Source: Isoetes taiwanensis (lineage: Eukaryota; Streptophyta; Lycopodiopsida; Isoetales; Isoetaceae). Taken from it: DNA of 64,000 nt. Below the pieces are notes generated by a model. The model saw only the letters and a list, made by a program, of their open reading frames with translations, had not been told where the DNA came from and ran no database searches. Each line of letters opens with the position of its first letter. The first letter of the stretch is position 1. Shown here in pieces: positions 1-64,000 of the stretch. A program made the translations under genes and the position numbers. The DNA is taken from NCBI GenBank assembly GCA_021234155.1, contig JAJEKV010000054.1, forward strand, positions 992,001 to 1,056,000. The letters run 5' to 3'.

Positions 1-558
1 TAGTTTATTCTATGCTTTAATCTAATAATTTTTTAATCGGCTTGGACAAAATTTTGGCCGAGATTAGACATTAATAATTGATGGTCTAGACCATCAATTA
101 TAACCACCTCTTGAGCTGTGGAAGAATGTTAAAAGCAGCGATGAAGTGGCATGATGAATCGGGATGTGCCAAACATTTGCTATTTTTTTCTTCCACTGCC
201 ATTGAATCTGGCAAGAAGAATAAAAGTCTGGCTAGTGAGCGTGAAAAGATTGTGGCCGATATCGTTCTAGAGAGCAGAGGTCATTGGCACTGAGCCCAAA
301 CTTCCAAATTTGCAAATCCAGCTCTGAGCATGGAGTTTCTAACGTTCACAATCACAGAGCTGCTAGGTTTCGGGTCAATTCTTAAAATTGAATTGGTTCT
401 TGCTTCTAAGAAGGTTGGAAACAATTGCCCACATTTTTGTTCATCTGGATCTTATACGAAATCTACAGGGATCTGGATCTTCAAATGCAATACCAAAACA
501 TGCCATAAAGGTTCGCAGAAAAACAAAAGTGAAAGAAATTCTTGAGAGAAGTGAATGT
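1..558. other. Left flank of the gypsy insertion, unassigned
   Basis: No recognisable gene. Several short open frames occur, one of them running toward the insertion point at 559-563. The sequence that would continue this flank lies right of 11795. I could not assign the joined flanks to a known protein, so I cannot say whether a gene was interrupted. Confidence 0.4.
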
Positions 559-563
559 CTTGG
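559..563. repeat. Target-site duplication, left copy
   Basis: CTTGG abuts the TG of the LTR and is matched exactly at 11791-11795. A 5-bp duplication is the usual product of a Ty3/gypsy integrase. The perfect match indicates that the element has not recombined with another copy at its ends. Confidence 0.93.
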
Positions 564-2172
564 TGTGACGCTCCCAGAATATATACGACCCTCGGACGTA
601 TACATACGGGGACTTTCCCCTCCCATGGCGAACATCTCACCATGAGCAGGGCCCTCCGTCTGTTTCGGGCCACCTATGAAATGAGGCCCGAAAGAAGGAC
701 ACGAAGGGGTCATTCGGCCCACGCCTTCAATGGGACTCCTACGTCGCGGAAGCATGAATACAAGGGTTAGCACACAGCATGAATATACATAAATAACCAC
801 CACAAAGGGTGGCGCATCCATCTAATATACCAACGGCATAGAATATGCATCTAATCCTAGGAAAACACCCAGAACCCAGGTTCTACCCCGGCTCAGACTC
901 CAGTGAGGATCGACTGACGGCTAGGCCTCAAGAGATCGTGCGGACCGAATCTTGGCATGGCGTTGGCGGGCAATAGAACATCGGCTAGGGTTGTCCACTC
1001 CATCCGCCCCTCCACACACACTTTGCGGATGGGTCAATTCATGCTATGGCTTTGCTATAGCCTTAGGAGAGCAGGTTCGGAGGAATCACCCTTTGAGCCT
1101 ACTCCAGGTTCATGGCGCTGGTCCGATGAGGCAGGTCGGGGAAGCGTCCCTTCGGAGAATCCGCAGTGGTTCCACGGGCGAGCTAGAGAATACGTGCGCA
1201 TCAGCGACCCGTATCCGTGCCCGACTTACTGCGCCCTAAATCTACTCAAAGTGCAAGGTGCTCCATACGGATCACACCTTCCCACTCGGGGAGTGTCGGA
1301 CCCATACCCGGCCCTCGTGACCCGGCTATCGGGCCTAGCCCAATCGTAGGAGTCTCGGGGAGCCATGTATGCTCATGCAAGACCCCACCCCTCATGTCAC
1401 CACCGTGTTCCTTGTGCGGTGCTAAGCCGGACCATAGCATCTAGGACCCGGTGGGTTCTTGTGCCTGAGCCGCAAATAATGGGACTCTATTGGGCTATCT
1501 AGGAGCATACTACAATACATGGTTCGAGAGGTCTCTACCCCGTAATCCCCCGTTTGAGTCGATTTAACGAAGAGCTAACAATTCATCCTCTCGGTAGAAA
1601 TCCGAATTGAATATAAAGAGAATTTGTTTGTACAACCAAGGGTTAGATTGAATCCCAAAGAGAAGAGAGAAACGGACACAACCAAGCGTTATCTAGAATT
1701 CACATAGCCACCTACCTGAATTACTGGCTGGACTCATTTCCATGGGGCTTCCATCTCGGGGGAGTTAGGAATTCAATTTCTTTGGCTTTGCACGGGGGCG
1801 ACTAGTATGGTGATTCTCTGCGGTGGATGATGGCGCGGCTCACGGCCTTCCTTGGTCGATTAGAGGAGTCAATCCCAGGGATAGGGGTCAAGTTGGCATC
1901 CAAACTTGGCAACCCCCATGCACCCCAATCGATTGGAGCAGGTGGCGCCTTCCCAAATGGTAATTAGCCCCACTTCCTAAGTTATAGGTTATTACTATTA
2001 CTGTGTTAAATTAGCATAGCTAATTTAATCCATTGTAAGGTAACCCCTTAGGTTGCCATCACGTTCCCATACTCCCATGGTAGCGTACCTTTAGGGGGGG
2101 TGACGTGCTTGTATTTGTACGTGCCTCGTATGAATACGTGACGTAGACCGTATAAATACGTGGAACGTCACA
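564..2172 (-). repeat. 3' LTR of the gypsy element (1609 bp)
   Basis: This is a direct repeat of 10176-11790 with 7-bp inverted ends TGTGACG/CGTCACA. The outer roughly 280 bp at the left and the last roughly 330 bp at the right are almost identical between the two LTRs. The middle part carries many small insertions, deletions and substitutions. Short open frames inside the LTR show no domain and are ignored. Confidence 0.96.
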
Positions 2173-2185
2173 TTCTCCCCTTCTT
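2173..2185 (-). other. Polypurine tract of the gypsy element
   Basis: On the minus strand the bases are AAGAAGGGGAGAA, directly against the start of the 3' LTR. This is the expected position and composition for the plus-strand DNA primer. Confidence 0.85.
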
Positions 2186-2821
2186 AAAAAATAATGCTGT
2201 CCTCAGCATTGGGGTCAACTAAACGAATGTATTTAATTAGAAAAATGGAGTTAAGAATATAACATTACTACGTTGAAATTATAGTATTTCTGACAGTAAT
2301 ATATATTGAAGTTACAATAGCAAAGTACAAGCACGAAGGTGCCTTACACAAGTTATCATCAAGAGAGTTTAGGACCACAGTCCGATTCAAAACATTTAGA
2401 CAACATAAATCACACATGTAGACAAAAGGACTACGGGAAAAGTTGGGTCATCAGCAACCCTCTAAACAAGGCAGGCGACGACCTGTTCACTGGCCTGCAC
2501 ATATCCATATACCCGTAGATTAATAATATGATGAAGGTGTGGTTAAAGGGGCCACCCCCTATAAAGAAAAATAGAAAGTATCTAGAAGGGAGTCTATCAT
2601 GTCTAGGGCTTGCAATTTATTGCGGCATAAGGAATGGTTCAGTTCCCGCATTGCTTGGGAATGAACGCGGTCTATTTACTATATGCTTTTTTCAAGCAAT
2701 GCGCTGGTCATGTCAACATCAACAATACACCACGTCCTAGAGAACACGAAGGTGATCTCATCATTGGTTATTGTTATAAGGTACGATGCATCTACCCCTC
2801 TAGAACATGATTCTCGGCAAA
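2186..2821 (-). other. Non-coding 3' internal region of the gypsy element
   Basis: About 640 bases lie between the chromodomain stop and the polypurine tract. I see no conserved domain here. A short open frame on the plus strand runs against the element and has no recognisable content. Confidence 0.6.
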
Positions 2822-3037
2822 TCAGCCTTCAAGCTTACCGCCGGAAGCGGGGTTGATAGCATCATTGATGGTGCGGCCTTGAGATTCCCGCATGAAGTCC
2901 GGATAGTGCTTCTCAAGGTCTATCTTCATCACCCAGGTAGCATCCTCAACTGGTAAGTGCTTCCACTTGACCAAGTATTGCAACATTTGAGTCCTCCTGG
3001 TCTGTTTGTAAGCTCGATCAAGAAGAGCTTCGGGCAC
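2822..3037 (-). pseudogene. Chromodomain of the gypsy integrase, out of frame with it
   Basis: The frame contains the chromodomain signature YLVKWKHLPVEDATW, with the aromatic and acidic positions typical of plant chromoviral integrase C-termini. Such domains bind methylated histone H3 tails and steer integration toward heterochromatin. The segment is in a different frame from the integrase that ends at 3037, so one frameshift separates the integrase from its targeting domain in this copy. The C-terminal extension after the domain is unremarkable. Confidence 0.88.
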
Positions 3038-4056
3038 TATTTCCGTTGCTCTTCCCGCATTTCTAGGAGTGTTGGAGTATCCAAAACCTCCTCTGGATCA
3101 GGGGTGTGTTGCTTCAGAAGACTCACGTGAAAGACCTTGTGGATCTTCAAGCGGGGTGGCAAGTCCAAGCGATATGCCTGTTCTCCCACACGTTCAGTAA
3201 TCCTGAATGGCCCAGCCCATCTGGGTGCCAACTTCTTACAGTTCCCAATTTTAAGCTTGGCTTGTTTTACTTTGATCTTAAGCCAAACCGATTCGCCCAC
3301 CTGGAAGATCCGTGGGGTTCGGTGCTTATCAGCTAGACTTTTCTGACGACTGCGTGCAGCCAATAAGTAACCCCGAACTTCTTCCACCAAGGCCTGCATT
3401 TCTAGAAGGAGTTGTTGAGAGACCTCCACTTTAGAAACAGGATTATGCCATGTGTCTGGAGTAAGACATTGATAGCCATAATTTATCATGAAGGGAGACA
3501 TTCTAGAAGACTCCTGCTTTGTACTGTTGTAGGCGAATTCTACCAAGTAGATATAATCCGCCCATTGTGACTGTTTACTCCATACATAGCTTCTTAGCAT
3601 GTCTTCGATAATACGATTGACACGTTCTGTTTGACCATCTGTCTGAGGATGGTAGGCTGTACTCATGGCAAGCTTGGTCTGAATGGTGGCGAAGAAATCC
3701 TTCCAGAATGCACTGACAAACTTAGGATCCCTATCCGATACAATTACTCTTGGCATCCCGTGCAACCTGAAAATTTCCTTTGCAAAGAGCAAGGCGGTGT
3801 CGAAGGCGGTGTCCGTGGTGCGACATGGCAGGAAGTGAGCCATCTTTGATAATTTGTCGACCACGACCATTAAGGCATCATACCCACGGAGAGTACGTGG
3901 AAGCCCCACAATGAAATCCATGGTTATGACTTCCCACTTGGCGTTGGGCACATCCAAAGGTTGCAACTCCCCAGGAACTCTTAATTGCTCTGCCTTGGTT
4001 TGCTGACAAACCTGACACTGTTTGATGTACCTAGCAATATCCTTCTTCATGGAAGG
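3037..4056 (-). pseudogene. Integrase of the gypsy element
   Basis: The frame opens just after an in-frame TAG and holds the second half of the zinc-binding HHCC module (CQVCQQ) near its start; the two histidines lie before the stop. The DDE catalytic core follows, with the first Asp in TMDFIVGLP, the second Asp in VSDRDPKF and the Glu in HPQTDGQTERVN. A GPY/F-like stretch follows (LAPRWAGPFRI), then LPPRLKIHKVFHVSLLK, typical of chromoviral integrases. The frame ends at 3037 by a frameshift just before the chromodomain. The catalytic residues look intact, but the protein cannot be made as one polyprotein. Confidence 0.93.
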
Positions 4057-5827
4057 CTAAAAATAGCTGGAGCGGATCTTAAAGTAAGTTTTCATAAAAC
4101 CCGCATGTGCTGCTATAGGGCTGTTGTAGGTGTCATGGAGAATCAACTTTCGAGCCCCTGAAGTCACTGGAACACACAACTTATCTTTGTAATATAATAA
4201 GTTGCCCTCCTTCTTATATGAACGGAATGCTTCACGTTCTCTATCGGTACGGGCTTCCCTACCCAAACTTTCCCAAATATTACAGAATTCGGGATCTGTG
4301 GCCAAGGTCTGTTCTATCTGCTTCCCAAACTCGCTGGTGAGTGTGGAAATGGCATTACAATGGGTGCGGATTATAAAGGGATGACGTGACAAAGCATCCG
4401 CAACCACATTGTGCTTTCCTGGCTTGTATACAATCTCGAAGTCATATTCCTCAAGGAATTCCATCCATCTTCGCTGACGGAGATTTAGATTTGGCTGGGT
4501 GGATAGATAGCGGAGACTCTGATGATCCGTATCCAACTGAAATCTTCTACCAAGAAGGTAGTGTCTCCAAATACGGAGCGCACGTACAACTGCCAGCAAC
4601 TCCTGGTCATGGGTAGGGTATCGCTGCTCTGCATCATTCATCTTCTTTGAATCGTAGGCAACAACTCTCCCCTCCTGCATTAACACACCACCGGTAGCTA
4701 TCTTACTCGCATCGGTGGCTACCGATTTATCCTTTTCCGGATCAGGCAAGGTAAGGACTGGTGCCGATGTTAAAGCATCCTTGAGTTTCTGAAAGCCGAC
4801 TTGGACTTTTGTTTTCCAATGCTCCATCCAATCCTTTACTTGCTCATGTCTTGTGAGATTAGTAAGAGGTGCGGCAATTGTTGCAAAATCCTTAACAAAT
4901 TTCCGATAATATCCTGCGAGTCCCAAGAAACTCCGGACCTCTGAAACATTAGCTGGAATGGGCCAATCCTTTACTGCTTCTATCTTAGCTGGGTCTGTAG
5001 CAATTCCTTCTGCTGAGATAATATGCCCCAAGTAGTCCACCCTCGGAGTGGCGAACTTGCATTTAGAGAACTTGGCGAAGAGCTGATGGCGCCTTAGCTT
5101 TTGCAAAGCTAATCGAAGATGTTGTTCATGTTGCTGCAGGGTTTTACTATAGATGAGAATGTCATCAAAGAAAATGACAACAAAGTCATCCAAGTATTGG
5201 CGGAAGATGTCATTCATCAGCCGCATAAACGTTGCAGGGGCGTTGGTCAATCCAAAAGGCATGACAGTGAATTCATAATGCCCATATCGGGTACGAAAAG
5301 CAGACTTATGGATGTCCTCTTCCTTAATCCTTATCTGATGGTACCCAGAGCGCAAATCAATCTTTGAGAAATATTTTGCTCCTTGTAACTGGTCCATAAG
5401 ATCATCTGCCCTAGGCAAAGCATAGCGATTCTTGATGGTATGCTTGTTGAGTTGCCTATAATCAATACACATCCTTAAGGAGCCATCTTTCTTCTTGACA
5501 AAAAGAATAGGAGCGCCAAATGGCGAAACACTAGGCCGAATAAACCCCAAATTCAGTAACTCTTGTAGCTGTTTCTTAAGCTCCGCTAACTCCGGAGGAC
5601 TCATTCGGTACGGGGCCTTGCTGGTAGGCTTCGTTCCTGGTTCAAGAGTTATCTCACATTCTACCCCTCTAAAAGGAGGAAGCTTATGGATCTCATCTGG
5701 AAAAAGATCGCTAAATTCCCGAAGAAGGGTAGCAATATCTAATGGTAAGGCATCGATTTCTTGCTTCCTGATACATGGATTGAGACAAAAAGTAGGTATG
5801 ATACAATGGGAACTTTTAAAGTTCTAC
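4057..5827 (-). pseudogene. Reverse transcriptase and RNase H of the gypsy element
   Basis: The open frame extends upstream of the first ATG (5604) to about 5827 and starts abruptly in the N-terminal part of RT ([14 protein letters not shown]). RT motifs follow in order: [30 protein letters not shown], the [12 protein letters not shown] block and the active site FFDDILIYS. RNase H follows with the [14 protein letters not shown] and LDTDHQSL segments, then the two integrase zinc-finger histidines. At 4057-4059 a TAG replaces the tryptophan codon of the conserved YFWP context and ends the frame. No protease precedes RT. Confidence 0.95.
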
Positions 5828-5877
5828 TGGCACACAGCGTAACCACAACAACGAAAACACAACGGAAAAGACCAAGC

Positions 5878-6366
5878 CTAGGGGTTGGCGAAGGGGTACA
5901 GGATCGCGTAGCGGGTACTCTCCCGTACAGCTCGGACGAGTTTATAGCGTGCCCAGGCTTGGACAATGATTGCTTGGTACTCCCATGTTGGGCTGATAAT
6001 CAGAAGGTTAAAGAGCCTTCGCATCGCATAAAAGAGTTGCCAAAGATGGTCGTTGGCGTCCTCAAAGGCTTCGTGCCTGGTCATATTCCAATAGTCCCAG
6101 GTACGACACAGGGTCATCTTCAGATCCTCGAAAGCTCGATCCCTGAGGATGCTAACTATCTCTAGCCCTTTATCAGGGTCATAGAGTTCCCCTGGTGGCG
6201 GTGGTTCGGTTTCATAGCCTTCCTCCCACTCTGGATATTCATCATATCTCTGGCCATAGTCCTGGTCTGGCGGCCCGGGATCGTCCCTCCTAACCATGTC
6301 GGTAATTCTTTCCTCATATTCCCAAATGGTTTCCTCTGCAACATAGTTGGAGTGAATAGAGAACAT
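5878..6366 (-). CDS. Unassigned element ORF, 162 aa
   Basis: This is an open frame with its own ATG inside the gypsy element, just upstream of pol. The N-terminal half is rich in Glu, Asp, Tyr and Pro. The C-terminal half is Trp/Arg/Leu-rich and probably helical. There is no zinc knuckle, no DTG/DSG protease motif and no similarity that I recognise. It is one of the ORFs occupying the space where gag and protease are expected. It may be a captured host sequence, a diverged gag piece or a chance frame. Confidence 0.4.
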   Translation of the reverse strand: MFSIHSNYVAEETIWEYEERITDMVRRDDPGPPDQDYGQRYDEYPEWEEGYETEPPPPGELYDPDKGLEIVSILRDRAFEDLKMTLCRTWDYWNMTRHEAFEDANDHLWQLFYAMRRLFNLLIISPTWEYQAIIVQAWARYKLVRAVRESTRYAILYPFANP

Positions 6367-6579
6367 TTTGTAATTCCACTATACCCTAAACTTTAATGCT
6401 TTGGAAGAGGATGTCATAAAAAAACAATTTAGTTATGCTCATCAAGAAAACTTTGTATTTAATAAGTAGATAAGGTACACATTTTTTCAATATGGTTTAA
6501 ACAATTGCCAATCCCAAAATCTCATAACTACATGTGGGTATATATATGTATATAACAAAATTTATATAGCATCTTTAGT

Positions 6580-6950
6580 TCAGGAACTAGGCCCTGCCTC
6601 TTTATCCTTAGCCCTAGGAGGTGGTGGAGGCGGTCGGTGTCGCAGCAGAGCTACCCCAGGGTCCACGGTGGCCGCCGCAACAGATGCAACCTCTGGTGGA
6701 TAAGCAACGGCCAATGGGGCTGCCGTGAGGAGCTTCATGCCCATCCAAGGCGCAATATCCTGGCCCAAGGCCGTAAGGGCAAGATCCCGTCGTACGAGTA
6801 CATACGTAAACGTACGATAGGGAAGCTTCTTGTGGCCGGCGAGTGTAGAAAGTGCACCTGGGCCCACCATGAAGCTTTCAGACCTCGCCCCAAGTCCCGG
6901 GCTATGAAGAGAACTTGCCCGTGTTTGAAGGCCGACAAAAAGAAATCGGT
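6580..6950 (-). CDS. Unassigned element ORF with proline-rich C-terminus
   Basis: A frame with an ATG at 6870 runs to 6580. The same frame extends upstream to about 6950 without a stop. It ends in a run of prolines and a short charged tail. A second open frame overlaps it on the same strand (6735-7097), so the true reading is unsure. I recognise no domain. Confidence 0.3.
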
Positions 6951-6975
6951 AAGGTGGTTACCCAAAGACCTTCCC

Positions 6976-7981
6976 TTATGGAATTTCAGATGCGGCCACC
7001 TCCTTATCCAAGTCCATGGGGACTTCTTCCTCCTTGAGCTCCTGTTGCTCCTCCTTCTTGTGTGCAGGGTTATGATATAAATCTTCGCCCTCATCATCTA
7101 AGTCGGAGGGAACCTCAACCATATTAATGTTTGGGACGGGAGGTCCCATAGCCGTGAAGGCTTCGTGCGGTCGTGGAAGGCGTTCCCCGCATCACAAAGT
7201 CCCCAAGGCGTAATAAAGTCTCCGCCGGCTCTAGGGTCTCCTGACGGAACTGAAGCAGCTGGTACACCTCCGAAGGAAGCTCAGTAGAAGTGAAGTCGAT
7301 AAAATCATCCATGCAATACTCCGCAAGCTCGTAAAGTACATGGTCCTTGCGCTTGGCGTCTAATCCGCCACCATATGATAAGTCCAGATGATATCATCCA
7401 AGAGGAGGTACTCCTGCCCTTGGTGATAAATAACGGGGAGGCCGTCTAACCCTGACAAGCCTATAGCTTGTTCACGGCGCGGTGGTAACTCCTCTGCCAG
7501 CTCTTTCCAACCGGCGAAGTCGCCCATCCCTATATGCTCATCATCCCCCTCCTCGGAGGATTCCGGCAGTTTGCTCCTCTCTCCTGGCAAAGTCTCATCC
7601 TCAACATATTGGTCCATGAGGATAGCCGTATGCGAAAAGTAGCTTCCAAATACTTTGCTGCCCCCGATGTTGACTACCGGTAGGTGTTTTCCCCATCGGA
7701 GTTTCCCCTTGAGGACGCCAGACGCATCGTGTCCCCACCTAACATCTCACGGACGATCTCCGCTCCAAACATACCGGGGGGAGGATCCCCAAGAGGAATA
7801 CATAGAGGAAGGATTTCCTCCATGTAGAAATCAAGAAATCCGGCGTAGTCCGGGTGCCGCTGCATGTTGGTAAGGAGATCTATCTTGCCGCATAGCAAAG
7901 GTTGCAGCAGATCGAAGGGAACCTCGTGGATCCCATGTCTCTCCGATCATGGTACCAAAGGCAAGGTCGGGCGGCAGCCAT
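6976..7981 (-). pseudogene. Acidic ORF of the gypsy element, frameshifted
   Basis: Open segments at 7674-7960, 7360-7680, 7124-7340 and 6976-7190 follow one another in different frames and read sensibly as one protein of about 330 aa. It has two strongly acidic stretches, one containing PESSEEGDDEHIG and a C-terminal one containing SDLDDEGEDLYHNP and KKEEQQELKEEE. An ATG in a good context lies at 7979-7981. An AT-rich TTTAAAAGGGG stretch lies about 55 bases upstream of that ATG. I recognise no family; acidic tails of this kind occur in histone chaperones, but that is only a thought. Frameshifts near 7680, 7350 and 7190 suggest decay or sequence errors. Confidence 0.4.
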
Positions 7982-8035
7982 GGCGCTAGAAGGGAGGAGA
8001 GAGGAAAAGAAGCGTTTAAAATAACCCTACAGTCC

Positions 8036-8046
8036 CCTTTTAAACC
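8036..8046 (-). promoter_or_regulatory. TATA-like stretch upstream of the acidic ORF
   Basis: The minus strand reads TTTAAAAGGGG about 55 bases before the ATG at 7981. A pyrimidine-rich leader lies between them. The spacing is plausible for a core promoter, but nothing in the sequence proves use. Confidence 0.25.
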
Positions 8047-8185
8047 CTCTTAATAAAGCTGATGTCAGCATTATATTTTAAATTTAACATGGAAAAAAAA
8101 ACATTAAACTTTTAATTCAAAATAAAAGCTTCTTTATTAATTATCACAAAAAGAATATGTACAAATGCGGATCCCCGCAAGTAGG

Positions 8186-9493
8186 CTAAGGTTGCTCCCC
8201 CCGTATCCTACGGGCGAGGGCTAAATCCTTAGGCATTATGGTGACCCTCTTTGCGTGGATAGCGCAAAGGTTGGCGTCACCAAAAAGTGCTACCAAGTAG
8301 GCTTCAGCAGCCTCTTGGAGCGCCAAAATGGCAAAGGTCTGGAAACGGAGATCGGTCTTAAATTGCTGTGCGATCTCCCGTACCAGCCTCTGGAAAGGCA
8401 GCTTCCTGATCAGAAGGTCCGTGGACTTCTGAAATTTGCGGATCTCCCGCAATGCCACGGTACCGGGTCGGAACCGATGAGGCTTCCGCTGCGGCCGAGG
8501 CTGTACAGGTGGCCCCGACGGTGTGGGCACAGTCTTCGCCCCAGCAACTGGTCGGGCGTTGTCAACCCGCTGCTGCCTCCGGTCGGAGCTGGTCTTCTTA
8601 CCAAAAGCCCCGACAGTCCTTAGCTTTTCCTTGTAATGACTGCCGGACTTATGGGCGACACCCTTCCTCCGGTGCTTCACGGTCTGGTGCGTCGGTTTTG
8701 GGTCCGGCCCACTCCCAGACGCACCTCCCTCTTGCTGGTCCCGCTGGTCTTGCCGGTCCCGCTCATCTTGCTCAATCTTCTCCCGCTCCTCCCGAGCTCT
8801 CCTCAGATCTTCTTGGATCTGAGCAAAAAGTTGGGCTGCGGCACGGCGATTAAGTTCGGCGTGGTACCGTTGTGGCCGCAGACCCATGTCTATCTGGATA
8901 GTCACCAGATAGTCTAGGCTAATGTCGGGGATTTCCCCCCATTCAAAACTGTTGGAACCCTCATGCCAGTGGTATGAGGGAACCTCGATGGCCCTGCCAT
9001 CAATGACGGCAAAGCCGTCCCCGAGGTACCGGTACTCCCTCCCCCGGGCTGCCGTGTCGGCCCGCTCAATCTCCCGGTGGTCATCCTCTCTGGCCAAACC
9101 CCTGATACGGTCGGCCTCTGCCCTGACATCTTCCTCCTCCGTATGGCCTTCCTGCTCAGGAGGATAAAACTTGATGAGCATCATTACCATGTCTGGTTGC
9201 TCAACAATGGTATATGGGAGCTGGCGTAGGTTCAGCCGGATAAGAAACGGCTCTGAGAAATGATAGATAGGATAAGGAATCCTATCATTGTTCTCAAACC
9301 TGTTGACCAGCTCATCCAACAAGATGTCGACGAGGGCTGGGTCAGTGGCCATGTGCTTAGCAATCATGGCGTAGATCTCCACGATGCTCAAGGTGGTTGG
9401 ATCTGGAGCGCTCTTGGTGATAGCCATAGGGAAGGGTGAGAGGCGCCGGGCGCTAAGAAGATGGCAAAAGGGGCTAAGAGGCACAAGGCACAA
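8186..9493 (-). CDS. Retrotransposon protein ending in a histone H3 fold
   Basis: This is an intact 435-codon frame. A likelier start is the ATG at 9427 (MAITKSAPD), giving about 413 aa. The C-terminal 99 residues (DNA 8189-8485) are an almost complete histone H3: [16 protein letters not shown], the alpha-1 helix with [20 protein letters not shown], the alpha-2 helix with [27 protein letters not shown] and the ending ARRIRGE. It lacks the longer loop 1 of CENH3, so it is a canonical-type H3. It differs from plant H3 at several positions, for example Gln where H3 has Asp77 and Phe at position 87; Leu90 matches H3.3. The normal H3 tail with ARKS is absent. In its place lies a basic linker after a coiled-coil-like region rich in Glu, Arg and Gln and an N-terminal half I do not recognise. 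It sits in the gag position. A host H3 must have been captured by the element. Confidence 0.9.
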
Positions 9494-10161
9494 AAAGCGC
9501 CAGGAGCGTGGTCCGTCCGGGCGGGCGATGGCGAGGGCTGCTCAGCGGTTGAGGCGCTGAAGCACAAACAAATGGCAAAAATTAGTTTGTTAAACGGCCA
9601 CTTAACTTTTAAAATTTCAAATTTTTCCTTTATTAACGCCGAAATTTTATTATTATAAAATTATACGACGGAAATACGCCGCCACATACTGGGCCGGGCC
9701 GAGGGCATTATATGGCCTTCCACCTCGACCGGCGCCGCCAAAAGCAAGCCGGGCGCCTGAAAGTTGACTTCGGCGGGCCCGCTGCTGACTCGGTCCCGAC
9801 GGGTCGGGCCGAGGGCATTTCGGCGGCCCCCACCTTGACTACAAAGCTTCAAAATGCAAGCGGCCGAAGTTTGTTTTTGGGCCTGCCCTTGACCATTTTT
9901 CGCCTAGAGTCGACTGTTCTAGGGTAATTCGGGTACGCCCGATCCAATGGAGCCATCCTCTTCATCATTTGAGCTACCTACTGACACCTGTTAGGCCTCC
10001 AATCTTGGGCCCTCCACTTCAAAGCTATAATTTCTTTACTTAACCTAACACCAAACCAAACAACAAAGAGAACTAACGACACATTGACTTAGCCTCCTCC
10101 TAACTACCGTGCTACGAGTTAGTGTTTGGCCAGTGCTATGATTTCGAGCAACCGAAATCAC
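9494..10161 (-). other. 5' leader of the gypsy element
   Basis: This is the untranslated stretch between the primer-binding site and the H3-fusion ORF. It includes an AT-rich part (about 9560-9665) and a GC-rich part rich in CGGGCCGAGGGC-like words (9690-9820). No gag-like frame was found here. Confidence 0.6.
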
Positions 10162-10174
10162 GGCTCTGATACCA
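10162..10174 (-). other. Primer-binding site, initiator tRNA-Met
   Basis: On the minus strand the bases read TGGTATCAGAGCC. This is complementary to the 3' end of plant initiator methionine tRNA, the commonest primer of plant LTR retrotransposons. One base separates it from the LTR. Confidence 0.93.
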
Positions 10175-10175
10175 C

Positions 10176-11790
10176 TGTGACGCTCCCAGAATATATACGA
10201 CCCTCGGACGTATACATACGGGGACTTTCCCCTCCCATGGCGAACATCTCACCATGAGCAGGGCCCTCCGTCTGTTTCGGGCCACCTATGAAATGAGGCC
10301 CGAAAGAAGGACACGAAGGGGTCATTCGGCCCACGCCTTCAATGGGACTCCTACGTCGCGGAAGCATGAATACAAGGGTTAGCACACAGCATGAATATAC
10401 ATAAATAACCACCACGAAGGGTGGCGCATCCATCTAATATACCAACGGCATAGAATATGCATCTAATCCTAGGAAAACACCCGAACCCGTGTTCTACCCC
10501 CTCGCTGACTCCAAAGTGAGGATCGACCACGGCTAGGCCTCAAGAGATCAGCAGACCGAATCTTGGCATGGCGTTGGCGGGCAATAGAACATCGGCTAGG
10601 GTTGTCCACTCCATCCGCCCCTCCTGTGCACACTTTGCAGATGGGTCAATTCATGCTATGGCTTTGCTATAGCCTTCCGGAGACGCAGGTTCAGAGGAAT
10701 CACCCTTTGAGCCTACTCCAGGTTCATGACGCCTGGTCCGATGAGGCAGGTCGGGGAAGCGTCCCCTTCCAGAATCACAGTGGTTCCACGGGCGAGCTAG
10801 AGAATACGTGCCGCATCAGCGACCCCCGTATCCGTACCCGACTTACTCGCCCTAAATCTACTCAAAGTGCAAGGTGCTCCATACGGATCACACCTTCCCA
10901 CCCAGGGAGTGTCAGACCCATACCCGGCCCTCTACGTGACCGGCTATCAGGCCTAGCCCACTGTAGGAGTCTCAGGAGCCATGTATGCTCATGCAAGACC
11001 CCACCCCTCATGTCACCACTGTGTTCCTTGTCTGGTGCTAAGCCAGACCATAGCATCTAGGACCCGGTGGGTTCTTGTGCACAGGCCGCAACTAATGGGA
11101 CTCTATTGGGCGCTATCTAGGAGCATACTACAGTACATGGTTCAGAGGTCTCTACCCCGTAATCCCCCGCTTCGCAGAGTCGATTTAACGAAGAGCTAAC
11201 AATTCATCCTCTCAGAGTAGAAATCCGAATTGAATATAAAGAGAATTTGTTTGTACAACCAAGGGTTAGATTGAATCCCAAAGAGAAGAGAGAAACGGAC
11301 ACAACCAAGCGTTATCTAGAATTCACATAGCCACCTACCCTTAATTTGACTCATTTCCATGGGGGCGCTTCCATCTCCGGGGAGTTAGTTAGGAATTCAG
11401 CCGCCACGCACAGGGACGACTAGTATGGTGATTCTCTCAGGTGGATGATGGCGCCACTCCCCGCCTTCCTTGGTCGATTAGAGGAGTCAATCCCAGGGAT
11501 AGGGGTCAAGTTGGCATCCAAACTTGGCAACCCCCATGCACCCCAATCGATTGGAGCAGGTGGCGCCTTCCCAAATGGTAATTAGCCCCACTTCCTAAGT
11601 TATAGGTTATTACTATTACTGTGTTAAATTAGCATAGCTAATTTAATCCATTGTAAGGTAACCCCTTAGGTTGCCATCACGTTCCCATACTCCCATGGTA
11701 GCGTACCTTTAGGGGGGGTGACGTGCTTGTATTTGTACGTGCCTCGTATGAATACGTGACGTAGACCGTATAAATACGTGGAACGTCACA
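10176..11790 (-). repeat. 5' LTR of the gypsy element (1615 bp)
   Basis: This is the direct repeat partner of 564-2172 and the promoter-bearing LTR, given the minus orientation. The primer-binding site lies just inside it at 10162-10174. I did not pin down the transcription start. Confidence 0.96.
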
Positions 11791-11795
11791 CTTGG
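11791..11795. repeat. Target-site duplication, right copy
   Basis: CTTGG immediately follows the terminal CA of the LTR and is identical to 559-563. Confidence 0.93.
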
Positions 11796-13480
11796 GGCAG
11801 AGATCCAAGTACGAGGGACTCTTCATGATATTTTTGCAAAATGCTACATGTAATGACAATGAATAGTGGATTACACTTCACATCGTTTGAAGCTTTCCAA
11901 GAAGCTCTCAGCATGGATTCTCTTATATTTTAAGAGAATTTAGAATCCTCATCGATCAATAATTCAGTTTCACTACGACCTTGCCTACTAAGGCGATGGT
12001 CATTTATTAATAAATTCAACCAGATAGTTCAGCAACTTCCTTGCGTTAACATTCGCTATGTGTATCTTCGTCTAACACTGAAAGAAACAAAGACTAATGC
12101 TTTTGTGCACATAACTTGGTAAAAGTATAGTAAACACTCATCAAAATTTATTACCATGCAATTTCATGTACAACTTAGTTAAATTATAATAATGATTGTT
12201 TGCCATTGTACTATTACTTCTTTATTGTTGCTTCTTTATCATCATACTCTTTGTAAAACGAGTGCCTTATTTAACAACTAGCATAAACGAGTGTCATGTT
12301 TAAACCAGCATTAAATTAGAAAAACTCCGTGTATTTTTTTCCTCAATATGGCTTTAACATAACAACAACGAAAAAGATTGCTAAGTCCACAAAAACCACG
12401 GCTACTTTTTTTGGTCCAAAATATGACCGTGGTTGAGAAATAAGGCGTTCGTCTGTAACATCTCAATGAATATAAATCTGACAAAAGTTTACTGATGCAA
12501 TAGACATCAGTCTCATATGGTCCTTATATAATAAGGGACTTGTATATTATATAACTATGATCATGATGCTATCACACTACCATTTATTAGGTTATTATGC
12601 TAGACAGTTAATGAATGAGCAACTCGTTTTTCATCTAGATGTTGAAGGGAGTTTTGCATTTGTTTGACAAAAGCTTTCCACTTATGCAATGATTGATTTA
12701 GTTTAAGCCTCCACAACTTTGGTTTAGATCTATATGATCCCCTTTAAACTTCTAGTTCCTGAGTTGCATAGCAAGCCATCGCTTGTGTTGTGCAATGCTA
12801 CAAATTTTAATTAAGCTACAAGTTTCACCTTTGAAACCATTTAATAATGCATGAGTGTACATCCTTAAATGATGGTAAGATGCAGCTTCTGAAGTAACTT
12901 ACTAAGAGACATCACTTTTGTTCTCATGTGTGATAGTTGGATCATAAAATAAGCCCTGGAATAAGCCCTAGAATATACCAAATCAAGGATGGAGGAATTT
13001 ACACCTCACACATCTATATAGCACAACACTTCCCACACAGCATCAAATACGTATGGGGATATCTTCCAATGGCAAGTAAATGTTGCAAGCATTGTTTTGG
13101 CATAGAATGTGTAGCACATGGTGCATTGGACAAATTTAAAGAAATGGAAAGAGAAAGAAAGACCATTCCACAATATATTCCTGCAATTCCTACAACTCTA
13201 ACACAGAGCGGCATACAGAACAAATGCAGCACAACAGATTACACGATTGCTGAAGGATGATTTAGGTATTACATGAATGTAGGGGACCTACGAACTGATT
13301 GTAAGAACATGATAGGTGTCTACTTTAATTTAAATATAGATTGTGAAAAAATGACTTTACGGTTTTATTTAGGCCACTTCACCCTCAAGAAACTGGAGGG
13401 CAACCCTCCGTGCGCAGCACCTTGTTAATTATCATTATTGGTGTAGGCTGATAACTAGTTATCAGTATATAAGACCGATA
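11796..13480. other. Intergenic, no gene seen
   Basis: AT-rich sequence with scattered short frames and no domain. The frame 12937-13260 (107 aa on the plus strand) is open but unrecognised and has no visible introns or partners. Confidence 0.5.
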
Positions 13481-13633
13481 AGGTGGTTATCGGTCGCCTC
13501 GGCCGATAACAAAAAATATGTGATCGAGGTTGTACGTCCGAGGCCAGATATGCCTTACATGCCAAATATCTGGCTTCGGACGTACAGCCTCGGTCACGCT
13601 TTTATCAGCCTCATCCAGACCGATAACCTTACC
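13481..13633. repeat. Foldback (inverted repeat) element, about 150 bp
   Basis: The arms 13520-13551 and 13564-13597 are complementary over about 32 bases with few mismatches, with a loop of about 12 bases. The pairing extends outward with bulges, GGTTATCGGTC on the left pairing with GACCGATAACC on the right. A transcript from either strand would form a long imperfect hairpin. It could be a small foldback transposon or MITE, or a miRNA-like precursor. Confidence 0.75.
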
Positions 13634-14217
13634 TGTTCTAACAATATTGTCAATATCTTGTTTCGTGCAACAAACTAGAGAGAACAAATCGTGGCAATTG
13701 TTGTACCAAAAGCATAGCCCCAACAAATAAAAATTGATTCCTTATGTGGCATTTAGCTTTTGTCGCCTTCATTTGCACCACAATATATTTTCTAGTTTCT
13801 CAAAAAAGTTTGTTGCTCTCTTACAGTTCAGATCTAAGCTTCATTAACATTTCTAGCATTTGTGTTACAAATTTCTTGGTAGTCTATCCATTTACATGTA
13901 TTTTAAAGTTTATGAAGTTGGACGCTTCATTATGGCATTGGAATATTCCATCATGATGAAGCCCGAAGTCAGTGAATCCATTCATTTTTACATGTCCAAA
14001 CAATCTTGTTCTATATAAGCTTTTTCATTTGCTGCATATCACTTTTCCATTGCACGATCTCTGATTTGGACAAGCCATTGCACATGTACTGGTACAAATC
14101 AAGACCAGCAGATGATGTTGCACATCGATTTGAATTAACAACAATTCTTTATTTTGCTGAGACTTTGTAGTCCAGGAGTGCCAATCCAAGTCAATATACA
14201 TGTGGTTTTGTTGGGTG

Positions 14218-14328
<111 letters not shown>

Positions 14329-14340
14329 TCAATTGTATTA

Positions 14341-14375
14341 TATTACATGCAGAAATACATAAGTATACAAAATTA

Positions 14376-14423
<48 letters not shown>

Positions 14424-14457
14424 ATTACATGCAGAAATACATAAGTATACAAAATTA
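14341..14457. repeat. (CTAT)12 microsatellite between 35-bp direct repeats
   Basis: Twelve CTAT units at 14376-14423 lie between two identical 35-bp copies at 14341-14375 and 14423-14457. The copies start TATTACATGCAGAAATACAT. The arrangement suggests a local duplication with the tetranucleotide expanding at the junction. Confidence 0.95.
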
Positions 14458-14915
14458 TGGAGGTAGAGAACCCCTGATAAAATAGAGGCAGTGGAATAAA
14501 CCAGCTACCACCTCTCTATGAGTGTATTTACATTTTTAATTCAAAACGGTTTTAAGAATGCAAAATTAAAACACAGTGCAAGTTCTTGTAGCAGATCACA
14601 CGTCGAGCACTCCATCCAGTGTTATAATAGCGTAGGCCTCCCGGGTGTGTTCAAACATCAATCGATCAAGTTCCAATGGCCCATAAGTGGTGAATCCAGA
14701 AGATGTAAGATGCAAGCATCCCGTGCAGCTTCATGTATGTCCAGTTTCTCCTAAAAGTATGGCTTTAGCTCCGGATTGAATCGCCACATTCATCATCAGC
14801 CAAGACCCTCTCGCTTCCAATTACTTCAATTTTGACCTAATAGAGTGCTTCAAACGCTTCTTGCTGGTTCAGGTCAGAAGGAACTTCTCGAGCGTGCCCT
14901 CCTGTCATATGTTTT

Positions 14916-15630
14916 TTAACCAGGTAATCTGTCAATGGTACTATTTAGATTGTCAAGATAAGTAGAGAAAAAGTTGAAGAAACCTTGGAGACCTAAACTA
15001 TTCCAACAGGGGTTATAATTAGATTCTTTTATATTTCTATGTGCCATAGCAACATCGGCTATTTCCAATTGTACTGAGGCCTTCAAATTTGAAATTTTAT
15101 TGGAATTTTTGGTGGAATTTGTGAGAAAAAGAGGAAAATATCCCCTTTTTCTAGGAAGTGATTCAGTCCCAAAAGGGAGTGAGCCAGGGGCAAACAAAGA
15201 CATGTGAAGTGGTTTCCTACTGTCCACATCCAAGAGGACATTGATCAGAGATTTGACGATCAAATTTGGTCCTGTATGCATTCATCCTAAGGCTCTTGTT
15301 GAGCACAAGCCACCTGAAAAGAATCATTTTATTTGCACATTATAGCTTCCATCCTTTCCTAATAACTTGAATTGCTTCCTCTTCTGAGCAATTCCAGACA
15401 GAGGAGAACTTAAGAGAGTAGGCATCCAGTAGCATGGTATAAATGGTAGCAACTTTATATCCTTTACCCCCACAGAGTCAGTTAATTCCTTCTGTGCAGA
15501 GTTCCTGGGGCATTGAGTAACTGTCATGTAAATCTTTCTGTTAGTTTCAGTATTTCGAATAATACTTGAGACTTCCTGCCATGATTTCCATGTGTCATTA
15601 CTGTTATTACTCAATAGATCTTGGGGTTGG
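14916..15630 (-). pseudogene. LINE remnant with a zf-RVT-like zinc finger
   Basis: On the minus strand, segments in shifting frames read like the C-terminal end of a plant LINE ORF2. One reads LNKSLRMNAYRTKFD, then CPLGCG and, after an in-frame TAG, ETTSHVFVCPW. This is the zf-RVT pattern of closely spaced Cys and a later His/Cys pair. A 96-aa upstream frame (15324-15614) is compatible with the linker before the finger. There are several stops and no intact ORF. Confidence 0.6.
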
Positions 15631-16190
15631 CTGGAGCTAATGACTTAAGGTTGAAGGAAGGATTAAATTAAAGTTCATTCCCACATTCCTTCGCTACTTC
15701 AGTCTGCATAAACCATTGACGTGCTGCAACTTTGAATTTAAAATGCATAGCATTACAATTTTTGCACTTTGATCTCAATTCTATCAACTCATCTACATCA
15801 AAAACTAACATGTAAAGCAGCACCTTATTATGAAGCTAGCTATATTTAGCATGCTAGTAGACTATACATACGGCAGAACCCAGTTTTTTGTCAATAAACT
15901 AGTTATAAGAGTGGTGCCATAAATGATATGGTCCAAAAAAAATATTTCCAAAAAATTTATTGATATATGACCTCAACCATCTTGCAGGTGAAGGACATTC
16001 TAGAATGGGGCTCGCATGAAACCAATAAAACCGCCCTAGGCTTCTCATTCATCTCAGCAGATTTTCTACAATGGTGGATAGTGGGTAGCCGCACACATGC
16101 GAACTACCCATGAAAAATTAAGGGAATATCCAATGATATAATTTGGACCCCATAAAAATACAATGCTAATAGATGTTTGGCTTGTGTACC

Positions 16191-16271
16191 TGCCGAAAGC
16201 TTATCACCGGGATTAAAAAACCCCGCCCTTTCGGGTTTTCGAGGAAAAACTCTAGTGATAAGCCTTCGGCA
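16191..16271. repeat. Short hairpin-forming inverted repeat
   Basis: TGCCGAAAGCTTATCAC at 16191-16207 pairs with GTGATAAGCCTTCGGCA at 16255-16271, with one mismatch. The loop itself contains a second small hairpin (AAAACCCCG...CGGGTTTT). Its role is unknown. Confidence 0.75.
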
Positions 16272-16523
16272 AGGGGCTTGGACAAACGTAAGGCAGAGAA
16301 ATCGCTCCCAAAACCTATGAATGAAGAAGTCGAAGCTGCTGCCGCTCGCCAACCTGTACCTGCACATCACCAACACTAGAAAAAATGTGACAAAACAAAC
16401 CTCCCAAAGTGGAGGGGCTGATCACGCGTGCCACGCGACAATAAAACAAGAACCTCTTCAAATAGAGGGGTTGGTCACGCGTGCCAGGCGACAAATACAT
16501 TAAACAAAGAAGGGGGGGAGGGT

Positions 16524-16710
16524 GGGTTCAAAGAAAAAAGAAGAAGGTGCTGCTGAGAGAGAAGAGGAAGCGCCGATGAGACGTTGATGCAGAACCGCGC
16601 CTAAAATAGCGATCTCCCAACCAGAGAAGGCATGCGCCGCATGCATGCATACAAGACATGCATGCTCGCCCCATTCTAGAATGGCGATCTGATGTCTCGG
16701 ATCGATGGGA
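16524..16710. repeat. 187-bp direct repeat, copy 1
   Basis: Nearly identical to 16904-17090. It contains alternating GCATGC words and a TTCTAGAA palindrome. Related shorter pieces (CTAGAATGGGGCTCGCATGA) occur at about 16009 and 16713, so the whole 16.0-17.1 kb block grew by local duplication. Confidence 0.95.
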
Positions 16711-16903
16711 TTCTAGAATGGGGCTCGCATGAAACCAACAAAACCGCCCGAATACCAAAGGACTTCCTTAACAAAACTGGAATCGAGGACGAAGGTCACA
16801 GGATGAAGGCAAAAGAAGAGTCCAGGCCGAGAAAGGACATGTCACAGCATGAAAGAAACGCCAAATTGGCCAAACTAAGCAGGGAGAAGCCTCTCCCCTG
16901 CAT

Positions 16904-17090
16904 GGGTTCAAAGAAAAAAGAAGAAGGTACTGCTGAGAGAGAAGAGGAAGCGCCGATGAGACGTTGATGCAGAACTGCGCCTAAGATAGCGATCTCCCAA
17001 CCAGAGAAGGCATGCGCCGCATGCATGCGTGCAAGACATGCATGCTCGCCCCATTCTAGAATGGCGATCCGATGTCTCGGATCGATGGGA
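16904..17090. repeat. 187-bp direct repeat, copy 2
   Basis: Copy of 16524-16710 with a handful of substitutions, offset by 380 bp. Confidence 0.95.
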
Positions 17091-17482
17091 TCAACCATAT
17101 AATGATGTTTGATTGTTGCAGTGTCCCGAGAACAAAATCGTTTTCTATCTTTTCAGATGCAGCATCCAACAGATTATCACGAGTGTCACTTGCTATCGTC
17201 TGTGGCTCGATTTGGGCTCTTCATGATCCGGTTACACGATATGAAGAGCATCGATAGGCCTCGCACACTAACAGACGTGACCGTTAGTTTAAGAGCGACA
17301 TCGGGTTTGGAGCAGTTTTCCGAATATTCCAAGCATATACTAATATATCCCTAGAATATGTAGCATAATAACAGGGGGTTTTCTTTGTGTTTTTGTATGC
17401 TTTTCGCTAAGGTTTTCCTATGATTTTGTGATGTATTCAAATGGATGTACTAATGCGTACATCTAGAGTGCACCATTTCTGA

Positions 17483-17681
17483 GCCATTGATTTTAGCCTT
17501 TTTTTTTCAATGGTCAACAATCAATGGCTCACAACAAAAGCCTTTTTTTTTGTGCGTGTGGTGCATAATGGGCACATGAAGGGCCATTGATTTTAGCCTT
17601 TTTTTTCCAATGGTCAACAACCAATGGCTCACAACAAAAGCCCTCTTTTAGTGTGTGTGGTGCATAATGGGCACATGAAGG
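17483..17681. repeat. Tandem duplication, two units of about 100 bp
   Basis: Both units start GCCATTGATTTTAGCC and end in GGGCACATGAAG. They differ in the length of a T run and a few bases. Confidence 0.92.
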
Positions 17682-18784
17682 GCTTGAAGTGCACATGTAG
17701 TGCAGTTTCCCCGCCGGCAATACATTTTTATCATAACCTTTGATCCAGAGCTTTGTTTGAGATGATTTTTATTGCGTTGGAAAGATCTCTGCGAGATCTT
17801 TTTGATAGTGTATGATATGGATATGTTTGGTTACGTTATCTATGCTAAAACAGCAATTTTTCGACCGGGTTTTAGCCTCTCGTTCTGACAAGTTTTTCCA
17901 CTTTCCAAAAAGCTGCCTGCATAATTCTGCTCTTAGAATTTGCTTTTTGTGGTGAACTATTTCTCTCCTGCAACCTCAAATGATCTGTTCTTGATCAGCT
18001 TTACCATTCCGAAACTTATTCGGGAATGTTTAAAAGGCTGCATTCTGTTCCTTGCAGTATTTAGAAAAACAAATACCCAGAGCTTCTTCAATGTGCCAAC
18101 TTGTAAGATTTTTTAATCACATTTGCATTGTGCTGTTCGTCTGCCATGATTTCGCAATTGCGAGAATTTTTGTGTAGTTTGTTTTGTAAATTGGTAGATT
18201 TATCATAATCGGGTTGTATTTATAGTTGATAAAATGCACTTCTGCCTGCAACCTGCCTTCAAAACGTTACGTTCAAATTCTGCTCTTGTTTCGAGCAAAT
18301 ACTAGAAACACAAATACCTAAGCCATCAAATGCTATGCCTTCTACAACTTCATGATATCATTTCAGTTCTAGGATAAAGCAATAAGTTAGAAGACGCAAA
18401 GAATATGCACTTTTTTAGGAGTTAGTGAAGGGATGTCAATTATGTACGCCAGATATTCTGAAGATGGGGTGATAGAGTGTAATACTGCTGCGTGAAACTC
18501 TTGGAACTGACCTTGAGTTGAGATGATATCAACAGGTCACTCTGGGCTACTTTTGAAAATAATGAAAAGAGAATTAAAAACCACATTAGATGAGTTTCGC
18601 ACATAATAATTATTTGCTTGTCTCATAAGATCATGATGTCTGAAGCTTGACACTCTCCCATTGCTCCTTCTAGGGTTCTATTCGAAAGAAAGTTTTGTGT
18701 TTTGTCTTCTTCCTGTTACATTTTTCATAGTAGATTATTGTGTAATGTTCGTCAAGAAATTGCATATGAAAGTTTGTATCCTTC
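17682..18784. other. Intergenic, no gene seen
   Basis: AT-rich sequence without a recognisable coding segment. It could include introns or decayed parts of the ABCC pseudogene that follows. Confidence 0.4.
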
Positions 18785-18819
18785 GTGTCTAAATTTCTTT
18801 CTAATACTAGTGTCTCCCT

Positions 18820-20148
18820 GATTGCAGTTCAAGGATCCTCATTTGCTTGCCTTGAACACACTAGAAATACCAGTGCATCCCAGACGCTTGGCCCTAATAA
18901 TAGGTTACAGAATACTGACTTCTTTTGTGGGTTGCTACTTGGGAACAATTTTGTTGCCTTGTTACATATCCTTTTTAGCATTCTATACATGATTTTAATT
19001 ATTAAAAAAGTAGCTGACTCTTTCTTGTACAAGAAACACGAGAATGTAGTTCTTAAAGGATGTGGGAACTTCCACAAAGCAGCACTGGTTCCTGTGTGTA
19101 TCTTACTCTTCTCTATTTGGCAGATTCTATCTGATTCTGAAGCATTTGCTATTGATATTAAAGGTGCAGCATTTAATTAGGACACATCTTCTGAGAGACC
19201 CACACTCAGCAATTTAGAACTGCATATAAAAGAAGGCACAACTGTTGTAGTTTGTGGTGGTGTTGGGACAAGAAAATTGAGTCTTCTCTCTTGTATTCTT
19301 GGAGAGATACCAAAGCCTTTTGGAGAGGTGAGCTTAGAATTCTGAACATGCGGTGTCCATTTTACTTTTGCATGAGTTATCTGACTGGCCTTGCATTTTG
19401 TTAAAGTTAAAGGTTAAATTACGTGGTAGCACGGCATATGTTGGTCAGACAACCTGGATTCAAAGTGGTAAGGTTGAAGATAACATACTTTTTGGGACTC
19501 TAATGAATAGAATCAAATATGAGAAAGTACTTGAGGTTTGTCAACTACAAAAGGATTTAGAGTTGTTGGCATATGGGGATGCTAATATTTATCTTCTTGA
19601 TGACCCCTTTAGTGCAGTTGATGTGCAGACTGGTACACAAATATTCAAGGTATTTGCTCACCTTGCTGCCATAATGTTTCTTAAAGTTTTCCTCCGAACC
19701 TTCAACTTGTAATGTTGACAGGAATGTATTCTTGGAGTTTTGGCATCGAAAACAGTTGTTCTGGTAACACATCAAGTGGAATTCTTGCCTTCTATAGACC
19801 ATATACTGGTACCTACATATATAAAGAAATTTAATCAAAATATGCTCTTTATGACTATAAACATTCTTGCAGGTTCTGCGTGATGGTAGAATAGTACAAG
19901 CTGGAACATTCCACGAGATTTTACAGGATAACACAGATTTTAAAAGTCTTGTTGGTGCCCACACCAAGGCAATGGAACTAGTAGGAGTATCAGAAATTGC
20001 TTCTGTCAAGGTAGACAGCAACTCCAGCCAAGACAATGATGATGACCTAAAAAATAATTCAACTGAAATTGTGGAAGTAGTGAGCAGTCAGTTGGATAAG
20101 AAAAATACAAATAAACAGTTGGTGGATGAAGAGCTCAGGCGTGTTTGA
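18820..20148 (+). pseudogene. ABC transporter C-family (MRP type) pseudogene
   Basis: Exon-like segments give parts of nucleotide-binding domain 1 of a plant ABCC pump. A beta-sheet entry (AFAIDIKGAAFN) is followed by a TAG in place of the usual Trp (19178-19180). The Walker A region has decayed to GGVGTRKLSLLSCILGE and lacks the GSGKS core. Next come the Q-loop ([21 protein letters not shown]), Walker B ([12 protein letters not shown]) and the H-loop (VVLVTHQVEFLP). The ABC signature LSGGQ that should lie before Walker B is missing, because the sequence jumps from LAYGD to [10 protein letters not shown] hydrophobic frame upstream (18830-19130) resembles a TMD0 piece, with the whole of TMD1 absent. 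It cannot make a pump. Confidence 0.88.
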
Positions 20149-20796
20149 CCCTATGCCAAAGACTATGGATGGAATTAAACTGCCAATATTTAGACGAAAT
20201 GCTTTCATATCCTCCATCTTGGCTTCTATAATCCCATGGAAACATCAATAACCACTAAATTCTTGTATCAAACAATAAGACCATCTGATATTTAAATCTA
20301 GAGATTATTAGCTGAATAACTGCACAAGCATGCAGAAATGAATTTCTTCTATATCGTTTCGCTTCTTAAATCATTTAAAGAGCCTAAAAGTGATGGAGGA
20401 ATCGGGTACCTTTGCTCTTCCTCTACTCAAGGTCAGGTCGTTGAGGCCATATAAATAGAGGAGCAAACAAAATTTGAAGTCACAAATTACTGCACGTCTC
20501 AGAAGCATCCTCGAAACCTCACAAATGTGATTGAGAAGCAAGCTGTAGGAAAATGAGTTGAATTAGGGTTTGGATTTGAATTTGAATATTATTTTCGTAT
20601 AAGGGAATGTCTCTTCATTCCCTGTGTGGAAACAATGCCGACGACCAGACCTGCACTGGCATGGATATGGCAAGCTCTTGCCAGTTAGATGGTTTGCATA
20701 GTGGCCGCCCAACAACAGGGGCGACCGCCAGTTTACAACACGTAGAGAGTTTGGAGCAGTTTTCAGCATATTCCAAGTATATACTAGCATATACCC

Positions 20797-20880
20797 AGAA
20801 CATGCCAAAAACCCACATAACCAAGGGATTGCCCCCCTAGAACATGCCAAAAACCCATATAACCAAGGGATTGCCCCCCT
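20797..20880. repeat. Tandem duplication, 2 x 42 bp
   Basis: Units 20797-20838 and 20839-20880 differ at one base. Just upstream, 20750-20803 resembles 17305-17357, so this is a fragment of a dispersed repeat. Confidence 0.95.
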
Positions 20881-21020
20881 AGGGGCAACCCAAAAATTAC
20901 ATCTAATCATGATCCATGTAATGCCTTCCCATTAATCACAAACAACATATACCTTTACCAACAATGTGAATGCAAACAAAAACACCAATGACAACTAAAA
21001 TGCTAAAACAACTGTCATAT

Positions 21021-21120
21021 AGTCCTTGTTAGCCATAATGCTAGTATTATAGCATCCAGATAGAGTTGGGGCATGGATCTAGTCCTTGTTAGCCATAATG
21101 CTAGTGTTGTAGTGTCCAGT
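21021..21120. repeat. Local duplication containing AGTCCTTGTTAGCCATAATG
   Basis: The segment starting at about 21021 recurs at about 21080 (TAGTCCTTGTTAGCCATAA) with a few substitutions. No gene is present. Confidence 0.8.
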
Positions 21121-21660
21121 GACCATATAAACTTGAATTGTTGTTTTAAATATTTATGGTAGCACGAAAGGTTTGAATGAGGGAAAACGGATGTAAAAAA
21201 ATGCCATAGATATCATGCTCATACATAATCACAAACTTGAGTTTCCACAATCCACCTTTATTTGCACAAATTAATTGTTGCACATTAGGTCATTATCAAT
21301 GGGACTACTAAACAAATATCAGACGTCTAGTCTCAAATTAGTAACTCATTCTTTGGAACACTGCTCGCTAAGACATTGCTAGGCCACTGTGATAGAATAA
21401 TGAATGGTCGCTCCAATTCTGAACGGTTATACATATACCTCTGACCACACATGCACTTCTATTAAACCATTTTTTGAAAAGGCATCAATTTGAGAATTGA
21501 ATCAATACGAAAACTCTTGAATTATAGATAAATCAGCTAACCACGAAGCAGACCAATAATACAGCTCCTGAAACATCCATGAGACCCGGAAAAGGGGAAA
21601 ATGACGTGATTTTACAAGCATCTTCTTTTTTATTTTTAGATGGTGTTGGTATTTGTGCAA

Positions 21661-21682
21661 GGAACGCCGCATGCGGCGTTCC
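21661..21682. repeat. Perfect 22-bp palindrome
   Basis: The two halves GGAACGCCGCA and TGCGGCGTTCC are exact reverse complements. It stands out as a GC-rich block in AT-rich surroundings. Confidence 0.9.
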
Positions 21683-21689
21683 CTTCATC

Positions 21690-24600
21690 TTGCGGCCCCC
21701 TGCGAGATCGAAGTGCGAGATCGAAGTCTCCCCCTGCGGGATGCAAGTCGACGAAATTAAATGCCGAATTTGAACTTTGGGCGCCAGCATCCAATGAAAA
21801 AATTTAGGGTGAAGGAGCCGTTCTGATGGCTGGTTCTCTCCGAAATGCTCAGCTCATTCTTACGCCTCAGAAGATTGTCCTCCGTCTCATTTGGCGCCCA
21901 TCTCATTTGGCACTCGGCTGGATGTAGACACCAGTGAATCTGCAGGTAAAGCACAACATTGAAACGACTCAGCTGGTGGGATCATGCAGAAAAACTAAAT
22001 ATCATTCTTTTCTCAGGATTTTTAGGATACCCAATTGAAGTTCAAGAGAAATCTTAGCTCTATAGCCGAGAACGAGCTTGCACCAGCTTAGAGGCTTAAG
22101 AGTGTTGAATTCTTACTGGATCAACTAGGTCGGTCTTTTCTTTGGTCAAATGTTTCTGATTTTTTTTTTTCTGGTTAACGTTTTATGCATGTTCAAGCTT
22201 TTTTATGCTTTCATGTGCAGGATTCTACATACAAGTATTTTGAAAAAATTCTGATGGATCCATTCCACACTGCAATTCATAAGGATTCAAGAACATTCTT
22301 CTGCAAACATTATGAGTTGATTTTTTTTTATGCATTGAGATGTAGCCATGCTCCTGTTTTGAGATTAAATATGCTGTACAAATTTCTCAATGTCATAGCC
22401 TGATCCATTTGCCATGTATGTATAAACTGGAAAAAGCCTCAAATCAAACATGTACATATCCATCTGAATGGAAATGATTTGTTATGGATATGTATTAAAT
22501 AACCATATGCTTAGTTAGAGTCTTGAGCTTCAATAAGTTATGGATATGTTTTAAATATGTAGAAGATTCATAAAGCTAACGCTTTAGCTTCACGTACTGC
22601 TTGCTATGATCAGCACATGTTCAAGCACATGTTCAACGACTTATGGCTGTTTCAGAAGGAAATTTTGTCATAGATGTTTAAAGCAGACAGTTGAATATTT
22701 GTAGTAGTAAAGGAGAAAACATTGTATTTTTTCTCGAGAAGATGATTGTGAAGGCAGTTTTGCAGTACTTTTCGCTGACCAACCTTTTCTACTTTTCCAT
22801 TATGGGTTCTTGGATTTGCTATATCTACATTATGGTAAAGCTAATAATGACTTTTTTTTCTCAGGATTCAAAGCTTCTGGAGTTGGAAGGTAAGATTCAG
22901 CACCAAGTTAAGTTGTATCTTCTGTTATAATTTTTAAGTTTTTGTGAGCTTAGAGATAGAGGTAAGATCGTCCTAATGTACTGATTCTAAATGCCGGGTT
23001 CATTTATCCCTTAACACCATATCAACTGCTTTAGTATGCGTTTCTTCCTACCCTTAGGTGCCATGGGTTTAGTGCAAAGATGATCCCCATACCTACAGAA
23101 TGATTGTTTGTTTGGCTCAGCTCAGTTCCTTATAAGATCCATGTGATGGAATATTTTTGCTGAGTTTCTATAAAACATGCTAAATAGGTTCACAGCTACC
23201 TCCATTCATAGGATTACCTATTCTTAATGATCAATTATTATAGCTGTATTATTATCTAAGCTCTATAATTGTTCAGATTTGTCTATTAGCATGAGAGCAG
23301 GAGCAGAAACCATGCCTGCTGCTGCAGAGACAGAATTAGAAATTCAAGCATCATGTCTACCGCGTAGGCATTAGTTAATGTGCTTTCTACTGGATCATGG
23401 TGGTTACGCTTGGATGTAAGTTGAATTTTTTTGTTTTTTATTTGATTGTACCATGCTTTTTGAGCAATTGTTATAACAAACCATTTTATGGTTCACTAAA
23501 GTGATAGTATTTCCTTTGAAGTTTGTCATCTGGAATAGAATACTAATTGTGGAGGATGCTAACTTGGTAAATTCAAGTTCTGCTTTTAATGCACAACAAG
23601 ACAGAGATATTCGGGATTTTTTTTTTCTGTTTGTAATAGAGGTACATGCTCCGTCTCTCTATATGTTTAATATATTCTTTAATGCCTTTGCAAAGTTAAG
23701 TAGAGAGTTTTGGCGATTGAGTCATTTTTAACATCCACTGCTCACTCCTTTCTCTGATTTGGGCCGGAGACAGAGATGAAGCTATAGCTGTATCAGAGAC
23801 CAGATATATTCTTTTCACAATTCTGGAACACATTCATGCATTCATGGCATGGCAAAAAATCAAGTATGGCATGCGTAATCTATGTGCATTTAGAAGTATG
23901 TTGTTAGTAATATGGTCTCTCTATGCTATCTCAGCCCTTATATATTAGAGAGTCGTTATGATTAGTAGTGGTATAAATATGTATGGCTGGTTCCACGAAA
24001 TTCTTCTCCACAAATGCTTTGATGGACAGTACCTTACTGAATAAATCCACGTATCACATCGCATATAATAATGCATAATTTGCAGTCCTGAGTTTATGTT
24101 AGAGTGCTGCTTTCGATTGCTAATTGTAATTGGCACCCTATTTGCAGGTTGGAAAAGGCGCTATGTCATTGGATTTGGCTTGGAATCCTTTTACCAAGTT
24201 TTATATTTATGAGGTGAATGAAGGTTAACTCCATTGTTCAATTTCTGGTGATTTATGTTATGGTGTTCCTTGGCGGTCTGCATTTATAATATACTTTCCT
24301 CTCTCGAATAGGCGGTCTGCATTTATAATATACTTTCCTCTCTCGAATAGTTTTATATATTTTATGGTCTCTTTGAGTGCCTGCTGGTGGTCATCTCAAG
24401 TACTTATTGCATCATACATAGGACATTTTTACTCCATTATAGACACCATAACTGGAAGTTCAAAGGAGTCGCATTTCAAAGTGCTTGCAAGCTCATACTT
24501 TGCTGCTCACTGGCCCTTTTTTTAAAGCCCTTCCAATGTTTTATTGGCACATATGTATTGCATGTTGCATGTATTCATGCATGTCATGCGACGGATCTAA

Positions 24601-25080
24601 AGTTAACAACCATTGATCCTACACAAGAAGTTGAGGAATTATAATAACAAAGGGTTCCCATTATCTCATTATTGCTGAATAATATTTTTACGTTTTTTCA
24701 ATTATATTGTTTTTGGTAGTTTGGCAGTTTTTGTGCAAATGGCAGCGCTTATTATAAGCAGACAATGAAGCATCACATTGTTGATCTGCAAAACAGGGAT
24801 GGGCAATTTTAATGATGGAGCATCACATTGTTGATTTGCAAAACAGGGATGTGCAGTTTTATTGATGTGCGACAATTGATTTGCAGTTTGAGTGATGTGC
24901 AAAACAGAGATTGACATTTTTATTTGTAAGATGTTTCTCATCATGTTCCTTCTCTTTCTTGGCATTATTAAATACATTTTATGCCTTACAATTTGAGGCG
25001 TAGATAAATATAAGGAGGGTAGGCAAGAACATGAAGCCTCAAAATTATGGTTCATATAGTCATCATGATCATGAGACTCA
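21690..25080. other. Intergenic, possible gene debris
   Basis: Several short stretches look like exons with splice-like borders: 22221-22318 after TGTGCAG, 22865-22890 between CTCAG and GTAAG, and 24149-24210 after TTGCAG. The encoded peptides do not match a family I know and cannot be joined into one gene. A 39-bp exact tandem duplication lies at 24272-24349. A looser duplication lies at about 24770-24855. Confidence 0.35.
24272..24349. repeat. Exact tandem duplication, 2 x 39 bp
   Basis: Units 24272-24310 and 24311-24349 are identical and start GGCGGTCTGCATTTATAATA. Confidence 0.97.
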
Positions 25081-25700
25081 TTATGTTCTATATGCCCATC
25101 CATGCTCAGGTAAATAAGCCTGAACTGCCTCCTTGATGGCAAGATTAGGTACAAGCTGATCAGGTTGAAGGGGAGCTCGGGTTATTGGGTCAAACTTCCC
25201 AATCTGTTAAAAATCAATTCCGCCCATATCTCGTCCAGAATATTGCTTGCAGGTTTCGCTCCCCTTCCAATATTTAGGGCCTAACAGATTAAAATTCATG
25301 TTATTCATAATTCTGGCTTGCAAATGTATTGTGCAACTCATTGTAGATGTTCAGGAGATTTAAATATAGATTGGATTTTCATTTTTCTGGAGAGGTTGGA
25401 GATAGTTATTAGGGAGACACCATCTTAATTTTTGTCTTTGCTAGCTAATATGACATGGCATCAAACTCACGTACTAGCTTACCCTTTGAAGTTGTTTTGT
25501 AGCTTCATCATATTGCTTCTTTTGGAGCAAAGCCAATCCCAACAAGTAATGTGACTGCATGATTGAAATTAAATCGATGATTGGCAGTCAAGCCGAGGAC
25601 AAAATGAAATAAGACACTGACCTTTACACTACCCTCAAGCTCCAAGGCCTTTCTACAATCAGCTTCTACATGTTCCCAAATACTACATTTTCTAATCAGC
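25081..25700 (-). pseudogene. CHIP: CHIP-type TPR/U-box E3 ubiquitin ligase fragment
   Basis: Four exon-like pieces on the minus strand match plant CHIP, a cytosolic co-chaperone ligase that pairs TPRs (Hsp70/90 binding) with a U-box. Piece A (down to 25622) carries HVEADCRKALELEG before a GT donor. Piece B (25483-25554) reads SHYLLGLALLQKKQYDEA between an AG and GTAAGC. Piece C (about 25220-25280) reads GRGAKPASNILDEIWAEL. Piece D (25081-25203) reads IGKFDPITRAPLQPDQLVPN, AIKEAVQAYLPEHGWAYRT and a stop, which is the C-terminal half of the U-box. The coiled coil and the first half of the U-box are missing between C and D, and the N-terminal TPRs are also absent. It is most likely a truncated, internally deleted copy. 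Confidence 0.82.
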
Positions 25701-27667
25701 AATGTTATTTCAACAGCATCATCACATTTAATAAGAATATGGCTCTTTAGAGTCTTACTCTCCTTTCCTGTGGCAGAGCGCTCTGTTTGTCCAACAGACC
25801 GCTATATCAGGACACAAGGTAATTGCCTGAAACCAAACACACAATCGATAAGATTGATGAGCAATAAATTTGAAGCAGGCAAATTAGTTTTTACAACAGC
25901 CATGAGCAAGCATTCTGAGACTACAAATTGATGGGCAAGCCTAGAATAACGAGATACAACCTTGACTCGTCCTGTCTGCAAGGCATCTAAGGGATTATAT
26001 AAAGATGTTCTTGGGTATCGCCGATTAGATGTTTTACATTGCCTTAACCTGGGTTGGGCTTTAGTGTCTGTTATCTACATACGAAAACCTGTTACAATTG
26101 TCCTTGGCCTCTTCAAATCAATGCTTCCACCTTTTTTTGCCTATAGTGATCACAAAAAATAACTTAAATTCGAAAAAACATCATTCCGTAAAAACAAATA
26201 AAGCTACCATGGAATAGGCCTTACAGTGTAACTAGAAAGAGATAACGCATCAGCGCTCTCCTCCAGACTACGAGTTTTATAAATTAAACTTTTAGGACAT
26301 AATGCTAACTATAACTCAGCCAAATAGAGACTGCATTAGAGCTACAAAATTCAACTTTCACGTGAAGCTCTTACGACTTGGAACTTGGAAATGGTACCAT
26401 ATACCCTAAGCTCTTAGTTCCTCGCGGATTGTCTGATGTGGTTTGGGGCCCATGGGAGACCACTCGAGAGGATCTTGGGGAGGCGACACTTAATTATCAC
26501 ATATAGAGGATCAAAATCGCAACGTCTAGATGCTTTTGCCTAGTTGGTTGGGGCACGATAATTAAGGTGTTGTATCGTTGTCCATCCACATGAACATCCT
26601 TGATGATGCCCAAGCATGGACCCTGGTGTGCTTGAATTTTGGCCAGGTAGATTTTCACATAGTGTGCGAATGCACTTGAATTTTGGTCAGATAGATTTTC
26701 ACACTGTGTGCCTGGGGCATGTGTAAGCGAAGGTTTAGAATTTACATAAAAGTTCTTATATTATTGTATACAATCGGCAAAACATTTCTTTCAAGTGAAA
26801 TTTACTATAAATTTCCAACCGCTAAAACCTCACCGGTTTCCCCTCACCCTTGCGCCAACTCCAACGGTCATTGCCAACAAATAGAAAAACTTCTGGGGAT
26901 CAAATCCAATAAACAGATTCTCAACTGCTAAAATCTTGTCATTCACTTGCCCCCCTTTGCGCCTGCCTCTCATTGACGTATGACTTGCATATATATGCTA
27001 AACCATAGACAATATCACAATCGGATCAAGTCCGGTGGTGCATTTTTGTGCGGCTCATGCCCCAATATCAGGGAATCACAAACAGGTGCATCAATTTTGA
27101 ATTATAAGTTGAAATGGTGCCGACGACACTACTGTAGCTAGGTAGATCTTGTGAAACAGGCTCAGGTTGATTGAAAAAAAAAAGATCTAACGATTATGAT
27201 ATTGTTAGGGTAAGCTAACTGGTCTGTGATTGCCTGTTACCACATGCTAGTCGCTGATAACCTCCCGTCCAAGTTCCAGTTAGCCTAGGCCTACCCTTTA
27301 ATAACTTTCTTATCTTATTATAATTGGGCAAACATTATGCGGAGCTAGAAGAAGTCCAAAAGAATAAATGGTTAATGGTCTGTTTCATCTTCGACACCAA
27401 CTGCAGCACGTGTTGATCTCCAATTGGGAATTGTATGCGTACAACGCCTATTAGGTAAAGGCCTATGCTTATTCTTGCCGAACGGGAATGGGGTCGTCGG
27501 CCAAAGAGAGGAAAAGAGCGCTTGCCTGATACACCTGATCCTGCTTCTCTGACAATGTAGTTTTCATTTCAATTTTGCTCAATAGTCGCCACAAGGCTTT
27601 ATTTGGTGCGTATCTGTGAATTTGTTATTTTGTAAATTTGTATCTGAGGGCTTGTGGATTCACAGAT
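25701..27667. other. Intergenic, no gene seen
   Basis: Short frames only (for example 25962-26162 and 26719-26931), without domains. Two similar pieces with the words TGAATTTTGGCCAG and TGAATTTTGGTCAG near 26640 and 26680 are a small local repeat. The promoter and 5' leader of the transporter gene that follows must lie in the right part, but I see no decisive TATA box. Confidence 0.4.
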
Positions 27668-29071
27668 ATGGACGGAAAACATAGCCTTGGACGCGTTTTG
27701 AGCTCTATTTTGTTGTGGTGGTTCTTTAATGTCATGACCGTCGTCTCCAATAAGTGGATTTTTCAGGTATATTCTCTTAGTTTTGAAGATCCAATTATTG
27801 CCTTATTCCCCTTGTTTACGTTTGCAATGCAGCACTTCTCTTCTTACCCTATTTTGGATTCGCAATTCTTTCCTTTTTGGATCTTCTTGAGTACTTTCTA
27901 GGGCGAAAGTCATATCTGATTTTTCTTTTAATTGATTTCTATCTTTTTTGCAGGTCCTAACATTCCAGTTTCCTTTAACTGTAACAGTTATCCATCTTTT
28001 AATTTCAGCATTAGGAGGCTGGATTAGTATAGAGGTTTTAAAGTTGAAACCTTTGATTAAGGTCAACTCTGCTGATCACATTCATCGGATACTTCCAATG
28101 TCAGCTGTATTCTGTGTGAATATTGTTTTAGGAAACGTGAGCCTCAGATATATTCCTGTCTCCTTCATGCAGACAATCAAGTCCTTAACGCCTGCTACTA
28201 CATGTAATGCAAATGTTATCTTTTCCCCCAAAGATAGTCAGAAAGCATAGATTTTTTCTAATGATATTCTTGGCATCTATTGTTTAGTGGTTTTACAGTG
28301 GCTTGTATGGAAGAAATCATTTGATAGGCGAGTATGGCTGTCATTGATACCTGTTGTTGGTGGGATAATGGTTGCATCATTGACAGAGTTAAGTTTTAAC
28401 ATGATTGGATTTCTTGCTGCTTTTTGTGGATGCCTTGTGACATCCACAAAAACTATACTAGCTGAAAAATTACTACATGGCTACAACTTTGACAGGTACT
28501 TTTAAGGTTTGGTTGATCCTTAAAAGAAGCAGGATTTAACAATTGAAACTCTTCTTGACAGCATAAATACTGTATACTATATGGCACCATATGCCGCCTC
28601 TCTGTTGCTCGTTCCCACACTTTTTCTTGAGGGCCAAGGTGTTTTCAAGTGGGCTGAAGGCCAGAGTTCTCTCATGCTTCCATCTTCAATATTGGTTATC
28701 TCTGGAACTGTTGCATTTTGTCTCAATTTTTCCATATTTTATGTTATTCAGTCTACTACAGCCTTGACTTTCAACGTCGCTGGGAATTTGAAGGTACGTG
28801 TGTTCATTGTGGTTGGTTGATATGTTAGAATGTTAAGAGTTACATTACGTTAAGGTTTCTTGTCCAAGGTGTTAATGGTATTTGTGCTCTTCAGGTTGCA
28901 GTAGCTATCATTGTCTCATGGTTGATTTTTCGAAATCCCATATCTATTTGGAATGCATTTGGCTGTATCATTACTTTGCTTGGCTGTATGTGCTATGGAT
29001 ATATCAGTCAGGTGGTTTCTCGAAAACAAGAAGTGGCATTGCTTCCAGCGATGAAGCCTGACAGATTTTGA
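27668..29071 (+). CDS. UDP-galactose transporter 1 / GONST5-like nucleotide-sugar transporter
   Basis: Five exons (27668-27766, 27954-28203, 28288-28495, 28562-28793, 28895-29071) with GT-AG borders join to 966 nt, giving 321 aa without a stop. The protein is a drug/metabolite-superfamily transporter of the TPT/nucleotide-sugar branch, expected in the Golgi membrane, where it exchanges a UDP-sugar for UMP. It has about ten hydrophobic segments. Family landmarks are WWFFNVMTVVSNKWIFQ at the N-terminus, GNVSLRYIPVSFMQT at about 93-107, VLQWLVWKKSFDRR, TSTKTILAEKLLHGYNFDSI, the FCLNFSIFYVIQSTTALTFN block and NLKVAVAIIVSWLIFRNPIS. It is a little shorter than the roughly 340-aa plant homologues, mainly at both ends. 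The exact sugar cannot be told from sequence. The start Met is the first in-frame ATG next to conserved sequence. Confidence 0.93.
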
Positions 29072-29599
29072 GTATTAAAGTACTACCCAAAGTTCACATT
29101 TTGTAATGCAATTCCTTGATTGTATAAATTATTTTCTAATTAATACTGGACTCCCAAACAAAACATAGACTTTTCCTAGCCTTCGGAAGGACCAGTGGAA
29201 ACGGTGCATGTCCTCCTCGTAAGATATGCTCAGACATGGCCTGGAATTGGATAATAGAGACGTCCACCATAAGAGGGCTGGAAAGGCGGGGTTGTTTTTT
29301 TATAATATTGAAGGAGCACTCGTGCTTCAGAATCAGTAAGCTTTGAAGATATGAAGTTTACTGCTGTATTATCAAATGCTTCAGAAAATAGTAATATGCA
29401 TGCTGCTGCATAATGATTCAATCTGTTGCCCTATTTCATAAACATACTTCAAGCACATTGGATGCTTTAGCTGATTAAACGTCCCAACATAATTCAATCA
29501 GATTGGATGATTTAGCAGATTATAGGTCCTGACATATCTATAATATCATAAGCAACAAAGACATTTGGGTCGGGCCTATGACCATATCATGTAGGTTCT

Positions 29600-29721
29600 T
29601 TCTGACGTTATCATTTGAATGTGTTCTTTATTAGCTTCTACTTTTCTGGTTTGCTAGTAATTCTGACGTTATCATTTGAATGTGTTCTTTATTAGCTTCT
29701 ACTTTTCTGGTTTGCTAGTAA
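29600..29721. repeat. Exact tandem duplication, 2 x 61 bp
   Basis: Units 29600-29660 and 29661-29721 are identical and start TTCTGACGTTATCATTTGAA. They lie about 530 bp past the transporter stop codon. Confidence 0.97.
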
Positions 29722-30762
29722 GCATGTGTAATATGAGCTTTTGAACCCTAGATATAATTATGCTCCTAGATATTGGCAATATCATATTTGACAATACACA
29801 TTTATATATTGTGATAACAATTTTATATTGGACGCGGGTGTGATATTTGATCCTTTAACCTTTTAAGTTTTACTAAAATTGCTAAAATACTCTTCGTTTA
29901 GGGGTGGGTGTGATATTTGATCCTTACTTTGTCTTTCAATTTTAGGAGAAAACTCTAAAATAACCTTTAAGTTTTACTAAAGTTGCAAAAATACTCTTAG
30001 TTTAGGGGTATTTTTGATGGAAATGACAATAATCCTTTTGTGATGATCCAAATAAGAATATGTCCTTCAAAGACGGCGTAGATTGTGATGATATTTTTTC
30101 ATAGAAGTTAAGTTCACCCGAATCTGAGTTTGGAATCACAAGTTATGCTACCGTTAATAACTCAAAAAAGTTGTGAGGATTAAGTAATCCATAACTTAAG
30201 ATTCAGGACTCCAATTCAGGTGATCTTAGCTTTGAAGGGAAGATCCCATCCTCATCCACAAAGCATTTGGATACATTCCCATTTGGATCATCAAAAAAAG
30301 AAAGATAAGGTCATCGCCATCAAATATATCCCTAAATTGCAGGTTTTTTGACAGCTTTAGGAAAACTTAAGGGTATTTTGGAGTTTTTTTTTTCCAATTT
30401 TATATTTCTATATATTTAACTAGGAGAGTGTGACATTTGAATTTTCACTTGTCTTGCTGTCTTTCATATAGAATTCAAAGTTGAAATGACTTTCATACAA
30501 ACTTCTTCCAGCCCTTTAAATAGAACACATAATGAGAGATGTTAAAGGAGGTTAATGGGGCTAGTCAATGTTTCATTGTGGTTCATTCTTATTGTAATTG
30601 TATTGAATCACGCCTGTTAGACCATCAGGTCCATAGACGCGAAAAAGTTACATGCATGTTTTTTTGGTCAACTGAAAAAATGGAAAAACTAACAAAACTA
30701 GACCTTACACATCAAGGTCTTTTGCCATGTCGTAAAGGTCCAGTAGCTCTTTCCTTGACCTG
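29722..30762. other. Intergenic, no gene seen
   Basis: AT-rich. A loose duplication (GGGTGTGATATTTGATCC at about 29837 and 29906) is present. The plus-strand frame 30539-30796 has no domain. Confidence 0.4.
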
Positions 30763-31911
30763 TCATAATCTTGAAGATACATACCAAGTTTTATAAACTG
30801 GTAGATTCAAAAGCTCGTGAAAAGAATCGCAGCTGATATCATGCTGTGCCCTTAGGTAGTCAAAAGCTGAGCAATGGAGAAGAGCATGTCGTTCATCTTC
30901 TACTTGAGCGTCTAGGCAGCAAGGACAAAAACGCAATTCACGTGGCATATCCTGCTCTCGTCCCACCTCAATTGCCAGTCTATGTGAACTTAGGCGCATG
31001 CAAGAGAGAAGCTTCCGCTTTCCTCTACTAAGCTTACCATTTAAATAATCCTGCTCGCCATAGACTATCATTGCATTTACTTCTTCCCTGTAAAAGTTTC
31101 TTTTTGTCCCAAGATCTCCAACTGGCCACAATTTCAACAGAGATTTATTGGTCACTAAATCTCGAATCCCTATACTAGATGAAGGTAGATCATCCAGTCC
31201 AATGCTCCAATAGCCTGCCCACTCTTCTAAATACTTATACCATCCCACATGGGATTGGATCATAGATTCTTGCAAGGCTTGTCTCGACAATCTGTGGTCT
31301 TCTAATTTTTGTATTCTACCAAAATACTCTAGTGTTTGACAAAGGGCTTCCACTTCAAGCGGATACATACCTGTTTCTGCAAGCAGCATCTCATATGGGG
31401 TCTGAGTTTTAACTCCCAATTCTTCAAGCAAGAAACGCTTTTGAACCTTCCACTTTGATCGTGCAAGACCAGGACCCCAGACCATGCACCCATATAGTAC
31501 CACTGTTTGAACCAATGTCCGAAACATTAATTTACGGAGATGCCAACTCCAGATATGGTTATGTCTGCAATAGCTGAGCATATGATATAGTGCCCTTAGC
31601 CCCCCCGATATTCTCTTCCGGACTCCGCTATTCCATTTATAGTTATTTGTCAACTCTATGCCCAAATACTTGTATGATTTGACCTGTTCCAAAATCTCTC
31701 CATCAAATTCCATATCTGCTTTTTGGCGAGAACCCATCACCATCACCTTCGTTTTCCCTTTATTCACATTCATACCAGCATAGACACAAAATTTCTCAAG
31801 TCCTTGAAGAAGTTTTTGCAAACCCTGTGGTGTTTGAGAAACAAGTACCACATCATCATCAACATGAATATAATTGCATATCAGCATTATATTCATTGTG
31901 CAATTTACCAA
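30763..31911 (-). pseudogene. 5'-truncated LINE ORF2 (RT C-terminal half)
   Basis: A long frame (382 aa) starts inside the reverse transcriptase at the catalytic box (YIHVDDDVVLVSQ, the YADD motif with Ala changed to Val). It continues through the thumb region with NVNKGKTKVMVMG, VKSYKYLGIELTNN and VLYGCMVWGPG. It ends with a zinc-finger-like stretch CPCCLDAQVEDERHALLHC followed by a short tail. This is the usual C-terminal architecture of plant non-LTR retrotransposons. The endonuclease and the first RT motifs are absent, consistent with 5' truncation during target-primed insertion. The remaining frame is free of stops, so the insertion may be fairly young. No clear poly-A tail is seen at the left end. 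Confidence 0.88.
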
Positions 31912-32075
31912 TTCGGTAGATTGGAGCCCATGATCATAACAGTTCTTATCGGATACATCCCCTCATAGAATTAAATTGAATTGTTTTTTATTGATTTCTG
32001 TAGGAGCGAAGTGAAATTTATCAAAATGCCCTTACTTTTTTGCTCACTCTATCAAAATGCTGCCGAACGGAAGCC

Positions 32076-32239
32076 GAATGGTATAACATCATTTAGCATC
32101 AAACTTGGCATCTCTGAATCCACAAACAAATATGTGTACAACATGTATAATACTGAAGACGCTCAACATGGTTTTTCTCACATAATAATAAAGGTGAATG
32201 GTATAACATCATTTAGCATCAAACCTGGCATCTCTGAAT
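32076..32239. repeat. 44-bp direct repeats, spaced by 76 bp
   Basis: 32076-32119 and 32196-32239 differ at one base and start GAATGGTATAACATCATTTA. Confidence 0.95.
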
Positions 32240-32479
32240 AGTTGCTCTTATCTGTTAAAAGGAATTTTGCAAAATGTTGCAATATGTTTGGAATTGGGAG
32301 GTAAAGAAACAAATTTCTTAACTGCTTTTATGTTGTTCACAAATTCTAAGGATGCGAAAGGAAGCTTCATTATGTGACTGAAGAACTTGCTCTCTATTGC
32401 TTCACTTATAAGTATGACTAGAGATTTTAGCAAGGATGACATATTCAACAAAATTTGGACTTATTCAGATTTAATAGAT

Positions 32480-33190
32480 AGCACTTCAAGAATGCAATTA
32501 TAAGAATATATGTATTGTTTGATTCTTCTTGATTGTTATAATTTTTATAAGTTTTAATTATATATGTTTATTTTTCAATTAAAACTATAATGGTTATCAA
32601 AGAATAAGCTTGATTTCCAAACTAAATTTCTTTTGAATCTATTTAGAATTAGATATTTCAAGAATTTAACAGATTTAAAATTTAGCAATCATGATAATTA
32701 AATGAAATCCGATGGTTTGATAAGCGATTGACTTAAACTATTATTAGAATTTTACAATCTATAAACTTTTACACTTTTAAAAATACTTTAAAAAACGTTT
32801 TAGGTTGAAACTAAATAAGGATATAAAGTTATTGGTTTAATAATAACTATTGAATAATTTATTATTAATAAAATAAAATATATTGATATTTAATCAATAA
32901 TTATAAACTATTTATTTTTTATTAAATATAAACGTAATCATTTAATTAATTTCAATCTAAAACTTTCTTTAAATATTTTGAAAAAAACAGCATTTTAATT
33001 ATACAGAGTTATCTTAGATGATAATTTAATTCTAAATAGATGAAACCGAGAATTAGTTTAGAAAGCAACTTTAAACTTTAATAAGTATCATATTTTTTTA
33101 TTTAAAGATAAACATAAAAAATTATTAAAATCAATAAGAGCTAAAAATACATATAATATTATTATAATGGCATCCTTGAAGTACATTTCT
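32480..33190. other. Very AT-rich block
   Basis: About 700 bases are made almost wholly of A and T, with no open frames of note. This could be an old MITE or a matrix-attachment-like region; I see no ends that define it. Confidence 0.6.
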
Positions 33191-34429
33191 TAGATTTGAA
33201 TAAGTTCTTTGTTAAATATGTCATAAGGGATGATCTTATGGTGAAACAGGAGTTAACAAATGATCATTATGTATCATGTATTTGGCACCATATAATCGTG
33301 TATACTGTCATCCTTATTGGAAATGATATTTATGTATGCCAATGTATGTATGATGATTTATAATAGAATTTTGACGTAGTGACAATTTTTTGAAAGTTAC
33401 GACAATATAAGATTTGTTTATATACAGTAGTTGTCACTCAATTCTTCACTAATATCAAAATTCCATATGACTTTTAGCTAGGATCTGATTGTTAGGTAGT
33501 ATCACTATAGCCTACCACTATCCCTGATGCTGAGTCTCAGCAACTCTCGTCTTTCCAAATGGCAAGGGATAAATTCTTGATTGCTAAAGTCATGCGACAA
33601 GTGCAGTTCCATTTGAAATGTAGATTGGTCTGTCAATGCATTTCAATTGCCCCCTCTGTTCATGAAATACCCATTTAGATTGGCACTTTTGTACATTCTC
33701 AATGCTATTATCCGGCATCCCCTTGGACTGTAGTATTTGAAAAATCATGAAGATAGATTCCAAAGACTATAGAATGCTAGTTGTTTTTTTCTTTGCCATG
33801 CCAAAATATTCACTATCGAGAGTATGATCAGTTCGTTCTTACTGATGACCATCTCAATTCCATCCTATAAACATGAAATTATCTATGTAGATGCAACTGA
33901 GATGCCGTTTTTAGACAGTGACTCAGAGAACCACGTTCAGCCTACTAAGCAGTTCCACCTTCCCATCGGACCCCATGGGGGTGTTGGATGACTTTGATTT
34001 CACGGGCGACTGAAGGGACTGAAGAATTATAGGTTTGTTGGATCCCTGTCACGTTTCAATCAAGAATATCTCTCATGGCTCTTGTACATCAACATCAAGG
34101 GATCCCTGCATCCCAAGTGGATCTTATTCATCCTCTTCAAGCTCCCACAACTCAATAATGTCTATTGTCTGAAACATGGAAAAAAAAACACCCATTTATC
34201 CTCTAGCCTGTCGCACATAAGGTGGGGAGACTCAGGTTGTTTTGCACATTCAAACACCTGAGATGATGTTGTAGACTTGAGTAACCCTCGCCTCTAGACT
34301 TTGTCTTGCATTAAAGAAGGCAGTTGTGGCCTTGTTTAACAAAGACAAACGTCTTTGCATGGAGCTACATGAACTTAGAGGCATCAACAAGGACATGGAA
34401 TAATTCAAAATTTCTACCAAGCATGATGT
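33191..34429. other. Intergenic, no gene seen
   Basis: No conserved coding segment was recognised. The right part may belong to the decayed gypsy pol that follows. Confidence 0.35.
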
Positions 34430-35450
34430 ATGTCCGGTTTGTAACGAACGTTTTGACTAAATCTCAACTACCAAGATTGGGTCAAAGCAGAAATTGACAA
34501 TTTACTTGCAGCTGGCTTGGTCTACAAAGTTAAACATTCAAAATAATCGATTGTCATTGCACTCAAACATAATGAAAAAATAAGAATTTGTGTAGAGTAC
34601 AAGAAACTTGATCTTACTATGAACTGTGATCACTTTCCACTCCCCTTCACGGAGTAGGTCCTTGATGACATAGCCGGCTCAAGAAACCCATTCATTCATG
34701 GATGTTTTTTAGAGTACATTAATTGATAGTTTTCTAGGGTACAATCACGTACGAGGACCAATAGTAGTCCAAATCTCTAACCACCTCTCAGTCATGCTCT
34801 TGGTCTTTTAGGATTTCATGAAGGATGATGCCTTTCTCCTTTTCAAGATGACTTCTCTGTCTATGCCATGGTCGAGTCTCATCTCAAAAACTAGAAAATG
34901 GTATCCAAAAAATGTATAGATATAGATATTAACCTCAATTCTAGAAAAACGTACCTTTTGTTAGATAGGTTATTAGTAAATAAGGTTTTACCATAGATCA
35001 TGTAACGTCAGTTGTAGTTCTACGAATATGAAAGAAACTTGAGGATCCTTGAAAAAGGTTAAACTACTATTCCTTTTTTATCCCAAACCTAGCCGCTATA
35101 GTTGCACTAATTTACAAATTAACATTTAGAGAAGAAGTGTGGACGTGAAAGGATTCTGATGCTATTTTTCAGCAACTAAAAATGCTCGGTACACAAGTCT
35201 CTATCCTCATGCCTTTTAAATGGAATAAACCATTCCACGTACATGTGGACATTTTTAGATATGCCATTGATGAGATGTTGGCTCAGGAATTTACCTTAAT
35301 CAAGGCAAACCAATCTGGTTTGCTAGTAGAAAGCGCAATTCAGTAGGATACAGTTATTCTTCTACAAAATGCGAAGCCTTAGGTCTTATTTTCAATATTA
35401 TTATTGGGCAGTATAATCAAGTTTTTGAACAAGACCAGTCCCACAGGCCT
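34430..35450 (+). pseudogene. Heavily decayed gypsy pol (second lineage)
   Basis: Plus-strand pieces match gypsy reverse transcriptase of the Athila/Tat sort. One reads AEIDNLLAAGLVYKVKHS, then IVIALKHNEKIRICVEYKKL and CDHFPLPFTE, with stops between them. Further on, an RNase H start is visible (FQQLKMLGTQVSILMPFKWN, then KPFHVHVD, where active copies have a DAS motif). Many stops and frameshifts are present and I found no LTRs. It is unrelated to the chromovirus at 564-11790. Confidence 0.65.
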
Positions 35451-37420
35451 ACTTGCATGACTCTGGAAGAATGACATTAATGCCCACCTTGAGTTTTTTC
35501 AACCATATCAAGAACGATCCATGCCGCTTAGGCCACAGATTTGGGATGGCCATAAATCTACTTTGGGATATGGTTAACTCGGCCACATGTCTAAGCTAAG
35601 GACTGTTGCTCAATTTTGAGCTCAAAAGACAATAGTTTTTGCATGTTTTTTCACTAATCTTGGTTGATAGTGTTCAAATCTCCTCTCTTGAACGAATGAG
35701 GTTTTTAGGGGCTGATAAGATGATTCTAATGGTGCTTGAATCCCATTAAATCGTTCAAGAAGCTGATAAAAAGATCTATTCAAGGATCAGCATGCCGGAA
35801 CACAGTCACGCGCTCAATTTATCACGTGGTTATCCAGGCCGAAAGACAGCGGTTAGCTCGGACAGAATAGTGGTTGGCTCGGAGGCCCCACTCTTGGCCA
35901 TAGCTGGACTGTATACCAAAACAACATACCGACTTTGCTTCTCCTATAATACAGAAGTAAAATGCATTCCAGACAAATTGGCAATATATTTCTAGATTGT
36001 TGAGCTTCCACTAAATTACTGTTCTTTCGTAAAAATTCTCGACATGGTTTAACCTAGTATCCTGGTTGTTGGCATTCTATTTGCTTCTTAAGGTTCGGCC
36101 ACCCTCTGCTGTGACTCTACCTCGGAGCATGAGTCCCCCCCCATCCCTTCGCAGTGATATTCCATATTGTCATGGTACATGCATCCCCGGGCTACCCATG
36201 GTGGCCAGGTGTCATCGACTGGGGTTTTCATCGAACGAGACACCAGCGGCCATCAACCGTGTTTGTTGCGTCTCTGTCGCGAATTCAGGTGCTAGGCATT
36301 GTGCACTTGATCTCCAGATTCATGCATGTGAAAATACCCCGAGCATGTCGATTTGAAAGACGAATTCAATCTGGTGGTTTGAATTGGCGCCCAAATTAAG
36401 CACTCGATCGCTCGAGCTCAATTCAATAATCTGCTACGGCTTTGATCGACATAAAATCTTGCCCTCTCTTCACAGTGCATATGTTATCGACCAGAGGCTG
36501 CGAACAACACGAAGGGAGCTATGATTTTGACAAGGGCACGAAGAGATACCGATGCTGATCGAGGTACCAGGAGACCTGCATCCTCTAAGAGGGTCTGCGC
36601 ATCCAAGAGAAAAAAGAGGATAAAGCAGAGTTTCATTAAAGTTGGAATTCTGAAGACAAGTTGGAATAATTTTTATATAGTATACCTTGGAGGGTTATGT
36701 ATACCTCAATACTTATAGTATGGTTATGTGTATTACAAAAGGTTATGTATACCTGTTGCATACTATGGTTATGTGTATTACAAAAGGTTATGTATACCTG
36801 ATAACAATAAGATTACAATAAGATAACAATAAGAGTACAACCAGATTACAATAAGATAACAAGTACTATTATTTTACTATTACTTATATTACGGTTACAA
36901 AAGGTTATGTGTACCTGTTGTATACTAACACAACCAGATTACAATAAGATAACAAGTAATATTATTCTTCTACTATTACTCAATGATCGAAACTAGCGTA
37001 TAGGCTCCAGAGATCCTTTCGATCATGAACATTTGATACTCCCTATTCCACGGAGATGGATGATAACATCGGCGGGATCGGGATAATGGCGAGGATTGAG
37101 AACAGCAATGGTGAGCCGGTCTTCAAGCGGTATATCTGCGCTCGGCCAAGGCACCGCTTGAAGTCCTCATGATTCATCTTGCAAGTGATAGAATCACGTT
37201 CAAGACCGAGAATAAGTCATAGCTAGGCGGAGGCCAATGTTGTCGCACTCGGCAATTTGATGTATATTTATACCCACCAAAATTATTGATGGTATACCCA
37301 CCAAAATTATTGATGGTATATACTCATCAAAATTATTGATAGTATATACATAGAAATTATTGGATCATATACATGTATAGTACTTTCGTATAAAGGCAAT
37401 GAACACCAATAATTCATATC
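35451..37420. other. Intergenic with short repeats
   Basis: Unrecognised open frames occur at 35792-36400. At 36720-36960 the words GGTTATGTATACCTGTTG and GATTACAATAAGATAACA recur several times. At 37260-37350 a unit of about 31 bp containing CCACCAAAATTATTGATGGT is repeated three times. Confidence 0.5.
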
Positions 37421-38080
37421 AATAATTTTACTTCACTATAAAAGCGGCTCCATCCCAAGGTAGAGCTCATTCATCTCCCATGGCTTCCTTTGCCCGATCG
37501 TCGTGAGAACATCCAATCCTTCAGGTGCTACCTTAGCTATAATGATCCGTGTGAATGCTACGTAAATGGTATCAAACTTGATCCATGGTCTGCAAATCCA
37601 AAGCGATGGTCCTGCGAGTGCTTGCTTGGGAAGCTCACTTTCGTGTTAAGGTCCACCTTTATTGGCTTCCCGATCGAGAGATCTTTGAGCTGAATAGCAT
37701 CACGCGGCTTTGATGTTGATGATGAGTGAATGCAGATATCCGCTAAGGATATAATAATGACATGAGTACCTATGAACTATGCAAGTCGCTTTTTATTTTC
37801 AATCACACCTATATTAGTCAAGCAGCAATGACGAGTGAATCATCTATGATATGTATACCTAATATAAGCACTTATGATTTGTGTATCTGTTAAGGATATA
37901 TATAATATAAGCATAGTGAATATTAGTTGATGTATAGAATCTGAGTACATGATAGAATCATACCTGTACGAGTACATGATACTTGTATACGCTCAATGAT
38001 GGCGCCACTGATCCACCCCAATAATTTTACTTCACTATAAAAACAAACCATTCGGGCTAGAGGTCATTCGCCTCCCATGG
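37421..38080. repeat. Repeated TATA-containing 60-bp segment
   Basis: AATAATTTTACTTCACTATA occurs at 37421-37440 and 38020-38039. Each copy is followed within 45 bases by a matching CTCCCATGG. The TCACTATAAAA core, short leader and ATG resemble a duplicated promoter plus start codon, but the frames behind both ATGs are short and unrecognised. Confidence 0.55.
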
Positions 38081-38474
38081 ATTATTTTCCTTCTTCTATT
38101 CACCACATCGAGGCGATCAAGTGCTCGATGAGCCACTCGATCTTGTTGGTTGCCTAGATAGGCATCTTCTTCTTGATCCCTACCGCTAAGAAAAAAGCTT
38201 TGGGCGAGATTCATTGCCTCAAGCGTCAATTCGTGTTATGATCCATCGATATGGCTTCCTGAGCGCATGAGCTATGAGATATCAGGGATCACTACTACAG
38301 ATCCTGAAGATGATTGAATCACCTGTTCAACATATAAGCACTTCTGACCATCTTATCTATGAATCATGTATGCATTTATATATTAAAGATGTAAGAAGTT
38401 ATATATGATCACAAATATAGTAATGTTATGTATTAAGATGAAAGATATGTATTACAAGTACAAGATCTCATGTA

Positions 38475-41400
38475 TTAAGATGAACAATGTGCTATGTCTT
38501 TCCACATGTCTATAATATATTTCGAATTTGGATTTGCTTCTACCTCTTGCCATTGGCATCCTGCATAATGAATAGCATCTAAATTTTCATACCTTGAAGG
38601 ATCGGAAGGATTAGGCCGCCAACGCTTAGTCAAGCAGTCTTTTGTAGTCCCCTCCAAAGAGGCTTCCACCACGATACAAAAATATGGCCAAAATATGTAG
38701 ATTCCGGATCAAGAACAAAAGATTCTCCTCTGCATATCCTAACCAAGTGGCGTTGTTATCATCTCCTGTGTCCGACTAGAACAAACATACCCTTTGTCAC
38801 ATGTGCGTGAGGATCAAACTCTTCAAGAGGCAACACCGGATGACCATCCGACGGGCCACAATAAGATGGTAAAGGTCGTGTGACCAAGGCAGATATCGTC
38901 GACCTCTCGAACAAATGTTTGTTTGTTCTAGAGGAGCTTGTCTTGTTTGTGGCCAAAATGCATCATTTTGAGGACGTCCCAAGCAACATCCTCCAAAGAG
39001 ATAAGAAGTCGGCTCCAATACTCAACACTTGCCGTGTATTGCCTTGCAAACAAGCTACTTTCTTGATTCTTACATATGTCCTTCCATAGGGAGATGTATT
39101 TGTTGATGCTATCCTTCAACCCCGAAGATCTTTCAATGTTGGTCTAGGAGGAATATTTTGTGGCACACCACTTGGTATCATTGGCTGACCATGTTCATCC
39201 TCTTTCCACATTCTAACTCCCGGAGAATCTGCTTTGGAAGCCACTCTTTATGTGTAGGACGCATTTTGTATTGCATAACGTGGCCAATCTCCCCGCCATC
39301 TTAAATTTGAAGAGCAATGGTTCAAGATGCCCAACCAGGCGTTGGCCCTTATCGGGATGAATCCCTTCACAAAATCCTTCCAATTTGGAACTTCATCAAT
39401 AAAGTATGGAATTGGGGATTTTGCATTGCATTTGCTAAACAAGTAAAGTAGCTCGTAGTGTCAAAGCATCCAACCTAACTCATCAAGGTTGAAAAATTTC
39501 CAAATAAAGCATCAATATCATCATGGGTGTGGCCGACCATCATAAAGCCCACTTGGATCTCATCAAAGACCTTAAGCCAAGTCAAATAAGATAAGTATGA
39601 AAAGACATACCTATTTTTGTTTTGCCTTCACGCATTATCAAGTTGCAAATAGAGATTTCGGGAAGAGGGTTGAACACCTCAGATTCGTTGTAGTTGAAGT
39701 ATTTGGCAATACTTCTCCCATGGAAGCAAGTTTGTTCTTCAAAGGATTGATGTCCTTGACCGCTTGCATCCATTTGCAATCTGCAGGCTTACTTCCACAT
39801 AAGTCACCTATCTTGTCCTCTTGCACCAATTCCAAGTTATGCAATATTCTAGAAAGTGAACCAATGTGGAAGTTTGAATCATCTTTCCATAAATCAAGTG
39901 AAAAATGACCATAGGCACGACCACCATGCCCATGAGTCAAAGCTCCCATCAAAACCGCTCTTCAAGCGATCACCTCTCCATACGATTTTGCTAGATGATG
40001 ACTTCTAGGCACTAAAGTCTTAACCTGATCCATCTTATCATGTATTATACATAGATGATTTTCAGGAGACCGCTGTGACAATGCTCTCCAATGCCAATAT
40101 TGACTTCTGCAAGAGCGTTGCTCTAGCATATGAGCCCGACGTTGAATTGCAAGATTTCGTCTCTCTCTTGTATCTTTTGTTTTTTCCAGCTTTTGCTTAA
40201 TTACCACGCAGATGTTGCATTTAGAGAAGGCTGTATTTTTTGCAATGCTAACATCTGGAAATTCCCTTTTCCATATACTATAAAAAGAGTTCAAGGCTAC
40301 AGTTGTTCCTGTAAGCTCTTCAACGACTGCTCCAACTTCTTTATGTATAAGCTTCTTATTAAGAATGGAAGGAAGCTTCCGTACATTTTCTCTTACATCA
40401 TCTCTACCTCTTTTTGCTCCTATGGGGAATACTTTCAAAGATTCTCCCGAATGAATCTGTCTAGCACACATTAAGTGGCCCGGTGTAGTGGATCCGGGCT
40501 TCTTAGAGCCAAGATACCCATGTTCACTACCTTTGCACCTGCTTCAAATCTGTTTCTCAATTGTAAAATGTTGATCGACCGATACCTAAAGCCATGCGCC
40601 ACCCAAAATGACAATTCCATCCCCTTGAGCACTATCCTGTCCTCTCCTTCTCACATAAGTCACACTCAAAGACGTCAAAAAAAATACGTAACCCTTTGCA
40701 TTGTATGGTTGAGATAAAAATTCTTTTCTTAATTCACATACTTGATGCTTGGTAAGTTTCTTGTTGCAAGTATTTTTGCAGCAGCTTGTCTTCATGAACT
40801 TATTGATTGAAGTTGTGGAGCATAGCCTTTCCTCTTTGCTCTTTCCCTTGGGTTGTCTTGGAATCCTATGTGTGTAAGTATACTTCCTTTTTCGTTTGAA
40901 TTGAGCCTGAATGTTGTCCTCAAAAGATTCTATTTCCATATCCTCATTTTCTTTAGCTTCTCGAGCTTGCAGATGTTGTGAGACAGTCCTTCCATCCTGC
41001 AGCATCACATCGCTATTTTCCCATTGTACAAGGTAATTTTCTGCTGGCCTTTCTGCACAAGCATGACATTTGAGATCCTCTGTAATTAGTGCAGGAAGGA
41101 TCTTTCCCACACAGAGCCCCACCTTTGAGTCTCCTAAAAATTCATCGTCAACAGCATCCTGGGGATCACTGAAGACAATTATGGCCTCTGCATATTTACT
41201 TCGGTCACATGCATGAAGAATGTGGCAATGCTTATCCAAGAGATCGGTTCTTGAGAAACTAGGTGGTGGTTCATCATCATCTGATGCTATCCTCGCGAGG
41301 AAAACGCGTGTACCTAGATCCAATTGTAGGATCAATTTCTTCATCGCATCGACATTGCCTCTACGCATTCTACAATCGAGGTCGGTGATGGAGTAAGCTA

Positions 41401-41632
41401 AATCAATGGCATGATATCTTATATCTTGCCGAGGCCATTCGATAAACGTGCCCACAGCCTCTTCAATGTTGTCAGCGCCATCACATGGAATCGGAAGGAT
41501 GTGGGTAGGCACCACAGCCTCGGTAACTTGCACTCCTACGTTGAGTGCGTCAACATTCTTCCCATGGATGCAAGTTCTATTCACCAAGACACCCTTACCA
41601 ACCACAGTATTATTACTGACAAGGTTCACCAT
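38475..41632 (-). pseudogene. Transposase-like gene with DUF7869-type core, broken
   Basis: Minus-strand frames at 40586-41632, 39962-40471, 39582-39952, 39480-39560, 39248-39442 and further left follow in family order but in different frames. The first (348 aa) begins with a module like the Tnp1/En-Spm domain (VTEAVVPTHILPIPCDGADN, then TFIEWPRQDIR) and ends in a Cys-rich stretch (CCKNTCNKKLT). The second has FYSIWKREFPDV followed by a KCNIC zinc-ribbon-like piece and HLCIIHDKMDQVKT. The third has GALTHGHGGRAYGHF. Near 39505-39545 lies VGHTHDDIDALFGNFS, the best-conserved motif of DUF7869 transposase-like proteins. Frameshifts and stops show that it is dead. No terminal inverted repeats were identified. 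Confidence 0.68.
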
Positions 41633-41673
41633 ATTCTCTCGTGGCCGCCATCGCTTGAAGGAGCGGGCGATGA

Positions 41674-42020
41674 TTAATCGAAGTCCGATGATGTTGTGGA
41701 GGGACTACTAGGCAAGTTCGGGGTTTTCGATGATCGACGTTTCCGATGAGTAAGTTGGGGCTCCTTCACAAGATTTTCACTTGATTTCGAGGCCATTCGA
41801 TAAATGTCCCCACGGCCAAAGAATGTTATCTGCTCCCTCACATGGAATGGGAAGCACATGGGTGGGCACTATGGCTTCAGTGACCTCCACGACCACATTG
41901 CACCATGGAATGTTCCTGCCATGCAGATGGCCTCTATGCAATTCATGTCCCCTGGCAACTACCACATCCCCATCGACAAGGTTACGCAGGGGCCTTTTCC
42001 TGTGAGAATCAATACACATA
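41674..42020 (-). pseudogene. Duplicated Tnp1-like module
   Basis: This stretch repeats the N-terminal module of the gene to its left. It reads VVVEVTEAIVPTHVLPIPCE followed by GADN, against VTEAVVPTHILPIPCDGADN at 41632 downward, and is then frameshifted. Two diverged copies lie in the same orientation about 400 bp apart. Confidence 0.75.
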
Positions 42021-42107
42021 TATATATATACTTGTTAGAGACATGCAACCCTCGATGACATATACTTAGTGAAAATAGCGCGAAAATGTGAAAGAAATTA
42101 TACGACA

Positions 42108-42365
42108 TGAGACAAATGGCGCAGCTGCTCCATTTATTTAAATGAAAAATATCGCTCATTTACCTTTAAATGGCGCATTGCAAGATTACGCCATTTACTG
42201 TCAATGGGCCATTTTCCTTGAAATGGAGCAGCGCCCATTTCCCATTAAATGGCGCAATCGCTATTATTTAAAGGGAAATGGCGCACGCTCCATTTCAAGG
42301 GAAATGGCGCACCGCCCATTTCAAGGAAAATGGCCCATTGACAGTAAATGGCATCTTTATTCTAA
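42108..42365. repeat. Palindromic AAATGGCGC/GCGCCATTT cluster 1
   Basis: More than ten copies of the words ATGGCGC, GCGCCAT and CCATTT occur in both orientations. It includes a perfect 37-bp inverted repeat, 42190-42226 against 42316-42352. The whole segment can fold into a large cruciform. It is not a coding region. Confidence 0.9.
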
Positions 42366-42589
42366 ATGCTATATCTAATAGCTAGAGTTATGGATTCCTA
42401 TTACTACAAGATTCAACGCAAGACATCAATTGTTGAGAACTTATCTACTGAACAAGATAGAGAAGATCTACCCTTAAACATATTAAAATATTTAACATCC
42501 TACATCCTACATTAAACATACTAAAACATTTTACTAGAACTCGAATAGCCTCTAACCCGGACGCCATTGACGATTCCTGGATCTGCCAT

Positions 42590-42970
42590 ATCGAGAATGC
42601 GCTCAAGAATTTGGTCAAAGCGCTGAATAATCTTGACAAAGTCCGGACAAGCGCTTGGAGAATCTGGACAAGCGCTGAAAATGAAGACGAAGCGCCACCG
42701 AATGAAGCCAAGCGCTGAAGAATGAAGCCGAAGCGCTAAGAAACGAAGCCGCTACCAAGAATGAAGACAAGGGCTAAGCGGCCGCAAAAGAAAGACAAGC
42801 GCCAAGCCGGCAACCGCCGCTATCGACTAAGGAACCAACGCCTAAGACGGAATAGACGCTTGAGAAGCGCCCGCTTTGTCGACCAAAGAGATCTCAAAGC
42901 GCAAAACCTACGAATATTGAAACGAGGGGCGAGGTGCATAAAATCGCAACCGTCGAGTCGAAAGTATAGC
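42590..42970. repeat. Degenerate AAGCGCT-rich repeat
   Basis: The words AAGCGCT and GAATGAAGCCG recur at irregular spacing of about 20-30 bases. The open frames that cross it are highly charged because of the repeat. I see no domain. Confidence 0.6.
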
Positions 42971-43670
42971 GCCTTCTAATGACCATGTCTCGCCTCGGCG
43001 ACAACAGACAAATGAAAGGCCCCATTATGAAGTGGATTCGCAAAATTCAAAGTTCAAAATACGGGCGGGCAAATTCAAATTTCAAATTTGAGCTGGCGGA
43101 CACACGGAGTGGTCTTTTAATGACTTAAACTACCTATGATTTATAATGGCGAATCCAAGGGAGAAAACGGACGGGGAAAATTCAAAATTTTTAAAATTTG
43201 TAGAGACGGATTTGGCGCCAAATTTCGAGACTGGACGGGCGGGGAATTTGAAGAGAAGAAGAGGCGGGTAAAATTGGTTTTTTTTCTTTCCCCGACTTTT
43301 CTTTTCTTTTCTTCCGCCCAATTTTCATTTTCAATTTCATTGTTCTTTTCTCCCTCCTCCGCCTTCCGCCTTCCGCCTTCCGCCACAAACGCTAAGCGCC
43401 GCACATTCTCTCTCCTAATCAACCATCTTCTCTCTCTGGCGCTGTTGATCCTAGAGCTTCGGAAAAAAAAGTGGAGTAGGATTTATCACGGTCCAGTACT
43501 TTTATACTTTTATACAATGGCGCAATCTTAGCTCAAAATCCGAGGAGCCAATTTCGGGTTAGTATCTGTTGTTTCTTAGGTAGTGTCTTAGGTAGTTGAA
43601 GTGTAGTGTCTTAGGATGGCGAAATGAAATGGACAGGCCATTTCGATTAGGAGAGGGTGGGTTTGTAGCG
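42971..43670. other. Purine/pyrimidine-skewed stretch, no gene recognised
   Basis: A pyrimidine-rich run lies at about 43270-43380, with GCCTTCC repeated. It could be the leader region of the gene to the right, but nothing ties them together. Confidence 0.35.
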
Positions 43671-43679
43671 ACCTTTTCC

Positions 43680-44190
43680 TCTTATAGTTTGTGAAATGGC
43701 GGTACTTCATTTTCCATAATGTCTGTTAATATTCTTGTAGAAGCGGACCCATAAAAAGAGCAAATGGCGAAAAAGCCATTTAGACTAAATAAGGCGGTGC
43801 CATTTAGACTAAATGGGCGCTCATCGCCATTTGCTATGGGTCCCCTTCGAAAAAAAAATGGCGGTAGCCATTTAGACTAATGAAAAGACCTGCGCCATTT
43901 GCTCTATTATATATAAAGCTAAATGGCGCTAGCCTGGCGCTTATTTAGTCTAAATAAATGGCGCGTATTTAATCTAAATGGCGACTCGCGCCATTTAGCT
44001 TTTATATAATAGAGCAATGTATGCCAGCCATTTATCTAAATGGCGCAAATGCGCTTCATTTCATCTAAATGGCGCAGTGGTCGCCATTTCATCTAAATGG
44101 CGCAGTGCGCCATTTAGTCTAAATGGCGCTGCGCCATTTAGATTAAATGGTTTAATTCGCCCATTTAGATAAATGCCGCTTGCCCTGCTT
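43680..44190. repeat. Palindromic AAATGGCGC/GCGCCATTT cluster 2
   Basis: At least fifteen copies of GCCATTTAG, CTAAATGGC and close variants occur in alternating orientation. Longer inverted pairs include GACCCATA...AGAGCAAATGGCGA against TCGCCATTTGCTATGGGTC, and GCGCCATTTGCTCTATTATA against TATAATAGAGCAATG. Separators are mostly TAGTCTAAAT and TTTAGATTAAA-like words. Confidence 0.9.
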
Positions 44191-44798
44191 TTAACTTTCT
44201 AGCACATGCCATTTCTCTCACCATGCTTACCTCGCAAGCTGGTGCTTGTAGAAGAAATGGAACGCGGTGACTTCGAGGAGCATAGTCCTCATTTGGAAGG
44301 TCTGGTGTATGGAGATCGTTAGAGCCATACCCTTTGATCGGCGTAGGACCCAACCAAGGGAGACAAGAGGCGAGAACTTTGCCTCCTTGTCAAATCAGTC
44401 TGAAATGTGAAGAAGGAGCCTCAACCGTGGCCCCGGATGGGCATCATTGTCAACATGAGAGAAGTCAAGAAACAAGGAAGACTTGACTTTCTTGGTTGCA
44501 CAAATGGAAGATCCTCGCCAAGGCGGCATTGATCTCTATTGCATGGATTGGCGATTACTACGAGCCTGCAATGATGGAGTCCAAAGATGAAGGACCAAGC
44601 AATCGTCGGCCAAGAAAAAAGTTGGCCGCCATTTGCCATCTTATGAGTCCGTGAGAGCAAGCGATATCAAAGGCACGGTAGAGATCCTCAAAGGATTCAT
44701 GATTCTGGCGAGCGCCATGGACATGTCCAAAAACTCCGCGGTCCTACATTGTAAGAGCGAAGCTCTCGTGCAACATGCCAGCCAGTAATGGATAGCGG

Positions 44799-47600
44799 AT
44801 GGTCACCGGGAGAGATGCAGAAAAAGGTGTAAAAATTAAAAATGCCACCAAAGCTGGCAAAGGAACAAAAACAGGTGGAGGTGGTGATGTACACAGGGAT
44901 ACAGAACAAGAAGAAGGACGAGAAGTTGAGAAAGGGGAGGGGCATAGGGATGAGAAGAGGGATGAGACGGAGGCTCACAAACATGATTCTCCCGTGAAGT
45001 CCACTGAGAAGCCTGCTGATGAAAAGCCTGCTGATAGTGACCGCACTATTAGTGACAATAAGGAGGCTACAAAGCACATAAGAAATGTAGCATCCACGGC
45101 CAGATAGCACTCCAAAGAAAGAGAAAGCCGAAAACCAAAGCACAGATAAGGGCAAGGAAATTACAAAAGATTGCAGATCTTGAAGTGCCCGAGGAACTAA
45201 AGATGGACCGTGACGAAGAAGAAGAAATGGCAGAGGAAACACTAAAGAAAATACAAAAGCACGGCCACATGTTCCCCCTTGGAGTCACATACACCAGAAG
45301 AATATCTATCTGGGATCTAGAAGAGGCCCCACCTAATATGACCGCCAGGGTTATTAACCCCGAGCATGTTAGGAGGCTCTGCAAATCATTTGCTGAGGAT
45401 CCACACCCGGTATTCACTCCAAAGAGATGTAGTGCCCTTTGATCCGGATACAAAGGAGTTCTTGCCGAAATGGGTCACGTGAATCTCGACTTGATTCGAA
45501 AAAGATTTTATATTATCAATGGTAATCATTCTACGCCGCCGCCGGCTTCGTGTCTGCGATAAGTTGGGGACAGAGGGATGCTAGAGTCGAGCTCGCCAAG
45601 ATCTATGTCTATAGAATATGCAGAGTTCTTTTCCGAGAGATCGGTGACTGGACCTTCTTCACCGCTGGGATGTGAATGATATAGTAGCAAAGACCGCCTT
45701 CAAGGAACCATATGTGGATCGATCCACCATCTTCGCAAAGCGGCACTGGGAATGCGGAAGACCAGCCCCTGCTGGTAAGGGACAGTCAAGAAGTGACGAG
45801 TACAAGGTATGTTTACGTCTCCTTACCCATTCATTTATCGAAATGGCGCAGCTGCGCTATTTGAATTCAAATGGCGCAGCTGCGCCATTTGAATTGAAAT
45901 GGCGCAGCTACCCATTTGAATTGAAATGAAATGCTACCATTTGAATTCGCCAATGGCAAATGGCTAAGCGCCATGCTATTTTGAATTGAAATGGCGCAAA
46001 TGCGCTCGATTTCATTTCAAAGCAGTTGCGCCATTTGAATTCAAATGGCGCAGCTGCGCCATTTCAATTCAAATAAGGCGCAAATTAGATGTAAATAGCA
46101 ACATTTGAAATTCTAAAATCGCCAGCTCTCTTGCAGCACTACCTTGAAATGGCAGACAAGATTCTGAGGGGCAAACACACGAAGGATGTCAATCGGTTTG
46201 TCTTCATGCCAGATGATGTCTATGCACTCTTCCGCCAGATGTGGAACAAATGGAGGAAGGGAGAACTTAAGGACAACAGGGGTCAAGCTATAGTAATTAA
46301 TTTTGCTAAAGACAAAGATTACTTAGGATAAACTACCTTAGATGCATGAGGGGCTTGGACTATGATGATTGTAGAAAGGTCCTCGAAGAAGCTTTAAGCG
46401 GGGATATATACGTCAAAGTCACCTCAGATTACAAAGGCGATAATTTCTTCAAGACGAGGGCGCAGAACTTAAGAGTACTTGCTTACATGAAGAAGGAGAT
46501 ACTGCACTTCATTGCAGATCAAATTGGCACTAAGTACAAGAAATTCGAGGACCTAAGGAAAGCCACAGACCACTTCTCAGATTCTGCACTTCTGGTTTGG
46601 GGGGTATGCCACCATAAGTGGGTACAGGAAGGAATACTCAAAGAGGGAGTTCATGGTAACATGCCATTCTCCTTGGCCAGGTCCATTCGAAAAATCCTTC
46701 AGCCTGAAACAGAAAAGGCTTTGCCAAGATGGTTTGTGGAGCATGTCACTGCCGGGGGGATTCCGAACGAACGTGCAGTTCTACCTGCCAGCATGATATG
46801 TTTAGATGCAAGGCAGCTTACTCCAGCTTGGAAAAGTGAGACTGTAACCGCGTTCTTCGATAATGTCTCACGGATGATGTACTTAAGAGACATACTGGAT
46901 TCTATGTTTCGTCGGTAGGAGCATAACTTACTATTTGCCAAAGTCGCTTTGAAAGACTAGAATCCGTGTCTAGAGTGTTTGTAGGAATCTATGAAGAAGA
47001 GCCCGAGCTGTGTGTGGTTCAGAATCAAAGAGCCACAAGCTCTTCTATTTGCTACGAGGATTTCGCACGCAGGGGGGAGAGCCCCGGACGAAGACCGGAC
47101 CTTAGGCTATTTGGCGACCATCCTAGAAAGCTCCCCGCAAATTCCTCCTATTCCTAAGGAAGCCATCTAAGTGAGGGCGATGTTATGGCTAAAAACTCAT
47201 GCAAGATGTGTTTAAGTGGAGTTGGCGGTGGTATGGAGGGAGAATATCCGGTGCATAAACAGATTGGTCCCGCAATCTGCGTTCTACCTTGTTGATAAGC
47301 TCGCCCTCAAGGTAACATTGTACTAGATTTCTTCTCCTCGGTGGAGCCTTCTCTAGGGCATCCCTTCATGTAGGAAGAATCGGTGTGACATACGAGCATG
47401 AGTTAGGAAAGATGAAATGCGTGATGGCATTCTCGGGTAGGGTCGAGAACGCCATGTACCCCCGCTTGACCCAAAGGCCATTGACCAACGCCAACGGAAG
47501 TCTTGACTTTGCAAGATGGTGAATCTCGGAAGGGCGACGAAGAAGCTTCTCATACGAGAGAAAGGTGAGACGTCGGCCCAAAGCCGGAGCAGAGCGGGGA
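44799..47600 (+). pseudogene. Decayed gene: charged N-terminus, ParB-like domain, unknown middle, possible DNA methyltransferase end
   Basis: Plus-strand frames in sequence: 44799-45107 is Lys/Glu/Asp-rich. 45185-45600 reads like the ParB/sulfiredoxin-type N-terminal domain, with RISIWDLEE, INPEHVRRLCKSFAEDPHPV, then after a frameshift VVPFDPDTKEFLPKW and FYIINGNHST, the place of the GxHR motif. 45672-45806 and 46137-46331 join in frame through a GT-AG intron. 46346-46918 (190 aa) continues after a small frameshift and is unrecognised. Near 47250-47480, frame-shifted pieces read FYLVDKLAL, GNIVLDFFS and HVGRIGVTYEHELGKMK. These resemble motif I and the following strand of N4/N6 DNA methyltransferases. 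No DPPY motif was found. Several frameshifts make this copy a pseudogene. Confidence 0.5.
45807..46136 (+). other. Probable intron filled by palindromic cluster 3
   Basis: GTATGT at 45807 and TTGCAG ending at 46136 join the flanking frames in phase (TAC AAG, then CAC TAC). Nearly the whole intron is the GCGCCATTT-type repeat. The perfect 22-bp palindrome with core ATGGCGCAGCTGCGCCAT occurs at 45869-45890 and 46043-46064, with a one-base variant at 45841-45862. TTTGAATTCAAA, itself a palindrome, joins adjacent units. Confidence 0.75.
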
Positions 47601-47749
47601 TCAAATTGACCGCAAGAAAAATTAACCCGGATGATTATGAGAAAGTCTCGATGAACACTTCGCCAATGACTATTAAAAAAATACGTATTTTGAAAAATTG
47701 TATCTATTAATATATATATCTACATGGTCTTACGAAAATATGTGTTATC

Positions 47750-48165
47750 TATAGCAAAATGGCGCGAGAGCACTATTTGCTTGGTCTTCACGCTCACGCA
47801 AATAAGACTTTGCACTATTTGCTCGCTCTTAAATAGCGCCGTCGCACTATTTGCTTGCTTTCACGCTTCAAGCAAATAGCTACCGCACCATTTGCTTCCT
47901 TTCGTTAAAGCAAATATCGCTTTAGCGCTATTTGCTTTGTGGTTATTTCTAAGCTAAAGGAGCGGCCGCGCCATTTTGTTTGCTTGCTTTCAAGCTTTTG
48001 GCAATTTAATATTTGCTTTTGTGTTTCTCGGGCCGCTTTTCCTCATACTTTCCAAGTAAATGGCGCCATAGTTCTCTTCCTGACAACTAAAACCGCGCTG
48101 TTTTATATTAAATGTAGCGGTTTTTGCATGATAACTGGTTTCTTTTTAAGCAAATAGTGCCATAT
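47750..48165. repeat. Palindromic cluster 4 (GCRCTATTTGCTT variant)
   Basis: Copies of GCACTATTTGCTTG and GCGCTATTTGCTTT alternate with AAGCAAATAGC. A normal AAATGGCGCCAT ends the block. It is the same design as the other clusters but with a different spacer word (TTGCTT). Confidence 0.85.
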
Positions 48166-48279
48166 CTAGCCATAAATGTGTGATAAAACAGGGAAGAAAC
48201 TGATTTCACGAGAAATTGGAATCACGAAATTTCCAACTTTAATGAAATTCTGCTTGATACCACATGACAGTACTGCAAC

Positions 48280-48932
48280 CAGTCCAATGCCGAGGAGGCC
48301 GACTAGGAGAGGCCAATGGACTGAGAAGCAAATGCTGGATATCCTTGAAGAGGTAAGTGAGCTTGGCATTTCTGTTAGAGAGGCGTCAAGGAGATTTGGT
48401 ATACCAGAATCTATAATTTGGGACTGGTTATATGGTAGAACAACCCACAAACAAACAAACCATCCACAAATTTTGACAACTCTCCAAGAGAAGAAGCTAG
48501 ACAATTAGGCCCTTAGCAGGCAGAGCAAGGAATGGGAGCTACTCTATCTGCTGTCTAGGCAGCAGATATGTCTAGAGAAGGGGGTAATTGTGGGATATCT
48601 GGAGTACCAGGTAGTAAGTGGTGGAAGCTTTTTAAGCAAAGAAACACCCAAAAGTTGCACTCAGGGGTGCAGAAACCCTAGATGTAGCTAGGGCCTGTGT
48701 CATGTCCCAGGAAAACCTCGACAACTTTTATGCGGGGCTCAGGCAGATTTATGCTGAGTTTGCCTTCCCAGCCTCAAGGATTTGGAACGTTAATGAGACT
48801 GGAATTCAGGCAGGGAAAGTGAAGCGGTTGAAAATCATAGGTAGAAAGGGGGAAAACAAGGTGAGTGAGGTCATCATGAGTGAGGTCGTCATGAACAATA
48901 GGGAGTGGGTTATAATTTTGGAGTGTGTAAAT
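48280..48932 (+). pseudogene. pogo/Tigger-like transposase remnant
   Basis: The first frame starts MPRRPTRRGQWTEKQMLDIL and holds a helix-turn-helix of the psq/CENP-B type (VREASRRFGIPESIIWDWLY). After a decayed middle part, a second frame gives ENLDNFYAGLRQIYAEF and then PASRIWNVNETGIQ. This is the start of the DDE superfamily endonuclease domain, with Asn where the first catalytic Asp is expected (NVDETG). The frame reaches EWVIILECVN and stops where the copia LTR begins. The expected continuation was not found on the far side of the copia element. Confidence 0.8.
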
Positions 48933-49343
48933 TGTTAAACAATGTATAAGAAACAACTTGAATCAATATTTCAGTGCAATAGATTGGCAACTAACTCAAT
49001 TATCATACATAAGCTATATAAACAGCTTAAATACTTAGAATTTAGTCAATACAAGTAACAATGCTATTGACCAATATTTCAAGGCATTGATCACTTAGGA
49101 ATAACCATTCCCCTGCATATTAGTTTCACTAGGATCAGCATCACAAAAGCATGCAATTTTGTTTTATTTATAGATCCGATCCTAACCACTTGCAGTCGGT
49201 TCTGGATCAGTCCATTTCGGTCGCCTGTGCTATAGGATAACTATTCGATTCTATTCGACCCCTTAATTTAGCTATAAATATCATATTCTCCTTCTTTATA
49301 ATTAACCATGAATCATATGGTTTATCTTAAACCATTGTATTCA
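48933..49343 (-). repeat. 3' LTR of the copia element
   Basis: Starts TGTTAAACAATG on the plus strand and ends near TTGTATTCA. Direct repeat of 53803-54205. Confidence 0.92.
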
Positions 49344-49500
49344 CCTTCTAACCATTGATATGCTCAACTTTGTCTCCATATATCTTCCCATTGATCTTGC
49401 ATCTTCCTTTAACCATGTTAACCTTACCCTTATATCTAACATTAATACTTCTAACATTCCCCTTCATGTTAGATATTCTATTTCAGATAATTCAACATGT

Positions 49501-51070
49501 TCAGTCATCTGTGTTAAACTGTATCTTTCTGCACCTTGTTCCCTTTACTGTATTTCCTGTATGATCATGATCTTCCCGTGAACATACTGTTATAGCTGGA
49601 CTTACACCAATATCTTCCTGCAACTTTATGAATCTGTGTACTGGGACCACTTTAGTCAACATTTCTGCAATTTGTTCTGTGGTATTTATGTACTCAACTG
49701 TAATAATTCCTTTTGCAACCATATCCCTTACAAAATGAAGATGAAGCTCAATGTGCTTTGTTCTTTTATGAAAGACTGGGTTTTTAGTTATGGCTATACA
49801 ATTTATACTAACAATAAAAAGTGTAGTAGGCTTTATTTGTGCTGAGCCTAATTATGTCAATCATCTTCTTACCCAGACCACCTCCCTAGCTGCTAATGAA
49901 GCTGCATTGTATTCTGCCTCTGCTGTTGACATAGCTATACAACCCTGTTTTTTGCTTCTCCATGATATTGTGCTACCACCAACTTGTAAAATGTAACCTG
50001 AGGTTGATACTCTAGTGTCCATGTCTCCTCCCCAATCTGCATCAGAATATGCAGTTAGCTCAAGGCTATTATTTGAAAATGTTAAACCTTTATTATTAGT
50101 TCCCTTCAAAAATCTGAGCACATACTTTGCTGCACGCCAATATTGCTTTCCTGGGTTATTCCCAAATCTACTCAACATATTCACACAAAAGGCTATATCT
50201 GGTCTGCTACAATTTGCCACATACAGGAGGCATCCTGCTAGTTCCCTATATGGATAATCCTCCATCTCCAATATTTCCTTTTCACTTGTAGGACGTAAAT
50301 CCAATGACACTTTCTGACCTGTGACCATAGGAGATCTTACATTATTGCATTCAACCATTTCAAATTTCTGCAACATCCCTTGAATATTGCTGTTTTGAGT
50401 TAAGGTAATCCTTTTATGCTCTCGATCCCTGTGTACTTCAATCCCAAGGAATCTTTTAAGAGGTTCCAAATCTGTCATCTTGAATCTGTTGCTCAGTAGA
50501 TTTTTGCACTGATTTAAGCATTGTAAATTATCACTTACCATAATATTATCATCCACATATAATGCAATGATACAAAAATGATTTTTCTCCCTATAAGCAT
50601 ACAGATTACCATCATTCTCCAGTTTTGTTGAATCCTTGCTCTCTCAAAAAACCATCCATGCACAAGTACCATTGCCTTGGAGACTGTTTGAGACCATAAA
50701 CATCTTTCTTTAGCCTCCGTACTGTATTTTTCCCTTGCTCAAATCCTTGAGCTTGCTGCATATAAATTTCTTCATGTAGAGCAGCATTCAAAAATGTTGT
50801 GTTGACATCCATATGGTAAAGTTCAAGATCTAGTGCATTAGCAAAAGCAAGAAGAACTCTCAAGCTTGTTAGTTTAACAATAGGAAAAAAAGTCTCATCA
50901 TAATCAATACTTTTTCTTTGAGAGAAACTTTGTGCAACCAGACGCGCCTTGAATTTTTGTTCCCCATCATTACCAACCTTCAGTTTGTATAGCCATTTGT
51001 TTATTAGAATATTTCTATTTTTAGGCTTCTCCACCAATATCTCATCTCTTCTTCCAATGCACTTTTCCAT
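49501..51070 (-). pseudogene. Copia reverse transcriptase and RNase H
   Basis: Frame 50612-51070 carries NKWLYKLKVGNDGE, ARLVAQSFSQRKSIDYDETF, ELYHMDVNTTFLNAALHEEI and KDVYGLKQSPRQWY. A short disrupted part removes the link to frame 49861-50556. That frame starts inside the catalytic YVDDN box and includes LLYVANCSRPDIAFCVNMLS and the RNase H blocks YSDADWGGD and AMSTAEAEYNAA. The end (49501-49760) has HKRTKHIELHLHFVRDMV and EMLTK. Confidence 0.93.
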
Positions 51071-51123
51071 TGGTCTGTATTTTCTGAATTTAGTGCTTCC
51101 TCATAAAACTATTCTATTCTATT

Positions 51124-52760
51124 CTATTCCTCATAATTTCTAGGCACACTAAGCTCCAGAATTGCCATTATATCATTAATCTCAATGTTGAAATTTTGCA
51201 ACCTTTTTGATGTACCAGCAGGCGTTCTTCCATGTTTTTCACGATCTATGTCATTGAATCCTTCTCTCAATCTCTCAACCTCAGTACTTTTCTTCCTTAT
51301 GGTCATTTCTTCTGTTTTATTTTCCACATGTTTATCAGCTTCTTTTTCTTTGTTTTCTTCATAGTGGTCTGATTGTGTTGTCTCCTCATCTTGATTGTTG
51401 TGATCTTCAACTGCAAGTTTATCATCATCTTCTACATATGAATTTACTTGTGCATCCTTTACCTCTGCTTTCTTGTGTTCAATATTGCCAAACAGGTCTT
51501 GTCTACCATCAATTTCTTTTCTATTCTTGTAGAGTATAGTTTCATTAAACTTCACATCTCTGCTAACAATGATTCTTCTTTCCTCTGGAACATAAATCCT
51601 GTAGCCCTTTGACATTTCATCATACCCTACTAGAAATCCTTTTATTGCTCTATTGTCAATTTTTTTCTTACTTCCTTAGGTACATGTGAGAAAGCCATAC
51701 AACCAAATGCCTTCAAATATTCATACCTTGTATTTGTCCTGCTCCACAAGTTTTCAGCTACCTGACCATTTAGGCTAGAAGAAGGTATTCTATTTTGAAT
51801 ATGAACAGCTGCTCGTACTGCTTCTTCCCATAAGAAATTAGGTAGACCAGATTGCTTTAACATAGATCTCGCACAGTGAAGAATTTACCTATTTTTCCTC
51901 TCAGCCACTCCATTTTGTTGAGATGTATGGCTACATGTAATTTGCCTTTTGATCTCCTTTTCTCTGCAGTATTTTTTGAATGTATCATTAACAAACTCTC
52001 CACCACGGTCTGACTTAAGCATTTTACCATTCTGCCTGTCATTCTTTCTGCTTCTGCTTCAAAAATCCTGTAAGCTTTGTAAGCTTGACTTTTTCCACTA
52101 AGGAAAAAATACTTAGTATGCCTAGAATGATCATCAATAAAGGTAATAAAATATTTTTTTTCTTGTAGACTTCTCACATTAATAGGTCCACAGAGGTCAG
52201 AATGTACCAGTTCTAGCAAGTCTCCAGCTCGTTCATGTCTTTTTTGAAAAGGCAATCTTGTGCTTTTTCCCACCATGCATCCATAGCAGACAAAGTCATT
52301 ACTTTCAGCAGCAGCCTTTCCTAATCATTTCCTTTAGATTTTCTATATTAGCATGTCCTAATCTCTCATGCCAAAGCTTTAATGTTGGAATCTCTACTGA
52401 ATTTATACTTCCAGACAAGGTTTTGTTATGAAACCCAAATAGATTCCCAACGCGTTTTGCAAGGAACTTAATTTTATTGTTCTCAAATACTTTACAACAG
52501 TATTTGTCAAGCATAAGTTTGAATCCCACGTCTACCAGTTGACTGACAAAGATTAAGTTCCTTACAATGTTTGGAACTAACTGTACATTATGCAGATTAA
52601 CAACATTGCCTTCCAAATCAAATAGCTCAAGCATTCCGGATTCTTTAACTTCTTGCAGCTCACTATCACCCATTTGCACAAATGTAGAAGTCCTTTTCTT
52701 CCCTTCCTTGAGAGCATCAGTAGATTTAACAACTGATCTCTCAGCTCCACTATCTATCAA
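51124..52760 (-). pseudogene. Copia protease and integrase
   Basis: Frame 52305-52760 begins at the protease active site (MIDSGAERSVV) and runs to the gag-pre-integrase motif LKLWHERLGHANIENLKEMI. Frame 51857-52276 follows with the integrase core (LVHSDLCGPINVRSL, ITFIDDHSRHTKYFFL), but its last third is shifted. Frame 51642-51863 gives LPNFLWEEAVRAAVHIQNR. Frame 51124-51615 is the hydrophilic linker with FNETILYKNR. At least three frame changes are present. Confidence 0.9.
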
Positions 52761-52849
52761 AAGTATGTCGCTGTTTTTGTTAGCAATTTCATTTAAAATA
52801 GAGCATGTAGCAGATCTACATACCTCAGCTTCAGAATCTTCTTCCTCAT

Positions 52850-53786
52850 TTAAAAAACCTCTTGTACCAGATTTACACTGCTAGCACCTTCATTTCTTCT
52901 CATGTTGCTGTTCCTTTTACCATAACCAGAATCCCATTTATCCTTATTCTTATTTCCAATCCCCTTAGGACTTGGACATGCAGCAGCTAAATGCCCAAGA
53001 CCCTCACAATTAAAGCATTTATTTTCTTTTAGCTTGGGACAATTGTTTTTCAAGTGACCATATGAGTTACATCCAAAACATGGTCCTAATTTCCTTTTTC
53101 CATTTCCCACTCGTCCTTTCTTTTTCCCTGCAAACAAGATCTCAGAGTTTTCTTCTTCTCCTTTTAACATTTTCTGTTGTTCAATTTATGTTCTTATCAT
53201 AAGCTCAGCTTTTTCTCTATTTCTAGCTACTGTTCTTACCAAGGTGGACAATTGTTCAAACTCAGAAAATGCCCTTGATAAGGAGAGTACATGAAAATCT
53301 TTGGTAATGGAAACTCCAGCAATCTCAAGATCTGTAACAATGTTATCATATCTTTGAAAGAAAACAGTTAGATTATCTTCTTTCTTGAACTTTAGTTCTT
53401 AAATCTCTGTCAAGTAATTCAATTTGAGATGAATTTTCCACCTGGTAATTCTTGATCAAAAAAGCCCATATCTCCTTGGGTGTTTTATTTTTTATTTTAA
53501 ACATGATACTGGAACTTCGCTTACTAGCAATGATACATCTTGCCTGATGTGCTCTTTTCGTGTGGCTCCCACTTGCAACAACATTTATTGATGGCTCACT
53601 TGCACCACTGTCTCTTGAATTTGCTGTACTGCTCTCACCTTCTTCAATATTTTCTCCAATAACCAGATCCCACAGATCTTCAGCCAGCAGCACATCCTTC
53701 ATCCTTTCCTTCCATGCTTGAAGTCTAGCTTTCCCTTGAAATATCTCAACTCCATTGAGCAAAGAGGAATCAAGTCTAGTTGCCAT
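52850..53786 (-). pseudogene. Copia gag with two zinc knuckles
   Basis: Frame 53373-53786 starts MATRLDSSLLNGVEIFQG and has the LxxWKxRMxDxL-type start of copia gag, with DLWDLVIGE. After a disrupted middle, frame 52850-53170 holds two CCHC knuckles, CFGCNSYGHLKNNC and CFNCEGLGHLAAAC. These bind the genomic RNA. A frameshift near 53400 and a stop near 53185 break it. Confidence 0.9.
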
Positions 53787-53789
53787 TTA

Positions 53790-53801
53790 GCTCTGATACC
53801 A
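53790..53801 (-). other. Copia primer-binding site (initiator tRNA-Met)
   Basis: The minus strand reads TGGTATCAGAGC next to the 5' LTR. The gag ATG (53784-53786) lies only a few bases further in. Confidence 0.93.
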
Positions 53802-53802
53802 A

Positions 53803-54205
53803 TGTTAAACAATGTGTAAGAAACAACTTGAATCAATATTTCAATGCAATAGATTGGCAACTAACTCAATTATCATACATAAGCTATATAAACAGCTTAA
53901 ATACTTAGAATTTAGTCAACATAAGTAACAATGCTATTGACCAATATTTCAAGGCATTGATCACTTAGGAATAACCACCCTGCATATTAGTTTCACTCGG
54001 ATCAGCATCACAAAAGCACGCAATTCTGTTTTATTTATAGATTCGATCCTAACCGCTTGTAGTCGGTTTCAGATCAGTCCATTTCACATGTGCTATAGGA
54101 TAACTATTCGATTCTATTCGACCCCTTAATTTAGCTATAAATATCATATTCTCCTTCTTTATAATTAACCATGAATCATATGGTTTATTTTAAACCATTG
54201 TATCA
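53803..54205 (-). repeat. 5' LTR of the copia element
   Basis: Starts TGTTAAACAATG and ends near TTGTATCA. The exact last base is uncertain by two. It lies next to the primer-binding site. Confidence 0.92.
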
Positions 54206-55731
54206 CAAGAGAAAGCATGAATTCAACGACGATTGAAGACCAAAGACATGACAAAATATGGGCGCTTACCTGTGGCACTTGGCGTCCCCAGAGGATTGAT
54301 CGGAATGGAAGAGAGGATGCTCGAACACTCAATTTAAACCCATGACTGGAATGATGCCACTGTCCCATACCTAGTGGTTCCAGATTTCCAAAAAACTGGA
54401 CTTTAATGGCAAATTGCCTTTCTTGCGGTTGGGGCAGAGAATGTTCGGGCCAATTTGGATGTTCTGGATCGCGGAATTGGGAATGTCTTAGGAAGATCGG
54501 CTCGTATTTTGGCGAAGGCCGGCCAAATTGGCAACGGTGACCGTTGGCGAGTACCTCGATAGCTGGCGGCATAGGTCTCATAGGTGGCATCTAGGCCCGC
54601 GACCACGGTATAGATGTGAAGCCGATATTAATGGGATGTGGCCCATTCGTGAGAGACAGTCAAGCGTGCAATACCATTCAGATGCGCGGCAGGTGGCACT
54701 TATAGCGTGCCCGCGAGGCAATAAACCCCGCGACCCCTGGCTTCGGTTACCAGGACGTGTGGTTAGGGGCATAGCGATGGTGGATGCTACCCCGGCCCCC
54801 ACTGTGAGTCGCATTAACTTGCTAATTTTGCATTTTTTGGTGTTAGTTTCTTTTACAAAGTTGTTGTACAACATTAGGTCTCCAAAATGGCCAGCAGATC
54901 GAGGGACGCGTGGAATTCGGCTCCCTTGGAACAATTTGCCTCTTAAGTGCGCGAAACATGACGACCATACCCTATATTGCATTTACTTTTTGAAGTTGTT
55001 TTGCTTCCATTCTGCTTCCTTTGAAGTTTGTGATGACTACATTGATGCATGCAACTCCTCGAACCTGACATTATACAACACATAAGGAAACTCGTCGACC
55101 TCCTTAAGTACATCTCTGACAAAGCAATCTAGCAGATGTAAGAATGTTTTATGTTTTTGTAGTAGCAATCAAATGGACATGGGAATATATATTTACGGTT
55201 CATTTCAATCCTCCAACATAACCAATTAAGCTTATAGACTCAGATCACGCCTATGGTAAGGGTCACATAAGATCTTGAACCCCTACATGCTTGTTCTTGA
55301 GTTTTTATGTTTTACCACCAAAGGAAGATCTTCTTGAAATGGGACCCTCTTTCTTGAGTTTCTTCGATTCCAAGTGTCCTTTCCACCATACTTTTTATTG
55401 CCCCTACCCAGTGGTTGCAAAATATCGGACTTTGGAGCCATGCTAGATAACATACCACACATTGAATAATCACATAAGCTCATTGTATGTTCGACCAAGC
55501 AAAGGACAAGGTTAGAAAATAGACCTACAATGATGTTGGAACATAGATATTCGAACTGCAGAGCAGATATTTAGGACTAGGCTATCCAATACAGAGTTAG
55601 AACAAAAAATGGCGGCCCAGGCATCTGCGCAAGAATATTCTTACTTGCGGTGCTATATCTACTGAGACAAAGGTAGCATGCGTTGTTTCCTCTTATCCTT
55701 TTGATCCATTGCCGGGCTTGAGCATTCTAGA
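54206..55731. other. Intergenic, no gene recognised
   Basis: Overlapping frames on both strands at 54165-55085 have no domain. The right part must hold the promoter and leader of the PFP-beta gene. I see no decisive TATA box. Confidence 0.4.
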
Positions 55732-59679
<3,948 letters not shown>

Positions 59680-60281
59680 GCCTCATGCTCCTCTAACTGA
59701 ATCAAAATTTGGCGCAGGTGAGCAGATGGACGGGATCTGCAAAAATTTTACCTATGAATGGCCATAAATAAATAATGTAAAGCTTGGTTAAAACTTTGCA
59801 TCTGAATTAAAAGCTGCTAATAACATTGCGGGACTATCATTGTCAAAATTTGAGCATCCAACGTAATTATTTATCCAACATAATTATTTTTTCATTCATC
59901 AATTAAGGAGTGGTTTTTTAATCAACCCTTAATCAATTGTCCTTGCAGATTAAATTCTTTGAAAATTGAGCTACTTTTCACTTTGATCATCTGCACGGCT
60001 AGGGAAATCTATTTAAAGGCATGTATCGAAACCATATGAATCAGATTTGTTCTTATGTGCAAATATTTTGTCTCCCCATTTGCACCTTTCTTCGGGCACT
60101 CAATCTTAACTCCAGTTCTTCCTCCATTTGATTTAACCTACTCGGACAAATGGTAATGCGAAATAACCCTCGAGGCCATGATCACTGTGCATGCTAAGTC
60201 ATTCATTTGTTGCGGATATGGCATTGCTTATATGGACCATAGTCATGCCTCACTCACTAGGAGCTAGGAGGTCTTAGTTGC
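59680..60281. other. 3' flank of PFP-beta
   Basis: Contains the presumed 3' untranslated region, with no gene. The LTR element that follows starts about 600 bp past the stop codon. Confidence 0.6.
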
Positions 60282-60722
60282 TGTTGAACCACAAGTGGTT
60301 CAACATGTTTTTGTAGACCATTTGAGCATATTTGGGGCATATTATAATAATTAGATTTTAATGGCTTGGATTAAGTGGTGGAAGTGGATAGTCAAGATGT
60401 GAAGAGGGAAAATTGATGGTTGTGATGAAGAGGTCGAAAACAATGGTGGGGATTAATAGGTGTAAAGCATAAATAATTTGAGGAGATACTCTCTCCTCCT
60501 CTCTTCCCTTCACGGTTCTTCATTGGAGCATGGTGGCAGTGCTCAGGGAGGGGTGTGGCAGCCCCCTCCATATTTGAACTGAAGGTCCCTTGCAAGGGAA
60601 TGATTTGTATCTGATTTCTGTTAATTGAAGATGAAATTTTAGTGCAAGTTTTTGATTTCTTGGCTATGGTGTTCAATTAAATTTATATGGGTGTTGGCCT
60701 GGCTGGGGAACCAGGTTCAACA
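60282..60722. repeat. LTR copy 1 of the tandem element (441 bp)
   Basis: Starts with the 24-bp palindrome TGTTGAACCAC-AA-GTGGTTCAACA and ends GGTTCAACA. Confidence 0.9.
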
Positions 60723-60725
60723 TTA

Positions 60726-60742
60726 TGGCACTCCTGGTGGGA
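60726..60742. other. Putative primer-binding site of the tandem element
   Basis: TGGCACTCCTGGTGGGA starts three bases after the LTR end. It begins TGG, as tRNA-complementary sites do, and is repeated in the second unit. I could not assign the tRNA, and the polypurine tract is weak, so orientation stays provisional. Confidence 0.45.
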
Positions 60743-61947
60743 CCTGGTCTTTTGATCAGGTTCTTTCTTCCCCATTAGAAGCTTGGTTGCCGATTTATTG
60801 AAGCCCAGATGCAGCAAGTATGGTTGAAACGCTTGTGCAGACAACACAGATAATTTTCAAAGCCTGTGGATGGAGCTCTATCTGAAGAAATTTTTTCAGA
60901 GGCATTTCGTCCCAATAGCAACTGCAAAAACAAATTAGTTTTACCTGTTTGTTTAGCGGGGACAAATAGTGAAGATGTCTTGCACATATGTGAGCAGTGC
61001 TTATTTGTCCTGCAAAATTCTTTGTCAGACATTGTCTTGCTTGATTCTGCCTTCTTTTCGCTGCCTTTTTCTGTCATTTGGCTACAGAGCATCTGCCATT
61101 GCCAAATCCCGCCTTACGCCTTACTGCTCTATGTCTAACCTTTGAATATCTAAGATCTGTCCAAAGCCTTTGCTGACTGTGGCAAATCCATGCGTTTTTC
61201 TTTGCATCCTCTTTCGTGGTTCTCTTGAGCAAAATATTGCTTGTGAGCTTTGCCCAGCGATTGGTACAAGCAAATCTCCTAGTGCATCTGCAAGATCCAT
61301 CAAATCTTATCTCGCTTCGCTCTTTTTTTTCAGAATCGCCGGACCACTGCCCACTTCCATAAAGTCTGCCGATTCTGCTTGTCCCCTTGCCGAAATCTGA
61401 GAAAAGCTTGCCACCAAGCTGTCGATCCTTACCAAGCTGTCGATCCTTAAAACCTAACCATGCCATAGCCGAAAATTGCCTTTTGCTTCAACGCCTTGCA
61501 AATCCCTGCCAAAACTCATCTGTTCCTGCATCACCGCCTTCTATACTCGGGTTTGCAGCAAGGCCATCGTAACCTAACCCTAAAAAATCAATTCTTCCTT
61601 CGACCATTGCCTGACCTTTTCGACCATTGCCCAGACTTCATTGGGGCACCCCATGGTTTTGTTGTATTATACACAAGTGATATTATTTTATTGACTTTGT
61701 TAAAAATTATTACCAAGGAGGGATACTTGCACGTGGACCAGAGCCATAGTAGCCAGTGCGGACGATGTAAGCGACCTTCTTGGAATTCTCTTATTGAGCA
61801 TGGTTATTCACACGTGGTCCAGAGCCAAAGTAGCCAGTGCGGGCATGTGGGTGTGCCCAGCTCAATTATATGTACTTCATAATGTATCTTAAGTGCTATA
61901 CTATGTGTTAGGCCGAGGGGACCGGCCCACTTCTTTTTGGGGCATAA

Positions 61948-62387
61948 TGTTGAACCACAAGTGGTTCAACATGTTTTTGTAGACCATTTGAGCATATTTG
62001 GGGCATATTATAATAGTTAGATTTTAATGGCTTGGATTACGTGGTGGAAGTGGATGGTCAAGATGTGAAGAGGGAAAATTGATGGTTGTGATGAGAGGTC
62101 GAAAACAATGGTGGGGATTAATAGGTGTAAAGCATAAATAATTTGAGGAGATACTCTCTCCTTCTCTCTTCCCTTCACGGTTCTTCATTGGAGCATGGTG
62201 GCAGTGCTTAGGGAGGGGTGTGGCAGCCCCCTCCATATTTGAACTGAAGGTCCCTTGCAAGGGAATGATTTGTATCTGATTTCTGTTAATTGAAGATGAA
62301 ATTTTAGTGCAAGTTTTTGATTTCTTGGCTATGGTGTTCAATTAAATTTATATGGGTGTTGGCCTGGCTGGGGAACCAGGTTCAACA
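61948..62387. repeat. LTR copy 2 of the tandem element (440 bp)
   Basis: Nearly identical to copy 1. It is shared by the two internal regions. Confidence 0.9.
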
Positions 62388-63595
62388 TTATGGCACTCCT
62401 GGTGGGACCTGGTCTTTTGATCAGGTTCTTTCTTCCCCATTAGAAGCTTGGTTGCCGATTTATTGAAGCCCAGATGCAGCAAGTATGGTTGAAACGCTTG
62501 TGCAGATAACACAGATAATTTTCAAAGCCTGTGGATGGAGCTCTATCTGAAGAAATTTTTTCAGAGGCATTTCGTCCCAATAGCAACTGCAAAAACAAAT
62601 TAGTTTTACCTGTTTGTTTAGCGGGGACAAATAGTGAAGATGTCTTGCACATATGTGAGCAGTGCTTATTTGTCATGCAAAATTCTTTGTCAGACATTGT
62701 CTTGCTTGATTCTGCCTTCTTTTCGCTGCCTTTTTCTGTCATTTGGCTACAGAGCATCTGCATTGCCAAATCCCACCTTACTGCTCTATGTCTAACCTTT
62801 GAATATCTAAGATCTGTCCAAAGCCTTTGCTGACTGTGGCAAATCCATGCGTTTTTCTTTGCATCCTCTTTCGCGGTTCTCTTGAGCAAAATATTGCTTG
62901 TGAGCTTTGCCCAGCGATTGGTACAAGCAAATCTCCTAGTGCATCTGCAAGATCCATCAAATCTTATCTGCTCTGCTCTTTTTTCTGTAAATGCCAGACC
63001 CTGCGCCACTTCCATAAAGTCTGCCGATTCTGCTTGTCCCCTTGCCGAAATCTGAGAAAAGCTTGCCACCAAGCTGTCGATCCTTACCAAGCTGTCGATC
63101 CTTAAAACCTAACCATGCCATAGCCGAAAATTGCCTTTTGCTTCAACGCCTTGCAAATCCCTGCCAAAATTCATCTGTTCCTGCATCACCGCCTTCTATA
63201 CTCGGGTTTGCAGCAGGGCCATCGTAACCTAACCCTAAAAAATCAATTCTTCCTTCGACCATTGCCTGACCTTTTCGACCATTGCCCAGACTTCATTGGG
63301 GCACCCCATGGTTTTGCTGTATTATACACAAGTGATATTATTTTATTGACTTTGTTAAAAATTATTACCAAGGAGGGATACTTGCACGTGGACCAGAGCC
63401 ATAGTAGCCAGTGCGGACGATGTAAGCGACCTTCTTGGAATTCTCTTATTGTTATTCACACGTGGTCCAGAGCCAAAGTAGCCAGTGCGGGCGTGTGGGT
63501 GTGCCCAGCTCAATTATATGTACTTCATAATGTATCTTAAGTGCTATACTATGTGTTAGGCCGAGGGGACCGGCCCACTTCTTTTTGGGGCATAA

Positions 63596-64000
63596 TGTTG
63601 AACCACAAATGGTTCAACATGTTTTTGTAGACCATTTGAGCATATTTGGGGCATATTATAATAGTTAGATTTTAATGGCTTGGATTAAGTGGTGGAAGTG
63701 GATGGTCAAGATGTGAAGAGGGAAAATTGATGGTTGTGATGAAGAGGTCGAAAACAATGGTGGGGATTAATAGGTGTAAAGCATAAATAATTTGAGGAGA
63801 TACTCTCTCCTCCTCTCTTCCCTTCACGGTTCTTCATTGGAGCATGGTGGCAGTGCTCAGGGAGGGGTGTGGCAGCCCCCTCCATATTTGAACTGAAGGT
63901 CCCTTGCAAGGGAATGATTTGTATCTGATTTCTGTTAATTGAAGATGAAATTTTAGTGCAAGTTTTTGATTTCTTGGCTATGGTGTTCAATTAACCTTAT
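63596..64000. repeat. LTR copy 3 of the tandem element, cut by the window edge
   Basis: 405 bp are present. One base of the opening palindrome differs (AAATGG for AAGTGG). Confidence 0.9.

What the first reader, a model, noticed from the sequence alone, without database searches (positions are those of the whole stretch)
8186..9493. A histone H3 fold captured inside a Ty3/gypsy retrotransposon
Seen: an intact ORF in the gag position of a full-length chromovirus ends in 99 residues that align end to end with histone H3 from KPHRFRPG to RIRGE, including all three fold helices, K56, K79, C110, K115 and K122 equivalents. Known: chromoviruses normally carry gag there, and their integrase chromodomain reads H3 tail methylation. 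Inferred: the element took up a host H3 and fused it to a coiled-coil-bearing N-terminal part. The tail with K4, K9 and K27 is replaced by an unrelated basic linker, so a nucleosome containing it would lack the usual silencing marks. It could let the element package its DNA, enter chromatin or evade silencing. The ORF is open while pol is broken.
Basis: partly seen in the sequence, partly recalled or inferred. Interest (0 to 1): 0.94.

Follow-up and report, generated by a model that had tools for sequence, protein, structure and literature searches.

The report
Histone H3 carried by a retrotransposon
An abundant jumping gene in what is almost certainly the quillwort Isoetes taiwanensis carries its own version of the chromatin protein histone H3, fused to an unknown domain and conserved by natural selection, which suggests that a genomic parasite has turned part of its host's chromatin machinery to its own use.

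Summary
ORF1 (9427-8186) ends in a complete histone H3 core, 85 of 99 residues as in host H3, inside a full-length chromovirus. The genome is almost certainly Isoetes taiwanensis.

It is no gag replacement: related copies read LTR-ORF1(H3)-ORF2-ORF3-gag-protease-pol-LTR; the window copy has lost gag and protease.

It is no one-off: 3,302 H3-motif sites (host genes included) and 1,033 LTR/primer junctions, controls 0. Element H3s form a clade apart from host H3. In open copies the H3 part has median pairwise dN/dS 0.04, against 0.07 for RT and 0.18 for the rest of ORF1; copies chosen without regard to H3 agree.

Many DNA-, H4- and tetramer-contact residues stay; ARKS tail motifs are mostly lost. 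Best guess: an element-encoded H3 variant that enters chromatin or the chaperone pathway to counter silencing; this mechanism is inferred and untested. Precedents: fungal hAT transposons with captured H3.

The parts
10176..11790 (-). 5' LTR (TG...CA)
   Evidence: Direct repeat with 564-2172, 93.5% over 1636 aligned columns; K2P 0.051; flanked by TSD CTTGG at 11791-11795
564..2172 (-). 3' LTR (TG...CA)
   Evidence: flanked by TSD CTTGG at 559-563
10162..10174 (-). Primer binding site TGGTATCAGAGCC, complementary to plant initiator tRNA-Met (name recalled)
   Evidence: Sequence directly after the 5' LTR; 1,033 LTR/PBS junctions of this type in the genome with up to 2 mismatches, control 0
8186..9427 (-). 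ORF1, 413 aa: orphan N-terminal part + basic linker + histone H3 core; open
   Evidence: of the 101 best genome copies scored (this one included) 67 have no in-frame stop
8186..8485 (-). Histone H3 core (KPHR...RIRG, H3 residues 37-135) and stop codon
   Evidence: 85 of 99 identical to host H3; Pfam 5.5e-41; PDB H3 4.6e-51
8486..9427 (-). N-terminal part and basic linker of ORF1, no known relative
   Evidence: No hit at E <= 0.001 in the 5.8-billion protein database; no convincing PDB profile match (best E 0.22) or Pfam match (best E 0.061)
6577..7981 (-). ORF2, broken in this copy by frame changes; about 462 aa in open copies; orphan
   Evidence: Pieces align to ORF2 of other copies at 30-65%; open frames in L017, L020, L031, L033; no PDB match, Pfam best E 0.12
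5878..6366 (-). ORF3, about 165 aa, open; coding homology begins at a splice-acceptor-like CAG; orphan
   Evidence: no convincing PDB or Pfam match (best E 0.16 and 0.047)
4057..5823 (-). pol: reverse transcriptase and RNase H (start of integrase zinc finger); frame ends at a stop
   Evidence: Pfam RVT_1 8.6e-39, RT_RNaseH 7.5e-34
3037..4056 (-). pol: integrase core
   Evidence: Pfam rve 7e-8, SH3_Tf2-1 1e-21
2822..3097 (-). Integrase chromodomain, in another frame here
   Evidence: Pfam Chromo 4.9e-9

Best explanation
An old chromovirus family of the quillwort lineage took up a host histone H3, probably once, and kept it as the C-terminal part of an extra protein, ORF1, encoded with two further orphan proteins (ORF2, ORF3) between the 5' LTR and an ordinary gag-pol. 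SHOWN by sequence: gene order, the many copies, a separate element H3 clade, strong purifying selection on the H3 core in open copies, and retention of many residues that in H3 contact DNA and H4 and form the H3-H3' interface (roles recalled). INFERRED: the three upstream ORFs are made from spliced messages; ORF1 pairs with host H4 and is handled by host histone chaperones, so it enters nuclei and chromatin as an H3 variant whose N-terminal domain projects where the H3 tail would be. LEAST CERTAIN: because the K9/K27 region is altered while a lysine at the K4 position stays, chromatin containing it resists H3K9/H3K27-based silencing, and the element gains expression (an anti-silencing factor).
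For: Gene order in 20 copies of about 10 kb: H3-ORF1 (in some copies interrupted) after a related LTR in 20 of 20 (these were chosen by H3 score), gag or protease in 18 of 20. Copy number: 3,302 H3-motif sites, host genes included, and 1,033 LTR/PBS junctions, controls 0. On contigs C1-C412, 12 of 22 exact junctions have an exact H3 motif within 3.3 kb downstream (my comparison of the lists). Selection: H3 median dN/dS 0.04 (209 of 406 pairs usable), ORF1 N-terminal part 0.18 (183 of 406); RT 0.067 (36 pairs examined), ORF3 0.115 (171 pairs examined). Of 20 copies picked by ORF3, 14 have an H3 hit in place and 6 an open core, pooled pN/pS 0.022. A tree separates 41 element H3s from 8 host H3s, support 94. 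In 40 element cores 55 of 99 positions are invariant and host-like, including 56, 69, 72, 79, 83, 110, 113, 116, 123 and 126; positions 86, 87, 105, 107 and 135 never carry the host residue. 8 of 13 ORF3 frames have no ATG before the conserved part, and that part begins at tt(G/A)CAG in the 11 copies listed. K5 is invariant in 13 of 13 ORF1 N-termini. Element-encoded anti-silencing proteins exist in plants: VANC (PMC5735166, PMC10398659; starts of abstracts in the listing).
Against: Nothing shows that ORF1 enters nucleosomes; a ~310-aa N-terminal extension might prevent it. 4 of 5 group-B copies keep an ARKS motif in the linker, so loss of K9/K27-type motifs is not complete, and the linker is no more like the H3 tail than its own shuffles (p 0.08-0.84 in 10 copies). 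Many copies are dead: among 40 sites from the motif list only 11 element cores are fully open. dN/dS was computed on open copies only, and the first sample was chosen by H3 score. The 11 open cores of the motif list give a median of 0.027 (28 of 55 pairs usable) but a pooled pN/pS of 0.117, with saturating pS 0.651. The RT, ORF3 and H3 values come from different sets of copies.
Confidence: 0.45

Rival explanations
1. Import and tethering. The H3 core is an address label: bound to H4 and histone chaperones, ORF1 carries the element's cDNA/integrase complex into the nucleus and onto chromatin, complementing the integrase chromodomain. No lasting change of chromatin is needed.
For: H4- and DNA-contact positions kept (roles recalled); the element also has an integrase chromodomain; a separate ORF1 could act with gag-pol.
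Against: No evidence of contact with Gag or integrase; other chromoviruses do without an H3 (recalled).
Confidence: 0.27
2. Chaperone or histone decoy. ORF1 soaks up H4 or H3-specific chaperones and so weakens replication-coupled chromatin assembly and silencing across the genome.
For: All 40 element H3 cores differ from the host at 86 and 87, next to residues that in plants separate H3.1 from H3.3 handling (recalled), and at 105 and 107.
Against: A decoy need not conserve DNA-contact residues as strictly as seen.
Confidence: 0.12
3. Genome packaging. The H3 core wraps element cDNA, or serves as a nucleic-acid-binding part of the particle, as proposed for histones of giant viruses.
For: DNA-contact residues kept; some giant viruses encode histones that form nucleosome-like particles (PMC11500106, PMC9145170; starts of abstracts in the listing).
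Against: The element has its own gag with a weak CCHC-knuckle match. No H4, H2A or H2B partner was detectable in ORF2 or ORF3; that test is weak, because the ORF1 profile with its H3 part scored only 0.2% against H4.
Confidence: 0.1
4. Passenger capture without function, as in Pack-type transduplication.
For: Transposable elements often pick up gene pieces; a fungal hAT element amplified H3 copies that were then inactivated (PMC6710886, abstract).
Against: H3 has the lowest median dN/dS of the parts compared; it is kept across element lineages with saturated synonymous divergence; same position in 20 of 20 copies.
Confidence: 0.03
5. Gag replacement: the H3 fusion is this element's Gag.
For: In the window copy no gag or protease is found.
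Against: 17 of 20 long copies have gag by tblastn and 18 of 20 gag or protease, L026 being the query; Ty3_capsid 1.2e-16, Retrotrans_gag 6.8e-16 and RVP_2 1.2e-13 in L026.
Confidence: 0.01

Closest known systems
Histone H3-carrying hAT transposons of fungi (Pyrenophora tritici-repentis H3L, PMC3538342; Pseudocercospora fijiensis and relatives, PMC6710886)
   Same: A transposable element captured a host H3 and multiplied it: 26 H3L genes in P. tritici-repentis (10 long and 16 short elements) and 784 H3-like copies in P. fijiensis (abstracts and passages seen).
   Different: Those are DNA transposons of ascomycetes. H3L in P. tritici-repentis is a separate gene with insertions in its tail; the P. 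fijiensis copies are inactivated by RIP. Here it is an LTR retrotransposon of a lycophyte, H3 is fused to a ~310-aa orphan part, there are ~3,300 motif sites (host genes included), and the core is under purifying selection.
Chromoviruses (chromodomain Ty3/gypsy elements) of plants
   Same: LTRs, primer site, gag-CCHC-PR-RT-RH-IN-chromodomain.
   Different: Three extra ORFs in front of gag, the first carrying histone H3.
Gypsy elements of Phalaenopsis orchids with an AlkB-type m6A demethylase ORF (PMC9289625)
   Same: LTR retrotransposon with an extra ORF holding a captured host domain that may act against host control (abstract and passages seen).
   Different: The captured domain is an RNA demethylase. 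That screen covered 121 angiosperm genomes, not lycophytes; the main text has no PF00125 and names histones twice, in other contexts.
VANC anti-silencing proteins of VANDAL elements in Arabidopsis (PMC5735166, PMC10398659)
   Same: Element-encoded protein that counteracts silencing (proposed likeness of function only).
   Different: Sequence-specific proteins (starts of abstracts in the listing) of MULE-type DNA transposons without a histone fold (recalled).
Histones of giant DNA viruses (Marseillevirus, Medusavirus)
   Same: Selfish element encoding histones (starts of abstracts in the listing).
   Different: Several core histones or doublets in dsDNA viruses (listing); only H3 is detectable here.

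Membership tests
Ty3/gypsy chromovirus | Paired LTRs with TG...CA ends, TSD and tRNA primer site | tested here: met
Ty3/gypsy chromovirus | Order RT-RNaseH-integrase with C-terminal chromodomain | tested here: met
Ty3/gypsy chromovirus | gag with capsid and CCHC knuckle, aspartic protease | tested here: met
   Met in relatives: capsid and protease above Pfam cut-offs in L026, knuckle below cut-off (E 0.007) but visible as a CCHC motif in L012; gag or PR in 18 of 20 long copies. Not found in the window copy
Histone H3 (core fold) | Full alphaN-alpha1-alpha2-alpha3 core alignable without gaps | tested here: met
   99 residues ungapped, 85 identical to host H3
Histone H3 (core fold) | Canonical tail residues 1-36 with K4, K9, K14, K27, K36 | tested here: not met
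   Linker not more H3-tail-like than its shuffles, p 0.08-0.84 in 10 copies; N-terminus MARTKGT in group C, K5 invariant in 13 of 13
Histone H3 (core fold) | Pairs with H4 and enters nucleosomes | not testable with these tools
   Structure prediction and fold search switched off
CENH3 (centromeric H3) | Divergent core with longer loop 1 (recalled) | tested here: not met
   Loop 1 FKTDLRF is of normal length in all 14 copies aligned and identical in 13 of 14
Transposable element with captured histone H3 (fungal hAT type) | H3 inside the element's termini, amplified with it | tested here: met
Transposable element with captured histone H3 (fungal hAT type) | hAT DNA transposon with terminal inverted repeats | tested here: not met
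   LTR retrotransposon; works like it in capture and amplification, not a member
TE-encoded anti-silencing factor (VANC-like) | Expression lowers methylation or silencing of the element | not testable with these tools
   Needs an experiment

The most novel reading that the evidence does not exclude
A retrotransposon that writes its own chromatin: ORF1 is a mobile-element histone variant, an H3 core with a lysine-4-like N-terminus and a large effector domain in place of the K9/K27 tail. It is installed in host nucleosomes, perhaps with ORF2 and ORF3 as partners or chaperones, so that chromatin at the element or across the genome cannot be marked for silencing.
Probability: 0.3. Interest if true: 0.96.

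Novelty: new variant of a known kind. Interest (0 to 1): 0.83.

Why it matters
H3 is among the most constrained proteins known, and its tail is where host silencing of transposons is written (recalled). An LTR retrotransposon that has kept its own H3 core under purifying selection across lineages with saturated synonymous divergence, while changing the tail, makes it testable whether selfish DNA can fight silencing by supplying the histone itself rather than an enzyme or DNA-binding protein. It also offers many natural H3 variants in one host, and orphan conserved proteins to study beside them.

Tried and rejected
That ORF2 and ORF3 encode H4-, H2A- or H2B-like folds (a full core-histone set): suggested by eye, not supported by Pfam or PDB searches, shuffled alignments or hhalign (at most 0.1%). 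The hhalign test is weak, because the ORF1 profile with its H3 part, a true fold relative of H4, also scored only 0.2% against H4; so not shown rather than excluded.

That the linker before the H3 core is a degenerate H3 tail (AR-HPATGGK, ARKSG): shuffles give p 0.08-0.84 in 10 copies; dropped. The N-terminal MARTKGT of group C is kept as a lead only: 6 of 7 matches to MARTKQT, against at most 4 of 7 in 104 unrelated N-termini (2 of 104 reach 4). Among 7,216 ATG-started 7-mers in 29 element sequences 3 score 6, 9 score 5 and 50 score 4; I take the three to be the group-C starts themselves, and the 4 of 7 of the other lineages is not unusual.

That ORF1N and ORF2 are related: hhalign 0.3%. That ORF1N or ORF3 relatives exist in IMG/VR: none by tblastn. 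Protein-database relatives of the ORF1 N-terminal part: none, but that query was the window's divergent subtype, so relatives of the majority subtype could have been missed. A search with the H3 end found 5,291 proteins, of which only the best 120 were listed; those are host-type H3 fusions or tandem H3s by name and domains, none named a retroelement. The pol search listed relatives at 42-64% identity among its best 120, the named ones plants and the alga Closterium, others unnamed.

A mis-registered script (one search reported 0 of 40 open cores because the frame offset was one codon off) was replaced (12 of 40, one of them host).

Full report
WHAT IS THERE. The reported frame is on the minus strand, 9493->8186, with its first ATG at 9427, 413 aa. 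Its C-terminus is histone H3: Pfam PF00125 5.5e-41, PDB H3 chains 4.6e-51. The 99-residue core is 85/99 identical to the H3 of the same genome; the 14 differences are Y41F, Y54F, E59D, E77Q, S86T, S87F, V89I, G102A, E105G, T107A, I124L, Q125A, R134Q, A135P. The element around it has LTRs at 564-2172 and 10176-11790 (K2P 0.051 over 1,589 sites), a 5-bp duplication CTTGG on both sides, and TGGTATCAGAGCC, the initiator-tRNA primer site (name recalled), directly after the 5' LTR. RT, RNase H, integrase and chromodomain follow. Pol is broken in the window copy and so is ORF2.

WHICH GENOME. The window lies in a 1,658,258,908-base assembly of 1,110 contigs. The Isoetes taiwanensis paper gives 1658.30 Mb in 204 scaffolds plus 909 contigs, 1,113 pieces (PMC8566536, passages seen). 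The host is therefore almost certainly that quillwort; this is an inference from size, not a name given by a tool.

NOT GAG. Twenty copies of about 10 kb were fetched from a PF00125 search, so they were chosen by H3. In 20 of 20 the H3-ORF1, in some copies interrupted, follows a related LTR. In relatives the order is LTR - ORF1 - ORF2 (~462 aa) - ORF3 (~165 aa) - gag - CCHC - protease - pol, with deletions in single copies (L012 lacks ORF2 and ORF3). Pfam finds Ty3_capsid 1.2e-16, Retrotrans_gag 6.8e-16 and RVP_2 1.2e-13 in L026; the zinc knuckle stays below its cut-off, E 0.007. By tblastn 17 of 20 long copies have gag and 18 of 20 gag or protease, L026 being the query; in the window element the best E is 1.3. 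ORF1 is thus an extra gene in front of gag, and the window copy is a derivative that lost gag and protease.

HOW COMMON. The ORF1 search had 12,392 first-look candidates, 101 scored, 67 of 101 without an in-frame stop. ORF3 had 3,020 candidates, 150 scored. A degenerate pattern for the H3 stretch [10 protein letters not shown] occurs 1,664+1,638 times with up to 2 mismatches, control 0. Host H3 genes are among them: 15 rows of the 150 cover the whole profile from position 2, nine of which I read and found to be host H3; of the first 42 motif sites listed, 2 are host H3 (L004, L067), and a few decayed ones cannot be assigned. The LTR/primer junction occurs 524+509 times, control 0. On contigs C1-C412, 12 of 22 exact junctions have an exact H3 motif within 3.3 kb downstream (my comparison of the lists). 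Many copies are dead: of 40 sites from the motif list (two of the first 42 left out because already held), 12 have a fully open core, 11 of them elements and one host.

SELECTION. In 29 ORF1 copies (406 pairs) the median pairwise dN/dS of the H3 part is 0.04 (209 usable pairs) and of the N-terminal part 0.18 (183); synonymous sites are often saturated between lineages, so the association is old. RT gives 0.067 (9 copies, 36 pairs examined) and ORF3 0.115 (171 pairs examined, many saturated). The first sample was chosen by H3 score and could be biased, so 20 copies were chosen by ORF3 rank: 14 of 20 have an H3 hit where expected, some of them decayed, 6 of 20 a fully open core, pooled pN/pS 0.022 over 15 pairs. 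The 11 open element cores from the motif list give a median of 0.027 (28 of 55 pairs usable) and a pooled pN/pS of 0.117 at saturating pS 0.651; the pooled value is the least favourable one obtained for H3. All these values use open copies only. In 40 element cores (27 distinct) 55 of 99 positions are invariant and equal to the host; positions 86, 87, 105, 107 and 135 never carry the host residue. A tree of 41 element and 8 host H3 genes groups the elements with support 94, which fits a single capture.

TAIL. hhalign extends the match into the linker, but shuffles do not support linker-tail homology (p 0.08-0.84 in 10 copies). The N-terminus of one lineage (L029, L030, L034) is MARTKGT, 6 of 7 with MARTKQT; other lineages score 3-4 of 7, with one value of 1 where an extra Met shifts the register. 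Lysine 5 is invariant in 13 of 13. Four of five group-B linkers contain ARKS (L031, L033, L035, L036); the window copy has AHKS. So the statement that the tail is replaced by an unrelated linker is mostly right for residues 7-36 and open for residues 1-6.

EXPRESSION LOGIC. ORF1, ORF2 and ORF3 lie before gag, so the downstream frames need their own messages. 8 of 13 ORF3 frames have no ATG before the conserved part. That part begins at tt(G/A)CAG in 11 of 11 copies listed; the motif that picked them (A/T followed by D/E) fixes part of this site, so the count is partly circular. By eye, pyrimidine-rich AG sites also precede many ORF1 and ORF2 start codons. Splicing is inferred; no transcript was available.

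PARTNERS. ORF1N, ORF2 and ORF3 have no convincing relative in Pfam or PDB by profile and ORF1N none in the protein database. I looked for H4, H2A and H2B folds in ORF2 and ORF3 and found no support; the test is insensitive. The single-sequence model of ORF3 is helical but poor (pLDDT 51.5).

MECHANISM. The strictness of selection on the core, including DNA- and H4-contact positions (roles recalled), means that the protein most likely still behaves as an H3: it pairs with H4, binds chaperones and DNA. The large N-terminal domain takes the place of the tail. The most economical benefit to a plant retroelement is protection from H3K9/H3K27-based silencing; import or tethering of the integration complex is the main rival. 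I give 0.45 to the histone-variant/anti-silencing reading as stated, 0.27 to tethering, 0.12 to a decoy, 0.10 to packaging.

NOVELTY. H3 capture by transposons is known from fungal hAT elements (PMC3538342, passages; PMC6710886, abstract and passages), and extra captured ORFs in Gypsy elements from orchids (PMC9289625, abstract and passages). A retrotransposon-encoded, fused, selectively maintained H3 did not appear in the listings of ten searches of open-access papers (some of these asked other questions). The main texts of the two Isoetes genome papers do not contain the word histone. Subscription papers and most preprints were not searchable, so this is no proof of absence. Hence 'new variant of a known kind'.

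Noticed in passing
window 48933-54203: A broken Ty1/copia element on the minus strand with 408-bp terminal repeats 94.4% alike; RVT_2 and Pol_BBD pieces.
   Followed up: partly
window 60282-64000: A stretch of about 2.07 kb repeats 97.7% alike with an offset of about 1.67 kb up to the window's end, so probably a long-unit tandem array; the ORF at 62440-63090 has no Pfam match at E <= 0.01.
   Followed up: no
window 30763-31911: Remnant of a reverse transcriptase (RVT_1 4e-7), non-LTR type by appearance.
   Followed up: no
window 39962-41632: Two neighbouring long orphan ORFs without Pfam match.
   Followed up: no
window 2822-9427 compared with L009-L027: Mosaic history: the window RT is almost as close to group A copies (83.8% nt, 10 comparisons) as these are to each other (87.4%, 45), but its ORF1 is far more distant (46.3% aa, 9, against 72.8%, 36). 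Suggests exchange of the ORF1-2 block between element lineages.
   Followed up: partly
LTRs, window 564-2172 and 10176-11790: By eye, many LTR differences look like C-to-T or G-to-A changes at CG on either strand (49 transitions, 29 transversions), as expected of a methylated, silenced copy. CG context was not counted.
   Followed up: no
Host H3 loci L001-L008: The H3 of this genome has E at position 77 and L at 90, while the 120 listed database H3 proteins all have D77 wherever the motif matches.
   Followed up: no
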